From the NCBI GenBank assembly GCA_021843755.1, contig JAKBWB010000063.1, positions 1-64,000 on the forward strand: a stretch of 64,000 nt of DNA, given 5' to 3'. Position numbers and translations under genes: made by a program. Under the pieces are notes generated by a model, which saw nothing but the letters and a program-made list of their open reading frames with translations, was not told where the DNA came from and searched no databases. The first letter of the stretch is position 1, and the number at the start of each line of letters is the position of its first letter. This document shows, in pieces, positions 1 through 64,000 of the stretch. This DNA is from Pseudomonadota bacterium. Its GTDB lineage: Bacteria; Pseudomonadota; Gammaproteobacteria; Steroidobacterales; Steroidobacteraceae.

Positions 1-163
1 TCCATTGCGTGGCGTTGGCAGGCAAAGTCTGCGTCGTCAGTCGCACGATCTGCGCCGCGTCAACCTTCACCGGTCGCCCGCCGCGCGGCAAATCCTGCTC
101 AATCGCCGCCAAGCCGCCCTCGATATATGGCAGTGAAGCTCGCGATGACTGATGGCAGTCAAT
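1..163 (-). pseudogene. IS630-family transposase fragment
   Basis: The minus-strand frame is open from an in-frame TAA at 164-166 to the window edge. It reads LPYIEGGLAAIEQDLPRGGR and then a stretch ending in VVRL-like TTQTLPANATQW. The DLPRGGRP-VDAA-VRLTTQT-PANATxW pattern is the linker between the N-terminal helix-turn-helix and the DDE core of IS630-type transposases. No start codon or N-terminal HTH region precedes it, so the copy is 5'-truncated next to the tRNA gene. Whether the downstream DDE domain survives lies outside the window. Identification rests on remembered family sequence, not a search. Confidence 0.65.
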
Positions 164-187
164 TTACTGATTTATAAGCGTTTTAAT

Positions 188-260
188 TGGGGCGTGACGG
201 AATCGAACCGTCGACCAGCGGATTAAAAGTCCGATGCTCTACCGACTGAGCTAACGCCCC
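188..260 (-). tRNA. tRNA-Lys (UUU)
   Basis: The minus strand gives a full cloverleaf: acceptor GGGGCGT/ACGCCCC, D-arm GCTC-AGTCGGT-AGAGC, anticodon loop CTTTTAA (anticodon TTT, Lys) and a T-arm GACGG-TTCGATT-CCGTC. The discriminator base is A at 188. The CCA end is not encoded: the bases after the discriminator read ATT. The other tRNA in this window, tRNA-Arg, does encode CCA. Maturation of this one would need tRNA nucleotidyltransferase. A truncated transposase lies about 25 bp beyond the 3' end. Confidence 0.95.
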
Positions 261-327
261 GACGCGCTTGCCGCGGCGATCCCGGAGCGGGTCCCGCAGG
301 GCTGCGAATGATACCCGGATACGTCCG

Positions 328-1002
328 TTACCGGTAGCGCGTGGGGTCCGCGACGCCCGCGGCCTCGAACCCCGCCCGGCGCAACCGGCAGGCATCGCAT
401 TTTCCGCAGGCGCGCCCGTCGGAATCCGCCTGGTAGCACGAGACCGTCAGGCCGTAATCGACGCCGAGGCCGATCCCCTCGCGAACGATGCGCCCCTTGC
501 TCCAGGCGATCAGCGGCGCATGGATGTGCCAGTCTTTGCCTTCGACGCCCGCTTTCGTCGCCAGATTCGCCAGATGCGCGAACGCCTCGATGAACTCCGG
601 ACGGCAATCGGGATAGCCGGAGTAATCAACAGCGGTCACGCCGACGAAAATATCCCGCGCATCCAGCACCTCTGCCCACGCAAGCGCGAGCGAAAGTAGC
701 ACGGTATTGCGCGCCGGGACATAGGTCACCGGAATGCCGCTCGATGCCGCCTCGGGAACGGCGATCGATGCATCGGTCAAGGCTGACCCGCCAATGTCCG
801 CCAAATTCACCCGCATGACGCGGTGTTCGCGGGCGCCGAGCGCGGCGGCCACCCGCGCCGCCGCGGCCAGCTCCGCCTCGTGGCGTTGGCCGTAGCCCAC
901 CGACAGCGCGTAACACGCGAACCCCCGCGCACGCGCGACGGCGAGCGCAGTGGCCGAATCAAGACCGCCGGAGACGAGCACGACCGCTTTCGGGTGACTC
1001 AC
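328..1002 (-). CDS. queC: 7-cyano-7-deazaguanine synthase QueC
   Basis: QueC converts 7-carboxy-7-deazaguanine to preQ0 using ATP and ammonia, a step in queuosine biosynthesis. The protein is 224 residues, normal for the family. The N-terminal PP-loop ATPase motif SGGLDS sits at about residues 11-16. A C-terminal four-cysteine zinc site is visible in SCYQAD...ACGKCDAC. I chose GTG at 1002 because it places the PP-loop at the expected distance from the N terminus; the frame stays open upstream through residues unlike QueC. It lies just downstream of queE in the same operon. Confidence 0.95.
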
Positions 1003-1054
1003 GCGTGTCTCCCGGCAGGCGCAGACACGCGGATTGCCGCTGCGACCTCGGTCA

Positions 1055-1708
1055 TCATCTTCCCGGTGCGTTACCCCAAAGTACCTTGTGCAGCTGGATC
1101 TGAAACCGCACCGCCAGGCCGTCCGCCAGGATCCATTCGGCGAGTTCGCGCGCCGCGAGCTGCGCGTGGCTCGGCGAGAACAGGACCCCGCATCGCTCCG
1201 GCAGCGCGAGTTCGCGCACCTTCGCCGCGCTCCACTCGTAATCGGCGCGATCACAGATCACGAATTTCACCTGATCCTTCGCCTCCAGGCGCGTGAGCTC
1301 CTCGTAGCGGTTGCGCGCCTCCTCCCCCGAGCCCGGAGTCTTCACGTCGACCACGCGCACCACGCGCGCATCGACCTGCGCCAAGCTCATCGCCCCGCTG
1401 GTCTCGATCGAGACCCGCAAGCCCGCATCGCACAGCCGTACCAGCAGCTCGGGACAACCCCGCTGCGCGAGCGGCTCGCCACCGGTGACGCACACATAGC
1501 GCGACCCGAGCGCCTGCACTCGCGCAAGCACTGCCTCGAGCTCCCACCACTGCCCGCCGTGAAACGCGTACGCCGTATCGCAGTACTGGCAGCGCAGCGG
1601 ACAGCCGGTGAGCCGGATGAAGCTGGTCGGGATACCGACCGTGTCCGCCTCGCCCTGCAACGAGCGGAAGATCTCCGTGATCTTCAGCCGCGTGATCGAG
1701 CTGCGCAT
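1055..1708 (-). CDS. queE: 7-carboxy-7-deazaguanine synthase QueE
   Basis: A radical SAM enzyme of the queuosine pathway that contracts 6-carboxy-tetrahydropterin to 7-carboxy-7-deazaguanine, feeding QueC. The [4Fe-4S]/SAM motif CxxxCxxC is [11 protein letters not shown] (Cys36, Cys40, Cys43), and VTGGEPL near residue 75 is the SAM-binding GGE motif. At 217 residues it is a compact but complete member. It follows cpoB in the tol operon with a gap of about 20 bp, and queC follows it. Pairing queE and queC with the tol-pal genes is common in Gammaproteobacteria. Confidence 0.95.
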
Positions 1709-1729
1709 GCTCCGGCGCGACGCCCCTGC

Positions 1730-2476
1730 TCAATTCGACGCCGGGCTGGCCAGCGCGCTCGCGGCGCGGCGCGCCGCCCCGGAATCCGGATAGCGCTTGA
1801 CGACCTGCGCGAGCGTCCTGCGTCCCTCGACCGTCTGGCCCTGGGCAATCAGCGTGTTACCGAGGTCAAACATCGCCTCGGGCGCCTTGGAGGATTGCGG
1901 CCACTGCCTGAGCACGCTGCGGAACGCCTGCTCGGCGGCCGGATAATCCTCATTCACGAATTGCGCCTCGCCCAGCCAATACTCCGCATCCGCCGCCAGC
2001 GGACTCGTCAGATACTTCTTGACGAAAGCCTGGAACGCCTTGGCCGCGGCCGTGTAGTGGCCGGCCTTGAGGGCGGTGAAGGCCTCCCCGTACAGCTTCT
2101 CCTGGGTCGAGGTCACCCCCGGCAGAGACGCACTGCCTTGCGCCACCGACGGGGAACTCGCGGCACCGCTGCGCTCGAGTGCCTGCACGCGCTTCTCCAG
2201 ACTGGCGTACAGCTCGTGCTGCTGCTGCGTCAACCGCCGTTCCTCCTGCTGCAGCTGATCGACCCGGCCGCGCAGATCGCGGACCTGAGCCTGCAGCGCA
2301 TCCTGTTGCTGAGCGAGCTGCACGAGACTGCCGTTCGTGACGAAGTGCTCGAGCTTCGAGACCCGTGTATCGAGGTTCTGGACCGCGATCTGCGTCCGGG
2401 TCGGACCGGTGGCACATCCGGCGAGCAGCGCTGCGAGCAGCGCCGCCGCCGACCCAAGCAGTGGCAGGGCACGCAT
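1730..2476 (-). CDS. cpoB: Tol-Pal coordinating protein CpoB (YbgF)
   Basis: A periplasmic protein that links Tol-Pal outer-membrane constriction to septal peptidoglycan synthesis. It has an N-terminal signal with a possible lipobox (LLAALLAGC), then a Gln-rich trimerising coiled coil (about residues 40-105), then C-terminal TPR repeats (YGEAFTALKAGHYTAAAKAF onward). ATG 2476 is preferred over an upstream GTG at 2491 because a purine-rich GAGGGCGGA lies a few bases before it. It lies 19 bp downstream of pal. A Cys after the signal suggests lipidation, which is not universal in CpoB. Confidence 0.92.
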   Translation of the reverse strand: MRALPLLGSAAALLAALLAGCATGPTRTQIAVQNLDTRVSKLEHFVTNGSLVQLAQQQDALQAQVRDLRGRVDQLQQEERRLTQQQHELYASLEKRVQALERSGAASSPSVAQGSASLPGVTSTQEKLYGEAFTALKAGHYTAAAKAFQAFVKKYLTSPLAADAEYWLGEAQFVNEDYPAAEQAFRSVLRQWPQSSKAPEAMFDLGNTLIAQGQTVEGRRTLAQVVKRYPDSGAARRAASALASPASN

Positions 2477-2495
2477 GGAATCCGCCCTCACGCGC

Positions 2496-3083
2496 TCATT
2501 GTGCCGACGAACCCGGCGCTGACTGGGCCGGACCGGGCTGAGTGGGCGTCAGGTACACGATGTGCACGCGCCGGTTTTCCGCCCAGGCAACGCGGTTGTT
2601 CGCCGGGTTGACCGGATCCTCCTCGCCGTAGCTGACCACGGTGATCTGGCTCGGCGATACGCCCTGCAGGAGCATGGCCTGACGGACCGACTCCGCACGG
2701 CGCATCCCGAGGCCGATGTTGTACTCGGGCGAGCCGCGGTCATCCGTGTAGCCCTCCAGGCGCACACGCGCGTTGGGATGGGCCACCAGATAGGCCGCGT
2801 GCGCAGCGACGACTTTCATGCCGTGGCTGCCGATCACCGAGCTGTTGAACGCGAAGTGAATGACACGATCGGCGAGCAGCCCCTGGGTCGGCCCGGGCAC
2901 CGACTGCTGGCTGCCGAGCGCGCCCGCGCTCGCGTTCGCACCGGAAGCCGCACCTTGCGAGGACGCTCCGGCGCCCGGCGCGGCCGCCGTTTGCCGGCTA
3001 GCCGCCGGCTTGACCGGATGACTCGCGCAGCCGGCAAACCCGAGAGCACTCGCCACCACCAACATCGTTAGAATGCGACGCAT
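2496..3083 (-). CDS. pal: Peptidoglycan-associated lipoprotein Pal
   Basis: An outer-membrane lipoprotein that binds peptidoglycan and TolB. It has a signal peptide with lipobox FAGC (Cys19), then an Ala/Gly/Ser-rich linker to about residue 70, then an OmpA-like domain containing VRLEGYTDDRGSPEYNIGLG and the RRAESV helix typical of meso-DAP binding. It is 195 residues from ATG 3083; an in-frame extension to 3134 has no signal-like sequence and is rejected. It sits between tolB and cpoB, as usual. Confidence 0.96.
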   Translation of the reverse strand: MRRILTMLVVASALGFAGCASHPVKPAASRQTAAAPGAGASSQGAASGANASAGALGSQQSVPGPTQGLLADRVIHFAFNSSVIGSHGMKVVAAHAAYLVAHPNARVRLEGYTDDRGSPEYNIGLGMRRAESVRQAMLLQGVSPSQITVVSYGEEDPVNPANNRVAWAENRRVHIVYLTPTQPGPAQSAPGSSAQ

Positions 3084-3161
3084 AAGACACCTATTCTCCA
3101 TAGATGCCGGCGCGCCGGCATCCAGTTGTTGCACTGCACGCGAACCACCCGATCCGCGTTC

Positions 3162-4499
3162 TCAATTGCTCTTCTTCCGCGGGAACGGCCCCCAGGCCGG
3201 GTCCTCAACCTGGCCATGAGTCGGCTTGAGCGTCATGCCCGTCAAGCCATCGACAGATATCGTAGCCAGGATGCTCCCGCCCTTCCGGCCCATCAACTGC
3301 TTGGTATACATGATAGTCGCCCCGTTCGGCGCGAAGGTCGGTGTGCTGTCGAGCGGACCATGAGTGAGCACGCGGAACGCGCCGGTCTTGAGATTCTGCA
3401 CGGCGATGCAGAACCGGCCGTCGACGCCGGTCACCATGGCCAGCAGCTTGCCGTTCGGCGAGACCTGGGGGTCGGCATTGTAGCCGTCCGTGAACGTGAC
3501 GCGCACCGGGAGACTGCCTGGGGTGAGCCCGATGCGGTAGATCTGCGGCGAGCCATCCCGATCCGAGGTGAAGTAGATCGAGCGGCCGTTCGGCGCCCAG
3601 TCGGCGCTGGTATTGATCGCCGGCGCATCGGTGATGCGGGTGAGGTGCTGAGTATGCAGGTTCAGCACGTAGATCTGCGGGTAGCCCGACTCCCCGCTCA
3701 GCGTCAGGGCCAGCTCCTGGCCGTTCGGCGCCCAGGCCGGCGCGCCGTTCTCCCCGGCACGCGCCGACACCCGGTAGCGCTGCCCGGTCCGCACGCGCTG
3801 CACGTACACGGCTGAAAGATGGTCCTCGAAGGATACGTAGGCCAGCCATTTCCCGTTCGGCGACCAGGCCGGCGACATCAACGGCAGGGGCGACTCGAGA
3901 ATCAGATGCTGATTGTATCCGTCCGCATCGGCCACCACCAACTGGAAACGTCGCGCCGCACCCGTGCCGACCTGAGCCACATACGCGATGTGCGTATCGA
4001 AAGCGCCGCGAATGCCGGTGATCGCTTGATAGACGACGTCGCTCACCCGATGCGCCGCGTTGCGCAGGGCCTGCGCCGTGCCCGTGAAGCGCTTGCGAGC
4101 CACGCTCTGGCCGGTAAGCACGTTCAGCAGATTGAAATCGACCCCGAGCCGCCCACCCGACAGCGGGACTACTCTCCCGACCACGATGTAGTCGACGCCG
4201 GTCGCCTTCCACGCGGCGAAATGGACCTGAGCGGCGTGGTGCGGCATCCCAGGCATGCGCGAGCGCGCGAGCGTGCTGAAGCGGCCACTGCCGGTGAGAT
4301 CGTGCTGAATCACACCGGCGACATCGACCGGATCGTGCCGGGATTCGGCGAAGGGCACGATCGCGATCGGCACCGGGTGATTCACCCCCGAGGTGATCTT
4401 GATGGTCAATTGCGCGAGCGCCGGCGTTACAGAACCGGCGGCCAGCAGTACCGCGAGCGCGATGCTGCGCAGCGGCGAGTATGGGCTTGAGTGTTTCAT
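3162..4499 (-). CDS. tolB: Tol-Pal translocation protein TolB
   Basis: The periplasmic beta-propeller protein of the Tol-Pal system. It has a signal peptide ending near ALAQ, an N-terminal alpha/beta domain with PIAIVPF, and a C-terminal six-bladed WD40-like propeller with repeated SPAWSPNGKWLAYVSF, APAWAPNGQELALTL and TSADWAPNGRSIYFTSDRDG blades. At 445 residues it is the normal length. The gene starts 3 bp after the tolA stop codon, indicating translational coupling. Confidence 0.97.
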   Translation of the reverse strand: MKHSSPYSPLRSIALAVLLAAGSVTPALAQLTIKITSGVNHPVPIAIVPFAESRHDPVDVAGVIQHDLTGSGRFSTLARSRMPGMPHHAAQVHFAAWKATGVDYIVVGRVVPLSGGRLGVDFNLLNVLTGQSVARKRFTGTAQALRNAAHRVSDVVYQAITGIRGAFDTHIAYVAQVGTGAARRFQLVVADADGYNQHLILESPLPLMSPAWSPNGKWLAYVSFEDHLSAVYVQRVRTGQRYRVSARAGENGAPAWAPNGQELALTLSGESGYPQIYVLNLHTQHLTRITDAPAINTSADWAPNGRSIYFTSDRDGSPQIYRIGLTPGSLPVRVTFTDGYNADPQVSPNGKLLAMVTGVDGRFCIAVQNLKTGAFRVLTHGPLDSTPTFAPNGATIMYTKQLMGRKGGSILATISVDGLTGMTLKPTHGQVEDPAWGPFPRKKSN

Positions 4500-4502
4500 C
4501 CT

Positions 4503-5372
4503 TCAGGGCTCTCCGGCTGAGTTGGGCGCAAATACGAAATTCAGCTCCTGGCCGTACAGCGCAGGATCCGGCGGCGGGGGGAGCGGCGAGGCGCGATAGA
4601 CGGCCGCCTCGATCGACTCGCGCACCGCCTCGTCGCCGTTACACCGGCCCACGCTCGCACCGGCCACGGCCCCACCCTTCACCAGCGTCACGTGTACGAT
4701 GCAACTGAGATTATGCCGGGCGCTCGGCGGCTTGATCCAGGCCGCCTCCACTCTCTGGGTCACTTCGCTGATCCAGCCGGCCGTCGCGGCGCGCATCTTC
4801 GCGTTGCTCTGAGCATCCTCGGCGAGCGCCTGGCGCAGCTGCGCGATGCGGGCCGCGCGCGCCGCGGCGGCCCGCTCGGCGGCGAGCTTCCTCTCGAGCG
4901 CCAGCCGTCTCTGCTCGGCCAGCTTCTCGGCCCGCACCCGCGCGCGCCGCTCCTGCGCAAGCTTCTCGGCCTCGGCCCGCGCCTCGGCCTGGGCGGCAGC
5001 CTGCTGCTTCTTGAGGCGCTCTCGCTCGGCCTCGGCCGCGGCGACACGCTTGGCCTCGGCCTGGGCCGCTTGAGCGCGCAGCGCCAGCTCCTGCGCGGTG
5101 GTCGGCGCAGGGGGCCCCTGCGCAGGACTCGCTGCCTGCGGTTTCGGTTCTGGCGCCGGCGGCGGCGCCTTGGGCTGCGGCGCCGGCCGGCGCGCCGCCC
5201 CCAATCCATTGAGCGCCTGCGCGTCTACGACCCGGGCATCGACCGAGACCGACGGGGTCACGGGCCGGTGCTCGTATCGCCACCAGCCATAAGCCAGCAG
5301 CCCAATGATCGTGCCGTGCAGCAGCACGGACATTCCGATCGACAGCCAGCGATCGCGGTCAGGCTCACGCAT
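4503..5372 (-). CDS. tolA: Tol-Pal protein TolA
   Basis: An inner-membrane protein spanning the periplasm, coupling TolQR proton-motive energy to TolB and Pal. One N-terminal transmembrane helix (about residues 12-32) is followed by a Pro-rich stretch and a long Ala/Lys/Glu/Arg helix (LALRAQAAQAEAKRVAAAEA and onward), then a C-terminal domain with two Cys (LSCIVHV, VGRCNGD). ATG 5372 is given as the start. A TTG at 5390 would overlap the tolR stop in TTGA style and is an alternative. Confidence 0.9.
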   Translation of the reverse strand: MREPDRDRWLSIGMSVLLHGTIIGLLAYGWWRYEHRPVTPSVSVDARVVDAQALNGLGAARRPAPQPKAPPPAPEPKPQAASPAQGPPAPTTAQELALRAQAAQAEAKRVAAAEAERERLKKQQAAAQAEARAEAEKLAQERRARVRAEKLAEQRRLALERKLAAERAAAARAARIAQLRQALAEDAQSNAKMRAATAGWISEVTQRVEAAWIKPPSARHNLSCIVHVTLVKGGAVAGASVGRCNGDEAVRESIEAAVYRASPLPPPPDPALYGQELNFVFAPNSAGEP

Positions 5373-5386
5373 TGCGGGCGGTCGCT

Positions 5387-5824
5387 TCAATTTCCGGGCC
5401 GTACGCCCTTGGGCTGGGTGATGAAATCCATTTTATGCACGCCCGCATCCTGCAGGATCACCATGGCGCGAATCACCGTGCCATACGGCACCGCGGTATC
5501 GGCCTTGATCAACACCGCTCGGCCGGGGTCGCGCGCGAGCTCGGCCGCCACATGCGAGTGAATGGTGGCGGCGCTCGCCGGGCCGATGGTGCTGCCGCCG
5601 ACCGTCAGGTACATCTCGCCCGAGCGGTTCACCGATAGAACGAGTGGAGTCGCCTTGCCCGTCGGCAGCGACCGGGCGGATGCCCGAGGCAGATCGACCT
5701 TGACGCCCTGAGTGATCAGGGGCGCGGTGATCATGAAGATGATGAGCAGCACCAGCATCACGTCGATGTACGGCACGACGTTGATTTCGCCCATCAACCT
5801 GCGCCCGCGCGAAACCTGCGCCAT
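5387..5824 (-). CDS. tolR: Tol-Pal proton channel subunit TolR
   Basis: An ExbD/TolR-family protein of 145 residues with a short cytoplasmic N terminus, one transmembrane helix (YIDVMLVLLIIFMITAPLI) carrying the conserved proton-relay Asp, and a periplasmic domain. It forms the proton channel with TolQ. It lies directly between tolQ and tolA in the operon, with a gap of 9 bp from tolQ. Confidence 0.96.
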   Translation of the reverse strand: MAQVSRGRRLMGEINVVPYIDVMLVLLIIFMITAPLITQGVKVDLPRASARSLPTGKATPLVLSVNRSGEMYLTVGGSTIGPASAATIHSHVAAELARDPGRAVLIKADTAVPYGTVIRAMVILQDAGVHKMDFITQPKGVRPGN

Positions 5825-5833
5825 TGGACTGCC

Positions 5834-6589
5834 CTAGCGCGCCTTGCCGCCCGCCGGCACTGCCGGCGCAGCCATCGGTCCGCCGGGGGCAGCGCCCACG
5901 GTCGGGGCCGCGGCCATACCGCGGCTCGAGTGTCGCTGCAGAATGGTCGAGAACTCTTCCGTGAAGGCGTCAAAGCGCACCTCGAGCCGCCCGACCTGGT
6001 CGGCAAAGCGGTTGAAGGCCACCACCGCCGGGATGGCGGCGAACAGACCGATCGCCGTGGTCACCAGCGCCTCGGAGATGCCCGGCGCCACCGATGCCAG
6101 CGTCGCCTGGCGCACATCGCCGAGGGCGGAAAACGCGCTCATGATGCCCCATACCGTGCCGAACAGGCCCACGTACGGGCTGGTCGAGCCGACCGTGGCG
6201 AGCGTCGCCAGGCTCTGCTCCAGCCCGTCGATCTCCTTCAGCTGCGCCACACGCATGGCGCGCCGAGCACTCTCGAGCATCACGTCCGCAGAGCCGGCGC
6301 CCTGCTGGCGCTGGCGGGCGAACTCGCGAAAGCCCATCTCGAAGATGCTCGCCATGCCGGTGGCGCCACCGTGCGTCTCGATGGCGCGGTACAGCTGCGC
6401 GAGGTCGCCCCCGGACCAGAAGTTGTTCTCGAACCGGTCGGCCTCGCGGCGCGCCCGCGACAGCAGCAGCCGCTTGCGGAAGATGATCGCCCACGAGGTA
6501 AGCGAGGCCAGCAGCAGCAGGCCGATCACGAATTGCACGACGACGCTCGCGTTCACGACGAGCTGGATCAGCGACAGATGTCCAGTCAT
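5834..6589 (-). CDS. tolQ: Tol-Pal proton channel subunit TolQ
   Basis: A MotA/TolQ/ExbB-family protein of 251 residues with three predicted membrane helices: one near residues 10-35 (VVVQFVIGLLLLASLTSWAI) and two in the C-terminal half (TSPYVGLFGTVWGIMSAFSAL and TTAIGLFAAIPAVVAFNRFA). ATG 6589 gives the ATGA overlap with the ybgC stop codon and the expected TolQ N terminus; the longer frame is rejected. Its usual partners TolR and TolA follow. Confidence 0.97.
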   Translation of the reverse strand: MTGHLSLIQLVVNASVVVQFVIGLLLLASLTSWAIIFRKRLLLSRARREADRFENNFWSGGDLAQLYRAIETHGGATGMASIFEMGFREFARQRQQGAGSADVMLESARRAMRVAQLKEIDGLEQSLATLATVGSTSPYVGLFGTVWGIMSAFSALGDVRQATLASVAPGISEALVTTAIGLFAAIPAVVAFNRFADQVGRLEVRFDAFTEEFSTILQRHSSRGMAAAPTVGAAPGGPMAAPAVPAGGKAR

Positions 6590-7014
6590 GATGCGGGGGA
6601 CCCCTCCGAGGGTGAGTTCAACACCAGGCGCAGCGGATCGGGAAGCTTCGTCGGCCGCAGCGTGCGCGCATCCACGCAAGCGACCCTGACCTCGGCGCTC
6701 ACCAAAGGCGCCCGCTCGGCGCCACGCACAATCCGCTGCGCAAAGCGCATGCACACCGCCCCGTCGGCCCGCGGCTCGCAGGTGACGAACAGCTCGTCAT
6801 CCAGCCGTGCCGGCCTGCGGTAGTCCACCGATAAGTTCACGACCATGAACAGGACGCCGGGTTCCCAAGCCATCTGTTGCTGGGAGAAACCCAGCGATCG
6901 GAGCCATTCGGTACGAGATCGCTCCAGAAAGCGCAGATAGTTCGCATAATAGACGATTCCACCGCCGTCCGTATCCTCCCAGTACACCCGAACCGGCCAC
7001 CGAAAGACACTCAC
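6586..7014 (-). CDS. ybgC: Acyl-CoA thioester hydrolase YbgC
   Basis: A hotdog-fold acyl-CoA thioesterase of 142 residues. [22 protein letters not shown] carries the conserved Asp and the (G)xVYxxNY signature of the 4-hydroxybenzoyl-CoA thioesterase/YbgC group. The GTG start overlaps the ruvB stop (GTGA), and its own stop overlaps the tolQ start. It is the usual first gene of the tol-pal cluster. Confidence 0.95.
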
Positions 7015-8051
7015 GGGTTGTCCTCGAACAGCGGCAGCGCTCCACCGGGCCGCTCCGGGGGCGTGCGCCCGAAGTGCTCGTACGAGGCGCGCGTGACCAC
7101 CCGGCCCCGGGCGGTACGGACCAGAAAGCCCTGCTGGATCAAGAACGGCTCGATGACGTCCTCCAAAGTACCACGTTCCTCTCCAACGGCCGCCGCAATG
7201 CTGTCGATACCGGCCGGGCCGCCGTCGAATCTGTCGATGATGGTCATCAGGAGCTTGCGATCGAGGGTATCGAACCCCTGCCGATCGACCTCGAGCAAAT
7301 CGAGCGCAGCCTCGGCCACCGCCTCGACGATACGTCCGTCCGCCTTAACCTCAGCGTAATCACGCACTCGGCGCAGCAATCGGTTCGCGATGCGCGGGGT
7401 GCCCCGGGCACGCTGGGCGATGCGGCTCGCCCCCGCGGTATCGATGGGTACGCCGAGAATGCCCGCCGAACGCCGCACGATGTGCTCCAGATCCTGGATT
7501 CCGTAGAACTCCAGCCGTTGCACGATGCCGAAGCGGTCGCGCAGGGGCGAGGTCAGCAGCCCGGCGCGCGTGGTCGCCCCGACCAACGTGAAGGGCGGCA
7601 GATTCAGCTTGATCGAGCGGGCTGCCGGTCCCTCGCCGATCATGATATCGAGTTGACAGTCTTCCATGGCCGGATACAGCACCTCCTCGACCACCGGCGA
7701 GAGCCGGTGGATCTCGTCGACGAACAGCACGTCGCGCGGCTGCAGATTGGTGAGGAGTGCCGCCAGGTCGCCCGGGCGCTCGAGCACCGGTCCCGAGGTC
7801 TGCCGCAAGTTGACGTCGAGTTCCGCGGCGATGATGTGCGCGAGAGTGGTCTTGCCGAGCCCGGGCGGACCAAACACCAACACGTGATCGAGCGCCTCGG
7901 CGCGCTTGCGTGCCGCGCCGATGAAGATCTCCAACTGCGCGCGCGCCTTGGGCTGACCGACATACTCGGCGAGGCGCCGTGGGCGGATGGCACGCTCGAG
8001 CGCCTCGTCCTCGGCGCTCGCCTCGGGGCTCAAGCTGCGCTCCAGTTCCAT
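7011..8051 (-). CDS. ruvB: Holliday junction branch migration ATPase RuvB
   Basis: An AAA+ motor that drives branch migration of RuvA-bound Holliday junctions. It has Walker [13 protein letters not shown], Walker [10 protein letters not shown], sensor-1 GATTRAG and a C-terminal winged helix ending in [17 protein letters not shown]. The length of 346 residues is standard. It lies 4 bp after ruvA and overlaps ybgC by 4 bp. Confidence 0.98.
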
Positions 8052-8055
8052 GCGC

Positions 8056-8643
8056 TCAATCCCGTGCCGCGCCCTGCAGCGCGCGCCGGATCAGCTCCTC
8101 GGTCGAGCGCTGCTCGCCGCCCACCGCCTTCAGCAGCCGCATCGCCTCGGCCGGCTTGTATCCGAGCGCGGTGAGCGCATCGAACGCTTCGCGCTCGGGT
8201 GCGCCGCCGGGGACGCTCGGGCGCGGCTCCTCGCCGCTGCCGCCAGCCAGCCGATCGCGCATCTCGACCACGAGGCGCTCGGCGATCCGGCGCCCGATTC
8301 CCGGCACGCGTATCAACGCATCGACATCCTGCTCCTGCACGCAGCGCGCGAACGCCTCGACGCTGACGCCCGAGAGCAGCGCCAGGGCGATTTTCGGTCC
8401 GACTCCCGAGACTTTGATCAGGCTGCGGAACAGGCGCCGCTCGTCCTCGGTCCTGAACCCATACAACACGTGCGCGTCCTCGCGAACGTGCAGGTGTGTC
8501 AACAGCCGCACTTGCGCACCGACCTCCGGCAGATGGAAGTACGTCGACATCGGCGCCTCGAGCTCGTAGCCGAGGCCGCCGGCCTCGACCGTCACGCGCG
8601 GCGGTGTCTTGAAGAGGATGTGTCCGTGAATCGAACCGATCAT
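8056..8643 (-). CDS. ruvA: Holliday junction DNA-binding protein RuvA
   Basis: The tetrameric junction-recognition subunit of RuvAB, 195 residues. The N-terminal OB fold starts MIGSIHGHI, two helix-hairpin-helix motifs follow ([16 protein letters not shown] and [19 protein letters not shown]), and the C-terminal RuvB-binding domain holds [19 protein letters not shown] 8643 gives the canonical N terminus and a 4-bp overlap with the ruvC stop codon. Confidence 0.97.
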
Positions 8644-9182
8644 CTGGTCGAGCCGCTCCCAATGGACCCCACGGCACACGCGCCGGCAAGCCGCGCAAGC
8701 TGGCGCGAGTGAGCATGGCAGAGCGCCACCGCAAGCGCATCGGCGGCGTCGGCCGCGAGCCGCCCCTCGAGTCCGAGCATCGTGCGCACCATGTGCGCCA
8801 CCTGCGGCTTCTCCGCCGCACCCGAGCCGACCAGGGCCAGCTTGACGGCGCGCGGAGCATACTCGAACAGGGGCAGCTCGTGGGGCACGGCACACAACGC
8901 TGCTCCGCGCGCCTGGCCGAGCTTCAGCGCGCTGTCGACATTGCGATTGACGAAGACCCGCTCGACGGCCACCTCGGCCGGCCGATGCAGCGCGACGAGC
9001 TCGCTCAACCGCTCGAAAATCCAACGCAGCCGGGCGGCGATCGCGCCACCGGAGGGCACGGCGATGCACCCGTGCGCCACGTGCCGCCATTGCCCTGTTC
9101 GAAATTCGATCACGCCGTATCCGGTGATGCGCGACCCAGGATCCAGACCCAGCACGCGCAGCTGCTCCGGGGTCGCCGGCAC
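8640..9182 (-). CDS. ruvC: Holliday junction resolvase RuvC
   Basis: A structure-specific endonuclease that resolves Holliday junctions. The protein has the catalytic acidic residues in GLDPGSRITGYG, the conserved AVERVFVNRNVDSALKLGQARG, and DAADALAVALCHAH near the C terminus. GTG 9182 gives about 180 residues, close to the family norm of about 173; the frame is open upstream to 9278 but would then overlap the neighbouring YebC-like gene. The start is therefore not certain. Confidence 0.94.
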   Translation of the reverse strand: MPATPEQLRVLGLDPGSRITGYGVIEFRTGQWRHVAHGCIAVPSGGAIAARLRWIFERLSELVALHRPAEVAVERVFVNRNVDSALKLGQARGAALCAVPHELPLFEYAPRAVKLALVGSGAAEKPQVAHMVRTMLGLEGRLAADAADALAVALCHAHSRQLARLAGACAVGSIGSGSTR

Positions 9183-9213
9183 CGAGACACTGCCCGCCGC
9201 GGGCCGGTCCGGG

Positions 9214-9735
9214 TCAAATGTCCGCCAGGAAATCGCCCGATATCTCGACATTCGAATACACGTTGCGCACGCCCTCAATCTTCATCAACGCAGCGAGAAG
9301 CTCGCTCATCCGTCGAGCCGCCCCACCCGAGAGCGGCACGGTGAATGACGCGCGCTCGATCACATCCGCCTCCTGCGCCCTCAAACCGGCGCGCCCGAGC
9401 GCCGTGCGGACCGCTTCGATCTCACGCGGATCGGTGAGCACGTCCCAGCCGAACCGCCCCTCGCCGACCACCTCCTCTGCGCCGGCCTCAAGCGCTGCCT
9501 GTGCCAGGCGGCGACCGTCGAGGTCGGGACCAAAGCGCAGGCGGCCCACGCGATCGAACAGATAGCTCACTGAGCCGTCCGCTCCGAGGTACCCCCCGTG
9601 ATGACGGAACGTAGCGCGCACCAGCGCGCGCAGACCCTCGGCATCGACTGTGACGCACTCGAGCAGAATCGCAGCCCCCTCGGGACCATAGCCCTCGAGT
9701 CGCAGCGCCTGGACACTGGACGGATTCACGAGCAT
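9214..9735 (-). CDS. YebC/PmpR-family protein lacking the N-terminal domain
   Basis: The sequence matches only the second and third domains of YebC-family proteins (translation regulators of proline-stretch ribosome stalling, or transcriptional regulators). It has ALRLEGYGPEGAAILLECVT, FRHHGGYLGADGSVSYLFDR and a C-terminal RRMSELLAALMKIEGVRNVYSN. The usual first domain of about 75 residues (MAGHSKW... RRxGK...) is absent, and the divergent relA-like gene starts only 120 bp upstream, leaving no room for it. ATG 9735 is given; an ATG at 9774 is also in frame. No strong ribosome site is visible. It occupies the normal operon slot upstream of ruvC. Confidence 0.8.
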   Translation of the reverse strand: MLVNPSSVQALRLEGYGPEGAAILLECVTVDAEGLRALVRATFRHHGGYLGADGSVSYLFDRVGRLRFGPDLDGRRLAQAALEAGAEEVVGEGRFGWDVLTDPREIEAVRTALGRAGLRAQEADVIERASFTVPLSGGAARRMSELLAALMKIEGVRNVYSNVEISGDFLADI

Positions 9736-9857
9736 GGGGAAATATACAGCCCTGCCGCCTCGCCGCACAACCATCGATGCGCAGCGCCCCGGTTCGTTCA
9801 CCGGCGGGCACATCGATATGATAGCCGGGGGGAAATGGCCCCAGGCACCGATCTCTC

Positions 9858-11981
9858 GTGGAGACGACTCACCATTGCCCGACCGCCCTGCTCGAGTCGA
9901 TCGACGCCACACGGCACGGGCTCGAAGCGAGCGGGGTAATCGATCCGGTGGCGCTCGCGACCGGCGCCGAGGTCGCCGAGATCGTCGCAGCCCTCACCGA
10001 GGACGTCACGCTCGCCCGCGCCGTCCTGATCAAGGTCGCCCGCGCCCGGGCCGCGCTCGCACCCGAGGTGCTGCGGCGCCTGACCGACCCAGACGCGTGC
10101 GCGACGGCCGAGGCGCTCGAGAAGCTCGGAGAAATCCGGCTGCCGTCCCGGTGGTCACCGTCTCAGGGCCTCGATAGCCGCCAAGCCGAAACCTTGCGCA
10201 AGATGCTGCTTGCGGTGGTCAGCGATCCGCGGCTGATCCTCGCGCGCCTCGCCGAGCAGCTGGTCGCGCTGCGCCACGCGCGCGATGCGCCGGCCGAGGT
10301 CCGTGAGCGGCTCGCGCTCGAGGCCCGCGCGGTCTTCGCGCCGCTCGCCAACCGACTGGGGATCTGGCAGCTGAAGTGGGAGCTCGAGGACCTGTCGTTC
10401 CGCTATCTCGAGCCCGAGCACTATCGGCGCATTGCCGCGGCTCTGAACGAGCGGCGCAGCGATCGCGAGCAGTACATCGAAGCGTTCTGCGCCGAGCTGC
10501 GCGCCGCGCTCGCCCAGGCCGACATCGCCGCCGAGGTCCATGGCCGCCCCAAACACATCTACAGCATCTACCGCAAGATGCAGCGCAAGCACCTCGCCTT
10601 CGAGCAATTGTTCGACGTACGCGCGGTGCGGGTCATCGTCGCCTCGATCCCGGACTGCTACGCCGCCCTGGGTGTCGTGCACAGCCAGTGGCGGTACATC
10701 CCCGGCGAGTTCGACGACTACATCGCCACTCCAAAGGAAAACGCCTATCGCTCCATTCATACCGCGGTAATCGGCCCGCAGGGCAAGAGCGTCGAAGTCC
10801 AGATCCGAACGCGCCAGATGCACGAACATGCCGAGCTCGGCGTTGCGGCGCACTGGACGTACAAGGAAGGCACCACCGCCGACGTGCAGTATCAACGCAA
10901 GATCGAGGCGGTACGCCGGATGCTGGCGCCGGGAAACGGCGGGCTCCCTGCGATCGACGGAGAGTTCCTCGAGCAGGTCGGCGCCGAATTGTTCCGCGAT
11001 CGGGTCTACGTGCTGACACCCAAGGGCGAGGTGATCGACCTGCCCCATGGCGCCACGCCGCTCGACTACGCCTACAGCGTGCACACCTCGCTCGGGCACC
11101 GCTGCCGGGGTGCAAAGATCAACGGCCGCATCGTGCCACTGACACATGTGTTGACCAACGGCGAAGTCGTCGAGATCATCACCGCCAAGCAGGACGGACC
11201 CAGCCGCGACTGGCTGGCCCCGGAGCTCGGATTCCTCGTCTCAGCGCGCAATCGCGCCAAGGTGCGCGCGTGGTTCCGCAAGCTCGATGCCGCCGACAAT
11301 CGCGGTGCCGGCCGCGCCATCGCCGAGCGGGAGCTGTCCCGCCTTGGTGTCACGCCCGAACGACTTCCCGAGCTCATCACCGCGCTCCATGCCGGTGACA
11401 ATGACCAGTTCCATCAACTGCTCGGCGAGGGTGAGATCACCGTGCCGCAGCTCACCCGCGCGGTCGAGCGGCTCTGGGGCCGCGGTGAGCCGGCGCCGGC
11501 GGCCGCGCCGGCTCGCACCCGAGCGGTGCGCGGCTCGCCGGTGGACATCGAAGGGGTAGGCGACCTGCCGATCACTCTGGCGCGCTGCTGCGCACCGCTA
11601 CGACCTCAGCCAATCGCCGGCTACATCACGGTCGGGCGCGGCGTCACCATCCATCGTCGCGGCTGCCCGAGCTTCGAGCGCATGCGCGCCGTGCGGCCGG
11701 AGCGGGTTCTGCAGGTCGAGTGGAGTACGAGCGAGCCGGCCGCGCTGCCGGTGCGGATCGAGGTTCACGCCCATGACCGGCGCGGCCTGGTGCGGGACTT
11801 GACCGATGTGCTCGCCCTCGAGCGACTGAGTATTCAGGCCATGACCACCACCACCGATCAGGCCACCGGCACGGCCGAGGTCGTGCTCAGCCTGAGGATC
11901 GACGACGACGGGCAACTGCAGCGGTTGTTGCAACGCCTGGCCGCCGTGCCAAATGTCACGTTGGCACGGCGGGCACGTTGA
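9858..11981 (+). CDS. relA: RelA-type (p)ppGpp synthetase
   Basis: A stringent-response alarmone synthetase, 707 residues from a GTG start. Order: a degenerate HD-type hydrolase domain (about residues 20-190, with no HDxxED motif), a synthetase domain with GRPKHIYSIYRKM and the EFDDYIATPKENAYRSIHT loop (about 284-302), a TGS domain (VYVLTPKGEVIDLPHGATPL), and C-terminal helical, Zn-finger and ACT regions (RCCAPLRPQPIAGYI; VEVHAHDRRGLVRDL-like). The acidic EFDD motif and lost HD residues point to a monofunctional RelA rather than bifunctional SpoT. It converges with lpdA, leaving only 6 bp. Confidence 0.92.
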   Translation: METTHHCPTALLESIDATRHGLEASGVIDPVALATGAEVAEIVAALTEDVTLARAVLIKVARARAALAPEVLRRLTDPDACATAEALEKLGEIRLPSRWSPSQGLDSRQAETLRKMLLAVVSDPRLILARLAEQLVALRHARDAPAEVRERLALEARAVFAPLANRLGIWQLKWELEDLSFRYLEPEHYRRIAAALNERRSDREQYIEAFCAELRAALAQADIAAEVHGRPKHIYSIYRKMQRKHLAFEQLFDVRAVRVIVASIPDCYAALGVVHSQWRYIPGEFDDYIATPKENAYRSIHTAVIGPQGKSVEVQIRTRQMHEHAELGVAAHWTYKEGTTADVQYQRKIEAVRRMLAPGNGGLPAIDGEFLEQVGAELFRDRVYVLTPKGEVIDLPHGATPLDYAYSVHTSLGHRCRGAKINGRIVPLTHVLTNGEVVEIITAKQDGPSRDWLAPELGFLVSARNRAKVRAWFRKLDAADNRGAGRAIAERELSRLGVTPERLPELITALHAGDNDQFHQLLGEGEITVPQLTRAVERLWGRGEPAPAAAPARTRAVRGSPVDIEGVGDLPITLARCCAPLRPQPIAGYITVGRGVTIHRRGCPSFERMRAVRPERVLQVEWSTSEPAALPVRIEVHAHDRRGLVRDLTDVLALERLSIQAMTTTTDQATGTAEVVLSLRIDDDGQLQRLLQRLAAVPNVTLARRAR

Positions 11982-11987
11982 GAACTT

Positions 11988-13415
<1,428 letters not shown>

Positions 13416-13417
13416 GA

Positions 13418-14644
13418 TCAGACTCCCAACAGCATGCGGCCTGGATCCTCCAGGCTGTCCTTGACGGTCACCAGGAATTGCACCGCGTCGCGTCCGTCGA
13501 TCAGACGGTGATCGTAGGTGATCGCGATATACATCATCGGGCGGATGAGGATCTGCCCGTCGAGCGCCATCGGACGGTCTTGAATCTTGTGCATGCCCAG
13601 AATCGCGCTTTGCGGGGCATTGACGATGGGCGTGGACATCAGCGACCCGAACACCCCGCCGTTGGTGATGGTAAAGGTGCCGCCCGTGAGATCCTCGATG
13701 GCGAGTGCGCCGGCGCGCGCCTTCTTGGCATATTCGGCGATTTCCTTCTCGATGGCCGCGAAACCCTTTGCGTCCGCGTCGCGCACGATCGGCACCACCA
13801 GACCCCGGTCGGTCGAAACCGCCACGCCGATGTCGTAGAACTCGTGATAGACGATGTCGGTGCCGTCAATGGAGGCGTTGACCACGGGAAACCGCTTCAA
13901 CGCTTCGATGCACGCCTTGACGAAAAACGACATGAAGCCGAGCTTTACGCCGTGCTCCTTCTCGAAGCGCTCCTTGTGGCGAGCGCGCAGCTGGTTGACG
14001 GCCGTCAGATCGACTTCGTTGAACGATGTGAGCAGCGCCTGCGTGGATTGCGCTTCGACCATGCGCTGGGCGATGCGCTGGCGCAGCCGGGTCATCGCGA
14101 CGCGATGCTCGGCGCGCGCACCGGCGGACACCGCGGGCTTGGCGAGCGCGGCGCCGGCCGCCACCGCCGCCGCGGGTTGCGCGGCGGAGGAGTGCTTGTC
14201 GAGGAAGCCGACGACGTCCGACTTGGTCAACCGCCCGTCGCGGCCGCTTGCCGGAATCGTGCCCGGGTCGAGACGGTTCTCCTGCACCAGCCGGCGCACC
14301 GACGGGCTCAACTTGTCCTTGTCCGCCGCCGGCTCCTTCTCGCCGGCCTTCGCCTTGCCGGACTCGCCGCCCGCGGGGGCAGCAGCAGTGGGGGCGGGCG
14401 CTGGCGCGCCCTCCTCGATCAGCGCCAGCAGCTGCCCGGCCGTGACCACCGTTCCGGCCGCCACGCTCACCTCGCGCAGCACGCCATTGGCCGGCGCCGG
14501 CACCTCGAGCACCACTTTGTCCGTCTCGAGGTCCGCGAGGTTCTCATCGCGTTGCACGGCATCGCCGGGCTGCTTGTGCCACGCGACGAGCGTGGCGTCC
14601 GTGATCGACTCCGGCAGCTGCGGTACTTTTATTTCTATTGTCAT
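13418..14644 (-). CDS. sucB: Dihydrolipoyl succinyltransferase (E2 of oxoglutarate dehydrogenase)
   Basis: The E2 core of the 2-oxoglutarate dehydrogenase complex, 408 residues. It has an N-terminal lipoyl domain with the lipoylated Lys in ETDKVVLEV, a Pro/Ala-rich linker, a peripheral-subunit-binding domain ([20 protein letters not shown]), and a catalytic acyltransferase domain ending in [17 protein letters not shown], where the His and Asp are catalytic. It sits between sucA and lpdA with gaps of only 2-3 bp. Confidence 0.96.
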
Positions 14645-14647
14645 TCG

Positions 14648-17539
14648 TTAAGAACTCTTTCTCATCGGTGTCGCGGCCGTCTTGCGTCCACGGGTCTGGC
14701 CGTCCGAGGTCAGGCGCGCGGTCTTGCGGGCGGAGTTCTCAGTCGTGGTCGAATGCAGCGCCGCGTCCACCAGCGTCTGCTGCTCGCGCGCATGCGCCGG
14801 ACCGATGCCCGTCGCGGGCGCGGCCGCCGGGGCGCGCCCGGCATACAGCAGCTCCACGCCGGGCTTGAGCGGCTCGACGAGCCGGTGACGGATTTGATAC
14901 CAGGCACCCTGGTTCTGGGGCTCCTCCTGACACCACACCACTTCGCGAAGATTCCGGTAGCGCCCCAGCGTCGAGCGATACTCCTCGCTCGGAAACGGAT
15001 AGAGCTGCTCGATACGCACCAGCGCCACGTCGCGGATGCCCGATTTGCGCCGCTCCTTGAGCAAATCGAAGTACACCTTGCCGCTGCAGAAGACCGCCCG
15101 GCGCACCTCGCCGGCGGTGAGTTCGTCGACCTCGTCGATCACGCACGCGAACGCGCCGCCGGCCAGCTCCTGCAGCGCCGAGACCGACAAGTCGTGCCGC
15201 AGCAGACTCTTCGGGGTCATCACGATCAGCGGCTTGCGGAACGCCTGCAGCATCTGCCGGCGCAGCATGTGAAACATCTGCGCCGGCGTCGACGGCACAC
15301 ACACCTGCATGTTCGACTCGGCGCACAGTTGTAGGAACCGCTCCAGGCGCGCCGAGGAATGCTCCGGTCCCTGCCCCTCGTAGCCATGCGGCAGAAACAG
15401 CACCAGGCCGCAGTAGCGCTCCCACTTCGCCTCGCCCGAGCTGATGAACTGATCGATGATGACCTGCGCACCGTTGGCGAAATCGCCAAACTGCGCCTCC
15501 CAGATCGTCAGGCATCCCGGCTCGGTGGTGGAATAACCGTACTCGAACCCGAGAACGGCCTCCTCGGAAAGCACCGAGTCGATGATCTGCACGCGCGGCT
15601 GGCGCTCGGCCAGGTGCTGCAGCGGGATGAACTGCCGCGGGCCGTTCTGATCGTGCAGCACGGCGTGACGATGGAAGAACGTGCCGCGCCCGCTGTCCTG
15701 GCCGCACAGACGCAGCGAATAGCCGTCCTCGACCAGCGATGCGTAGGCGAGCAGCTCCGCGCAACCCCAATCGAGGGGCATCTTGCCCGCGTGCATCTGC
15801 CGCCGGTGGGCGATGATCTGCGCCACGCGCGGATGCAGGGTGAAGCCTTCGGGAAGCTCCGTCAGCTGCTCCCCGAGGGACTTCAGGCGCTTGACGTCGA
15901 CTCCGGTACCCACGCGCTCGGTCCAATCCGAATGCGCGTAGCGCGTCCAGTCGACCGTGAACTGGTTGCCGATCATGCCGAGCGCGGCGCGCGCCAGGGG
16001 CTTGCCTTGATCGAGTCCGTCGCGATACTGGGCAACGAGCGCATCGGGCTCGGATTGCGCGATGACACCCTCGGCGACCAGCCGGTCGGCATACAGCTTG
16101 CGCGTGGTGGGGTGCTCGCGAATCCTCTGATACATCTGCGGCTGGGTGGCCGCCGGCTCGTCGGCCTCGTTGTGTCCCAGACGCCGGTAGCACACCAGAT
16201 CGATCACCACGTCCTTCTGATAGCGCATGCGATACTCGAGCGCCAGGCGAGTCACGAATACCGCCGCTTCCGGGTCATCGCCATTGACGTGGAAGATCGG
16301 CGCCTCGAGCATCTTGGCGACGTCGCTGCAGTAGTGCGTCGAGCGCGCGTCGCGCGGATCGGAAGTGGTGAAGCCCACCTGGTTGTTGATCACGATGTGC
16401 AGCGTGCCGCCGGTCCGGAAGCCGCGCGCCTGCGACAGCTGCAGCGTCTCCATCACGACGCCCTGCCCGGCGAATGCCGCATCGCCATGGATCAAGACGG
16501 GCAGCACGTGCTCGCCGCGCGCGTCGTTGCGGCGCTCCTGGCGCGCCCGCACCGACCCCTCGACCACCGGATTGACGACCTCGAGGTGCGAGGGATTGAA
16601 GGCGAGCACGGTGTGTACATTGCCTGCGGGTGTGCGCAGATCCGCCGAGAAGCCTTTGTGGTACTTCACATCGCCCGAGCCCTTCAGGTGACTCAGGTCG
16701 TAATTACCCTCGAATTCGGAGAACAGCAGCGACGGCGGCTTGCCGAGCAGATTCACCAGCACGTTGAGCCGGCCGCGATGTGCCATGCCGATCACGACCT
16801 CCTCCACCGCCGCGCTGCCGCATTGCTGGATCAGATCATCGAGCATCGGGATCAGCGTCTCGCCGCCCTCGAGCGAGAATCGCTTCTGACCGACGTACTT
16901 GGTATGCAGATAGCGCTCGTGCCCCTCGGCAGCCGTCAGCTGCCAGAGAATGTTGTGCTTCTCCTCGGACGTGAAGCGATGCTGCAGGCGGCCGGCCTGA
17001 AACCGATCCTGCAGCCACAGCCGTTCGGTCGATTCAGAAATGTGCGCAAACTCCGCGCCCACGGAGCCACCGTAGATGATCTCCAGCTCGCGCAGGATCT
17101 CGCGCAGCGGCATGCGCTTGCGAACCGCCTCGGTGCGACTGCCGGTGTAGAACTCCGCATCGAGGTCCGCCGGCGAGAGCTTGAAGTATTCCAGCTCCAG
17201 CACGTGCGGCCGGGGCCGCTGCACCAGACCCAGCGGGTCGAGGTTCGCCACCAGATGCCCGCGGTTGATCCAGACCTGGATCAGGCGCGAGACGGCCGCC
17301 TGGCGCGCATCGGCGCTGCGCGCGCCGCCGGGCGGCGCGAGCGAGCGCCCCTGCCGCGCGCGCGCGACCAGGCGCTCCTCGATCGTCGCCCGGGACTGCT
17401 CGCCGCCGGGGGCGCCCGGCAGGGCATCGAAGTATTGACGCCAGCGGGCATCGCAGCTCGCCGGGTCGCGCAGATACTGCTCATAGAGCGTATCCAGGAA
17501 ATCGGCGTTGCCGCCGAAAAGAGGTGTAGGTTCAAGCAT
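14648..17539 (-). CDS. sucA: 2-oxoglutarate dehydrogenase E1
   Basis: The thiamine-diphosphate-dependent E1 subunit that decarboxylates 2-oxoglutarate. The 963 residues include the N-terminal E2-binding segment (FGGNADFLDTLYEQYLRDP), EEKHNILWQLTAAEGHERYL, GMAHRGRLNVLVNLL, a ThDP motif HGDAAFAGQGVVMET, CYRRLGHNEADEP, and the transketolase-like region with FGDFANGAQVIIDQFISSGE. It is the first gene of the operon. A complete oxoglutarate dehydrogenase implies a full oxidative TCA cycle, unlike many obligate chemolithoautotrophs that lack this enzyme. Confidence 0.97.
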   Translation of the reverse strand: MLEPTPLFGGNADFLDTLYEQYLRDPASCDARWRQYFDALPGAPGGEQSRATIEERLVARARQGRSLAPPGGARSADARQAAVSRLIQVWINRGHLVANLDPLGLVQRPRPHVLELEYFKLSPADLDAEFYTGSRTEAVRKRMPLREILRELEIIYGGSVGAEFAHISESTERLWLQDRFQAGRLQHRFTSEEKHNILWQLTAAEGHERYLHTKYVGQKRFSLEGGETLIPMLDDLIQQCGSAAVEEVVIGMAHRGRLNVLVNLLGKPPSLLFSEFEGNYDLSHLKGSGDVKYHKGFSADLRTPAGNVHTVLAFNPSHLEVVNPVVEGSVRARQERRNDARGEHVLPVLIHGDAAFAGQGVVMETLQLSQARGFRTGGTLHIVINNQVGFTTSDPRDARSTHYCSDVAKMLEAPIFHVNGDDPEAAVFVTRLALEYRMRYQKDVVIDLVCYRRLGHNEADEPAATQPQMYQRIREHPTTRKLYADRLVAEGVIAQSEPDALVAQYRDGLDQGKPLARAALGMIGNQFTVDWTRYAHSDWTERVGTGVDVKRLKSLGEQLTELPEGFTLHPRVAQIIAHRRQMHAGKMPLDWGCAELLAYASLVEDGYSLRLCGQDSGRGTFFHRHAVLHDQNGPRQFIPLQHLAERQPRVQIIDSVLSEEAVLGFEYGYSTTEPGCLTIWEAQFGDFANGAQVIIDQFISSGEAKWERYCGLVLFLPHGYEGQGPEHSSARLERFLQLCAESNMQVCVPSTPAQMFHMLRRQMLQAFRKPLIVMTPKSLLRHDLSVSALQELAGGAFACVIDEVDELTAGEVRRAVFCSGKVYFDLLKERRKSGIRDVALVRIEQLYPFPSEEYRSTLGRYRNLREVVWCQEEPQNQGAWYQIRHRLVEPLKPGVELLYAGRAPAAAPATGIGPAHAREQQTLVDAALHSTTTENSARKTARLTSDGQTRGRKTAATPMRKSS

Positions 17540-17665
17540 GCTGGGAGGGGCAACCGCGAGGGGCTAGTGTAACGGAAAGGATATACCCGAGGAACCCGAT
17601 TCGTGCGCGAGACAGTGAAGCTGAACGCTGATTCAGGAATCCGCGCCGCATGACCCCGCCGGTCT

Positions 17666-18148
17666 CTAAAGCATGCCGAGCAGCGCGAGCTCGTAGAAAA
17701 TTAGTACGATGTATGCCAGCAGCACCCCATAGAGGATGAGCTTCACGGGCAACCAGCCGAAGACCCGCAGGCGCGACAGCAGCGTCAGGCAGACGATTCC
17801 GCCGCCGGTGAGCGCAACCTTCACCAGGACGAAGGTCGCGGCCGAGCCGCGCACGAGGGATATCAGGAACGGATTGGCTTCGCGGGCGCCGCGGTTGATC
17901 AACACCAGGGTAAGGGCCGCATCGGCGCACGAGAGCGCCATGATCAGCACGGCCACGGCGAGCCACCAAGGGTGATGCCAGTCTACCGCCCCGAGGCGGT
18001 TCTCGCCCTCGCGCCGCGGGCCATGACGGCGCGGCCGCACGCTGCCGAGCCAGAGGGCCCGCACGACGTTGCTGCGGCGATCGGGTTCGCCACGGCGCTC
18101 GAGGCCCGGTTGCAAGCCGCCGGCGCGGCGTGAGAGCGGTTTGGACAC
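17666..18148 (-). CDS. DUF5658-like small membrane protein
   Basis: A membrane protein of about 160 residues. A basic, low-complexity N-terminal half (about 60-70 residues) precedes three or four hydrophobic helices: WWLAVAVLIMALSCADAALT, SAATFVLVKVALTGGGIVCL and LPVKLILYGVLLAYIVLIFY. The pattern ADAALTLVLINRGAREANPF resembles DUF5658 proteins, whose function is unknown. GTG 18148 is a guess at the start; the frame is open to 18322. It is upstream of sucA on the same strand but separated by 126 bp. Confidence 0.6.
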   Translation of the reverse strand: MSKPLSRRAGGLQPGLERRGEPDRRSNVVRALWLGSVRPRRHGPRREGENRLGAVDWHHPWWLAVAVLIMALSCADAALTLVLINRGAREANPFLISLVRGSAATFVLVKVALTGGGIVCLTLLSRLRVFGWLPVKLILYGVLLAYIVLIFYELALLGML

Positions 18149-18372
18149 GTTGCGACATTTTCGGCCAAGGCTCGTGCGATTGTAGGGTCGGCTCCCGCGC
18201 TCACCGACCGCGACGGCCCGAAGTGTGATCGCCATCGCACCCCGCAGCCGTGCCGCCGGCCCGCCGCCGCGCCGGATGCGGCCCGGCCGATGGCCGCCGA
18301 AGTCACGGACTCGGGATTTCACGAGCCCATGGAGTATAGTGCAGCCAGCTGTCCACGCGCGCGAAACCCCTC

Positions 18373-18699
18373 ATGCGTCAGACCGCCGACAACCCCGTTC
18401 GGGAGAGGCCCGCCAGATCCCTCGGCACCGCCGTCGTGCTCGCCTTGTGCCTCGGCCCCTTCGGGCTGCTCTACGCCAGCCTCCTTGGCGGCGCGGTAAT
18501 GCTGGTGGTGTCCGGCATCATCCTGGTGCCGCTGCTGATGGGCTTGCACATGAATGCGGTGCTCTTCTTTCCAGACTGGGTGATCTGCATCGCATGGGCC
18601 ACATTCTCGGCGTGGCCAGACACCGGCGAGACGGGTACGCGCGCCGATTTCGCCGCGCGCCCCAGCGCAGGGGCCGATGGCGCCCCGGACAGGAGTTGA
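18373..18699 (+). CDS. Hypothetical small membrane protein
   Basis: A 108-residue reading frame with two predicted transmembrane helices, SLGTAVVLALCLGPFGLLYASL and LLGGAVMLVVSGIILVPLLM, then a short amphipathic and C-terminal tail. No family was recognised. The last 22 bp overlap the 3' end of tRNA-Arg on the opposite strand, so the C terminus is not conserved-looking coding sequence. The hydrophobic core supports a real gene. Confidence 0.55.
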   Translation: MRQTADNPVRERPARSLGTAVVLALCLGPFGLLYASLLGGAVMLVVSGIILVPLLMGLHMNAVLFFPDWVICIAWATFSAWPDTGETGTRADFAARPSAGADGAPDRS

Positions 18700-18754
18700 A
18701 CCTGTGACCTCACCCTTAGGAGGGGTGCGCTCTATCCAACTGAGCTACCGGGGC
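18678..18754 (-). tRNA. tRNA-Arg (CCU)
   Basis: A minus-strand cloverleaf with acceptor GCCCCGG/CCGGGGC, anticodon stem CACCC/GGGTG and loop CTCCTAA (anticodon CCT, reading AGG), T-arm ACAGG-TTCAACT-CCTGT, and a genomically encoded CCA at 18678-18680 after discriminator G. It decodes a codon that is rare in high-GC genomes. Confidence 0.95.
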
Positions 18755-18954
18755 ACCGCAGCCCGGCAGTTTACCGATGCGCACAACGTGACGCTCGGCT
18801 GAATTTCTCCGCGCGGCAATCGTCCCTGCGACCCGGCTCAGCCGGCGCCCATGGTTCCAGCGGCAGCGACTCGAGCAGCCGCCCGTCCCGCGCACCCGGA
18901 AGCTCTCGCCCGTGACGCCCGCTTCGGTGGCCGCGCGCCGCTGCGATCAGCGTC

Positions 18955-20199
18955 TCAGCCGGCCGGCACGCCATCTTTCACCATCGCGATGATGTCTCTG
19001 GAGAACTCACCCGTCACCAACAGACGATGCTCGACGTCGTCCATGACCTCGATCCGGTTGCGCCCCTTGGATTTGGCCCGATAGAGCGCCTCGTCGGCCA
19101 GCTGCAGCGCACCATAGGCATTGCGCCAGGCGGTCGGCCGGACCACCGCGACGCCGACGCTGATCGTGAGGACCTCCCCGCAGCGCGAGTTGTCGTGCTC
19201 GATCGCCAGCGACTGCACGGCGCAGCGCATCGCTTCGGCCATGGCAGTCGCGCCGGCGCGATCGGTATCGAAGAGGATCACGCCGAATTCCTCCCCGCCG
19301 TAGCGCGCCACCAGATCGAGCGGCCGGCGCGCGCAGCGCTCAATGGCCTGCGCCGCACGGCGCAACGCGGCATCGCCGGCCTGGTGTCCGTAGCGGTCGT
19401 TGTAGGCCTTGAAGTAGTCGACGTCGATCAGCCCGATCGCCAGGGACCGCGCGGCGCTTGCCGCCCGTACCCACCAGCGCTCCAGAGTCTCGTCGAAGAC
19501 GAGGCGATTTTTCGTCCAGGTCAATGCGTCCTGCTGCGCAAGCTCGCCGAGCAGCCGCCGCTCGAGGAACTCGCGCCGCGCGCGCCGCTCGTTCAAGCGC
19601 GCCGCCAGAGCGCTGACGACCAGCGTCGCAAGCAGGAAGCCGCTGCCGCTGAGCAGCGTCGCCGGCGGCAGGTCCAGCGCGAGCGCCGTGCCGAGCGCGA
19701 GCAGGAAGGCGAGCGCCGCGCTCAGCAGGCCTGCGCGAAACGGCAGCCCGAGAAAGAACAGCGGGCCAAGCAGCAACAGCGGCAGCAGCATCATCATCAG
19801 AGGCTGGCCGCCGCAGGACAGCATCACCACCTCCACGGCAAGCAGCGCGCTGCGCAGCGGGACCAGCCAGTATGCGACCGGCAGATACAGCCGCCGGTAT
19901 GCACGGCTGAAGGCCAGCCATGCGAGCGCCGCACTGCAGAGCACGACGGCCCCGAGCGCCGCCGCGCGCAGCGGGTCTGCGAGCAGCGTGCCCGCGGCCG
20001 TCAGCTCCACGGTCCGCAGCAGCAACAGCAGCAGCGCCAGCGTGCAGGCGAAGCGCACGATGAGACGCTGCGCGCGCAAGCTATCGCGGATGAACTCGCG
20101 CTCCAGCCCGGCAGGGAAGCGCGCCGGCGGCGGGCTCTTGCGCAGCAGTGCCGCATACTTCGAATCGGGTAACGCGCCCAGGTTCAACCGCACGGTCAT
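18955..20199 (-). CDS. Membrane-bound diguanylate cyclase (GGDEF)
   Basis: A predicted c-di-GMP synthase of 414 residues. The N-terminal half has about six transmembrane helices (about residues 45-210, such as LLLLLLRTVELTAAGTLL and LLPLLLLGPLFFLGLPFRAG). The C-terminal GGDEF domain carries the active-site RYGGEEF. An RxxD inhibitory site (RPLD) lies five residues before GGEEF, so product feedback is likely. No EAL domain is present. The membrane part is probably the sensor; its ligand is unknown. Confidence 0.9.
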   Translation of the reverse strand: MTVRLNLGALPDSKYAALLRKSPPPARFPAGLEREFIRDSLRAQRLIVRFACTLALLLLLLRTVELTAAGTLLADPLRAAALGAVVLCSAALAWLAFSRAYRRLYLPVAYWLVPLRSALLAVEVVMLSCGGQPLMMMLLPLLLLGPLFFLGLPFRAGLLSAALAFLLALGTALALDLPPATLLSGSGFLLATLVVSALAARLNERRARREFLERRLLGELAQQDALTWTKNRLVFDETLERWWVRAASAARSLAIGLIDVDYFKAYNDRYGHQAGDAALRRAAQAIERCARRPLDLVARYGGEEFGVILFDTDRAGATAMAEAMRCAVQSLAIEHDNSRCGEVLTISVGVAVVRPTAWRNAYGALQLADEALYRAKSKGRNRIEVMDDVEHRLLVTGEFSRDIIAMVKDGVPAG

Positions 20200-20715
20200 G
20201 GCCGAATCATCATGAGTTCATGCAAGAGTAAGCTGCCCGCGCGCCGGCGGCTGTGACCCGCCGCATGATCTGAAGGGTTCCCCATCGACCGACGGTCGAC
20301 CCCGAGTCATGAAGCGGGCGGACAGGGTAGTCGGTACATGGATGTACCCGGCCGCCGCAGGTGGCCGGGTTGTGGGCAAAAAAACCGCGCTTGTTGCCCA
20401 AAGCCGCGCTGGGCGGGGCAGGAGCCCCGCTCCGGCGCTTCTTAAGTAGCGACGGTGTCCGGACAGCGCGCCATGACCATCACAGCTCAACAGCCGGCGG
20501 CAGGGAGTTTGTGCAAGATGCAATCCAATCTACTCTGGATAGCCCCCGCGCCCCCAGCCTGCACGCATGCGCCCGGGTGCTGAGGGGAGCGGCTCGCCTG
20601 CGGGCGCCGAGCGGCCGAGAATTGGCGACAAACCGAGAGAAATCAGCGACCGATTGTACCGGCAAAGCGGTACCTTGCATGTCATCCTCAGGAACGCTTC
20701 CAGTGGAGATCTGCA
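20200..20715. other. Non-coding divergent region with stacked inverted repeats
   Basis: No convincing gene lies in this 516-bp region between the divergent GGDEF and Asp-box genes. It holds a run of perfect dyads: TCGACCG-A-CGGTCGA (20285-20299), GGTACAT-GG-ATGTACC (20333-20348), ACCCGGCC/GGCCGGGT with a 9-nt loop (20346-20370), GCGGGGC-AGGA-GCCCCGC (20413-20430), TGTCCGGACA (20456-20465) and GTACCG-N6-CGGTAC (20656-20673). A T-rich run in minus-strand sense lies near 20379-20385. These could form a structured leader RNA or operators. I could not match any riboswitch consensus I know. Confidence 0.5.
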
Positions 20716-23700
20716 ATGCGCCCCATCTTGGCCCTGGCGACCGTGGCACTCCTGTCCGGCAGCGTGATCGCCCCGGCGGCCTCGGCAGGCATGCCGAAGC
20801 ATCCCGGGCCGTTTCATAACTTGAAGTTCCGCGATCTGGGTCCGGCCGTGGCCGGCGGCAGGGTAACCGCCGTGCTCGGCGTGGCGGGCAACCCGGCGCT
20901 CTACTACGTTGGCGCCGCCGGTGGCGGCGTGTGGAAAACCCAGGACGGCGGCATGACCTGGAAGGCGATCTTCACTCATGAGCCGACCCAGTCCATCGGC
21001 TCTCTGGCGCTTGCCGGCGGCAACCCGAACTGGCTGTGGGTCGGTACCGGGGAGCCCAATCCGCGCAACGACGTGCTCAACGGCGATGGGGTGTATTTCA
21101 GCCCCGATGGCGGGTCGACCTGGGTCGACAAGGGGTTGCATCACGCCGGTCAGATCGCCGCCATCGCGGTCAACCCCAGCAACACCAACATCGTATTCGC
21201 CTGCGCCGAGGGCGATCTGTGGAAGCGCGGCCCCGAGCGCGGCGTGTTCATGAGCACCGACGACGGCGCCCATTGGCGCCGCGTACTGTACCTGAACGAT
21301 CACACCGGCTGCAGCACCCTCGCCTTCGAGCCCGGCAATCCCAAGGTGCTGATCGCCGGCATGTGGCCGCTGCAGCGCCGTGCGTGGCTGCTGACCAGCG
21401 GCGGCAAGAGCGGCGGCCTGTACCGCTCGACCGACGGCGGCCTGCACTGGCGCAAGCTGAGCCGGGGCCTTCCCAAGGGCGACGTGGGCCGCAGCGCGGT
21501 CGCCTTTGCACCGAGCCAACCGCGCACCGTGTACGCGGTATTGCAGGCCAAGGGCGGCGTGCTGTGGGTCTCGCACGATCTCGGCAGCCGCTGGAGCCTG
21601 GTCAGCGACAACCACAACGGCGACGTGCGGCCGTTTTATTTCACGCAACTTGCCGTAATGCCCAACAACCCACGGCGCCTGTTCCTGCTGTCCATGAAAT
21701 TGATGGAGAGCAAGGACGGCGGCAAGCACATGTTCTACGCCGACCGGGGCGTGCACGTCGACCACCACGCCATCTGGATCGACCCGCGCGATCCGAACCG
21801 CATCATCCAGGGCAACGACGGCGGCGTGTATCTCTCGCTCGATGGCGGCAAGCACTGGCGCTATCTCGACAACCTGCCGATCGAGCAGTTCTACCAGGTG
21901 GCCACGAGCCCGAGCGATCATCCCTGGCCGTACCTCATCTGCGGCGGACTGCAGGACAACGACGCCTGGTGCGGCGCAAGCAGCGACTACCGCCGCGGCG
22001 GCGTTACCGGCGAGCAGGACTGGTTCGAATTCTCGGGCGGTGACGGACAGTATGCAGTTCCGGCCCCGAGCGACTCGTCAATCATCTACTCGACCACCGA
22101 CGACGGCTATGCCACGGTATACAACCGCGCCACGGAACGACGGCGCGGAATCAACCCATACGTGCGCGACGAGTTGGCCGGCCTGCTGCTCTCGGGCAAA
22201 CCACCCTACGCGCAGAAGTACCGCTTCGACTGGACGACCCCGATGGCCGTCTCGCCGACCAATCCCGAAGACCTCTACACCGCCGCCGACGTGGTCTTCC
22301 ACAGCACCGATGGCGGCAAGCACTGGACGGTGATCAGCCCCGACCTGACCCGCGACGTCAAAGCCAAACAGCAGCCAAGCGGCGGACCGATCCAGCTCGA
22401 CATGAGCGGTGCCGAGACTTACGACACCATCCAGTCGCTCGCGCTCGCACCCACCAACCCCAGTGTGATCTGGGTCGGCACGGATGACGGCTGGGTATGG
22501 GTCAGCCGCGACGGCGGGGCGCATTGGACGAAGGTGACCCCGGCGGGCGCGCCGCAGTGGGCCCGGGTGTATCGCGTCGAGCCCTCGCCGTTCGCCGCCG
22601 GCACCGCCTATGCCGCGTTCGACGGCCACGAGATCGGCAACGATGCCCCGTATGTCTATCGCACCACGGATTACGGCAGGCATTGGACACGCATCACCAA
22701 CGGACTGCCCGAGAGCAGCGTGGAAGTCGTGCGCGAGGATCCGAATCGCCCCGGCCTGCTGTTCGCCGGCACGATCTCCGCCGGCCTGTATGTCTCGTTC
22801 GATGACGGCGGGCACTGGCAGCCCGTGCACGCGAACTTGCCGCGCGGCCTGTCCGTATGGGATCTGACCTTCGCGCCGGATCACCGCGGCCTGCTGCTGG
22901 CGACGCACGGTCGCGGCATTTGGGTGCTCGACAATTTGCGGCCCATCGAGCAGTACAGCGCCGCCGTGGCACGCGCACCGTTCCATGCGTTCACCGCATC
23001 CCCGGGCGTGCTGCTGTACCGCGTGCATACCAACGGTGTCGGGCCTAGCGCTTACCGCGCGCCGAATGCGCCCACCGGCGCGGTGATCAGCTATCACCTC
23101 GCCAAGGCAATCCAGCCCACCGCTGCGCAGAAGGCGGCGCACCACGGCCCGGTGCGCATCACGATCCGCGATTCCGCCGGAACGCTGATCAAGACCCTGT
23201 ACGGTCCCGGCAAGGCCGGCATCAACGCGGTCGTGTGGAATCTGGACTACCGCAACCCCACGCGGCTGAATCCTCCGCTCGGCAAGCCGAAGCATGCCCA
23301 CGGATCGGGCGGCGGATCCGGGCCGCCCGTCCTGCCCGGCCAGTACGCCGCCACGCTGCACGCCGCGGCTTACACCCAGAAAGTCACTTTGACGGTGCAA
23401 TCCGATCCGCGCTACACGGTGAGCCTCGCCACCGAGCGGGCCGACACCCGGGCGGCGTTGGCGATGCGTGCCGAGCTGTCGGCGGTCAACAGCCTGCTCA
23501 ATCACGTCGCAGCGATGCGCGCGCGGCTGGCCGTGGTACTCGCTCGCGCCCGTAGCGATGCGAGATGGGGACGGCGACATGCTGCGCTGATCGCGCAGGG
23601 CAGGAACCTGCAGAAGACGCTGAGTGCCTATCAGAACCTGCTGTGGAATCCGCACACGCAGCACGATGCGTCGGAGGACTTCCTGCGTCACTTCTCGCAC

Positions 23701-23958
23701 CTGCACCGGCGGGTCGAGACGCTCTACGAGATGTGCGCGGGCCTGTGGGCAGAGCAGCCCCGCGCCCAGTGGGTGGCGCTGATCCGCGCCGACCGCCGGC
23801 AGATCGAGGGACTGCTCACCCGGTACGACGGAACGGTGCTGACCGACGTGAAGGCATGGAACCGTGCGGCCTACGCCGCCGGTATCGCCACGCTGCCGAC
23901 GGGCAGCCCAGTGACGCTGCACAGTGAACCGGCGCTGCCGCCGGCGGCCGGGTCATAG
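20716..23958 (+). CDS. Secreted Asp-box (BNR/sortilin-like) repeat protein
   Basis: A 1080-residue protein with a Sec signal peptide (about 24 residues ending PAASAG) and a long series of Asp-box (SxDxGxxW) repeats: KTQDGGMTWKAI, SPDGGSTWVDKG, STDDGAHWRRV, STDGGLHWRKL, SLDGGKHWRYL, STDGGKHWTVI, SRDGGAHWTKV, TTDYGRHWTRI and SFDDGGHWQPV. This builds one or two beta-propellers as in VPS10/sortilin or YCF48-like proteins. The last 300 residues add an FlgD-like or Ig-like stretch (KTLYGPGKAGINAVVWNLDY) and a helical tail. The substrate is unknown; similar proteins are often annotated as glycosyl hydrolases without proof. GTGGAGATC before the ATG is a plausible ribosome site. Confidence 0.85.
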   Translation: MRPILALATVALLSGSVIAPAASAGMPKHPGPFHNLKFRDLGPAVAGGRVTAVLGVAGNPALYYVGAAGGGVWKTQDGGMTWKAIFTHEPTQSIGSLALAGGNPNWLWVGTGEPNPRNDVLNGDGVYFSPDGGSTWVDKGLHHAGQIAAIAVNPSNTNIVFACAEGDLWKRGPERGVFMSTDDGAHWRRVLYLNDHTGCSTLAFEPGNPKVLIAGMWPLQRRAWLLTSGGKSGGLYRSTDGGLHWRKLSRGLPKGDVGRSAVAFAPSQPRTVYAVLQAKGGVLWVSHDLGSRWSLVSDNHNGDVRPFYFTQLAVMPNNPRRLFLLSMKLMESKDGGKHMFYADRGVHVDHHAIWIDPRDPNRIIQGNDGGVYLSLDGGKHWRYLDNLPIEQFYQVATSPSDHPWPYLICGGLQDNDAWCGASSDYRRGGVTGEQDWFEFSGGDGQYAVPAPSDSSIIYSTTDDGYATVYNRATERRRGINPYVRDELAGLLLSGKPPYAQKYRFDWTTPMAVSPTNPEDLYTAADVVFHSTDGGKHWTVISPDLTRDVKAKQQPSGGPIQLDMSGAETYDTIQSLALAPTNPSVIWVGTDDGWVWVSRDGGAHWTKVTPAGAPQWARVYRVEPSPFAAGTAYAAFDGHEIGNDAPYVYRTTDYGRHWTRITNGLPESSVEVVREDPNRPGLLFAGTISAGLYVSFDDGGHWQPVHANLPRGLSVWDLTFAPDHRGLLLATHGRGIWVLDNLRPIEQYSAAVARAPFHAFTASPGVLLYRVHTNGVGPSAYRAPNAPTGAVISYHLAKAIQPTAAQKAAHHGPVRITIRDSAGTLIKTLYGPGKAGINAVVWNLDYRNPTRLNPPLGKPKHAHGSGGGSGPPVLPGQYAATLHAAAYTQKVTLTVQSDPRYTVSLATERADTRAALAMRAELSAVNSLLNHVAAMRARLAVVLARARSDARWGRRHAALIAQGRNLQKTLSAYQNLLWNPHTQHDASEDFLRHFSHLHRRVETLYEMCAGLWAEQPRAQWVALIRADRRQIEGLLTRYDGTVLTDVKAWNRAAYAAGIATLPTGSPVTLHSEPALPPAAGS

Positions 23959-24064
23959 CCGAGGAGCCGAAGGTACGGCGATCCTCGACGCGAACTGGGA
24001 GGTGAGCGACCCCGGCGGTTTAAATCACCGCGCAACGGGATGTCCGCCGGCCGGAGACGATCAA

Positions 24065-24113
24065 ACCTGGCACTTGCATCGCTTCGTCAGGCTGTATAAA
24101 ATATCAGCCAGGT
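24065..24113 (+). promoter_or_regulatory. Predicted sigma70 promoter with dyad over the -10 box (rlpA-like gene)
   Basis: TTGCAT (24074-24079), 17 bp, then TAAAAT (24097-24102) fits a sigma70 promoter. The -10 box sits inside a dyad GGCTG-N10-CAGCC (24090-24109), itself enclosed by ACCTGGC/GCCAGGT (24065-24071 and 24107-24113). Transcription from here would give a leader of about 200 nt before the rlpA-like start. The dyad could be a repressor site or an RNA hairpin. The rest of 23959-24310 shows no gene; GGTCCC-AC-GGGACC, about 80 bp upstream of the start codon, is a further short hairpin. Confidence 0.35.
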
Positions 24114-24310
24114 GAGACCCTCTACCGCCGAGCAGGCGGGACATGAAGCGCGTGGAGCGGATCCGAGACGCCGCTCGGTTCGACCGGGCGAGACAAGTGC
24201 GACCGCTGAGAAGCGCGAACCGGATGGAAGGTCCCACGGGACCGAAGCCCTATGCGTGCTGCCAGAAACAGCGACGCGCGGGGGCAAGTCCGGGTGCTAA
24301 CTTGGATCAA

Positions 24311-24967
24311 GTGAAGCGCCTGCTCGCCCAAATCGGCTGGATTGCGTTCGCCGCATCGCTGTGCGCACTGTCCGGTTGTGCATCCGCCCCGCCACGGCGA
24401 CTCGTAAACGGCTACTGCGTCGCCGATCATGGCTGTTACCACGTGCTCGCCAGCGCTGCCGGCTACACGGCCACGGGCGTGGCCTCCTGGTACGGCACCG
24501 GTGATGCCGGCCGGCCGACCGCGAGCGGCGTGCCGTTCAATCCCGATGCCATGCGGATCGCCGACAAGGTCCTGCCGTTCGGTACCTGGGTCAGGATCCG
24601 CAATCTGCGCAATGGTCGCGAGGCCGTGGCGATGGTCGATGACCGCGGTCCATTCTATGGCGACCGCATCATCGACGCGACGCCCGCCGTCGCACGTCAG
24701 CTCGGCTACTTCCTGGACGGAACGGCGCCGGTGCGTATCGCGACGATTCCGCCCGGCGAACTCAACGCGGCGCAGCGCGAGGCGGCGCAGACCGACGAGC
24801 ACGTTGCAGTCGAGTATGTGAGGCAGCACCCTCACGGACTGCTCGCCGAGGCGGGCCACTATGCGCTGCGGGGCGTCATCGACATCACCTCCACCGGATT
24901 TCACCTGGCGGTGGGTGTCGTGTGGGACACGCTCGAAGTGGGGTACGACATCCTGCGACACCTATGA
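24311..24967 (+). CDS. RlpA-like septal lytic transglycosylase lipoprotein
   Basis: A 218-residue lipoprotein with lipobox ALSGCAS and a double-psi beta-barrel (RlpA) domain: GVASWYGTGDAGRPTASGVPF, MRIADKVLPFGTWVRIRNL, AMVDDRGPFYGDRIIDATPA. RlpA enzymes cleave denuded glycan at the septum. The catalytic Asp in VDDRGP and the His/Glu region can be compared with Pseudomonas RlpA; the usual W-YG-xxFxGxxTASGE segment is slightly altered here (GVPF). No C-terminal SPOR domain is present. GTG 24311 is inferred from the signal peptide; TTG 24302 is an alternative. Confidence 0.8.
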   Translation: MKRLLAQIGWIAFAASLCALSGCASAPPRRLVNGYCVADHGCYHVLASAAGYTATGVASWYGTGDAGRPTASGVPFNPDAMRIADKVLPFGTWVRIRNLRNGREAVAMVDDRGPFYGDRIIDATPAVARQLGYFLDGTAPVRIATIPPGELNAAQREAAQTDEHVAVEYVRQHPHGLLAEAGHYALRGVIDITSTGFHLAVGVVWDTLEVGYDILRHL

Positions 24968-25056
24968 AGGGGACGGGACGACAAGCGCGCGAGCGCCCCC
25001 GGAGCACCCGCGATCCCGTGCGAGAGTCGCGCCGGTCCGACCTGGGCCGAGGCGCG

Positions 25057-25470
25057 TCAAGGCTTGATCTGTCCGCGAACCGCGCCCGCCGGATGCTTGT
25101 GCGTATGCACGTTCAGATACAGATCCCCGGCCCGGTAGGCACGGTACTGCGCCGGCGTCAACTTGGCGCCGGCCGGCACGAACCAGGTGTTGTTCCGCCC
25201 GTGCTTCAGCCAGATGAGGATCGGACCGTTCTTCCCCGGCGCGCCTTCGTGTATGTGCACCATGAATGGTTTTATGCCACGGACGATCACCGTGCCGCTG
25301 ACTTGACCCTGCGGGGTGACCGTGATGGTCGCGTGACCGCTGCCCACTGTGGTAACGGGCGGAACTTCCTGGGCACCGGTGAGAACGACGTGCGAGGTGT
25401 GCGCACTCGCCAGTCCGATGCCGGCCACCAGCAGCACGATGGCCGCAGTCCGCTTGAGGAATGCATGCAT
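25057..25470 (-). CDS. Secreted CHRD-domain protein
   Basis: A 137-residue protein with an N-terminal signal peptide (ending LASA) and one CHRD domain: HVVLTGAQEVPPVTTVGSGHATITV, IKPFMVHIHEGAPGKNGPI and a C-terminal YLNVHTHKHPAGAVRGQI. CHRD is an immunoglobulin-like fold of unknown biochemical role, found in chordin and in many bacterial secreted proteins. The His-rich HIHEG and NVHTHKHP motifs might bind metal. GGAGCG precedes the ATG. It is convergent with the rlpA-like gene. Confidence 0.85.
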   Translation of the reverse strand: MHAFLKRTAAIVLLVAGIGLASAHTSHVVLTGAQEVPPVTTVGSGHATITVTPQGQVSGTVIVRGIKPFMVHIHEGAPGKNGPILIWLKHGRNNTWFVPAGAKLTPAQYRAYRAGDLYLNVHTHKHPAGAVRGQIKP

Positions 25471-25727
25471 GGGACGCTCCTCGCCGAATGATCAGAGCTG
25501 CGACCCTATCACCGTCACCGGGGCTTCGCCATCGTTTGGACGGTGCCGGCTCTGCCGGCCGCCGGCGTCTTATCGTTACGTTCGAGAATACGCCTGTTGT
25601 CGGACACCCGGCCCGCGTCCCCGGACCGATCGCGAGCCGCAGCCGGGGCCGCAGCAGCAGCGAGCCCGCACAGCCTGCCACGCTGCGGCTCACGAGTTCT
25701 CGGGTTGCCGCGCTCGAGTTCCGCCCT

Positions 25728-26813
25728 CTACATCGGCACGCCGCACCGTGCGAGAACTTCCCGCAGATCCCGCAGCGGAGGAAACACCTCATTGTTCCAG
25801 TCGGCGCCCTGCGCATCGTGCGCCCGCTGCTCGTATTCCACGATTTCCTTGTCCTCCCGAAAGATCCGCTCGGTGAACCAGGAGACAAACGGCCAGACCA
25901 AATGGATCAGGCCCGGCACCGGCGGCTTCTTCACGGACAGAAAGCCGAAAGTGCGGTTCGTACGCTGCTCAGCGTCGATCGGCGTGTAGCAAAGCCACAC
26001 GTCCAGCACGGGGTCCTGTGTCTCGTGGATATCGCGTCCGACCCAGACTCTCAGGCTCTGGGAGGGGTAATCGGTGCGGATGCGCATGTGGTCGCGAAAG
26101 TCCTTGCGCGCTTCATTGCGCTTGCGCATCATGTTCACGATCACCTGTTCGCCCACGCTCGGCCTACCCTCGGTACGGCTGAAGCTGTATTCGACTTGCG
26201 CCCAGTTTTCCCCGTGCTGACGTCCGAGACAGCTGGCGCGGATCGAGCCCATCTGCTTGCGGTGCAGGAACTGATGATTCATGTCGAACAGGTTCTCGTG
26301 CATGAACGTGTAGTGGCAGTTCACCTCGCGATTGAGCCGGCGGGTCTTGTATCCTCTGCGCCCCGCCGCGCCGAGCGCGGTGGGCAACCGCTCCTGCGCC
26401 AGCGCCGGATTGCCGGGAAACACCAGAATCAAGCCGTCCATCTCGCGGACCGGGTAGCTGTGCACGCCATTGGGCGCGCGTTCCTTACCGAGGTACGGGA
26501 CGTCCACGCATTTCCCGGCGCAGTCGTACGCCCACCCGTGATAGTGACACTTCAGCTGATCGCCACGCACGACGCCGAGGTGCAGAGGAACCTGCCGGTG
26601 CGCGCAGCGGTCCTCGAGTGCGAACACTCGGCCACTCGCGCCGCGATACAACGCAATCGGCTTGCCGGCAAAATGGCGCCCGATGATCTGCCCCTGGCGC
26701 ACCTCATCGGACCAGGCAAGCGGGTACCAATAATCCGGATTCGCCGCCAAACGCCTGAGATCCCCCGTTCCTGCCCGGCCTGTGAAAGACACTGTCGCCT
26801 GATCGTTCGGCAT
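25728..26813 (-). CDS. Rieske non-heme iron oxygenase
   Basis: A ring-hydroxylating-oxygenase-type alpha subunit, 361 residues. The N-terminal Rieske [2Fe-2S] domain has CAH (CxH) and KCHYHGW (CxxH) 16 residues apart, at about residues 70-95. The C-terminal catalytic domain has ENLFDMNHQFLH, which supplies the Asp and two His that bind mononuclear iron. Overall it resembles pheophorbide-a-oxygenase/vanillate-demethylase-type enzymes rather than NDO. The substrate is unknown, and no reductase is adjacent. The start at ATG 26813 is chosen over an upstream in-frame extension that lacks conserved sequence. Confidence 0.85.
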   Translation of the reverse strand: MPNDQATVSFTGRAGTGDLRRLAANPDYWYPLAWSDEVRQGQIIGRHFAGKPIALYRGASGRVFALEDRCAHRQVPLHLGVVRGDQLKCHYHGWAYDCAGKCVDVPYLGKERAPNGVHSYPVREMDGLILVFPGNPALAQERLPTALGAAGRRGYKTRRLNREVNCHYTFMHENLFDMNHQFLHRKQMGSIRASCLGRQHGENWAQVEYSFSRTEGRPSVGEQVIVNMMRKRNEARKDFRDHMRIRTDYPSQSLRVWVGRDIHETQDPVLDVWLCYTPIDAEQRTNRTFGFLSVKKPPVPGLIHLVWPFVSWFTERIFREDKEIVEYEQRAHDAQGADWNNEVFPPLRDLREVLARCGVPM

Positions 26814-26990
26814 CTGCCGCCCCTTCGCTTGTTGTAACACAAAAGGCAGTTTACCCTCTTGGCCAGACAGCGGCGAGGAGCGCCGCGCGAGGCGGCGCCG
26901 GCGCACGACGCGCACCCTGAAAATGCAACGAAATCCGGCGCTTGAGGCTCGGATGAGCCCGCCCGGCCTGATTGTGACGCCCTTGATCCT

Positions 26991-27737
26991 ATGCGTAGCG
27001 GATTCTCATCACTCAATTTCATCCTGCGAATTCTGGCGATCACGGCCGCGGCGTTCGTTCTTTTCGGATCCATCGCCGCCGCGCTGGGGCACGAAGTCGC
27101 AACGTACGCCGTGCAGGGCGTCGTTCTAATCTACGTGTGGTCCTTGGTGGGCCGATCGCTCAGGAATCCCCGTCAGCTCGTATTGCTGCGAGGCATCCGG
27201 CCGCGGCACTTGCTGCAGGCGCTGCTCGTCCTGACGGCCACCCTGAGTGCGGTCATTGCGCTGCTGCTTCCGCACACCTTCCTCCGGTGGGGATGGTGGG
27301 ACTCACTCGGGGGAAACGGCAGCGTGATTCTCGGCCAAGCCACCGCAGCGGCCTCGCTCCTGTCGCGCATCGTGCTGCCGGCGCTGATCGTCGTTGCGCT
27401 GCTGCTGTGCCTGTGCGGCTTCGCGTTGCGCGAGGAGCGCATGTTCCGGCGGGGAGACGAGCGGCGGCACCTGAGCACTCGCCTGTGGCGCTCGCTGCTG
27501 TTCGGTCTCGCCCATCTCGTCATGGGCATTCCGATCGGAGCGGCCATCGGACTCGGCGTCGGGGGGTTCGGATTCAGTCAAGTGTATCTGAGCCGCTGGC
27601 GTGAGAGCCGCTCTCGCTACCAGAGCGTGCTCGACTCCGCCAGAGTCCATGTCCTCTACAACCTGATCCTCATCGGACTGGTGATCGTGCTGCTGATCGT
27701 GGCGAGCCGGACGAATCCGGGCGCACGGACAACGTGA
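26991..27737 (+). CDS. CPBP-like intramembrane metalloprotease homologue
   Basis: A 248-residue integral membrane protein with six or so transmembrane helices. Three motifs in the right order match the CPBP (CAAX protease and bacteriocin-processing) family: EExxxR in LREERMFRRG, FxxxH in LLFGLAHLVMG and HxxxN in VHVLYNLILIG. This suggests an intramembrane protease or an inactive relative. It is divergent from the Rieske oxygenase gene. The assignment rests on motif order only. Confidence 0.65.
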   Translation: MRSGFSSLNFILRILAITAAAFVLFGSIAAALGHEVATYAVQGVVLIYVWSLVGRSLRNPRQLVLLRGIRPRHLLQALLVLTATLSAVIALLLPHTFLRWGWWDSLGGNGSVILGQATAAASLLSRIVLPALIVVALLLCLCGFALREERMFRRGDERRHLSTRLWRSLLFGLAHLVMGIPIGAAIGLGVGGFGFSQVYLSRWRESRSRYQSVLDSARVHVLYNLILIGLVIVLLIVASRTNPGARTT

Positions 27738-27793
27738 GCACGGCTTGGCACCGCAACGAGCCGCGCTGTGCCGCGATCACCCGGCACGGACGC

Positions 27794-28018
27794 TCAAGAA
27801 GTTGCCAGCTCGATGTGCTCGACGATGAACTCGGAGCCGGGAACGCCTCGCTGGCGCGTGCGGAAGTCGCTGTACAACGACACGGCATCGGCACCGGCGC
27901 GACGAACCTCATCCGGGACTTTGGGAACACGTTTGCGCGTCGCCAGGCGCGATTCCACGATCCCCGTATTCTCCAGAGTGATTTCCACTTTTCTGACTGT
28001 TCCGAGCACCTGCGTCAC
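27794..28018 (-). CDS. Hypothetical 74-residue protein
   Basis: A short frame with a strong ribosome site (GGAGG six bases before ATG 28018) and codon choice like its neighbours. The protein is MTQVLGTVRKVEITLENTG at the N terminus and ends in PGSEFIVEHIELATS. No family was recognised. Its length, soluble character and charged middle (ATRKRVPKVPDEVRRAGAD) leave the role open. It lies about 500 bp beyond the end of the sHdr operon on the same strand; the region 28019-28512 between them shows no convincing gene on either strand. Confidence 0.55.
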   Translation of the reverse strand: MTQVLGTVRKVEITLENTGIVESRLATRKRVPKVPDEVRRAGADAVSLYSDFRTRQRGVPGSEFIVEHIELATS

Positions 28019-28512
28019 TCGCCTCCGGGTTGATCCGTTTCCAAGCGATCGAACCGCCTGGGGTTCGATGGCCGCACCGGGGTGGTAGCGGCCCGAAGCC
28101 GAGGGACTTGAAGCTCAGGTCTGGAAATCAGCACCCCCGCACCGCCGCGGCAAGAACGTGCCGCGACGCCGGCATCATCATGCCGCCCCCGTACCGCCGG
28201 CGGGCTTGGCTTGTGGCGATGACACTCACCGGACCGCGCACAATGCCCGGCCGTGCGCGCCGCCCCTGAGGCCGCGCGCACGCAGTCGCGCCGCTGCGCG
28301 TGCTCGAGCCGGCGGGCCGCATCATCGCTCTTGGGTGCTCCCGGGCACCGTCTGCAGCGCCTCGGTCAGTTCACGGTCGCAGGGATCATCACTCGCTTGC
28401 TCCGCTCGATCGGCGCCGGCGCGTCGCCTACCGAGGTGGTGCGCGCGTCCCTCGAGCGCATCGTCACGCAGGTACTGGCTCGAGCCGCCGAAGATCGACG
28501 AACCGCAAATCC

Positions 28513-29679
28513 TCATGCTGCGCCCGCACGCACCTGACACCGATCCGCAGTTCCGGCGGCGGCGTCCGACCAGTATTCGGGGGACGCAATCCAGCCGCGC
28601 CACAGCGCTTCGGCGGTGGCGGCTTCTCGCCCGAGGCCGCCACGCAGCTCCCGCCGGCGCAGCAGCGCGCGCCGGTACGCGGGGTCGTACAGATCCGACA
28701 GATCGCTCTCATACTCGTGCAATGCGTTGCCGTGCCCGGCGAGCCAGCTCGCGACCGCGTTCCCGGCCAAGGTTCCGGAATACACCGCGGCCTCGATGCC
28801 GGCCCCCGTCACCGGATGGGTCAGCCCGGCTGCATCGCCGGCCAGCAACACAGGAACTGCCCCGAGAGCGCCGATGGCGCGCAGCCGTCCACCAACCGGG
28901 ATCAGCCCTCCCGTCATCGACGACGGGGGGGACGCCTGCACCCTCGCGTCCGCTGCCAGACGGGTGTGCAGATCCCGCAGCAACGGCTTGAGTCGATCAC
29001 GGAGATGAAACTCTACGCCGACCCCGAGGTTCGCGGCGCTTCCCTTGGGGAACAGCCAGGCATAACCGCCTGGATAGGCGGGACTCAGGAAGATGTCCGT
29101 CGCCTCGTAGGGATGCAGCAGGCCCACGGTGAACTGCCTGGCCGCCACGAGTTGAAGATTCGATCGCCCGATCACCGCGCCCACCCGCGACCGGGGTCCG
29201 TCGGCACCGACCAGCGCGCGCGGGCGGATGAGCGCGCCGTTCGAGAGACGCACACCCCCATCAGCATGGACCTCGCGGACCGCCACGCCGAGCAGAATAC
29301 GCGCCCCGTCGGCCGCCGCCCGGCGCGCCAGCGCCTGATCAAACGCGCTCCTGCAGATCATGCGGCCCCGGAAATCCTCGCTCACCCGCGACTGCGCCGC
29401 CTGCACCGCCGTCACCATGCGCACGATCCGCTGCGTTGCGATCCCCTCCCAGGAAAAGCCTTCGATGCTGAATGCGCTCGACACGAACTCGGCGCACTGG
29501 ACCGGCTCACCGACGCACCCGCGCCGCTCCACTGCCAGTACACGGCAACCCTTGGACGCCGCCGCGGCGGCGGCGCTGGCACCCGCCGGGCCTAGCCCCA
29601 CGACCAGCAGCTCCGGCCGCTGCTCAGGCTGTGCTTCGGGAGAGAATCGAGCCGCTGCGGGTGCCCCCACGGGAACCAT
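28513..29679 (-). CDS. lipT: Flavoprotein of lipoate assembly (LipT-like, geranylgeranyl-reductase family)
   Basis: A FAD-dependent oxidoreductase of 388 residues with GLGPAGASAAAAAASKGCRV (Rossmann), VERRGCVGEPVQCAEFV, LVGADGPRSRVG and LLAGDAAGLTHPVTGAGIEAA, the pattern of geranylgeranyl-reductase-family enzymes. In sHdr organisms a flavoprotein of this type, LipT, is encoded with LipS1/LipS2 and sLpl(AB) and is proposed to donate electrons for lipoyl synthesis. It starts 17 bp after the ArsR gene. The assignment to LipT rests on context plus family; a role in another lipid pathway cannot be excluded. Confidence 0.75.
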   Translation of the reverse strand: MVPVGAPAAARFSPEAQPEQRPELLVVGLGPAGASAAAAAASKGCRVLAVERRGCVGEPVQCAEFVSSAFSIEGFSWEGIATQRIVRMVTAVQAAQSRVSEDFRGRMICRSAFDQALARRAAADGARILLGVAVREVHADGGVRLSNGALIRPRALVGADGPRSRVGAVIGRSNLQLVAARQFTVGLLHPYEATDIFLSPAYPGGYAWLFPKGSAANLGVGVEFHLRDRLKPLLRDLHTRLAADARVQASPPSSMTGGLIPVGGRLRAIGALGAVPVLLAGDAAGLTHPVTGAGIEAAVYSGTLAGNAVASWLAGHGNALHEYESDLSDLYDPAYRRALLRRRELRGGLGREAATAEALWRGWIASPEYWSDAAAGTADRCQVRAGAA

Positions 29680-29696
29680 GGATGCCTCGCGAGCGC

Positions 29697-30059
29697 TCAG
29701 CGGCGCTTGGGGCAGAACTGTTGGTGCAGTGTCTTCATCAGCGCGGCGACCTCCTTGCTCGCCAGGACGTAGTAAACCGACTGGCCCCGGCGATGCGCCT
29801 CGACGACGTGGTGTTCGCGCAGCAGTGCAAGATGCTGCGAAACGGCGGATTGGCTGACACCGACGCTGGACTGCAGCTGGTTCACCGACTTCGCGCCCTC
29901 GGCCAGCTGGCACACCAGCAGCAGCCGCACCCCATTGGCGATGACTTTGAGCACGTCGCTGGCTCGTTCCGCGTTGGCCTGCAGCTCGGCCAGTTCCCGG
30001 GGACGCAGAGCACCGGCGAGCGTCGCGGCGACCGGCACCGGCTTGCCTCGTCCCGTCAT
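29697..30059 (-). CDS. shdrR: ArsR-type sulfane-sulfur-sensing regulator (sHdrR-like)
   Basis: A winged-helix ArsR/SmtB-family repressor, 120 residues from ATG 30059, which overlaps the lbpA stop (ATGA). The recognition helix region is SVNQLQSSVGVSQSAVSQHL and the wing HRRGQSVYYVL. Two cysteines, Cys50 (LLVCQLAEG, in the early helix) and Cys116 (QQFCPKRR, C-terminal helix), match the cysteine pair used by the sulfane-sulfur sensors SqrR, BigR, SoxR and sHdrR, which form a persulfide or tetrasulfide bridge. It probably represses this sulfur operon until sulfane sulfur appears. Confidence 0.85.
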   Translation of the reverse strand: MTGRGKPVPVAATLAGALRPRELAELQANAERASDVLKVIANGVRLLLVCQLAEGAKSVNQLQSSVGVSQSAVSQHLALLREHHVVEAHRRGQSVYYVLASKEVAALMKTLHQQFCPKRR

Positions 30060-30499
30060 CCGCCGCACCCCGCAAAGCCATCGGCGGTCATCTTCGCCTC
30101 GTAGGGCGCCGCGACCTCGGCTCCGGCCACCAGCGTCGGCCTGACCGTGTCCCAATCGAGCGGCTTGATGACCAGCAGCCAGCCCTTCTCATAAGGATCC
30201 TCGTTGGCAATCGCAGGGGTGGCCACCAGCGCCTCATTCACCGCAGCCACCGTACCCGCGCAAGCGAGCTTTGCCGGTCCCACCCACTTGCCCGACTCCA
30301 CGGTAGCGCAGGACTTGCCGGCCTTGACCTCCTTGCCGACGGCCTTGGGCGTATAGGCCACCAGGCGGCCGGCCATCGCCGTCGCGACGGCGGTCATGCC
30401 CACCTTGACGTTGCCGTCCCCGAGTTCCTGGTACCAGATGTGGTTCTGCACGTCGTACAGCAAGTCGTCCGGAAGATTGCAACCGCGCACCTTGGCCAT
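30056..30499 (-). CDS. lbpA: Lipoate-binding protein LbpA (GcvH-like)
   Basis: A dedicated lipoyl carrier of the sHdr pathway, 147 residues, homologous to glycine cleavage H protein. The lipoylated Lys is Lys71 in VESGKWVGPAK. Typical sHdr LbpA features are the N-terminal GCNLPDDLLYDVQNHIWYQ and PYEKGWLLVIKPLDWD. Cys7, Cys64, Cys80 and a C-terminal Cys (FAGCGG) are extra to GcvH. No glycine cleavage genes are nearby, so the partner is sHdr. It lies 28 bp downstream of the unknown 138-residue gene. Confidence 0.93.
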   Translation of the reverse strand: MAKVRGCNLPDDLLYDVQNHIWYQELGDGNVKVGMTAVATAMAGRLVAYTPKAVGKEVKAGKSCATVESGKWVGPAKLACAGTVAAVNEALVATPAIANEDPYEKGWLLVIKPLDWDTVRPTLVAGAEVAAPYEAKMTADGFAGCGG

Positions 30500-30527
30500 A
30501 TCGAATCCCCTCGTTCCAGCCCCGGTC

Positions 30528-30944
30528 TCACTCCGCCGCGGTGCGCAGCGGACGCGAGGCGCAGCAGAACTCCCCGAGACGCTCCACTTGTAATTTACCG
30601 GCGATGAACAGGTAAAGATGGTTCGCCAGCCGCGCCATCATCAGCGCCCGGGCGCCGCAGCGGGTGTCGTCCGGCTCCAATGTTAGCAGATTGTAGTGAT
30701 AGACCAGCTCGCGGCAGCTCTCCCGGCACGCATTGAAGCTCGGTTCACCGCGCGCGCCCTGATGGTGCAGCGCAAGCAGCCGGAATCCCTCCCGGCGCCC
30801 GCCCGTCGGCCGCTCGCCCCTGGCGGCTATCCAGTGTTCGAGCACTTCCTCCGCCAAGGCGAGCATCGTACCGGCATCCCCGGCCTGCGGCCCCTTCTCC
30901 AGCAGTTCCGCCAGCCGCTGGCCGATCTGCGCCAGATTCCTCAT
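30528..30944 (-). CDS. Conserved-looking unknown protein of the sHdr operon
   Basis: A 138-residue helical protein whose start overlaps the shdrB2 stop (ATGA), so it is translationally coupled to the complex. The sequence has a Leu/Glu-rich N terminus (QIGQRLAELLEKG), FNACRESCRELVYHYNLLT with a CxxxC, RCGARALMMARLANHLYLFI, and FCCAS near the end. Five or six Cys suggest a redox or metal role, or disulfide-linked sulfur binding. No family was recognised. Its fixed position between shdrB2 and lbpA argues for function in sHdr assembly or sulfur transfer. Confidence 0.75.
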   Translation of the reverse strand: MRNLAQIGQRLAELLEKGPQAGDAGTMLALAEEVLEHWIAARGERPTGGRREGFRLLALHHQGARGEPSFNACRESCRELVYHYNLLTLEPDDTRCGARALMMARLANHLYLFIAGKLQVERLGEFCCASRPLRTAAE

Positions 30945-31879
30945 GTCACGCCCCGGGCGGCCAGCAGCTCACGCGCGTCAGACACGTTCTCGTGCAGCCC
31001 GACCTTGCGCGGCGACAGCCCGAGCGCGAGCCCCAGCAACTGCGTGAAATAGATGATCTTGACTCCGGTCCGCACACCGAGCCTCTTCTCCGCCCGCACC
31101 TGGTGCAGCTCGAGCCCGGAGTGACAGGTGGGGCACTCGGTGGCGATCACCTCGGCGCCGGCCGCCTCGGCCGCTTGCAGGATGTTCAGCACCAGATGCG
31201 TCGAGACGTCGCTGTCCGAGAGCGTATGCGCACCGCCGCAACAGGCTGTTTTCAGCGCAAACTCGACGTTCTCGGCGCCGGCGGCCGCGAGCAGATCGTC
31301 CATGAAGTGGGGCTTGGCCGTTGACTCGCTTGCCGGCCCCGAGTCCTTCTCCGGGAAGATATGCCTCGGCCGCGTGTACATGCAACCGTAGTAGTTCGCG
31401 ACCTTCAGACCCTTCAGGCCGCCGCGCACTCTGCGTCGCAATTCCTCTTCGCCTATCGCCGCCTTGAGCCACTCCAGCGCGTGCACAGTCTCGACTTCCC
31501 CGGGCTGATAGGCCGGATCACCCGCCTTGCGGGCCAGCCGCGCGACCACCTCGGCGCTGCCCGGGTCGTTCGCGAGGTCATGCTCGGCCTTCTTGAGGTT
31601 ATGGTAGCAACCGTTGCATGGTGCCATGACCACGTCCATGCCCATCCGGTTGGCGGTCAACGAGAGGACCCGTGCCGAAAGGTAGGTCTGCACCTTCGGG
31701 TCGACGTTCTTCGCCTCCATAGCGCCGCAACAGTTCCAGTCCGGCACTTCGACCAGATCCAGGCCGAGCGCCTTGCCCAGCTGTCGAGTCGAGCGGTTGT
31801 AGGCGTGTCCCGTACCCTCGAGCGCACAACCCGGATAATAGGCGACGCGACGGTATCTGTCGGCTTTGTTCTCAGGCAT
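30941..31879 (-). CDS. shdrB2: Sulfur-oxidising heterodisulfide-reductase-like subunit sHdrB2
   Basis: A 312-residue CCG-domain protein that would hold two noncubane [4Fe-4S] clusters. There are two full CCG sets: YYPGC, WNCCGAMEAKN, APCNGC; then YYGCMY, TACCGGAH, CPTC. In the sHdr complex it is a proposed catalytic centre for sulfur oxidation to sulfite. ATG 31879 has a strong ribosome site (AGGAGG); upstream frame is unrelated sequence. It is preceded by shdrC2 and overlaps the next gene by 4 bp. Confidence 0.95.
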   Translation of the reverse strand: MPENKADRYRRVAYYPGCALEGTGHAYNRSTRQLGKALGLDLVEVPDWNCCGAMEAKNVDPKVQTYLSARVLSLTANRMGMDVVMAPCNGCYHNLKKAEHDLANDPGSAEVVARLARKAGDPAYQPGEVETVHALEWLKAAIGEEELRRRVRGGLKGLKVANYYGCMYTRPRHIFPEKDSGPASESTAKPHFMDDLLAAAGAENVEFALKTACCGGAHTLSDSDVSTHLVLNILQAAEAAGAEVIATECPTCHSGLELHQVRAEKRLGVRTGVKIIYFTQLLGLALGLSPRKVGLHENVSDARELLAARGVT

Positions 31880-31890
31880 TGCTGCGCCTC

Positions 31891-32670
31891 CTAACCGCCC
31901 GATGCGCCGGAGGCATCCTGACGCGCGGTCTCGATCAACTCGGACAAGCCGAGCGCCCGCCGATGCGCGGCGCTCTGCTCCTGCACGTACTCGTTCAGAG
32001 CGTCGCGCGCACCGCTCCAGCCCCGCGTTCGCGGTGCGCGCAGACTCGCCAGCCCCATCCGCGTCAAAAGGCCCAAAGGCAGATGCCGCAGCAGACGTCT
32101 GGCCATCTCCACGAGCCAGTCCTGGCCGAGCGCCTGCCCGGTGCGGGCGAAGAACCGCCTGATGAGCCGCCCCTCCTCGATCCGGCCGCGCTGGATGACT
32201 TGTTCGGTGAACACTTCGTCGAAAACCATCGCGGGAGACTTGCGCGTATGGCCCTTGAGTTCCAGCCAGTGGCTGAGGGCCTTCATCACGCCCTCTGGGA
32301 ACACGTCGCGGGGGCAGACATAGGTGCATTTGTTGCACGACACGCACTGCCAGATGATCTCTTTGTCCCGCAGCAGCTCCGACTCGAGCCCCATGCGCAC
32401 CAGGTAGATCCAGAAGCGCGGATTGAAGTCCGGATTGATCGCATTGACGGTGCAGGCATTCGTGCACGAGCCGCACTGCCAACAGCGGTGAATGTGCTCT
32501 CCGCCGGGCAGCGAGGCGATCTGCTCCTGCAGTTCCTCGTTGTAGTCGGACACCACGCGCGAGTGGATGAACGTGCTCCAATGTCCGGATACGTCGACAC
32601 CGTCGACCACCAGCTGATCGTGTGTGCGCAGGTCTTCCGGGCGGATGAGCGATTGTTCGTGAATGGGCAT
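31891..32670 (-). CDS. shdrC2: sHdr complex ferredoxin-like subunit sHdrC2
   Basis: A 259-residue HdrC-type iron-sulfur protein. Two [4Fe-4S] ferredoxin motifs are seen: RCWQCGSCTNACTVNAINP and QCVSCNKCTYVCPRDVFPEG. The N- and C-terminal extensions are helical. It would shuttle electrons between sHdrB2 and sHdrA. It lies 11 bp before shdrB2 and 6 bp after the Hyp gene. It is distinct from sHdrC1 by the longer C terminus. Confidence 0.94.
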   Translation of the reverse strand: MPIHEQSLIRPEDLRTHDQLVVDGVDVSGHWSTFIHSRVVSDYNEELQEQIASLPGGEHIHRCWQCGSCTNACTVNAINPDFNPRFWIYLVRMGLESELLRDKEIIWQCVSCNKCTYVCPRDVFPEGVMKALSHWLELKGHTRKSPAMVFDEVFTEQVIQRGRIEEGRLIRRFFARTGQALGQDWLVEMARRLLRHLPLGLLTRMGLASLRAPRTRGWSGARDALNEYVQEQSAAHRRALGLSELIETARQDASGASGG

Positions 32671-32676
32671 GTGAGC

Positions 32677-33540
32677 TCACTCCGGCATTCGAGCCGGCTC
32701 GCCTGCCCGTACAGCGCCGGAACCGACTTCGCCGTCGCGCTGCGCGCGGTGAACGCCGCTGCCGAGGGCATCGAGGCCGAGCAGCCGCCGGGTATATTGC
32801 GAAGGATCCTCCTCGGCGCTGAAATCCACCCGCAAGTAGCTGCCGCCCTGGGCGCAGATGTATTCGGCGTAGATCTGGGCGCACAGAAGGTCGACGTACC
32901 GGATGACATCGCGGAACACGCCCTTGCTCGTGAGAAAGCCGCTGAGTTCCTCGCGCAGGATCAGAAACGCCGCGTAGCTGTCGGGTACATCGATACGCAC
33001 CCCGTCTTCACCGCCGAACCAGATCTCGCGCAACACTCCGGTGTTCGCCGCACCGTCCCAGACCCATCGGGTCATCATCGGAAAGCGCTCCGGCGCAAGC
33101 TGGTGCAGCAATTCCGCGCCGAGATCCCGTACCCACCGGGGGCGCTCTGCCGCGCAGAACCCGTCCCCGAACGCCACCAGCCGCTCATCGACACCGCTGT
33201 TGTCCCGCAGCGCGCCCAGCAGCCGGCTGATATCCGCCTTCAGTCCCTCGAAGGCCGGACGCTCCATCCAGGGGCCGATACGTCTGCGCACGGTCGGCAT
33301 GAAAGGCAACAGAATGCGCAGCGTCTCGGGCTCGAGTCCCGCGGCAGCCGCGCCATCCTTGCCGAGGACACTGCGGAACAAGTCGCTCTTGAGCTCGAGA
33401 GCGCGCACATACTGCTCGACTCCCCCGCCCGCCTCGCAGCTTGCGGCCAGCCGCGCCAGGCTGGCGGCGAGCCGCGGGCCACTCAACTCCAGCCGGACCG
33501 GCGGCGGCGCCGCGGAAGATTGTGTCAGGGATCGGGCCAC
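32677..33540 (-). CDS. sHdr-associated hypothetical protein (Hyp)
   Basis: A 287-residue protein encoded between shdrA and shdrC2, the position of the 'hyp' gene in sHdr clusters. No cofactor motif is seen; it is helical with FPMMTRWVWDGAANTGVLREIWFGG, YAAFLILREELSGFLTSKGVFRDVIRY and CAQIYAEYICAQGG. It starts with GTG at 33540. The role may be structural or in complex assembly. Position and sequence character fit the family; I could not test homology. Confidence 0.85.
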   Translation of the reverse strand: MARSLTQSSAAPPPVRLELSGPRLAASLARLAASCEAGGGVEQYVRALELKSDLFRSVLGKDGAAAAGLEPETLRILLPFMPTVRRRIGPWMERPAFEGLKADISRLLGALRDNSGVDERLVAFGDGFCAAERPRWVRDLGAELLHQLAPERFPMMTRWVWDGAANTGVLREIWFGGEDGVRIDVPDSYAAFLILREELSGFLTSKGVFRDVIRYVDLLCAQIYAEYICAQGGSYLRVDFSAEEDPSQYTRRLLGLDALGSGVHRAQRDGEVGSGAVRAGEPARMPE

Positions 33541-33549
33541 GCCGCGCCT

Positions 33550-34596
33550 TCAGGCGCTCGCCTGCGCCGGATGCACCAGCGGGAGCGCGCGTGCCGCCGC
33601 GGCGTACGCCTGCGCAATAGAATCGTCTATGGTCTCCGGTCCTGCAGCCGCGCCGGCCACGAACACACCGGGGCGCGACGTCTCCGCCGTATTGCCATAG
33701 GAATTTCCGCGCTCGAGGTACCCGTTCGGCTCGAGCGCCACGCCGAAGGCCGTCGCGATCGATTTGTTGTCCACGTTCGGATCCATGCCGATCGCATGCA
33801 CGACCATATCGAAGGGAATCGTGATCGGCCGCTTCACCAGCGTGTCTTCCCCCTTGACGATGAGCCTCTGCCCGTCCGAGGTGACCTCCGCGATGCGCGC
33901 CTTGATGTACTTGATCTTGAATTCCTCCTGGCTGCGCCAGTAGTACTTCGTCTCGTACAGGCCGAAGGTCCGGATGTCCATGTAGTAGATATAAACGTGG
34001 CAATCCGGCAGCTGTTCGCGGATCTCCATGGCGATGTTGGCCGAAACGGTGCAGCAGATCTTCGAGCACCAGGGACGCCCGATCTGCCGATCGCGAGATC
34101 CGACACACAGGAGGATCGCAACGCGCTGCGGCGCACGCCCGTCGGACGGACAGCGCACGCCCGTGCCCGCGGAGATCATCTGCTCCACCTGCGCCGTCGT
34201 CACGACGTCCGGATAGGTCCCGAAGCCCCACTCGGGCTTGTTGAGCGAGTCGAAATGGGTGAAGCCGGTGCACAGGATCACGGCCCCCACCTGCACCGCG
34301 GCGCCGTCGGAGAACTCCGCGTTGAAATCACCCGGACCGCCCTTCAAGGACGCGACGGTCGTGCGCAGCCGCACCGTCGCCAGAGGCTGCGCCTCCACCC
34401 GCCGGACCATGCCGCCGATTGCATCCTTGGCCCACTCCCCCGAGGGCACCAGCTTGGCGTAGCCGGAGAGGATCGGCGCCCCGCCGAGTCGCTCGGCTTT
34501 CTCGACCAGCACCACCCGCTGACCAACCGCCGTCAACGCGCTCGCCGCCGCCAGCCCCGCCGGCCCGCCGCCGACGATCAGCACCGGTCGGCTCAT
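33550..34596 (-). CDS. shdrA: sHdr complex flavoprotein subunit sHdrA
   Basis: A 348-residue flavoprotein shorter than methanogen HdrA. An FAD Rossmann motif is at the N terminus (VLIVGGGPAGLAAASALTAV). The unusual cysteine cluster binding one [4Fe-4S] is LLCVGSRD and PWCSKICCTVSANIAMEI. The second nucleotide region is VFVAGAAAGPETIDDSIAQA. sHdrA is thought to be the electron entry or exit point of the sHdr complex. It overlaps shdrB1 by 4 bp. Confidence 0.95.
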   Translation of the reverse strand: MSRPVLIVGGGPAGLAAASALTAVGQRVVLVEKAERLGGAPILSGYAKLVPSGEWAKDAIGGMVRRVEAQPLATVRLRTTVASLKGGPGDFNAEFSDGAAVQVGAVILCTGFTHFDSLNKPEWGFGTYPDVVTTAQVEQMISAGTGVRCPSDGRAPQRVAILLCVGSRDRQIGRPWCSKICCTVSANIAMEIREQLPDCHVYIYYMDIRTFGLYETKYYWRSQEEFKIKYIKARIAEVTSDGQRLIVKGEDTLVKRPITIPFDMVVHAIGMDPNVDNKSIATAFGVALEPNGYLERGNSYGNTAETSRPGVFVAGAAAGPETIDDSIAQAYAAAARALPLVHPAQASA

Positions 34597-35963
34597 CCGG
34601 CCTGGCCCGCCGCTTGCGCACGCGGCTTGAAGCCCGGACCGGAGGTTATCTTGCGGCTCGGGTCGTACAGCGTCTCGAGCCGCCCCGCGGCGACCTCCTT
34701 CAAGTATTCCTCGAACTCAGCCTTGCGCGCCTGCCAATCGATACCGAGCTTCTCCATGAGCGCTTCAGTCGGCGAGGCGTGCCAGTGCGACTGCACGATC
34801 TTGTACGGATGCGCCCCGCAGACCAGCGCCGCGAACTGGCAGTCCGCCAGCACCGGCAAGCTCACCGGGCGGCCGTCGGCCTTGCTGATCCACTGATTCT
34901 TGTCGAGCGTCGTGATACAGCCGGTGTCGTGACCGATCATCACGTCGGCGCGCGCCTCCTCGACCGCGACCCTGATCTTGCGGTCGATCGCGAAGGAACG
35001 GGTGAACTCCCGCTCGGAGATGATGTGGCGGAAGCCGAAGCCACAGCAGTCATACCAGGTCTTGTAGTCGACCACCTGCGCGCCGAGCGTCTGCATCAGG
35101 CCGGTCGAAACGGCAACCCGATTTCCGTCCAGCACTTTATCGTCATAGACGACGTCCTCCGGCACCATCTTGTACACGTGACAGGCCGGATGAATGGTCG
35201 CGCGGATCCGGCTGCAATCGATCGTCTGCAGATTCTTGATCTCATCGCGCATGACGTGCAGCCACTCGGAGTAGTGCACGATCTCCTCGGGGATCAGCAG
35301 CTTGCCGTCGACCAGCCGGCCGAGCTTGCCGAGAATCTGCCGCACCCGCTCGCGCAGTTTCGCCGACTGCAGCAGGTAGCCGCGCACTTCCTTGTAATTG
35401 CCGAACGAGGTGCCGCAGTGCACCAGCGGATAGTAATAGCCGTCCGGCAGTCCCTGCGCCTTGGCGGCGACGTACGCCTGATGGAAGTTACGCAGAAACA
35501 CCGCGGCGAGGCTCTCGATGTTGCCGATGCCCGAGCCGTGATAGTTCCACGCGGTGCACGAGGTCTGATCGGTCTCGTCGAGATATTCCGTGCCGAGCCG
35601 GTTCATCAACCACAGGAGCGATGCCGGATACCCTGGAATGTTGCCACATTGACCGCACGACTTGTGATGCCACAGTCGCACCGTCGGGATCTGCTTCTCC
35701 CAGCCGTACAATGTCCGCACCACGACCGGCTTGTGCGCCTCGGTCACCCGATGAACCACGATCTGCCCGTCTTTCTCCAGCTCCCACATCGCATCACGCA
35801 CGTCGGCGACCCGATCCTTGCCGGTCAGCATCGCGCGCCGGTCGATGATCTGCTCGACCCAGACGGTGGCGGTTCGCGCATCCTGGGCGTTGAGGCCGGA
35901 ACTGCGCCATTCCGGGCCGTGGCCGGTAAACCGCCCGCCCGCTGCTTGCTCATCTGACGTCAT
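34593..35963 (-). CDS. shdrB1: sHdr complex subunit sHdrB1
   Basis: A 456-residue CCG-type protein. One clear CCG motif is WYDCCGFGFRH, with further Cys in KSCGQCGNIPG, TSCTAWNYHG, VHCGTSFGNY, HPACHVYKM and GHDTGCITTLDKNQW, giving one noncubane [4Fe-4S] site plus additional cysteines. This fits sHdrB1, which keeps one CCG domain, against two in sHdrB2. ATG 35963 is preferred because GAGG lies eight bases upstream; a GTG at 35972 is also in frame. Confidence 0.93.
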   Translation of the reverse strand: MTSDEQAAGGRFTGHGPEWRSSGLNAQDARTATVWVEQIIDRRAMLTGKDRVADVRDAMWELEKDGQIVVHRVTEAHKPVVVRTLYGWEKQIPTVRLWHHKSCGQCGNIPGYPASLLWLMNRLGTEYLDETDQTSCTAWNYHGSGIGNIESLAAVFLRNFHQAYVAAKAQGLPDGYYYPLVHCGTSFGNYKEVRGYLLQSAKLRERVRQILGKLGRLVDGKLLIPEEIVHYSEWLHVMRDEIKNLQTIDCSRIRATIHPACHVYKMVPEDVVYDDKVLDGNRVAVSTGLMQTLGAQVVDYKTWYDCCGFGFRHIISEREFTRSFAIDRKIRVAVEEARADVMIGHDTGCITTLDKNQWISKADGRPVSLPVLADCQFAALVCGAHPYKIVQSHWHASPTEALMEKLGIDWQARKAEFEEYLKEVAAGRLETLYDPSRKITSGPGFKPRAQAAGQAG

Positions 35964-36026
35964 GGCTGACACCTCTATGGTCGTGAAGCGGCCGAAGGAC
36001 TCGCTTGGGGGCCCGAGGCCGGCCTC

Positions 36027-36773
36027 TCAGTCCCCATCCTGCGCTTCCTGCCAATCCGCGTATTCGTCACGCTTGTCGTCCATGATGTCCTGGATCACAT
36101 CGAACAGGTTCGGGTCGATCGCCTTCAGGCTGTTGGTCACCCCGGTCTCTTCCCAGATCGTGTACAGCTCCACCGACGTCTTGAGGTTGACCTCCCAGGC
36201 TGTCTTGGTGGTATGCAGGGTCGGCACCGGGATGGCTTTGCGCAGCGTGTCGAGCGGCGCGCTGACCTTCGACACGTTCGGTCCCCAGTCCGGGAAAGCG
36301 TCCCGGCTGATCATGTCGGGAGAAAGCTGGTTTCCGGTCGAGATGAGCTTGAGCATCACGCGGCTGAACGGCCGCAGTACGTTCTTGGCCGATTCCATGC
36401 CGTGCTTGATCGCCACTTCGCGCATCAACATCACCAGCCCGCCCGGGGAGTTGCCGAACGGGCAGCGCGCCGCACACGTGTAGCACTGCGCGCACGCCCA
36501 GATCTTCTCCTGCATGGCGTCGTAGATGCCTTCCAGGTTCTCGGTCCACAGCAGCTGCACGATCTCGCGCGGGCTGTAATCGTAGTAATGGGCCGAGGGG
36601 CAGGTCGCGGTGCAGATGCCGCAGTTGAGACAGCCGTTCAGCTGGTGATCGAATCTGAGATCGGACTGGATGTCCTGGAAGATCTCCTCGAGCTTGCTCC
36701 GCTCGAGCGGTGCGCGCGCGGACACCGGATCGCCGATGTGCTCCTGCACTCGCGTCGTATGTGCCTGGGTCAT
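36027..36773 (-). CDS. shdrC1: sHdr complex ferredoxin-like subunit sHdrC1
   Basis: A 248-residue protein with two [4Fe-4S] motifs, NGCLNCGICTATCPSAHYYD and CAQCYTCAARCPFGNSPGG. The YDYSPREIVQLLW stretch follows the first cluster as in HdrC proteins. It is the first core sHdr gene after the dsrE-like gene (gap 15 bp) and precedes shdrB1 by 63 bp, the largest gap in the core set. Confidence 0.94.
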   Translation of the reverse strand: MTQAHTTRVQEHIGDPVSARAPLERSKLEEIFQDIQSDLRFDHQLNGCLNCGICTATCPSAHYYDYSPREIVQLLWTENLEGIYDAMQEKIWACAQCYTCAARCPFGNSPGGLVMLMREVAIKHGMESAKNVLRPFSRVMLKLISTGNQLSPDMISRDAFPDWGPNVSKVSAPLDTLRKAIPVPTLHTTKTAWEVNLKTSVELYTIWEETGVTNSLKAIDPNLFDVIQDIMDDKRDEYADWQEAQDGD

Positions 36774-36788
36774 ACCCGCAATCCGCCC

Positions 36789-37166
36789 TCAGTAGGTGAG
36801 CACGCGGTAATCGTCGTCCATCACGCGCTCGATCAGATAGGCGCCCCCGACGATGCCGCCGCACTCGGGAATCAGATCCTCCTGGCTCATGTCGAACAGG
36901 TCGAGATTGGGGGAACAGCACAGGAACTTCACGCCCGCCTCGTGCGCATCCTTGATGAAATCGAGCACGGATTTCGGAGAGCCGGTCTTGACGAACAGGC
37001 GTTCGGCCACGCCCTTCTTCAGCAGTCGTCCGGCCGTGGCCGTGCACACCACCTCGACCTCGAAATCCATGGCCGCCGCGACCGTGGCCTGAAAGATCGG
37101 CGCTCCGAGCTCCTCGCCGTTGCGCGGGTCGGTGTTGGCCATCACGATGATCAGCTTCGATGCCAT
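36789..37166 (-). CDS. DsrE-family sulfur-transfer protein
   Basis: A 125-residue DsrE/DsrF-like protein, first gene of the sHdr operon. It has the NTDPRNGEELGAPIFQA start and the conserved VKFLCCSPNLDLFDMSQEDLIPECGG block with Cys83, Cys84 and Cys102 as candidate persulfide carriers. DsrE proteins pass sulfane sulfur to TusA and sHdr. ATG 37166 is preferred over an in-frame extension to 37217. The promoter region lies immediately upstream. Confidence 0.88.
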   Translation of the reverse strand: MASKLIIVMANTDPRNGEELGAPIFQATVAAAMDFEVEVVCTATAGRLLKKGVAERLFVKTGSPKSVLDFIKDAHEAGVKFLCCSPNLDLFDMSQEDLIPECGGIVGGAYLIERVMDDDYRVLTY

Positions 37167-37222
37167 GTGTTGCCCACAATAGACGGCGTAGCGCGTTTCG
37201 GCCGAGACAGACCTCATCTCGA

Positions 37223-37273
37223 CCCCCCCCCGGATTTGATATTAGTGATATCTTATTTATTGACGAGCGTCAA
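37223..37273 (-). promoter_or_regulatory. sHdr operon promoter: palindrome, -10-like box and G9 tract
   Basis: In minus-strand sense the order is: palindrome TTGACGCTCGTCAA (37273 to 37260), 15 bp, TAATAT (37244 to 37239), then CAAATCC and a run of nine G (37231 to 37223), then about 57 bp to the dsrE start. TTGACG with a 17-bp spacer to TATCAC is an alternative sigma70 reading. The palindrome resembles FNR/CRP-superfamily sites (TTGAC-N4-GTCAA) but could bind another dimeric regulator. The rest of 37274-37539 shows no gene. Confidence 0.5.
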
Positions 37274-37539
37274 GGTCCGCAACTTTCGCCCCGACTCGCG
37301 GGGCCGCAGCACCACCGACCCCCGGCACGCGGCCGGACCGGCTGACACTACGCACGCGCATGCGCTCCGAGCGCATCGTGGGGACTACGTAGCGGGCTGT
37401 CCGCCCGGCAATACCGCGCGCACCGATCATGGCCGGCGCAAAACGCTGAACCCGAAGGGACGAATACCGGAATGATCAGACGAGCCGCGATGCCCTCACG
37501 GACCGCCGGCGGGCGGGCAAGCGCAACTGCGGCCGACCG

Positions 37540-38259
37540 TCAGGGACGCGGCGGCGACATCAGGCCGAGCACGCGCACCAGGCCGGCCATGACAGCTGCG
37601 AGCGCAGTCTCGAGCTGCTCCTGAACGGCGCGCAACGCGGCCAGCGCTGCGGCCGTCTCGGGCGGCGCTTGCGGAAATTCCATGATCAGATCCTCGATGA
37701 TCGCCGACTTGATACCCGGGTGACCTGCGAATCCGAATGCGCGCTCGCCGAGCTGGAAAAGCGCCCACCGGCCCTGCTCGTCGCGGGCCAGCATCCGGGC
37801 AGTGGCCGGGAGCGAGACTGTGTCTCGACCGTAGCGCACCAGCGGATAGCTCGCCGGCAGCAGCCCCCCCAGTGCATCCTCCACCGTACGCGTAGCCGTT
37901 CCGACATCGAGCGTGAGCGTGCCCGCTACCGCGCTGCCGCCGCCGGCGAGCGCCAGGATCTGTGCGCCGAGTCCAAATCCGACCACCGGCTGCGACGCCG
38001 CGAGCGCCGCCGCGACGAGTTCGATCTCCGCCTCGAGCCAAGGCAGTTGCGCCGCCCCCGGGGCGGTGCCCCACGGCCCGCCACCGAGCAGCACCATTCC
38101 CGCGGACGTCTCCTCGATTCGCGGCAGTCGGCTGCCGGAGGTGAACGGACGGAAGTAGCGAAAGCCGATCCCGCGGATCTCCAGGTGATCCTCGATCAGC
38201 CCGAGATACTCCGCCGCGGTGTGCTGGATCACGGCCAGCTTGGTGGGCAGACTGCGCAC
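37540..38259 (-). CDS. Class I glutamine-amidotransferase-like protein without catalytic Cys
   Basis: A 239-residue protein with the GATase-1 fold pattern: LAVIQHTAAEYLGLIEDHL, MVLLGGGPWGTAPGAAQLPW, VVGFGLGAQILALAGG and FGFAGHPGIKSAII. The nucleophile elbow, normally GxCxGxQ, reads GFGLGAQ, with Gly96 in place of Cys; His180 remains in GHPG but the following Glu does not. Glutamine hydrolysis is therefore not expected. GTG start, 6 bp after the lipoate ligase gene, so it belongs to the lip operon. A regulatory or binding role is possible. Confidence 0.75.
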   Translation of the reverse strand: MRSLPTKLAVIQHTAAEYLGLIEDHLEIRGIGFRYFRPFTSGSRLPRIEETSAGMVLLGGGPWGTAPGAAQLPWLEAEIELVAAALAASQPVVGFGLGAQILALAGGGSAVAGTLTLDVGTATRTVEDALGGLLPASYPLVRYGRDTVSLPATARMLARDEQGRWALFQLGERAFGFAGHPGIKSAIIEDLIMEFPQAPPETAAALAALRAVQEQLETALAAVMAGLVRVLGLMSPPRP

Positions 38260-38265
38260 GAGCGG

Positions 38266-39345
38266 TCAGCCCGGCCGGCACGCCGTTGCCGCCAAGGCCG
38301 CCTCGATCGCGCGTCCGAAGTCCGCCGCGCCGACCGACAACGTGCCGGCGGAATGTTCCAGGAAGAACCGCTCGATCGCCTCGCCGGCGGCCTCGATCTC
38401 GATGCCCCGCAGGCGGCTCTCCAGATCCAGTACCAGCCGCGGCGGCGCGACGAAAAAATCCCCGGTGAGCAACACCTGACCGATACGGCGGCCGTCACGC
38501 CGCAAATACGCCGTGATCGTTCCCCCCGGGCTGGCGCACGTTCCGACCGAGACCGCGGCGCCGCGCGGTGGCCCGTCGATCTCGGCAACGAACTCCTCCC
38601 TCCCGATCTGCTGCGCGTGCAACTGGCGCCCCAGCTGCAGCACACCGGCGAGCGAGTCGGCCCCGGCCGGCTCGAACTGCACGCCAAGCCGCTCGTGAAA
38701 TCCCTCGAGCAGGGCCTGTTGAACCTGCTCGATGGTGGGGGTCCGCTCGCCCATCAGCTCGCGCAAACTCACCACCCGCTGCGCCGCCGAGTCGAGGCCG
38801 TGCCGGACGATCTTGGCCCGCGGCACACGCAGCGCGCCGAGCAGGCTCTCGGTGTCGAGCTCGACGAGCACCGTGCCCTGGTACAGCAGCGTGTTGCCGT
38901 CGAAGAACCCGCCGGTCCCGCCGACCTTGCGCCCCTCGACCTCGAGATCGTTGCGCGGCCGGAAGCGCACCTCGATACCGAGTCGGCTGAGCCCCACCGC
39001 CGCGGCCTCACAGACCGCCCGGGCCACCTCATCGAGCGATGGGTTGCCGAGCATGCCCCGGCCGAACACCAGCGCCCAGCCGAGTTGGCCCGGATCGAGA
39101 TAGATCGCCCCGCCGCCGGTGATACGCCGGCCGACTTCGATGCCGTGCTGCCGGCAATACTCGCGGTCGATCTCCGCGCTCAGGGACTGGTGGCGTCCGA
39201 GGAGCGCGCTCGGTTGGAAATGGATGAAGCGCAGTGAATCGGCCAGCCGACCCGTCTGATGCAGCTCGAGCATGGCCTGGTCGAGCGCGATGTTGAGCCG
39301 GCCGGCTTGCAGCCCGGCATCGAGCACCCGAAAGAGGCGGTTCAT
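38266..39345 (-). CDS. sHdr-type lipoate:protein ligase sLpl(AB)
   Basis: A 359-residue fused LplA-LplB ligase. The catalytic domain has RRITGGGAIYLDPGQLGWAL (substrate loop), NDLEVEGRKVGGTGGF with the catalytic Lys, and LLYQGTVLVELD. The C-terminal accessory domain is in the same polypeptide. sLpl(AB) enzymes are specific for LbpA and load octanoate or lipoate. The start overlaps the lipS2 stop (ATGA). In this pathway LipS1/LipS2 then insert sulfur. Confidence 0.9.
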   Translation of the reverse strand: MNRLFRVLDAGLQAGRLNIALDQAMLELHQTGRLADSLRFIHFQPSALLGRHQSLSAEIDREYCRQHGIEVGRRITGGGAIYLDPGQLGWALVFGRGMLGNPSLDEVARAVCEAAAVGLSRLGIEVRFRPRNDLEVEGRKVGGTGGFFDGNTLLYQGTVLVELDTESLLGALRVPRAKIVRHGLDSAAQRVVSLRELMGERTPTIEQVQQALLEGFHERLGVQFEPAGADSLAGVLQLGRQLHAQQIGREEFVAEIDGPPRGAAVSVGTCASPGGTITAYLRRDGRRIGQVLLTGDFFVAPPRLVLDLESRLRGIEIEAAGEAIERFFLEHSAGTLSVGAADFGRAIEAALAATACRPG

Positions 39346-40601
39346 CGCTCGTCCCGCACCACCGGGATGCGCAGCTGGCGGCGGATCCGGCGCAGGTCGG
39401 CGCGATTGGGCGCGAATGGGAAGCTCGCGATGTCGTGCGGCGGGGAGTCCCCGTAGGGCCGGTCGCACGCGGAAATATCGTCGCGAAACTTGCCGGGACA
39501 ACCCGAGGTGCGGAAGGCCACGCCGGCATCGATGATGCGCTCGAGCTCCTCGCGGGGCACCCCGAAGTCCGCGACCCGGCCGAGCGCATCGAAGCCCATC
39601 CGCTCGAGCCGGACCGATGCGTAATCGATCAGATAGCGGGCGAGTTGCACCCGCCGCCACTGATCCCGGGGCGTCGCCGGCAGGTGATCCATCAGCGAGC
39701 CCTGCTCCGGGAAGAAGCAGAACAGGTGGCTGTGGCCGCCGAGGTCCACCAGCTGCTGCACCAGCTCGAGCGCCTCACGCTCCGTCTCACCCATGCCGAT
39801 GATGATGTGCGCACCGAACTTCTGCGGCCCGAACACCTCGCGGGCCGCATGCAGGATTTCCCAGTACTTGCTCCACTTGTGCGGCGACTGCACGCCTTTG
39901 CCGCGGGTGCGCTCGAAGATCGCCGGAGTCGCCGCATCGAGCGCGACCGTGAATATGTCGGCGCCAAGCTCCCGCAGCCGCACCACGTCGGCGCGGCTCA
40001 TCGTGGTCGGGTTGGACAGTATCGACACCGGTATGACACCCGGATCGATACGCCGCGTCCATGCCCGCAGCACACTCACCGTGTCGGCATCGGACCGCGG
40101 GTGCGTGATCATCGAGATGCACATGCGGTGGAACGGACTTGCCGCGCCGTCTCTGGCCACGGTCTCGATCATCTGCTCGACGGGGACCGCCGGCCAGTCC
40201 ACCCGGATGAAGTTGCGGTCCGCATAGTCCCGCTCGGCCTCGCGGTGGCGCGCCAGTCCGCAGTACGCGCAGTTGGCACGACACCCCTCCGGATAGGTCA
40301 ACAACAGATTCAGGCAGCGCGTGCACTCGCAGCGATGCATGCGGCCCGGCATGAGCCCGAGGGTCATCGCTGCGGCGGTGGAGATCTGCACGTATTCCGG
40401 CGAGCGCATGTGCGGCGTCAGCACATTGTCGTTGGGCAGATAAACGCCGGTCGGCCGCAGATCGGCTGCTTTGACCGGCGCGCCGTTGCGCCGCTGCGGC
40501 GGCGTGTGCACCGGCGCGCGCGGCTCCATGGCCTCGAACGCGTTGAAATCTCCGGCTGACGCGCCGCCGGCGGGACGCTCGGGCAGCGTGCGGCAACTCA
40601 T
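39342..40601 (-). CDS. lipS2: Radical SAM lipoyl synthase component LipS2
   Basis: A 419-residue radical SAM enzyme. The cluster motif is EGCRANCAYCGLARH (CxxxCxxC); a Cys pair MHRCECTRCLN precedes it and may bind an auxiliary cluster. Further blocks are VSILSNPTTMSRADVVRLRE, GAHIIIGMGETEREAL and FRTSGCPGKF with a C-terminal Cys. With LipS1 it makes lipoate from octanoyl-LbpA in the sHdr-linked pathway. The ATGA overlap with lipS1 shows coupling. Assignment as S2 rather than S1 is from length, extra Cys and gene order. Confidence 0.87.
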   Translation of the reverse strand: MSCRTLPERPAGGASAGDFNAFEAMEPRAPVHTPPQRRNGAPVKAADLRPTGVYLPNDNVLTPHMRSPEYVQISTAAAMTLGLMPGRMHRCECTRCLNLLLTYPEGCRANCAYCGLARHREAERDYADRNFIRVDWPAVPVEQMIETVARDGAASPFHRMCISMITHPRSDADTVSVLRAWTRRIDPGVIPVSILSNPTTMSRADVVRLRELGADIFTVALDAATPAIFERTRGKGVQSPHKWSKYWEILHAAREVFGPQKFGAHIIIGMGETEREALELVQQLVDLGGHSHLFCFFPEQGSLMDHLPATPRDQWRRVQLARYLIDYASVRLERMGFDALGRVADFGVPREELERIIDAGVAFRTSGCPGKFRDDISACDRPYGDSPPHDIASFPFAPNRADLRRIRRQLRIPVVRDER

Positions 40602-41662
40602 GCGGAAACTCCCGCCGGTCCCCCGCCGGTCCCGCAACGAGCGCGGGCACCGGACAATCCGGCTCCTGCGAGCTTGATCGAGCAGCAGGCGTGCTGCTGC
40701 TCGAAGGGCCGGCCGATCGCCGTGGCAACCGCCGCCACCCCATCGGCCGGAAACGCGATGCCGTCGAGCCCGGCCAACACGGCATAGGTGTCGGTCACGC
40801 GCTTGTGCATGCCCGGCGGCCGGGCGCAGCCGAGCAGAACGCTGTGGTTCGGCAGGCGCGCGCGCGCCTCGGCAAACAGCCGGCCGACCTCGCCGGTACC
40901 GGGCACCGCGAACGTTCCCGGCGTGGCGTAGAAGGGCATGACGACCACCAGCACCAGAGCCTTCACGGGGTATCTGCTCACGATGTCCAGTGCCGCCGAC
41001 TCGCCCAGCACCTTGCCGAAATGCAACCCGATGACGATATGCGGCGTGACCTCCATGGACGTGGCGCACAACGCCTCGAGCGTCGCCTCGAAATCCGCCA
41101 CGGGCCGCTCCAGGTGGTATACCTCACGGATCGTCGCCTCCGCGCCGATCACATCCATCATCGCCGTGTCGATGCCGGCCGCCTCCATGGCGCGGGCGCC
41201 GGCGCGGTCGGTGAGCGCCGTATGGATTGCGATGCGCAAATCCGGGTGGTCGCGCTTCAACCGCTCGATCACCGGATAGAACCGACCGTAGGGAATCTCG
41301 TTGCGCCGGTTGGAGCCGCCGGAGAGCAGGAAGCCCTGCAGACCCTGGCGCGCAATCAGCGCGCGCACCGTGCGCTCGAGCATCTGCGGAGTCGTGGCCG
41401 GCAGCATCGGCTCGAGGATCTTCGCCCGGCAGTGCTCGCAGTTCAGGCCGCACGCCCCGCCGGTGATCGAAAATGCCGGAAAGCTGTTCTTCGAGCACCC
41501 GCGCAACTCGGTGCTCGCGTAGTCCTTGAACGTGGGGGTTGCGAAGCGCACCGGCCGCACGACCGTCCTCGCGCCCGCCCTCTCGAGCTGCGCCACGAGC
41601 TCCGCGTCGAGCGGCGCCCCATCGAGCTCCTCGATGGCCAGAAGTTTCTCCAGCCAGCTCAT
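40598..41662 (-). CDS. lipS1: Radical SAM lipoyl synthase component LipS1
   Basis: A 354-residue radical SAM protein. The [4Fe-4S]/SAM motif is GGACGLNCEHCRAKIL (CxxxCxxC); an upstream Cys (ELRGCSKNSFPAFSITGG) and later Cys (LLGCARPPG, ACCSIK) may serve a second cluster. Other motifs are FLLSGGSNRRNEIPY and HIVIGLHFGKVLGES. It is expected to add the first sulfur to octanoyl-LbpA, with LipS2 adding the other. The ATG at 41662 overlaps the upstream deacylase stop. Confidence 0.87.
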   Translation of the reverse strand: MSWLEKLLAIEELDGAPLDAELVAQLERAGARTVVRPVRFATPTFKDYASTELRGCSKNSFPAFSITGGACGLNCEHCRAKILEPMLPATTPQMLERTVRALIARQGLQGFLLSGGSNRRNEIPYGRFYPVIERLKRDHPDLRIAIHTALTDRAGARAMEAAGIDTAMMDVIGAEATIREVYHLERPVADFEATLEALCATSMEVTPHIVIGLHFGKVLGESAALDIVSRYPVKALVLVVVMPFYATPGTFAVPGTGEVGRLFAEARARLPNHSVLLGCARPPGMHKRVTDTYAVLAGLDGIAFPADGVAAVATAIGRPFEQQHACCSIKLAGAGLSGARARCGTGGGPAGVSA

Positions 41663-42780
41663 ATGGCCCACTCCACACCGGCCCGGCGCACCACGTCCGC
41701 GACCGCCGGGCGGACCGGACCGTCGCGCGGCGGATCCGCCAGAGTCCGCTGCCACGACGGGTCGATCGCCTCATCGTCGATCAACTCGCACGACAGAGCG
41801 GCCAGAACGCGCTGAGCGCAGGCCGGCAACCGTTCCGGCAGCGGCCGGCCACTCAACTTCCCCCACAAGCCCGTCCACCCGCGGGCCACCGTCCAGGGAT
41901 TGTAACCGCCACCGCCGAGCACGACTGCGGCCGGCGCCGCATCGACCAGCTCCCGCACCGCCGTCCACAACGCCCCGTTGCTCAGAGCAAGCCCACACAA
42001 CGGATCGCCGTACAGCGCATCGGTACCGCAGGTGATCACCACCGCCTCCGGCCGCAGGCGCCGCGCGTACGGCAGCACGGTCGCGTCCATCACAAAGCGC
42101 AACTCCCCGTCATGAAACCCCTTGGGTACCGGGAGGTTGACCGAGCGGCCTCCGCCGCGGTCATCGACGCCGCCGGTGTACGGCCAGCGGCCGGCCTCGT
42201 GAATCGAAATGGTGTGCATGCGCTCATCGTCTCGCAGCGCATTCTGAACTCCGTCGCAGTGATGCGCATCGAGGTCTATGTACAGGATGCGCGACAAACC
42301 CAGCGCGGCGAGCCGGCGCAACGCGAACACTGGATCGTTGAAATAACAGAAGCCGCTCGCGCGGGCCGGCTGACCATGGTGCGTTCCACCGGCCGGATGA
42401 AACACCACATACCCCTCGAGCGCGAGCTCGGCGGCGAGCATCGAGCCCCCAACCGTCGCCGCGCCCTGGGCAAACAGCCCGCGAAACAGCGGATTTTCGC
42501 GCGTTCCGATGCCGAAGCGCTCGCGAACTTCGATGGTGGCGATCTGCGCCGCCTCCGCGGCGCGCAGCGCCGCGATGTACTCGGCGCTGTGGAACTGCCG
42601 GAGCTGCTGCTCGGAAGCACGCGGACAGTCGCGCAGCTCTGCGGCTGCGATCCACCCGAGCGCCCGGCACAGCGCGAGCACCGTGGCCACACGTGGAATG
42701 GCCAGCGGATGGCCCGAGCCGAAGCCCGCCGTGTTCGCGGAGATCCCGCCGATGAGCAGCGCCGAACGGCCCGATCGCAT
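41659..42780 (-). CDS. Histone-deacetylase-family hydrolase
   Basis: A 373-residue class I/AcuC-like zinc hydrolase. The active-site residues are all present: His134-His135 (GGTHHGQ), zinc ligands Asp171 and His173 (IDLDAHHCDG), Asp254 (CGTDALYGDPL), and the GGGGY loop. GFCYFND is the standard neighbouring motif. It is the first gene of the lip operon and overlaps lipS1 by 4 bp. Family members remove acetyl or longer acyl groups from Lys or polyamines. Its place with lipoate ligase and LipS genes suggests a substrate in acyl- or lipoyl-lysine chemistry. Confidence 0.9.
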   Translation of the reverse strand: MRSGRSALLIGGISANTAGFGSGHPLAIPRVATVLALCRALGWIAAAELRDCPRASEQQLRQFHSAEYIAALRAAEAAQIATIEVRERFGIGTRENPLFRGLFAQGAATVGGSMLAAELALEGYVVFHPAGGTHHGQPARASGFCYFNDPVFALRRLAALGLSRILYIDLDAHHCDGVQNALRDDERMHTISIHEAGRWPYTGGVDDRGGGRSVNLPVPKGFHDGELRFVMDATVLPYARRLRPEAVVITCGTDALYGDPLCGLALSNGALWTAVRELVDAAPAAVVLGGGGYNPWTVARGWTGLWGKLSGRPLPERLPACAQRVLAALSCELIDDEAIDPSWQRTLADPPRDGPVRPAVADVVRRAGVEWAI

Positions 42781-42863
42781 GTGCCGAACCCAACCCTCAC
42801 TGCAGCCGCGGCGCGGTCCGCGCCAACCGCCCCTGCGCGGTCCTCGCTTTTTACCTTATCAGT

Positions 42864-42906
42864 AATTGCTTATTTTAGCACCCTCTGATAGCTTGACGCT
42901 CATCAA
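42864..42906 (-). promoter_or_regulatory. lip operon promoter and shared palindrome
   Basis: In minus-strand sense: TTGATGAGCGTCAA (42906 to 42893), 15 bp, then TAAAAT (42877 to 42872), continuing AAGCAATT (42871 to 42864). The palindrome and the 15-bp gap to the -10-like box repeat those in front of the sHdr operon. It lies between the divergent deacylase (lip operon) and dsrE genes, so one regulator could act on both. The promoter for the plus-strand dsrE gene is not obvious. Confidence 0.45.
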
Positions 42907-42929
42907 TCCGGGTGGGGGGGCTAGTTCCC

Positions 42930-43442
42930 ATGGCCGTGCCAAGCGACGACATCCCGCGTTCCACCGCCAAGCGCATGTCGATCATCGTGACCAAGGGGAC
43001 GCTCGACTGGGCGTATCCACCCTTCATCCTGGCGACCACCGCCGCGGCAATGGACGTCCACGTCACGATGTTCTTCACCTTCTACGGACTGCCTCTGCTG
43101 CTGAGGGATCTCGACCTGAACCTGACGCCGCTGGGTAATCCCGCCATGAAGATGCCGTTCGCCGGCAAGCACATGGGAATGCCCAACATCGCGAGCATGA
43201 TCCCCGGGGTCGACGCGGCCGCCGGGCGCATGATGAAGAACCTGATGAAAAAGAAGGGCGTCGCCTCCATCGCCGATCTGCGCTCGATCGCCATCGAGGC
43301 GGGCGTGCGCATGATCGCCTGCCAGATGACCATGGACCTGTTCGAATACACGTTGAACGACATGATCGACGGACCCGAGCTCGGCGGGGCGGCGACCTAC
43401 ATCGAGGTTGCGACACAGTCGGATATCAACCTGTTCATCTGA
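42930..43442 (+). CDS. DsrE-family sulfurtransferase (DsrE2-like)
   Basis: A 170-residue DsrE/F-like protein. The block MSIIVTKGTLDWAYPPFILA is followed by FFTFYGLPLLLR and MIACQMTMDLFEYTLNDMID, with Cys131 as the likely persulfide residue. A Met/Lys-rich middle (KHMGMPNIASMIPG, RMMKNLMKKKG) is typical of the DsrE2 group. Start: ATG 42930, with a G7 tract (42914-42920) nine bases upstream; a GTG at 42912 is in frame but overlaps the G-tract. tusA follows 31 bp later. Confidence 0.87.
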   Translation: MAVPSDDIPRSTAKRMSIIVTKGTLDWAYPPFILATTAAAMDVHVTMFFTFYGLPLLLRDLDLNLTPLGNPAMKMPFAGKHMGMPNIASMIPGVDAAAGRMMKNLMKKKGVASIADLRSIAIEAGVRMIACQMTMDLFEYTLNDMIDGPELGGAATYIEVATQSDINLFI

Positions 43443-43473
43443 TGAAGTCGGAAAACTCTCTCTGGGACGCACC

Positions 43474-43701
43474 ATGGCTACTCAGACTCTCGATGCCAAA
43501 GGCCTCAACTGCCCTCTGCCTATTCTGCGGGCCAAGAAGGCCCTGCAAGGCATGCAACCGGGCGGCACGCTCGAGGTACTCGCGACCGATCCGGGCTCGG
43601 TGAAGGACTTCCAGGCTTTCTGCAACACCACGGGCACCGAACTCGTTGAATCGAGCAGCGACGGCAAGATCTATCGATTCGTACTGCGCCGCAAGAATTG
43701 A
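43474..43701 (+). CDS. tusA: Sulfur carrier TusA
   Basis: A 75-residue sulfur relay protein. The CPxP motif is LNCPLPIL with Cys13 as the persulfide site, and the two-layer alpha/beta TusA fold is seen in ILRAKKALQGMQPGGTLEVLATDPGSV. In sulfur oxidisers TusA passes sulfane sulfur between DsrE, rhodanese and sHdr. ATG 43474 is preceded by GGGACG and is chosen over an extension within the dsrE gene. Confidence 0.93.
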   Translation: MATQTLDAKGLNCPLPILRAKKALQGMQPGGTLEVLATDPGSVKDFQAFCNTTGTELVESSSDGKIYRFVLRRKN

Positions 43702-43762
43702 GTCGACAATGAATTAGCGCCAGAGCACCCGCAAAAGGGGCCGGCCCAACCTGGGGGACATC

Positions 43763-45124
43763 ATGAAACACCATGTCTTGGTGGCTGGAGCGTTCACGCT
43801 GCTGGTACTCGCCGGCGCCGCGCATGCGACCAACGGGTACTTCACCGACGGGGCGGGGGTGAAAAGCATGGGCATGGCCGGCGCCGGCAGCGCCGACCCG
43901 AGCGAAATCATGATCATCGCCACCAATCCGGCCGGATTGGCATTCGTCCCGGATGATCTGGAGGTCGGGCTGGAGCTGTTCAGCCCGGATCGCAGCTACA
44001 GCACGTCCTCCAGCCTCGCAGACGGCCACGGCGGCGCCTTTACGATCGGCCCGAACAACATCACGAGCGGCAACAGGCTCTTTCCGATTCCCTACGTCGC
44101 GCTGCGCCGGCAGATCGACCGCCGGAACAGCATCGCGATCGCCTTCTACGGCCGCGGCGGCATGGACACGCGTTGGGTCGGGGGCACGGCGACCTTCGCC
44201 GCAGGTCCGACCGCGCCGATCAGGACCTTGCCGGGCACTTTCGGCATGGGCAACACCGGCGTCGATCTGATGCAGGGATTTGTCAACGTCTCGTTCGCGC
44301 ACCTCTCGGCAAACCGGCAGTTCGCCGTCGGGGTCTCCCTGATCATGGCGGCCCAGCGATTCACGGCGGAAGGACTCGGGGCCTTTGCCGGTTACACTGA
44401 GGCCTTCGCAGCGAGCGGCGGCACCGTCCTACCGACCGCCTTGACCAATAACGGCGCCCAAATGTCCTACGGGGGCGGAGCCTCGGTCGGCATCGAGTGG
44501 CGGCCCCTGCCCCGGTGGGCGTTCGCAGCCGCCTACACCTCGAAGATGTACATGTCCCGGTTCACCCACTACGGCGATCTGTTCGCCGGGCATGGATCTT
44601 TCGACATACCCGCATCGGCGACGGTGGGGCTGACCTTCAAGCCGACGCCTGCGGTGGCACTGAGCTTCGATACGCAGAGAATCTGGTACGCATCGGTCGC
44701 TTCCGTCGGCAATCCGATCCAGAACCTCTTCCAGTGCCCGACCGCGGGCGCCGGCGGCACCCGCCTCAGCAGCTGCCTCGGCGGCAGCGACGGACCGGGG
44801 TTCGGCTGGGGCAACATGACGATCTACAAGCTGGGCGCGCAATGGAGGCTCGACCCGACCTGGACCGTTCGCTTCGGCGTCAGCCAGGCAGCGCAGCCGA
44901 TCCCCGCCTCGCAGGTAACGCTCAATATCCTCGCCCCGGGAGTGGTCGAGACGCACATCGCCGCCGGATTCACCCGGCGCACGGCCGGCGGCCAATTCAG
45001 CATGGCGTTCACCTATGTTCCCAACCACACCGTGGTCGGCGCGAACACTTTCGACCCGACTCAGACAATCGCGTTGCGCATGCACCAATTCCTGCTCGAT
45101 TTCGGCTACGCTTGGAATCAGTGA
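43763..45124 (+). CDS. FadL/OMPP1-like outer-membrane porin
   Basis: A 453-residue beta-barrel protein. The signal peptide ends AAHAT and is followed by the FadL N-terminal NGYFTDGAGVKSMGMAGAGSA. The barrel strands include VGIEWRPLPRWAFAAAYTSK and PSATVGLTFKPTPAVALSFD-like hairpins, and the C terminus ends LDFGYAWNQ. FadL-type channels pass hydrophobic compounds by lateral diffusion. Its place between dsrE-tusA and SQR suggests a hydrophobic sulfur compound or elemental sulfur as cargo, but this is only inference. Confidence 0.82.
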   Translation: MKHHVLVAGAFTLLVLAGAAHATNGYFTDGAGVKSMGMAGAGSADPSEIMIIATNPAGLAFVPDDLEVGLELFSPDRSYSTSSSLADGHGGAFTIGPNNITSGNRLFPIPYVALRRQIDRRNSIAIAFYGRGGMDTRWVGGTATFAAGPTAPIRTLPGTFGMGNTGVDLMQGFVNVSFAHLSANRQFAVGVSLIMAAQRFTAEGLGAFAGYTEAFAASGGTVLPTALTNNGAQMSYGGGASVGIEWRPLPRWAFAAAYTSKMYMSRFTHYGDLFAGHGSFDIPASATVGLTFKPTPAVALSFDTQRIWYASVASVGNPIQNLFQCPTAGAGGTRLSSCLGGSDGPGFGWGNMTIYKLGAQWRLDPTWTVRFGVSQAAQPIPASQVTLNILAPGVVETHIAAGFTRRTAGGQFSMAFTYVPNHTVVGANTFDPTQTIALRMHQFLLDFGYAWNQ

Positions 45125-45142
45125 TCCCAGCGCTGCCGATGA

Positions 45143-45613
45143 ATGGAGCCCTTCCCGCACACCTACACCGCTACCGCAACCGCCGCGCGAACCGGCACGG
45201 TGGATGTCGGCGCCGCCGGGCTGCCGCAGCTCTCGAGTGCGCCGGCGGCGCAGTTCGGCGGACCCGGCACGCTCTGGTCACCCGAGGCGCTGCTCGCCGC
45301 GGCGGTCGCGGACTGCTTCATTCTGACCTTCCGCGCGGTCAGCGCGGCGGCCCTGTTCGGCTGGCTCCGGCTCGAGTGTCGAACCGAGGGGACGCTCGCC
45401 CGGATTGACCGCCAGGTGCGCTTCACGGAGTTCAACGTACATGCGACGCTGACGCTCGCGCCCGGCGCGGATCGCTCCAAGGCGCGGCGTCTGCTGAGGC
45501 GGACCGAGGGGGCATGCCTGATCCTTAACTCCCTGAACAGCCGACACACGTTGAATATTCTCGTACTCGATGAGAGCCCTACCGATCATCCCGTGGCATC
45601 TGGACCGGCCTGA
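45143..45613 (+). CDS. OsmC/Ohr-family protein
   Basis: A 156-residue OsmC-like protein. The two conserved Cys of the peroxidase pair are seen: LLAAAVADCFILTFRAV and EGACLILNSL. OsmC and Ohr reduce organic hydroperoxides with lipoyl or thiol donors; Ohr uses lipoylated proteins. In a sulfur context it could act on persulfides. It starts 18 bp after the porin gene. No Ohr Arg/Glu signature was checked, so the subfamily is open. Confidence 0.8.
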   Translation: MEPFPHTYTATATAARTGTVDVGAAGLPQLSSAPAAQFGGPGTLWSPEALLAAAVADCFILTFRAVSAAALFGWLRLECRTEGTLARIDRQVRFTEFNVHATLTLAPGADRSKARRLLRRTEGACLILNSLNSRHTLNILVLDESPTDHPVASGPA

Positions 45614-45868
45614 CAGCGTCCTTCGGTCACCTCGCGTGCCCGGGGCCCCGCGCCCCCCACACGGACCGCCGCGACGTCACGCCCGCTCATGCGAGCCGCC
45701 ATTGTCCACGCCCCGCCAATCACCCCTCTGGCTGACCCACCGACGCCGGGGATTGCGGCCCGATTGCGTACCGTCCATGCGTCCGGGAACCTCTGCCAAC
45801 CCGGCCACGGCGCCCGCTGCCACCGGCGGCGCCGCGCACGCTCAACCATTGGCACCGAGGAGTAGACG

Positions 45869-46258
45869 ATGGCGAACAAGCTCAGCCTCCTGTGCGTCTC
45901 CGGGACGCGCGAGAAGATACAGATGGCGGCCATGGTCGCCGCAACCGCCGCAGCCACCGGCGAGGTGGTGACGGTGTTTCTCTCGATGAACGCGCTCGGA
46001 TACTTCATCCGGGACGATGCGCGTACGCCACCGGCCGAGGGCGATATCGGGCGGCTCATGGCGCAGAAGAACGTGCCGCCTTTCCGGCACCTCTTCGAGC
46101 AGGCCAAGGAGCTCGGCGGGGCACGCCTGTACGCCTGCTCCATGGCCCTGGACGTGCTCGGCGTCGAGCCGGACCGCCTCGAGGCCTATATCGACGGCCC
46201 CATGGGCCTGACCGCGTTTCTGAGCGATGCGGCCGGCGGTCAACTCGTGACGTTTTGA
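45869..46258 (+). CDS. DsrE-family protein (second copy)
   Basis: A 129-residue DsrE/F-like protein with Cys9 ([12 protein letters not shown]) and Cys90 ([14 protein letters not shown]), the latter in the persulfide position. The acidic C-terminal half ([21 protein letters not shown]) is typical. GAGGAG lies before the ATG. The 255 bp upstream shows no gene. It is followed by a second TusA-like gene, so the order dsrE-tusA is repeated in this cluster. Confidence 0.87.
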
Positions 46259-46279
46259 GGTCCGGGGAGGACGATGATC

Positions 46280-46516
46280 ATGGGTGAGCAAAAAATCACT
46301 ATCGTGGACGCCACCGGCAGCTTCTGTCCCGGTCCGCTGATGGAGCTGATCGCCGAGCTGAAAGACACCGAGATCGGCACGATAGTCGAGTTGCTCTCCT
46401 CGGACAGGGGCTCTGCCCAGGACGTACCGGTATGGGTGCGCAAGGTCGGTCACGAAATGCTCGGCAGTGAAGAGAAGGACGGTGTCTGGCACATTCGGGT
46501 GCGCAAGATGAAGTAG
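46280..46516 (+). CDS. TusA-like sulfur carrier (second copy)
   Basis: A 78-residue TusA-family protein with the motif SFCPGPLM (CPxP, Cys16) and the C-terminal VWVRKVGHEMLGSEEKDGVW. This variant resembles the TusA relatives placed beside SQR or DsrE genes. An in-frame ATG at 46274 lies only three bases after GGAGG; ATG 46280 has the better spacing (nine bases), so it is preferred. Confidence 0.87.
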   Translation: MGEQKITIVDATGSFCPGPLMELIAELKDTEIGTIVELLSSDRGSAQDVPVWVRKVGHEMLGSEEKDGVWHIRVRKMK

Positions 46517-46569
46517 TCGGCCCCGCGCGCGGGAATCCTCAACGACGCAAGACGTATCGGGAGACGGCA

Positions 46570-47703
46570 ATGAAGATACTGATCATCGGCGGCGGAATGG
46601 GCGGCACCATTCTCGCGAACAACCTGGCGCGCCGGCTGCACACGGAACTGCAGGACGGCAAGGCACGAATCACGATGCTCTCGGCATCGGAACGGCATAT
46701 GTATCAGCCTGGGCTACTCTACGTCGCGCTCGGACGCATGATGCCCGATGAGCTGTACCGGGATCAGCGGCGCCTGCTTGAGCCGCAGATCGACTTCCAC
46801 GTCGATCCGGTCGAGGAATTCGCCCTGGACCAGCACCAGGTGCGCACCAAAAGCGGCAAGACCTACCCCTATGACGTGCTGGTGATCGCCACCGGCTCGC
46901 GTATCTTTCCGCAGGGGGTCCCCGGGCTGCAGGAGAACGCCGAATTCTTCTACACCGAGGAATCCGCCCTGCGCATGTGCAAGCGCCTGCGGGAATTCGA
47001 GGGCGGACGTGTGGTGATCGCGGTGGGCGTTCCGCACAAATGCCCGATGGCGCCCCTCGAGATCACCTTCATGCTGTATGACTACTTCAAGGATCGCGGC
47101 ATCCTCGACAAGACGCGGATTCACTACACCTATCCGATCGGGCGCACGCACAGTCTGGAGAATGTCGCCAAGTGGGCCACGCCGGAATTCGACCGGCTCG
47201 GAATCACCTACGAGACTCTGTTCAACATGAAGGAAATTGACGGGCGCGGCAAGGTGGTTCACAGCGAGGAAGGGACCGAGGCACCGTATGATCTGTTGAT
47301 CGCGATACCGGCGCACAAGGGAATGGAGGTGATCGAGAAGAACGGCCTGGGCAAGAGCGGCTGGATTCCGACCCACCGCCATCGTCTCAACATGGAGGGG
47401 CGGGACGATGTTTTCGTGCTCGGCGATACCACCAACCTACCGATCAGCAAGGCCGGCTCGACGGCGCATTTCGAAGCCGACGCGCTGGCGGAAAACCTCG
47501 CGGCCATGGTCAAGATCGGCTCGGCGGTGCGCGACTATGACGGTAAGGTGTTCTGCTTCATCGAGGCGGGCAAGGATCGCGCCACCTACGCGATGTTCAA
47601 CTATCAGAACCCGCCCAATCCGAAGCCTCCGACCAAGGCCGTACATTGGTTCAAGACGGCGTACAACAAGCTTTATTGGGCATCCGCCCGCGGGCTGCTC
47701 TGA
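46570..47703 (+). CDS. Sulfide:quinone oxidoreductase-like flavoprotein
   Basis: A 377-residue FAD protein. The Rossmann motif is LIIGGGMGGTILANNLARRL; VLVIATGSRIFP and VFVLGDTTNLPISKAG are the second and third nucleotide blocks. Cys158 (PHKCPMAP) and Cys329 (KVFCFIEAG) match the two SQR catalytic cysteines that bridge the sulfane sulfur; Cys137 may be the third. The C terminus (VHWFKTAYNKLYWASARGLL) is amphipathic, as in membrane-bound SQR. The product would be polysulfide or sulfane sulfur handed to DsrE/TusA. Confidence 0.85.
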   Translation: MKILIIGGGMGGTILANNLARRLHTELQDGKARITMLSASERHMYQPGLLYVALGRMMPDELYRDQRRLLEPQIDFHVDPVEEFALDQHQVRTKSGKTYPYDVLVIATGSRIFPQGVPGLQENAEFFYTEESALRMCKRLREFEGGRVVIAVGVPHKCPMAPLEITFMLYDYFKDRGILDKTRIHYTYPIGRTHSLENVAKWATPEFDRLGITYETLFNMKEIDGRGKVVHSEEGTEAPYDLLIAIPAHKGMEVIEKNGLGKSGWIPTHRHRLNMEGRDDVFVLGDTTNLPISKAGSTAHFEADALAENLAAMVKIGSAVRDYDGKVFCFIEAGKDRATYAMFNYQNPPNPKPPTKAVHWFKTAYNKLYWASARGLL

Positions 47704-47714
47704 GGAGGCGCGTC

Positions 47715-48275
47715 ATGAGCGAAGCACAACCCGTCGAGCCTGCGAGTCAGGCCGAGGAACTCGGGCACCTCGCGGCAAGCGCGCGCGACGCACTGAGCGA
47801 CGACATGGTCGGCCGGCTGGCCGGCACTTTGGGCGAGGCGCTCGATCTGGTCGACCGGATCAACCGTAGCCGCCTCACCGATGCCCTGGACGTCCTCACC
47901 CAGCTGGCCGCCAGCGGCGATCTGGAGCGCCTGGCGCACCTGGCGCACCTGCTCGGCGCGGCCGAGGACGCCCTCAACGACGAGATGGTCGCGCGGATGG
48001 CGGGTGTGCTCGGCGATGCACTGTCGCTGCTCGAGCAGCTGACCCGCAACGACGCACTCGGACGGATCCTGACGTTCTTGCTGCGGCCCGAGGTGCAGAC
48101 CGTCCTGGTACGCTTCGGCGAGGCGCTGCTCGCGGCAACCAACGAGTATCAGCAGATGCCGCCGCCGAAAGGCGGAATCGGCGGTTGGTGGCACTTGCTC
48201 GGCGAGCGCAACAACCAGCAGGCGATCCAATTCTTCGGTCTGTTCGGCAAGCACCTGCAGGGTCGCACCCCCTGA
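47715..48275 (+). CDS. DUF1641 family protein
   Basis: A 186-residue, Leu/Ala-rich helical protein with two internal repeats (ALSDDMVGRLAGTLGEALDLVDRI and ALNDEMVARMAGVLGDALSLLEQL) and the DUF1641 C terminus MPPPKGGIGGWWHLLGERNNQQAIQFF. DUF1641 proteins are commonly encoded next to SQR-like flavoproteins; function unknown. It starts 11 bp after the SQR gene, and GAGG precedes the ATG. It might anchor or modulate the flavoprotein. Confidence 0.87.
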   Translation: MSEAQPVEPASQAEELGHLAASARDALSDDMVGRLAGTLGEALDLVDRINRSRLTDALDVLTQLAASGDLERLAHLAHLLGAAEDALNDEMVARMAGVLGDALSLLEQLTRNDALGRILTFLLRPEVQTVLVRFGEALLAATNEYQQMPPPKGGIGGWWHLLGERNNQQAIQFFGLFGKHLQGRTP

Positions 48276-48346
48276 CAAGCGGCCGCCGCCTCGTCCGCAA
48301 GAGTGCCTGCGGACCTCGCCGCGGCCGGTGCCGCCGGCGGAGTGCC

Positions 48347-49252
48347 CTATTGCGGCGCGCTGCCGGCGTCGGCCGCACCGGTCAAATGCGCCACGAGCGC
48401 CTTCTGCGCCAGCGTCGCATGGCGGTCGCGGTGGCGCAGCAGGGCGTACTCGCGTTGCGGCAGGTCAATCGGGATCTGCCTGAGCCTGCCGGCCTCTATG
48501 GCGGAAGCGACCACGTGACGCGAGATGATGGTCGCGCCCGCGCCGGCTTCCACCGCCGCGCGCACCGCCTCGTTGCCGGGCAGCTCGAGAAAGATGTTGA
48601 GATCCTCGAGCGACAGGCCTTCGCGCATCGCCAGATCCTCGAGCGCCCGGCGCGTGCCCGACCCAGGCTCGCGGATGACCCAATTCAATGCGCGCAGATT
48701 CACTACGCCGCCCTGATCTACCGCTGCAGAGGCGCGATCGGCGGCGACCACCAGCACCATCTGATCATGATCGATCCGGATGCGGGTCACAGCCGGATGC
48801 TGCGTTGGTCCCTCCACCAGTCCGATGCTCACCTCGCCGTCGGCGACGGCGCTCTCGACTTCATGCGTGTTGCGGATCGTCACATTGAGCCGAACGCACG
48901 GATTGGCGAGATGGAACGCGGCGAGGCGGCGCGGCAGCCAGTAAGTGGCGATCGTCTGACTGGCCGCCAACGCGATCGGGCCGGCCGGGCTGCCGGCCAG
49001 ATCCTGCAGCACCGACTGCGCCATGGACGCGCGCTCCAGCACCGCGCGGGCCTCGCGCAGAAATATCCGTCCCGTCTCGCTCAACTGGATTCCGCGACCG
49101 ACTCGATCAAAGAGCTTGATTTGATAGTGCTCCTCCAGCGCGGCAACCGCCGCCGAGGCGGCGGACTGGCTGATGTGCAGGGTTTCGGCGGCGCGTGTGA
49201 CGTGACCCCGCTCGGCAACTTCGACGAAAACCCGCAGTTGATCGAGTGTCAT
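48347..49252 (-). CDS. LysR-type regulator (YeiE/CysB-like)
   Basis: A 301-residue LysR-family regulator. The N-terminal HTH is MTLDQLRVFVEVAERGHVTRAAETLHISQSAASAAVAALE, ligand-domain motifs include IALAASQTIATYWLPRRLAAF, WVIREPGSGTRRALEDL and GNEAVRAAVEAGAGATIISR. The effector-domain pattern resembles E. coli YeiE, which is linked to sulfite. It is divergent from the apr-sat operon, so control of sulfite oxidation is the natural guess. The spacer holds an AT-rich segment suited to LysR binding. Confidence 0.88.
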   Translation of the reverse strand: MTLDQLRVFVEVAERGHVTRAAETLHISQSAASAAVAALEEHYQIKLFDRVGRGIQLSETGRIFLREARAVLERASMAQSVLQDLAGSPAGPIALAASQTIATYWLPRRLAAFHLANPCVRLNVTIRNTHEVESAVADGEVSIGLVEGPTQHPAVTRIRIDHDQMVLVVAADRASAAVDQGGVVNLRALNWVIREPGSGTRRALEDLAMREGLSLEDLNIFLELPGNEAVRAAVEAGAGATIISRHVVASAIEAGRLRQIPIDLPQREYALLRHRDRHATLAQKALVAHLTGAADAGSAPQ

Positions 49253-49257
49253 AATTA

Positions 49258-49300
49258 ATCATTTTATCATATTAGAATAAGCAATTTAATTGATTGAAGC
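49258..49300 (+). promoter_or_regulatory. Divergent lysR/apr promoter segment with shared element
   Basis: This AT-rich stretch lies between the LysR start (49252) and aprM (49416). It contains TAGAATAAGCAATT at 49273-49286, which matches TAAAATAAGCAATT of the lip promoter at 13 of 14 positions; the TAGAAT/TAAAAT halves look like -10 boxes. Several T-N11-A arrangements suited to LysR-type regulators occur here. No -35 box is convincing. Confidence 0.4.
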
Positions 49301-49415
49301 GATCATTGCGAACCAGCTCGCTCGGGACTAGAGTCAACCTCGCTTTGGGCTTGGGGTCCCGGGGCGGATTCCAAGCCACAAAATACCGACAACCGAGGCA
49401 TGCCGGAGACCACCC

Positions 49416-50204
49416 GTGTTCACGCTCAATCCGTTTGCCGAACTTCCCGCCTCCATACCACCGGTCGCGATGCAGGCCTATGTGGCGGCCATGTTCGCGC
49501 TGGTCGTATGTGGCACGCTGATCGATCTGGCCCACAAGCGAAGCGCCCGGTACTTCTTCAATCACCGCCGGACCGTGCAGTCGGCCGCGACCCGCCGGAT
49601 CGGGGGCGCGGAAACAGCGGGGCTCGCGATCCAGACGCTCGTGATCACGGGCCTCGCCGCCGGTGAATTCTGCAATCCGTGGCGAAGGATCACCCATCTG
49701 CTGACGATGTACGGCTTCCTGCTCTATGTCATCACCACTGTCCTGATGGTCTTCGCGTATCCCGCCACCGGGGCGCCTGCCCCGCCGATCGTGCCCGAGC
49801 TCTGGTATCTCGGCGCCGCGTTGATTTGCCTGGGCGGCTACTGGTTCTGGCTCCTGCTGCGCGTCGACGTCGCCGCCGAAGGCCACTCGCCGCTGCGCCT
49901 GGTGCGCGCCGATCTGTTCATCCTCGCCCTGCTCTCGAGCGCGACGTTCGGGCTGATCTGGGCACGCCTGCAGACGGCGGGTGATTCAACCTCCGCCAGC
50001 GTATTTTTCGGTCTGTATCTGCTCGGCACCACGGTCCTGTTCGGCTCCGTTCCCTGGTCGAAGTTCGCCCACATGTTCTACAAACCGGCCGCGGCGTTTC
50101 AGCGGCGCATCGAGCACGCGAACGGTTATCGCCGCAACCTGCCCGCTCCGGCAGACCGGCCCGAGACCCTCGGCAGCGCCATCCGCCCGCCGCGCAACTT
50201 CTGA
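49416..50204 (+). CDS. aprM: APS reductase membrane anchor AprM
   Basis: A 262-residue protein with about six transmembrane helices (MQAYVAAMFALVVCGTLIDL, LLTMYGFLLYVITTVLMVFA, LWYLGAALICLGGYWFWLLL, LFILALLSSATFGLIWARL and FFGLYLLGTTVLFGSVPWS). The basic hinge AHKRSARYFFNHRR and the final KFAHMFYKPAAAF fit AprM, the quinone-linked membrane partner of AprBA in sulfur oxidisers. The GTG start has GGAGA upstream. aprB follows 12 bp later. Confidence 0.85.
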   Translation: MFTLNPFAELPASIPPVAMQAYVAAMFALVVCGTLIDLAHKRSARYFFNHRRTVQSAATRRIGGAETAGLAIQTLVITGLAAGEFCNPWRRITHLLTMYGFLLYVITTVLMVFAYPATGAPAPPIVPELWYLGAALICLGGYWFWLLLRVDVAAEGHSPLRLVRADLFILALLSSATFGLIWARLQTAGDSTSASVFFGLYLLGTTVLFGSVPWSKFAHMFYKPAAAFQRRIEHANGYRRNLPAPADRPETLGSAIRPPRNF

Positions 50205-50216
50205 GGAGCACCCCTC

Positions 50217-50681
50217 ATGCCCACGTTTGTCTACATGACGAGCTGCGACGGCTGCGGCTACTGCGTCGACATCTGCCCGTCCGACATCATGCACATCGAT
50301 CCCACGTACCGGCGCGCATACAACGCCGAGCCCAACATGTGCTGGGAATGCTACTCGTGCGTGAAGGCCTGCCCGCAGCAGGCCATCGACTGCCGGGGTT
50401 ACGCCGACTTCTCCCCCCTGGGCCACAGCGTGCGGGTGCTGCGCGAGCCGCAGAAGGGCACCGTTTCGTGGCGGATCAAGTTTCGCGACGGCCGGGAGAA
50501 GAACTTCGTCTCGCCCATCAGAACCACGCCCTGGGGGTCGATCAAAGGTCCGTCCGATTACACGCTGCCGGCCGCGGCGGCGCTGAAGTCGCAGGAACTC
50601 GCCCATGAGCCCGAGGCGCTCAAGGTCGCGGTCTTGCCCACGCTCGCACGCAGTCGCTTCAAGAAAGGGTTGGTGTCATGA
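50217..50681 (+). CDS. aprB: APS reductase beta subunit AprB
   Basis: A 154-residue iron-sulfur protein. Two [4Fe-4S] motifs are visible: SCDGCGYCVDICPSDIMHID and CWECYSCVKACPQQAID. The C-terminal tail after RGYADFSPLGHSVRVLREPQ wraps AprA in known structures. It carries electrons from AprA, in the oxidative direction, to AprM. The stop overlaps the aprA start (ATGA). Confidence 0.97.
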   Translation: MPTFVYMTSCDGCGYCVDICPSDIMHIDPTYRRAYNAEPNMCWECYSCVKACPQQAIDCRGYADFSPLGHSVRVLREPQKGTVSWRIKFRDGREKNFVSPIRTTPWGSIKGPSDYTLPAAAALKSQELAHEPEALKVAVLPTLARSRFKKGLVS

Positions 50682-52510
50682 GCCGCAAAACTGTATACGT
50701 CGACGCGGACATCCTCGTCATTGGCGGCGGCATGGCCGGGTGCGGCGCCACGTACGAATCCCGATATTGGGGCCGGGACCTGAAGATCGTCTGCGTCGAA
50801 AAGGCCAACATCGAGCGCAGCGGCGCGGTAGCCCAGGGCCTGTACGCAATCAACTGCTACATGGGCATGCACTGGAACGAGAACCAGCCCGAGGATCACG
50901 TGCGCTACGCGCGCAACGACCTCATGGGGCTGGTCAGGGAGGATCTCGGCTACGACATCGCGCGCCATGTCGATGCCACCGTGCACAAGTTCGAGGAGTG
51001 GGGTCTGCCGATCATGAAGGACCCCAAGACCGGCCGGTACCAGCGCGAAGGCAAATGGCAGATCATGATCCATGGCGAAAGCTACAAGCCGATCGTCGCC
51101 GAGGCCGCGCGCAAGGCCGCGAGCGAGGTCTACAACCGCGTCATGGTGACGCACCTGCTCATGGACAGCAAGCGGCCCAAGCGGGTCGCGGGCGCTGTCG
51201 GCTTCAACGTCCGCACGGGTGATTTCTACGTCTTCCGCGCCAAGGCGGTCATCGTCGCCGCCGGCGGCGCATCGCACATCTTCAAGCCGCGGGCCGCCGG
51301 CGAAGGCATGGGCAGGACATGGTACGCGCCCTGGAGCAGCGCCTCCGCCTATGCCCTGCCGATCCTGGCGGGTGCGAAGATGACCCAGATGGAAAACCGC
51401 ATCGTCTTGACACGGTTCAAGGACGGCTATGGCCCGGTCGGCGCCTACTTCCTGCATCTGAAGACCTATACACAGAACGCCTATGGGCAGGATTACGAGG
51501 CGTTCTGGCGCGACTCGATCGAGCAGATGGTCGGTGACTACGTCAATCACCATCCGGTACCGACCTGCCTGCGCAATCATGCGTTGCTCGAGGAGGTCAA
51601 GGCCGGCCGAGGTCCGATCCGCATGGTGACCACCGAGGCATTCAAGGATCCACACAAGGAGACCGTCGGCTGGGAAAACTTCCTCGGCATGACCGTCGGC
51701 CAGGCGGTCGTGTGGGCGTCCCAGAACATCGATCCCAAGGAGATCAATCCGGAGCTCACCACATCCGAGCCGTACGTCATGGGATCACATGCGACCTGCT
51801 CAGGCGCCTGGGCGAGCGGGCCGGAAGATTACGCGCCGGGGGACTACCAATGGGGCTACAACCGGATGATGACCGTCGAGGGACTGTTCGGTGCCGGCGA
51901 CACCATCGGCGGCACGGCCCACAAATTCTCCTCCGGGTCCTTCACGGAGGGCCGGATCGCCGCCAAGGCGGCAGTGCGCTATATCACGGACCTGGGCCAC
52001 GACGCGCCCAAGGTCAGCGAGGCGGAATACACCGAGCTGAAGAAGATCGTCTACGCGCCCCTGGAGAACTATCGCGTCGGCCGCAATGAGATCGTGGCCG
52101 GAACGGTCTCGCCGAGCTATCTGTTGCCGCTGCACGGACTGCAGCGCCTGGAGAAGATCATGGACGAGTACGTTGGGGGCATCAGCGCTCACTACACGAC
52201 CAATCAACCCCTGTTGACCCGCGGGCTCGAGCTGCTGGCCATGCTGAAGGAGGATCTGGCCCGCCTCGGGGCAGAAGACCTGCACCAGCTGCAGCGCGCC
52301 TGGGAACTGCAGCACCGGGTCCTCGCCTCCGAGTGCGTGACGCAGCACACTCTGTTCCGCCAGGAGACGCGCTGGCCCGGCTACTACTACCGCGCCGATC
52401 ATCCGCGACTGGATGACAAGGATTGGCATTGCTTCACCCTGTCGCGCTATGACCGGCAGTCCGGACAGTGGGAGATGGAGAAGGCGCCCGTGTACCACAT
52501 CATCGACTGA
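50678..52510 (+). CDS. aprA: APS reductase alpha subunit AprA
   Basis: A 610-residue FAD flavoprotein of the fumarate reductase fold. The nucleotide motif is ILVIGGGMAGCGATYESRYW; AQGLYAINCYMG, GESYKPIVAEAARKA and TVEGLFGAGDTIGGTAHKFSSG are family blocks. In sulfur oxidisers it condenses sulfite and AMP to APS (adenosine 5'-phosphosulfate), reducing the quinone pool via AprBM. The dissimilatory assignment rests on aprM and sat next to it and on the absence of qmo or dsrAB in this window. Confidence 0.96.
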   Translation: MSRKTVYVDADILVIGGGMAGCGATYESRYWGRDLKIVCVEKANIERSGAVAQGLYAINCYMGMHWNENQPEDHVRYARNDLMGLVREDLGYDIARHVDATVHKFEEWGLPIMKDPKTGRYQREGKWQIMIHGESYKPIVAEAARKAASEVYNRVMVTHLLMDSKRPKRVAGAVGFNVRTGDFYVFRAKAVIVAAGGASHIFKPRAAGEGMGRTWYAPWSSASAYALPILAGAKMTQMENRIVLTRFKDGYGPVGAYFLHLKTYTQNAYGQDYEAFWRDSIEQMVGDYVNHHPVPTCLRNHALLEEVKAGRGPIRMVTTEAFKDPHKETVGWENFLGMTVGQAVVWASQNIDPKEINPELTTSEPYVMGSHATCSGAWASGPEDYAPGDYQWGYNRMMTVEGLFGAGDTIGGTAHKFSSGSFTEGRIAAKAAVRYITDLGHDAPKVSEAEYTELKKIVYAPLENYRVGRNEIVAGTVSPSYLLPLHGLQRLEKIMDEYVGGISAHYTTNQPLLTRGLELLAMLKEDLARLGAEDLHQLQRAWELQHRVLASECVTQHTLFRQETRWPGYYYRADHPRLDDKDWHCFTLSRYDRQSGQWEMEKAPVYHIID

Positions 52511-52531
52511 TCGCCGCGCGCGCCGACGGCC

Positions 52532-53728
52532 ATGTCGCATCTCGTACCCCCGCACGGCTCGGCTTGCGTTCGGCCGCTGCTGCTGCCGCGAGAACAACGG
52601 TCCGAGGCGCGCGCCCGCGCCGGCGGCTTGCGCGCAATCCCGCTCGACTCCCGTGCGGTTTCCGACGTGCTCATGCTCGCCATGGGAGCGTACACGCCTC
52701 TGGAGGGCTTCATGGGGCAGGACGATTGGCGCGGATCCTGCGTGGACATGAAGCTGGCCAGCGGCCTGTTCTGGCCTATCCCAATCACCCTGCCCGTCCC
52801 ATCCGACTTGGCGGACCGTATCCGCGTCGGGGAGGAAGTGGCGCTCACCGCCGGACGCAGCGGCGAGATCTTGGCGATCCTGGAGGTCGGCGAGAAATAC
52901 GCCATCGATAAGGAGACCGAGGCCGAGCACGTCTACCGCACGCGAGATGCCCGGCACCCGGGCGTCGCGAAACTTTTGCGGCAGGGCGGGGTCAATCTGG
53001 CTGGGCGAGTACTGGCGCTGAGCGAAGGGGAATATCCGGCTCGTTATCCGGGGCTGTACATCCGCCCGGCAGAGTCCCGGGCCCTGTTCGTCGAGAAGGG
53101 CTGGTCCCGCATCGCCGCCTTTCAGACCCGCAACCCGATGCACCGCAGTCACGAATACCTGGTCAAGATCGCCATCGAAGTGCTGGACGGCGTGTTCATT
53201 CATCAGGTGCTCGGGGAATTGAAGCCAGGTGACATCCCGGCCGAGGTGCGCACGCGCGCGGTGCGGGCCATGGTCGACAACTACTTCCAGCCGGGAACCG
53301 TCATTCAGGCGGGCTACCCCATCGAGATGCGCTATGCGGGCCCGCGCGAGGCGCTGCTGCACGCCCTGATCCGCCAGAACTTCGGGTGCTCGCACCTCAT
53401 CGTCGGCCGCGACCATGCCGGTGTCGGCGATTACTACGGACCCTTCGATGCCCAGCGCATCTTCGATCAATTGTGGGACGGCGCCCTTGAAACCACCCCA
53501 CTGAAGCTCGATATCACGTTTTATTGCCGGAAATGCGCGGGCATGGCGACTTCGCGGACCTGTCCTCACGATCCCGAGCACCACATCGCGATTTCCGGCA
53601 CGCGGCTGCGGGAAATGCTCTCCACCGGGATGGACGTCCCGCCCGAGTTCAGCCGGCCGGAGGTGGCGGCGATTCTCAGAGAGTATTACGCTGGCGCGCG
53701 CGCGGCGCAGGCTGGCTCCGAACCATGA
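52532..53728 (+). CDS. sat: ATP sulfurylase (dissimilatory Sat)
   Basis: A 398-residue homo-oligomeric sulfate adenylyltransferase. The active-site motif FQTRNPMHRSHE and the later VGRDHAGVGDYYGP are characteristic, along with ISGTRLREML. In oxidative lithotrophy it converts APS and pyrophosphate to ATP and sulfate. It is 22 bp after aprA, and its stop overlaps the next gene (ATGA). Confidence 0.97.
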   Translation: MSHLVPPHGSACVRPLLLPREQRSEARARAGGLRAIPLDSRAVSDVLMLAMGAYTPLEGFMGQDDWRGSCVDMKLASGLFWPIPITLPVPSDLADRIRVGEEVALTAGRSGEILAILEVGEKYAIDKETEAEHVYRTRDARHPGVAKLLRQGGVNLAGRVLALSEGEYPARYPGLYIRPAESRALFVEKGWSRIAAFQTRNPMHRSHEYLVKIAIEVLDGVFIHQVLGELKPGDIPAEVRTRAVRAMVDNYFQPGTVIQAGYPIEMRYAGPREALLHALIRQNFGCSHLIVGRDHAGVGDYYGPFDAQRIFDQLWDGALETTPLKLDITFYCRKCAGMATSRTCPHDPEHHIAISGTRLREMLSTGMDVPPEFSRPEVAAILREYYAGARAAQAGSEP

Positions 53729-54516
53729 TCATCGCGCAGATATCCGATACCCACATCGCCCGCACCGTACCCGACGCTGAACAAAGAGCCGCCGATCTCG
53801 CGCGCACGATTGCCGATATCAACGCCCTCGATCCAGCCCCCGATGCGATCATCCACACCGGCGACGTCACCCACGGCGGACGGCGCGAGGACTGTGAGTT
53901 GGCGGCCGCCTTGCTGCGCCAGGCGCAAGCGCCGGTGTACATCGCCCCTGGAAACCGCGATGATCGGGACAACCTGCGCCGGGCGTTCTCGCCATGGGCC
54001 TGCCGCGCCGCCGCCACCGGATTCCTCACGTATGCCGTGGATGACTTCCCGGTCAGGCTGATCGCGGTGGACACGGTGACCACGCACAGCAACAAGGGCG
54101 ACTTCTGTCCAGAGCGGCTCGAGCGTCTGGTCGAGCTGATCGACGCCGAGCACACCAAGCCGATCGCGGCATTCATGCATCATCCGCCGTTCGTGGTCCC
54201 CGTGGGGCCGGATCCGCTCAATTTCGTCACGCCCGAGGCCATGGCACGGCTCCAGCGGGCGCTGCGGCACTCGCAGCGCGTGACCGCCGTGTTCTGCGGC
54301 CACGTCCATCGCTCGACCGGCGGGCGGATCGGGGAGATTTCCGTGATGGTGACGCCCTGCACGGCGACCGGCCTGCGCAAGGGCAATTATCCGGCTCGGA
54401 TGCACGACCAGCCGGTCTATCATTTACACCGGTTCGATGCCGCTCACGGGTTCGCGACCGAGGCAAGGATCGTTGCAGCGGCGACCGGGAACGACGATGC
54501 CGCCAGAGGAGCATAG
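53725..54516 (+). CDS. CpdA-like metallophosphoesterase
   Basis: A 263-residue calcineurin-like phosphoesterase. Metal-binding motifs are IAQISDTHIAR, IIHTGDVTHGG, PGNRDDRDNL, FMHHPPF and CGHVHRSTGG. CpdA-type enzymes hydrolyse 3',5'-cAMP to AMP, others act on further phosphodiesters. The usual GNHD is GNRD here. It is translationally coupled to sat, which makes a role in adenine nucleotide supply to APS reductase conceivable. Confidence 0.8.
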   Translation: MIIAQISDTHIARTVPDAEQRAADLARTIADINALDPAPDAIIHTGDVTHGGRREDCELAAALLRQAQAPVYIAPGNRDDRDNLRRAFSPWACRAAATGFLTYAVDDFPVRLIAVDTVTTHSNKGDFCPERLERLVELIDAEHTKPIAAFMHHPPFVVPVGPDPLNFVTPEAMARLQRALRHSQRVTAVFCGHVHRSTGGRIGEISVMVTPCTATGLRKGNYPARMHDQPVYHLHRFDAAHGFATEARIVAAATGNDDAARGA

Positions 54517-54518
54517 AG

Positions 54519-54983
54519 ATGAGAATCGAGGATTTTCTGCAGCGCTCGCGTCAACAGGTGGTGACGTGCGGGCCAAATGACAGTCTGGAGACCGCTGCGA
54601 AGCTCCTGCACGAGCATCGCATCGGTGCCATGCCGGTCTGCGAGTCGGGCCCGGGCTCGCGCATGATCGGGATCGTCTCCGAGCGTGATCTGGTCAGGGC
54701 CCTGGCAACCGATGCGCGGCGCCTGCCGAACATGCGCGTCCGCGACCTCATGACCGCGGACGTAGTGACTTTCTCGCCGGATGAGACGATGCAGGCCGCA
54801 CAGGCACTGATGCGCAACAGGGGATTCCGCCACCTGCCGATCGTGGAAGGCCAGCGCCTGCTCGGCATCCTCTCGATTCGAGACACGCTGGCGAGCCGCC
54901 TGGAAGAATCCCGGATCGAAATCGACACCCTGCGCGATTTCGCCCTCGCCGCTCGATGCCTTCCGCTCGACCCCAGCGGTTGA
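54519..54983 (+). CDS. Two-CBS-domain protein
   Basis: A 154-residue protein that consists almost wholly of two CBS domains (about residues 10-65, ETAAKLLHEHRIGAMPVCE...; and 70-130, VRDLMTADVVTFSPDETM). CBS pairs bind AMP, ADP, ATP or SAM. It follows the phosphoesterase by 2 bp with GAGG-like sequence before ATG. As the last gene of the apr-sat operon it may sense the AMP/ATP balance. A hairpin with stem GACCCG/CGGGTC follows 35 bp after the stop. Confidence 0.85.
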   Translation: MRIEDFLQRSRQQVVTCGPNDSLETAAKLLHEHRIGAMPVCESGPGSRMIGIVSERDLVRALATDARRLPNMRVRDLMTADVVTFSPDETMQAAQALMRNRGFRHLPIVEGQRLLGILSIRDTLASRLEESRIEIDTLRDFALAARCLPLDPSG

Positions 54984-55492
54984 GGGCACGGAACCGCCCC
55001 GCCTGCGCGCCTCCCGAGACCCGCCTGACGGGTCGGGGATCATGAGTTCCCGTCCAATTTCGGCGCCGCTCGCGGCGTCCTGACGCCGCACCGCGCCCGG
55101 AGCCCGGCGCGCCCACCGTCAATACGCCGAGCCGAACGGATGCCGCGCCGGACGCAGCCACCGCCTGCTGGCGATCAGCACCGGACCGCCCGATCATGGG
55201 TGCGGGTCTCAAGCGCCCGATCGCTGAACCCAGCGAATTCCCGAACGAATTTCCCGCCACTGCGGCGCGCGCGTCGGTCTGGCGGGGACATGCCACTGCA
55301 GGGACTTGCGGCGCCGCAAGACAGCCGCCCTGAATCTGCGGGAACCTCGAGAATAGAGTGGGCACACCGGATAAGCCACACCCCGAGTCACGGTGGCGCA
55401 GCAGCCGCAGTGGCAGTGCCTCCGCATATCCGACCACGGACACCGCACGACACGGGGTGCGACCCGGCGCTGACTGGTTGACCGAGCACGCA
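54984..55492. other. Intergenic region before the TonB receptor
   Basis: No gene is visible. A stem-loop GACCCG-CCTGA-CGGGTC (55018-55034) lies about 35 bp after the CBS gene and may end the apr-sat transcript, although it lacks a T-run. I searched for cobalamin-riboswitch boxes, since TonB receptors often have them, and found only a short TGCCACTG-like element near 55288-55297; the rest of the consensus is missing. Confidence 0.4.
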
Positions 55493-58396
55493 ATGCGCCG
55501 AGGGTATCCGGAACGGACCTTCGAGCGTCTGAGAGTACAGCCTCTGCCGATAGCCCTGCGGCAACTGCTCGGGCTGTGCGCCTGCCTGGCCACGGCGAAG
55601 GCACTGGCCGCTCCTCCCCGCTCCGGTCCCCCAGCGACGCTCGGGCAGGTCGTGGTAGAGGCATCGCGGCCGCCGGCCCTGGGTCTCGATACGGGCGCGC
55701 CGGTGAAAATATTGACAGCGACCGCGCTGCGCAATCTCGGCGTCGACAACCTGGGGCAGGCGTTGCGGCTGATGCCGATCTTCGGCAGCGCCAACGGCCT
55801 GGGAACGGCGAGCACCAACAAATTCACCAATGGCGGCGAGCAGAGCGCCGATCTGTTCGATTTGAACCATTCGCGGCTCGTTATTCTGGTGAACGGCCAA
55901 CGCTGGATTCAGGGCGCGCAGGGGGACACCGATCTGTCCACCTTTCCCGTGGCGCTGATTCAGCGCATCGAGGTCTACCCGGCGCGCGGAGCGGTACGGT
56001 ACGGCGACGCGGCGCTTGCCGGCGTGGTGAATATCATCACGGTGCCCGCCTTCAACGGCGTGATGGCCACGGCTGGAACGGGAGACTCGCAAGGCAGCGG
56101 CCACTGGGATGGCCCGCACACCTGGGCCAGCCTCGCGCTCGGACGCAGGGGCAAATCCTCCGGCCTCATGGCGCTGCTCAGCTGGTCCGATCAGAGCGCC
56201 ATCTCCGCGGCCGATCGCGGACTGACCGCTGGCCCTCTGCCCGGCACGGGCTTGTCGCGCTTAAGTCCAATCACCCCCTACGGACAGTTCGAGTTCATGC
56301 CCACGGGCGGGCCATATGCCAACTCGAGCCTCTGTCCCGCTCAGCCCGAGGGCACCCGGCTGTGCGATCTCACCGCGACGCGCGGCGCAGCGGGCGGCTT
56401 CAGCCCGGTCACCGCGACCGACCGGTTCAATACCTTTCCGTACAACGATCTGATCATGCCGCTTCAGCAATGGGGCTTCTACGTCAGCGGCTTTCACCGG
56501 CTCGGGACCGGGATCAGAGTCGATGCGAGCATCTTCGTCGGCCGACGGACGGCGGATCAGGAGGGGCCACCGACCACCCTCACGCTGGGAACCTCAGGCC
56601 TGCCGATCTCCGTCAGCGCCAGCCAACCCTACAATCCTTTTGACATTGCGCTCGAGTCGAGCGGGCCGAACGCCAACCTCGTCGGTCTCTCCGAGCGCCT
56701 GCAGGCCCTGGGCCCGGTCGTGTTCACCGATACATCCGACACCTACCGCGCCACCCTTTCCTTTCGGGGCAGCATCGATCGCGACGCGCCCTCTGCCTGG
56801 CGCTGGCACGTGGCGTATTTGTGGTCTTCGAGCCGAGTCAACGACCAGAATCGCGGTCGGGTCAATCTGAGCAATCTCGCCCTGGCGCTCGGCAGCCCGT
56901 CCGTCTGCGCATCGATTCCCTCATGCACGCCGATCAATCTTTTCGGCGGACCGGGTGCCGTCACGCCGGCCATGAGCGCCTTCATCGGCCTGGCCGAGCA
57001 TAACCGGATCGCCAACACGCTGCAGACCGTCAGCGCGTCGATCTCGCAGGCCGATCTATTCAGACTTCCGGCCGGCCCCGTTGCGCTAGGCGTGGGTTAC
57101 CAGTACGAGGCCCAGCATGGAGACTTCCAACCCAATGCGGCGGCTGCCCGGGGAATCGACAGCGCCGTGCCGCTGGTGCGCGTCCCATCCTATGTCGGCG
57201 GCTATGCCGGCAATGCCCTATGGACCGAGATCATCGCACCGCTCATCGGCGGCGCTCATGCGCTCACCTTCGGCGGCGGCGTTCGTGGGTACGATTTCTC
57301 GCATACCGGCTCCGGCGCCGTCGGGGAATCGACCCTGTCCTTCGACGCAACCCGGCACTTGAGCCTTCAAGCCGGATGGGCCCAGGGGTTTCGCACGCCG
57401 GACCTCCGCGAGCTCGGCGAGCCCAGTCCGGCCGCCGCGGCCGCCATCAGCGATCCGTGCAGCGGCTACACGGCCGCCGGCGTTGCGCCTGCCGTTGCCG
57501 CGGCCTGTTCGTCCACGGGTGTCCCAGCCGGCTACCTCCAGACCAATCCAGACGTGCAAACGCTGCAAACCGGCAATCCCGCCCTGCAGGCCGAGCGCAG
57601 CAACAACATCTGGCTGAGCGTCAAGTGGAGCCCGGGCACCGTGCCGGGCCTGTCGGTCAACGTGGCGTACTACCGCATCAAGATCAACAGCGCGATCAGC
57701 CGGCCGAGCGCCCAGCAGACGCTGTTGGATTGCTACGCGCTCGGAAATGCCTCCGCCTGCTCGGGCATCAGCCGGGCGGCCGACGGTCAATTGACGGTCG
57801 TTTCCACCGAGGCGGTCAACAGCCAGAGCATAGCGACCGAGTGGCTGACCGGCGGCGTGCGCTACGTCCGCTCGACGGCACTCGGCGAGTTCTCGCTGCG
57901 CGCCGACCTCGCCTGGACGCCCGAGTACCAGCTCACCACCGCGAGCGCCCATGGTGCATCGGTGCAGAATCTCGCCGGCGTCGAGCTCGGCTCGGGGTCA
58001 CCGAGCGGCATTCCCCGCTGGGACGGCGCCGGCAGCCTCGACTGGCGCTTCGGACCCTGGAACGCCGGCTGGCTGGTCAAGGCGTTTGGTCCCATGACCG
58101 AGACCTGCACCGACCGGTTCGCCGGGACGCCGTTGAGCTATACGGTGCTCGGCCTATGCTCGCAGCCTGACCTCACGAACTCGAGGCTCTCGCGCAACCG
58201 GCTCGGCACGACGCTCTATCATGATCTGTATTGCGGCTATCGGCTCTCGCGCCGGCTGTCGCTGACGGCCGGAATCGACAATATCTTCGATCAGGGACCG
58301 CCGGTGTCGGTCCTGCAGCCGCTGCACTACGACGCATCGATCTATCCGGCACCCGGCCGGACGCTGTACGCGATGGTGAATTTCAGGATGGAATAG
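55493..58396 (+). CDS. TonB-dependent outer-membrane receptor
   Basis: A 967-residue receptor. The signal peptide ends near AKALA; the plug domain includes GAPVKILTATALRNLGVDNLGQALRLMPIFG, SRLVILVNGQRWIQGAQGD, IQRIEVYPARGAVRYGDAALAGVVNIIT. The large barrel follows, with Cys-bearing loops (SLCPAQPEGTRLCD, ASIPSCTPINLF, CYALGNASACS) and a C-terminal YDASIYPAPGRTLYAMVNFRM. It resembles SusC-free gammaproteobacterial receptors with a DAALAG-VVNIIT plug. The ligand is unknown; no TonB-ExbB neighbours. ATG 55493 is chosen from the signal peptide. Confidence 0.9.
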   Translation: MRRGYPERTFERLRVQPLPIALRQLLGLCACLATAKALAAPPRSGPPATLGQVVVEASRPPALGLDTGAPVKILTATALRNLGVDNLGQALRLMPIFGSANGLGTASTNKFTNGGEQSADLFDLNHSRLVILVNGQRWIQGAQGDTDLSTFPVALIQRIEVYPARGAVRYGDAALAGVVNIITVPAFNGVMATAGTGDSQGSGHWDGPHTWASLALGRRGKSSGLMALLSWSDQSAISAADRGLTAGPLPGTGLSRLSPITPYGQFEFMPTGGPYANSSLCPAQPEGTRLCDLTATRGAAGGFSPVTATDRFNTFPYNDLIMPLQQWGFYVSGFHRLGTGIRVDASIFVGRRTADQEGPPTTLTLGTSGLPISVSASQPYNPFDIALESSGPNANLVGLSERLQALGPVVFTDTSDTYRATLSFRGSIDRDAPSAWRWHVAYLWSSSRVNDQNRGRVNLSNLALALGSPSVCASIPSCTPINLFGGPGAVTPAMSAFIGLAEHNRIANTLQTVSASISQADLFRLPAGPVALGVGYQYEAQHGDFQPNAAAARGIDSAVPLVRVPSYVGGYAGNALWTEIIAPLIGGAHALTFGGGVRGYDFSHTGSGAVGESTLSFDATRHLSLQAGWAQGFRTPDLRELGEPSPAAAAAISDPCSGYTAAGVAPAVAAACSSTGVPAGYLQTNPDVQTLQTGNPALQAERSNNIWLSVKWSPGTVPGLSVNVAYYRIKINSAISRPSAQQTLLDCYALGNASACSGISRAADGQLTVVSTEAVNSQSIATEWLTGGVRYVRSTALGEFSLRADLAWTPEYQLTTASAHGASVQNLAGVELGSGSPSGIPRWDGAGSLDWRFGPWNAGWLVKAFGPMTETCTDRFAGTPLSYTVLGLCSQPDLTNSRLSRNRLGTTLYHDLYCGYRLSRRLSLTAGIDNIFDQGPPVSVLQPLHYDASIYPAPGRTLYAMVNFRME

Positions 58397-58404
58397 ATTC
58401 GCGG

Positions 58405-58600
58405 ACCCAGCCTGCAACGTCGGCATGCGCAGCGATTTGCGGGCGACTGCCAGCACGGTGAATAGGAACAACGCCGCGCCTGCGGTGCGCAGCGTACCGA
58501 ACGCGAAGGGCGGCGCGTAGCTCGGCGCGATCTTCATCACCACCCAATTGCAGCACCGGATCACGGCCAGCACGGCAAGTGCCGCGACCCGGTCCATCAC
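58405..58600 (-). pseudogene. EamA (DMT) transporter 5' fragment
   Basis: The minus-strand frame begins MDRVAALAVLAVIRCCNWVVMK, then IAPSYAPPFAFGTLRTAGAAL and LFLFTVLAVARKS: the first one and a half transmembrane repeats of an EamA-family drug/metabolite transporter. After about 65 residues the homology stops, at 58405, 8 bp from the TonB receptor stop, and the frame runs antisense into that gene. About 230 residues of the normal transporter are absent, so this is a remnant. Confidence 0.75.
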
Positions 58601-58908
58601 ACTTCACCACCGATCGCATGATTCATGCAATTTCCACACTCGAAGCCCTGCGCCGTCGCGGCATGACGCGCATGCTCACCCGCGCTCGATACGGCTCGCA
58701 CGAGCCAGAGAACTCGTTTTACCAGCACGCTGGCGGCCGTTGCGCCGGCAGCGTCCGGCCCATTGCCGCCTCCGGTCTGTGTCGCGCGCCGCTACACCGC
58801 CCCGCGGGCGACAGGAAGCATCGCGACAGCCAGGATCATGGCGTGCACGACTGCGCGCATCGCGGCAGCCGGATCATTACGATCGGCGGGCATCCGTACG
58901 GCTTTGAC
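58601..58908. other. Intergenic stretch without a recognised gene
   Basis: Plus- and minus-strand frames here are short and lack hydrophobic or motif-bearing segments. No tRNA, repeat or hairpin stood out. It separates the transporter fragment from the SbcC-like gene, whose 3' end is at 58909. Confidence 0.4.
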
Positions 58909-61536
58909 CTACGCGCCCGCCCGGCGCGCACCGCTCAATCGGAACACCTGGTCCGCCCCGAGTCCGTCGAACAGCACGTCATGACAGCTCAGCAGCAACA
59001 CCTGCAGCTTCTCGGCGGCGCGGAACAACACCCGATGGATCCGCCGAATCCGCTCCGGATCAGTGTTGACCAGCGAATCATCGAGCACCAACGGCAGGGT
59101 TCCGTCGCCCGCGAGCACCTCGGCAAGGCCAAGCCGCGCCAGAAGAGCGAGCTGCTCCTGCGCACCTCCGGAGAGTTCCTCGAACGGCTCGCGCAGGGTT
59201 TCGCTGCGCAATCCCACCATTCCCAACTCCTCGCCCATATCGAGCTCGCACCCGGGAAACAGACCCGCAAGATAAGGCTTGAGGCGCTGCATGACCGGCG
59301 CGGTCAGGCGATCCACCACGCGCTTGCGCGCCTCGGACAGCACTTCCCAGAGCCTCTGGGCTGCGGCGGCCTGCCGCTCGAGACGCTGAAGCCGAACACG
59401 GGCCTGCTCGAGTTCGGCGCCCGCATCCTGGACGGTCTCGTAACTGCCGCAGCCGAGTGCGGCGTTCAATGTGCCCGTCAAACGCTCGACCCGCCCTCGG
59501 ACCTCTTGCACGCGGGCAGCCAAGCCGTGCATGGCCTGAGAATGGCGTTTGGCGTCGCGCGCGGCCTCCTCGCCGCCAAGGTCCTGGAATTCCCGCGCGT
59601 ACTTCTCGACGGCCGCCTGCGCAAATCCGCGATCCCGTACGGCTTGCTGATGCTTTTCCGCCAGCTGCGCCGCCGTCGGGCGATCAGCGTACAGACGCAA
59701 CAATCGATCGCGCTCTTCCTCCTTGCCCTTGCGAGCGGCGCGCAGTGCGGCACCTTGCGCTCGCGACTGGGTGAGCCCCTCATTCGCGGCCTCACGCGCG
59801 GTGCGAGCCGAGGTCAACGCCGCGTCCGCGGCAACCACGGCGTCTTGCAGGGCATCTTCCGTTCCATCCACTGACGCCGCAGGTCCTAGCCGCGCGAGCT
59901 CGGCTTGCGCCCGCAGTAACTCCTCCCGCAGTTGCTCTCGGGACTTCGACCACGTCGCACGGGCCTGCAAGGTCAGCTGCGCGATCCGCTGATTGATGCC
60001 CTGGAGGCGCTCGTGCGCGGCGCGCGCCTCCGGTACCGTCGGGACACCGCAGTTCCGCAGTGCCTGGGTCAGCGCACTATCGGCCGCAGTCTTGGCATCG
60101 CGCAGCGTATCGAGCGTTCCGCGTCCCGGCTGAATTTCGATGGCGGCTACCTCGCCCAGGGTCACGGTCCGGTTCTCGACGATGTCGAACGTAAGGCGTG
60201 CGCCGGCGGGGTGTGGGACGCCGTCCACATTCATCCCATGCCCCAACGTCAATACCACGCTCACCGCGGCGCCGTGCAGGCGGGCTTCAGCGGTACGGGC
60301 CGCATCTGCGAGTTGCTGCAGGCGTGCGATGATGCTCGCGTCGATCGCCGGCTCGCGGGCACGCTGCTGCTGGGCCTGCTGCATCTCACGATCGATGCGT
60401 TCGAGTTCTGCAACCTTCGTACCGAGCTCCGCGTGCTGGTCCGTCAGCTCGTGACGGCGGTGTTCGCGCCGAGCCCGCTCGAGTGCCGTGACGGCTTGCT
60501 TGTGAGCCAGCTCCGCTGCTGAAACGCGCTGGAGCGCGGTTTGAGCGTGACCTTCGAGCTCTTGCTGGCGGGGGTTCACGGCCTCGATCTGTACGTTCAG
60601 ATTCGTCACCTCGTCGCTCAGCCGTTGAATGGCCTGGTCCGCCTCCTGGCGCATCGCGAGCTCGCGCTCCGCGCTCGATGCGGTCGCGATGGCCGTGTTC
60701 AGGATACCCCGCGCGCCCGCCAGGCGCTCCGCGGCTTTTTGCGCCGCGGCGGCGCTTTGCACGGCCTTGTCAGATTCCCGTCTGGCAACTTCAAATCGAC
60801 CATTCAGCTCAGCGAGCTCGCCGCGGGCCCGCTGCAATTCCGCGGCGGTCTGCTCCCGGCTCTCGTGAGCCGTGAGGATCTGCTGGTACTTGCTCTCGGC
60901 CTGCTCGACCGCCCTACGGGCATTGCGTAACAGCGTCGTTTCCTGACCGGTGGGTGTGTAGTATCGGCCGCGCTCCGCCGCCACACGCTCCATCAACCGC
61001 TGGCCACGCTCGGAAATGGCCGCCACGCCGATTTCCTGCGACAGCCGCTCCTGCAATCGGCCTCGGCCGTCCTCGTTGAGATCCTCCCCCGTGCCGCGCC
61101 GGGAATCTCCTTGAGCCACCAGCAGAAGCGGCCAGATACCGAGATCCTGGACAGTCGGTCCACGGGATCCGCCCGGCCGCGTACCGAGCAACGAGCGCAG
61201 TTGTGCCTCGGCGTCCTCCCCCTGCAGCGTCGCGCCGCCACCGCTCAGTTGCGCCATGGCGCTCTTCAGAAACTGTTTCTGCAGCTCGTACCGGTGTCCC
61301 TCGACATCGAAGACGAGCCGCACGAACGGCGGCTCGGAGGATCTCCAGCTCTGCAGCCGCTGCTTGTGCTGCGCCGAACCCTTGTGGGACTCGAACAGCG
61401 CGAACTGCACGGCTTGAAATAGCCGGCTCTTGCCGGCTTCATTCGGACCGAGGACGAGATTCAACCGCGGCGACAGGGGACCGAGGCTCTGCGACAGACC
61501 GCGCCAGTGGCGCGTCTCGATCTCAAGCAGTCGCAT
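58909..61536 (-). CDS. SbcC/YhaN-like SMC-type ATPase
   Basis: An 875-residue ABC/SMC-type ATPase. Walker A is GPNEAGKS (residues 30-37), the long middle is Gln/Arg/Ala-rich coiled coil (about 180-770), and the C-terminal lobe has the signature ELSGGAQEQLALL and Walker B PLVLDDSLV. No CxxC zinc hook is seen at the coiled-coil apex, so it resembles B. subtilis YhaN more than SbcC/Rad50. The start overlaps the nuclease gene upstream by 14 bp. It probably forms a DNA-end processing complex. Confidence 0.87.
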   Translation of the reverse strand: MRLLEIETRHWRGLSQSLGPLSPRLNLVLGPNEAGKSRLFQAVQFALFESHKGSAQHKQRLQSWRSSEPPFVRLVFDVEGHRYELQKQFLKSAMAQLSGGGATLQGEDAEAQLRSLLGTRPGGSRGPTVQDLGIWPLLLVAQGDSRRGTGEDLNEDGRGRLQERLSQEIGVAAISERGQRLMERVAAERGRYYTPTGQETTLLRNARRAVEQAESKYQQILTAHESREQTAAELQRARGELAELNGRFEVARRESDKAVQSAAAAQKAAERLAGARGILNTAIATASSAERELAMRQEADQAIQRLSDEVTNLNVQIEAVNPRQQELEGHAQTALQRVSAAELAHKQAVTALERARREHRRHELTDQHAELGTKVAELERIDREMQQAQQQRAREPAIDASIIARLQQLADAARTAEARLHGAAVSVVLTLGHGMNVDGVPHPAGARLTFDIVENRTVTLGEVAAIEIQPGRGTLDTLRDAKTAADSALTQALRNCGVPTVPEARAAHERLQGINQRIAQLTLQARATWSKSREQLREELLRAQAELARLGPAASVDGTEDALQDAVVAADAALTSARTAREAANEGLTQSRAQGAALRAARKGKEEERDRLLRLYADRPTAAQLAEKHQQAVRDRGFAQAAVEKYAREFQDLGGEEAARDAKRHSQAMHGLAARVQEVRGRVERLTGTLNAALGCGSYETVQDAGAELEQARVRLQRLERQAAAAQRLWEVLSEARKRVVDRLTAPVMQRLKPYLAGLFPGCELDMGEELGMVGLRSETLREPFEELSGGAQEQLALLARLGLAEVLAGDGTLPLVLDDSLVNTDPERIRRIHRVLFRAAEKLQVLLLSCHDVLFDGLGADQVFRLSGARRAGA

Positions 61537-62617
61537 CGGACACCTCCCGCTGCAGCCGATAGAGGAGCTGCAGAGCATCCGTGTCGGCCGCGCTCGCGCC
61601 GGCGAGCAGCCGCTCGACGCCTGCCGCCATGAATCCCTCGCCCGTCATCGTAGCCAGGTCCTGCGGTCGCGGTCGGGTGAGAAGCGCCGCCATGTCCGCC
61701 GTGAGATAGGCGAGCCTCTCGCCGTATTCCGCCACCAGCGCCTCGAGCACATCCCGTGCGCCCATCGAGATCGTCCCCCGCGCTCGCAGGTTCACCAGCG
61801 TCTGCGAACGTTCCGCCAATGCCTCGAGACGCGATCTGAGCTCCTCGACCTGGGAATCGTCGATCATCTCCGGGTCGAGGGTCAGCCAGTGGGTCTGCGC
61901 CACGTGCCGGCGCTCGACCCGCGGCTCGGTGCCCGCCGCGTCGATGTCCACGATCAAGATCCCTCCGGGATCGAGTTCCTTGAACCGGGTAGGCTCCGGG
62001 GCACCTGAATACCAGGCGCGGGCGTTGTAGCGGAAGGTGCCGTGCCAATCACCGAGCGCCAGATAATCAAAGCCCTTGGCCAGCACCCGATCGGCATCGA
62101 TGAGATTCGGCACGATACTCTCGGAATCGCCCGAGAAATTGATGATCCCCCCATGCGCCACGGCAATGCGGATGCCCTCCCCCGCACCACGCTCCGGGAG
62201 CCATACGGTGGGATCATCGGATTCATGGCGCCGGGTCAGTGGGCACGGGTACACCAGCGCATCGGCGAATCGAACCGGTTCGCGCTTGGCGAGAACACTG
62301 ACATTGGGCGGCAATTCGAGCCGGGCGAGCGCACCGTCCTCCGTCGCCGCGTCATGATTGCCCGGCAGAAGCCCGACGGGAATGTCTCCGAAGCTCTGCA
62401 GAGCATCCGATGTCTGCTGCAGCGTATCGCGGCCAAGGCCATTGTCATCGAGGACGTCACCGGCGACGAGCACGGCATCGGCGTGCACTTGCTGCGCCAG
62501 CGCGCCGATCGCCCGTACCGTCTGGAACCGCAAAAGGCGCAATTGTGCGGCCTTTTCCGGGTTCAGATACCGCAGCTTCAATCCGAGCTGCCAGTCAGCC
62601 GTATGGATGAATCGCAT
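61523..62617 (-). CDS. SbcD/Mre11/YhaO-like metallophosphoesterase nuclease
   Basis: A 364-residue calcineurin-like nuclease. The metal sites are FIHTADWQLG, VLVAGDVLDD, LLPGNHD, VAHGG and the ALGDWHG region (GDxHG). It is the partner of the downstream ATPase, to which it is coupled by overlap. The domain order (phosphoesterase then capping domain) fits YhaO/SbcD. A ribosome site GAGGAGG precedes ATG 62617. Confidence 0.9.
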   Translation of the reverse strand: MRFIHTADWQLGLKLRYLNPEKAAQLRLLRFQTVRAIGALAQQVHADAVLVAGDVLDDNGLGRDTLQQTSDALQSFGDIPVGLLPGNHDAATEDGALARLELPPNVSVLAKREPVRFADALVYPCPLTRRHESDDPTVWLPERGAGEGIRIAVAHGGIINFSGDSESIVPNLIDADRVLAKGFDYLALGDWHGTFRYNARAWYSGAPEPTRFKELDPGGILIVDIDAAGTEPRVERRHVAQTHWLTLDPEMIDDSQVEELRSRLEALAERSQTLVNLRARGTISMGARDVLEALVAEYGERLAYLTADMAALLTRPRPQDLATMTGEGFMAAGVERLLAGASAADTDALQLLYRLQREVSDATA

Positions 62618-63292
62618 CTGTTCCTCCTCGAGCCGAGCCTAACGAGATGTTGCCTGGATGTGCGCAACACGTCGGTAAATTTTGCCTGACCTCGCTGCAA
62701 TCGACGCATTCTGACGGAAATCCGCCAGCTGAGTGTCACGGGAAAGCGCTGCACCGGGCAAGTTCCGCCGGCTCGGTGACGCGCCAGCGGCTTCGAGCGT
62801 TCGGCGAGGCCAGCTTCGAGCGGCCGACGCCCTCGAGAGGCGATTCATCCGGGGCACCGGACAGCCCCAAAGTCACCCTACAAGCGCTGCGGCACCCCGC
62901 CCCGGCAAACCGGGCCGGCGCCCCGTTGCCCGGCCATGCCTCATGCTCGGCTCGTACCGTCAAAGGATTCGGTGACTGCCGGCGGACAAACCCGCAAGCG
63001 CCACCGGATTGCCGGATGGACAGGACCGGTTTTTTTCTCGCGGACTCGATGCGACCCGATTGACCGTTGCAGGGCACCCCGCGCGCAGCGCGCCGCATCC
63101 CGCCTGCCTTGGCGGCCGAGGTCAGCATCCCTCGGCTCGGCCGCGATGGGCTCGGAACACAAGGGGTGAGAAACGGGACCCTGATCCGCGCCGCCATGGC
63201 CCCGATGGCCATGACCCCACTTGACGATCGTCAAGGCATCCGAGCGTCAGGTCGCCGTACCGTGTCGCCGGGGTCGCACGAGGACATGAGAG
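62618..63292. other. Intergenic region with a 14-bp palindrome
   Basis: No gene was recognised across this 675 bp. It contains a perfect palindrome TTGACGATCGTCAA at 63221-63234, of the same type as those at the sHdr and lip promoters, 59 bp before the Rieske remnant start codon. A T7 run (63030-63036) follows a weak CCGG dyad and could be a plus-strand terminator. Confidence 0.4.
63221..63234 (+). promoter_or_regulatory. Palindromic operator candidate TTGACGATCGTCAA
   Basis: A perfect 14-bp palindrome of the TTGAC-N4-GTCAA type. It precedes the Rieske-ferredoxin remnant and the DUF2249 gene, a gene family often controlled by FNR/DNR-type regulators in response to NO or oxygen. Unlike the sHdr and lip sites, no TAAWAT box is found 15 bp downstream in either direction. 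Confidence 0.45.
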
Positions 63293-63610
63293 ATGTCGCA
63301 GTGGCACGAGGCCACCCGGGTCGCACAGATCGGCAATCGCAGCCGTAAGACGGTCACGCTCACCGGCGCCGCTGGCGGCTTTTTCATTCTCGACGGCGCG
63401 TACTTCGCCCGCGAGGACCTGTGCAATCACATCGGCAGCGACCTCTCCAGCGGTCGGGTGGCGGGTGAACGCGCTGTCTGCCCATAGCGCCTGGCCGAGC
63501 TCTCCATCCGCACCGGGCAGGGGCGCAAAGCGCCGGAATACGAGGGCGCGCACGGCTTCCCCGTACGCGTGGTCGACGAGACCATCGAGGTCTGCGATGA
63601 GCGCGAATGA
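63293..63610 (+). pseudogene. Rieske [2Fe-2S] ferredoxin with in-frame TAG
   Basis: The frame starts MSQWHEATRVAQIGNRSRKT and has the first Rieske motif LCNHIGSDLSSGRV (CxH). It then reads GERAVCP and a TAG stop at 63485-63487, and continues in the same frame RLAELSIRTGQGRKAPEYEG to AHGFPVRVVDETIEVCDERE and TGA at 63608. In intact relatives the stop position is the Trp of CPWHGAEFSIRTG. The second cluster ligand His is also lost (CPxR instead of CPxH). Two defects in the same site argue for a decayed gene. Confidence 0.8.
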
Positions 63611-63827
63611 GCAGGACAAGGTTTTTTCGGCGATCAACCGCCTGTTCGTGCGCGCCCTGCTCGCGCTGGGCGAGGCTGGAGACGCACAGCGTCACACGGC
63701 ATGCGCGCTTGCCGGTTCCGCATGGTCCGCTCTGCGCAATTCTCAGCCGCGTGAAGCTGAACGCTTCAACGGCGTATTACACAGTCTTACCCGTGCCCGA
63801 CATGGCATACCTGACGAGGAGATTCCT
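63597..63827 (+). CDS. Short protein in frame with the DUF2249 gene
   Basis: From ATG 63597, which overlaps the end of the Rieske remnant, the frame reads MSANEQDKVFSAINRLFVRALLALGE and continues ALAGSAWSALRNSQPREAER, FNGVLHSLTRARHG. This is a small helical protein of a type often encoded next to DUF2249/hemerythrin genes. No stop separates it from the following DUF2249 frame, so it is either a fused N-terminal domain or a frame lacking its own stop. Confidence in function is low. Confidence 0.55.
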
Positions 63828-64000
63828 GTGTCACAACCCAAAACACTCGATGTCCGCAAGCTCATCCCCATGGAGCGACACCGCCTGATCTTCGAGACCT
63901 ACGGGAAACTCAAACCGGGCGAGAGCTTCGTGCTGGTCAACGACCACGACCCCAAGCCGCTCTACTACCAGCTCGATGCGGAGCACACCGGCGAGTTCTC
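63828..64000 (+). CDS. DUF2249-domain protein (partial, cut by window end)
   Basis: From GTG 63828, preceded by GAGGAG seven bases upstream, the frame reads SQPKTLDVRKLIPMERHRLI, FETYGKLKPGESFVLVNDHD, PKPLYYQLDAEHTGEF and is still open at the window edge. The LDVRxLxPxERHxLIF...PGESFxLVNDHDPxPLYYQ pattern is DUF2249, seen alone or with hemerythrin domains in NO and redox-related clusters. It is in frame with the upstream short protein. Confidence 0.85.
   Translation, partial: MSQPKTLDVRKLIPMERHRLIFETYGKLKPGESFVLVNDHDPKPLYYQLDAEHTGEF

Follow-up and report, generated by a model that had tools for sequence, protein, structure and literature searches.

In the 64,000-nucleotide stretch of Steroidobacteraceae DNA that was analysed as a whole, and that is called the window here, a gene for an enzyme of the HDAC family heads an operon on the minus strand. 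From HDAC onward the order is lipS1-lipS2-sLpl(AB)-lipX-dsrE, then sHdrC1-B1-A-hyp-C2-B2, a small conserved gene, lbpA and a lipT-like gene, with dsrE2 and tusA on the divergent side. The features are:

43408-43701, plus strand: tusA, on the divergent side upstream of HDAC
42912-43442, plus strand: dsrE2, divergent from HDAC (NF047629, above cut-off)
42781-42911, no strand: divergent intergenic region between HDAC and dsrE2, 131 bp
41659-42780, minus strand: HDLP-type classical Zn deacylase (HDAC family) at the head of the lip/sHdr operon, with AGGTHH at residues 130-135 and GGGY at 290-293
41659-41662, minus strand: ATGA overlap of 4 bp between the HDAC stop (TGA 41661-41659) and the lipS1 start (ATG at 41662)
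40598-41662, minus strand: lipS1, radical SAM lipoyl synthase subunit (NF053742, 5e-57, below cut-off)
39342-40529, minus strand: lipS2 (NF053743, 8e-55, below cut-off), start approximate
38266-39270, minus strand: sLpl(AB) lipoate:protein ligase (PF21948, 1e-40, and a C-terminal LplB-like region)
37540-38259, minus strand: lipX-like putative glutamine amidotransferase (lipX as in PMC10332631)
36789-37217, minus strand: DsrE-family sulfurtransferase, from a domain search
36027-36773, minus strand: sHdrC1
34593-35972, minus strand: sHdrB1, which served as the sHdr marker in the genome surveys
33550-34596, minus strand: sHdrA
32677-33540, minus strand: hyp, the conserved hypothetical protein of the sHdr cluster
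31891-32670, minus strand: sHdrC2
30941-31870, minus strand: sHdrB2
30528-30944, minus strand: conserved 138-aa protein between sHdrB2 and LbpA, a weak relative of a 136-aa protein encoded ahead of CbbQ-CbbO-HDAC in clade C (see below)
30056-30499, minus strand: LbpA, a GcvH-like lipoate-binding protein and candidate substrate
28513-29620, minus strand: LipT-like FAD oxidoreductase of the geranylgeranyl-reductase type, start approximate

LipS1 and LipS2 are the top NCBIfam matches of the two genes that follow HDAC (193.5 and 186.4 bits, respectively), both scores lying below the curated cut-offs. The 4-bp coupling of HDAC to lipS1 described in the first-pass annotation is the ATGA listed above, and the identical overlap is present in the relative L048/L099. 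Elsewhere in the window, a flavoprotein akin to type III sulfide:quinone reductases is encoded at 46570-47703 (NF049943, 3e-92, below cut-off), adjoined by a further DsrE-like gene at 45869-46258, and positions 49416-52510 of the plus strand carry what by eye look like genes for an AprM-like membrane protein, AprB and AprA. The Apr-like genes suggest that sulfite from sHdr is oxidized via APS reductase.

The HDAC open reading frame occupies exactly positions 41659-42780 of the minus strand, starts with ATG and encodes 373 residues. Residues 24-307 match PF00850 (E value 1e-65; 222.5 bits against a cut-off of 27.9) over positions 1-296 of the 298 in the profile; the whole domain is covered, which by profile places the protein among the classical zinc deacylases. 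The zinc ligands Asp171, His173 and Asp254 and the His134-His135 dyad, noted as kept when the sequence was first read, are all present together with the catalytic Tyr293, and the six residues are invariant in an alignment of clades A, B and C (see below) and HDLP. In a Pfam search PF00850 was the sole domain, and a Sir2 NAD-binding domain was not found. The window enzyme is by sequence an intact zinc deacylase, its activity being predicted. An AlphaFold2 model (pLDDT 92.9) superimposes on HDLP (1c3r) with a Z score of 52.0 and a deviation of 1.7 Å over 365 residues at 38% identity, and on human HDAC2 with a Z score of 49, so that an arginase-deacetylase fold is predicted. HDLP ranked first for the model in both Foldseek and VIA, and in a phmmer search against solved proteins it scored 257 bits over its full length, the others reaching at most 167 bits (HDAC6 167, HDAC8 148). 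Among solved proteins, HDLP of Aquifex aeolicus (PDB 1C3P, 1C3R, 1C3S) is the nearest relative of the window HDAC, and both have the motifs HPLxIPR, ENP, GGxHH, DAHHxDGV and GGGGY. The structure of HDLP, determined in 1999, was the first of any HDAC and is the prototype of the HDAC fold; to our knowledge, the natural substrate of HDLP has not been established.

A contig scan for relatives of the window enzyme returned 80, in 15 of which HDAC and lipS1 lie within one stretch; the usual arrangement there is tusA/dsrE2 (divergent)-HDAC-lipS1-(lipT)-lipS2-sLpl-lipX-dsrE-hdrC. The hosts of these 15 are Gammaproteobacteria, Burkholderiales, Hyphomicrobiales, Rhodobacter SW2, Hyphomonadaceae, Woeseiaceae and others. 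At L109 and L111 HDAC adjoins dsrE2 and LipS1 is encoded elsewhere in the genome; lip genes are absent from the stretches of the remaining 63 relatives (about 44-54% identity). In the tree, the lip-operon enzymes, including that of the window, form a monophyletic clade A (support 99/96) that spans Gamma-, Beta- and Alphaproteobacteria. HDAC lies directly 5' of lipS1 on the same strand, at about -14 to +104 bp, in 18 of the 21 clade-A loci examined, with the window counted in and L048 and L099 taken as a single contig. The HDAC-lipS1 order is not the chance of a single genome, and the proposal that HDAC leads the lipoate-assembly operon is borne out well beyond the window, the gene being the conserved leading partner of lipS1/sLpl(AB) in three proteobacterial classes.

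Sister to clade A (99/99) is clade B (98/98), which consists of alphaproteobacterial enzymes without lip genes from Rhodobacterales, Azospirillum and Roseomonas. It was considered as a housekeeping HDAC with one set neighborhood, and a constant gene context was not found. Clade C (97/97) comprises gammaproteobacterial enzymes. A split of 100/100 sets clades A, B and C together with HDLP apart from a small outgroup, which the long branch of HDLP meets, so that the position of HDLP in the tree is provisional. By score HDLP is closest to clade C (300 bits, 43%), followed by clades B (266) and A (263) and by other bacterial HDACs (166). Many clade-C genomes contain the block lipS1-sLpl-lipT-lipS2-fadL-...-second ligase-like gene-...-CbbQ-CbbO-HDAC-aldo/keto reductase, and in roughly half of the clade-C genomes HDAC is situated within about 10-31 kb of the lip genes. 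In one such block, a second, divergent lipoate-ligase-like protein is encoded at L079:9870-10946 (PF21948, 7e-22), and the 136-aa relative of the 138-aa window protein at L079:11825-12235.

In 370 genomes of the window's class, each of which was searched for LipS1, HDAC and sHdrB1, the three were found in 30, 22 and 23 genomes, respectively; HDAC positives scored at least 239 bits, the next best match 139.5 bits. The HDLP-type enzyme occurs in 22 of the 23 sHdr-positive genomes versus none of the 347 sHdr-negative genomes (Fisher p 1.5e-34), and among the 30 LipS1-positive genomes in all 21 with sHdr versus none of the nine without it (p 7e-8); both p values assume independent genomes, and their significance is overstated. 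The 22 HDAC-positive genomes come from 14 families. Within one genus, G205 has sHdr and HDAC whereas G308 has lip genes but neither sHdr nor HDAC, and a contrast within one family, G335 and G238 versus G412, agrees with the sHdr rule. The first-pass annotation had said that rare co-occurrence with lip genes would count against its reading, and the co-occurrence is in fact very strong; beyond its claim, the association reaches sHdr as a whole. The simple reading that HDAC tracks lipS1 is incomplete, as nine LipS1-positive genomes lack HDAC and all nine lack sHdr. In eight of these nine LbpA, sLpl and LipS1 are found together and HDAC is missing; the LipS1 gene of the ninth is on a 3-kb contig. 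Because the LipS1-positive genomes split in this way, HDAC follows sHdr and lipoate assembly combined, not lipoate assembly by itself. A published survey likewise reports that LipS1/S2 are not confined to sHdr organisms (PMC10332631), in agreement with the counts here. The lip/sHdr link is seen twice, since clade C, a separate clade, is equally confined to sHdr- and lip-containing genomes in a different arrangement.

In G155, sHdr and lbpA are present, LipS1 and a close sLpl are absent, and HDAC was not found. Its locus L206 contains a complete sHdr cluster and lbpA, with lipS1, lipS2 and sLpl not beside them, and elsewhere the genome has only a generic LplA. The loci L187-L194, from LipS1-positive genomes without sHdr, are compact and comprise tusA, dsrE2 or dsrE, lbpA, lipS1, sLpl and lipT, as well as lipS2 where the contig reaches; one of these LipS1-positive, sHdr-negative genomes, G349, is a single contig. 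G238 was rejected as an HDAC-positive, LipS1-negative exception, since lipS2-lipT-sLpl lie beside HDAC and the contig stops short of lipS1.

A second sample of 386 alphaproteobacterial genomes included 11 with LipS1, seven of which have a clade-A HDAC near lipS1. In five of the seven, sHdr genes are present in the fetched stretch; the contig of G494 is cut, and in what was read of G431 sHdr genes were not seen. A clade-A HDAC is missing from the other four LipS1-positive genomes; no sHdr genes are visible in the stretches of three of them, and the fourth, G606, combines sHdr with lip genes, so that the rule linking HDAC to sHdr plus lip is strong but not absolute. In the window's own genus, the clade-A HDAC of G008, G029 and G030 is not part of a lip operon. 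G030, which is 97% complete, has kept the enzyme, and sHdr, LipS1 and sLpl were all not found in it. G008 and G029 were not accepted as genomes free of lip genes; their sHdr contigs end at or before the expected site of these genes, and their missing LipS1 is therefore probably an assembly gap. By eye, the clade-A HDAC of G030 and G008 (L042:8645-9763 and L043:6574-7692) is downstream of genes resembling those of group-4 hydrogenases or complex I.

Taken at the level of the module, HDAC is very probably a dedicated accessory of sHdr-LbpA in organisms in which sLpl(AB)-LipS1/S2 loads LbpA, where it would hydrolyze an acyl-lysine on some protein of the sHdr/lip module. Which protein this might be is a matter of more tentative choice. 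The first-pass annotation had proposed that octanoyl or lipoyl groups are removed from mis-loaded LbpA. The tight co-occurrence with lip genes speaks for this proposal, but the LbpA-containing genomes without sHdr and HDAC indicate that LbpA loading and proof-reading as such need no HDAC, and a role limited to correcting the lipoylation of LbpA is made less likely by the tracking of sHdr plus lip. In the version that we prefer, the acyl-lysine of LbpA would still be the substrate: the enzyme would clear LbpA of octanoyl groups, or of spent or over-oxidized lipoyl groups, that arise as LbpA works with sHdr, and the freed lysine would be reloaded by sLpl(AB) and LipS1/S2 from the same operon. 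A dependence on sHdr, through which cofactor would become worn, as well as on sLpl/LipS1/S2 for reloading would explain why HDAC is nearly confined to genomes with sHdr and lip. A module role with acyl-LbpA as substrate is, judged from the sequences, our leading candidate at a somewhat less than even chance. Against this reading stand G606, which lacks HDAC, G030, which lacks sHdr and LipS1, the non-lip clade B, and the LbpA-positive genomes that lack both sHdr and HDAC.

Removal of lipoyl groups from lysine has precedents in another enzyme class. Sirtuins are NAD-dependent enzymes with a Rossmann fold. Those named in the first-pass annotation, E. coli CobB and SIRT4, are indeed lipoamidases (PMC5596343), unlike the window HDAC in sequence and mechanism. 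Within the HDAC family, (R)-dihydrolipoic acid has been seen in complex with HDAC6, where the reduced lipoyl enters the active site and binds zinc (PMC10622836); that case differs in that a free acid acts as inhibitor of an animal class IIb enzyme and hydrolysis is not part of it. The foot-pocket motifs of the window enzyme, 130-AGGTHH-135 and 290-GGGY-293, are of the XGGxHH/GGGY type, and XGGLHH (AcuC) and GGGY substitutions occur in enzymes that take varied or long acyl chains (Graf et al., PMC11532494). B. subtilis AcuC removed octanoyl-lysine best among the peptides tested (PMC11532494). Nearly the entire pocket is shared by clade B (GGTHH, RWP, GGGGYNPW), and T133 is found in 100% of clade A and in 96% of the non-lip clade B, so that the open-pocket motifs are not diagnostic for a lipoamidase or deoctanoylase. 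A search for pocket residues specific to clade A yielded few clear differences from clade B (e.g. E95 and G258) and no pointer to the substrate; the conserved residues fail to separate the window enzyme from its non-lip sister clade. The enzyme may take octanoyl or lipoyl groups off LbpA, a reaction that the pocket residues do not single out.

Nearly as likely as the acyl-LbpA reading, on our analysis, is a deacetylation of sHdr or Lip proteins modeled on AcuC. A regulatory lysine deacetylase, a possibility to be taken seriously if short of probable, would take acetyl or other short acyl chains off catalytic lysines in sHdr subunits, sLpl(AB) or LipS1/S2, as AcuC does with AcsA, and the sulfur-oxidation enzymes would thereby stay active. 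B. subtilis AcuC (cluster 2c of Graf et al. 2024) resembles the window HDAC, by published motifs, in being class I-like with XGGxHH, GGGY and an open foot pocket, and it is a promiscuous deacylase with an adenylate-forming client (PMC11532494); sLpl(AB) too forms an acyl-adenylate (PMC6067878). The association with the whole sHdr and lip module, rather than with lipoate assembly alone, fits such regulation. AcuC differs in its known client AcsA and in its place in the acu operon rather than in a sulfur-oxidation setting. Moreover, no acetyltransferase gene was noticed beside HDAC in an untargeted look at the neighborhood, and regulation by itself leaves the tight coupling of clade A to lipS1 unexplained.

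The enzyme might alternatively be a salvage amidohydrolase that supplies sLpl(AB), which needs free acids, by releasing octanoate or lipoate from small amides or from peptides with an acyl-lysine. The pathway begins from free octanoate or lipoate (PMC10332631), and the gammaproteobacterial clusters contain, besides HDAC, a second ligase-like gene and one for an aldo/keto reductase, but lip-positive genomes without sHdr have the same ligase and do without HDAC, which makes salvage unlikely. Slightly less likely still is that a general HDAC of alphaproteobacterial type was carried along by accident with a laterally spreading sHdr-lip island. The general nature of the sister clade B, with no link to lip, would agree with such hitch-hiking, as would the persistence of a clade-A enzyme without sHdr in G030 and the absence of HDAC from G606; arguing against it are the separate repetition of the sHdr and lip restriction in clade C and the distribution of 22 of 23 versus 0 of 347. 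An acetylpolyamine amidohydrolase (ApaH) or other small-molecule deacetylase unrelated to its neighbors is very improbable, since such enzymes do occur within the HDAC family but sequence and fold place the window enzyme with HDLP and the class I HDACs (in a tree without cluster-4 enzymes), and bacterial polyamine deacetylases have been reported only from cluster 4 (PMC11532494).

The enzyme belongs to a known family, and its connection with sHdr and LipS1/S2 seems to be the new part as far as the literature could be searched. In that literature, outside of which most subscription papers lie, no paper linking any HDAC to sHdr or LipS1/S2 was found, in keeping with the first reading of the sequence, which knew of no described role for an HDAC in the sHdr lip pathway. 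The window shares lipS1, lipS2, sLpl(AB), lipX, a lipT-like gene and LbpA with the sLpl(AB)-LipS1/S2 assembly of Tanabe et al. (2023), who name the accessories lipT, lipX and lipY and do not mention a deacetylase (PMC10332631). The sHdr-lip pathway gains an accessory gene absent from the published surveys searched, and reversible lysine acylation would be tied to lithotrophic sulfur oxidation. The association also sets the closest bacterial relatives of HDLP in one pathway with LbpA, the sHdr subunits, sLpl and LipS1/S2 as candidates, and this small set makes the substrate question directly testable.

An sHdr setting for HDLP itself is suggested by its similarity to these enzymes, by the sHdr-type LbpA that A. 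aeolicus encodes (aq_402; PMC6067878) and by the possession of LipS1/S2 by Aquificota (PMC10332631). HDLP differs from the window enzyme in being nearer to clade C than to clade A, as the scores above indicate. If it belongs functionally with these relatives, the prototype HDAC structure would obtain a testable physiological setting. That HDLP-type deacylases in general, the Aquifex enzyme included, belong to the sHdr system and reset the LbpA lysine when it bears a lipoyl or octanoyl group is a broader claim and a rather doubtful one; were it true, these enzymes would act as zinc-dependent delipoylases on a natural protein substrate, and a physiological role could be given to bacterial HDLP. 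Pieces of a different HDAC family gene were seen at two contig ends in G000 (C30:232-741 and C31:17550-17915; L002 and L003) and are probably one gene split by assembly.
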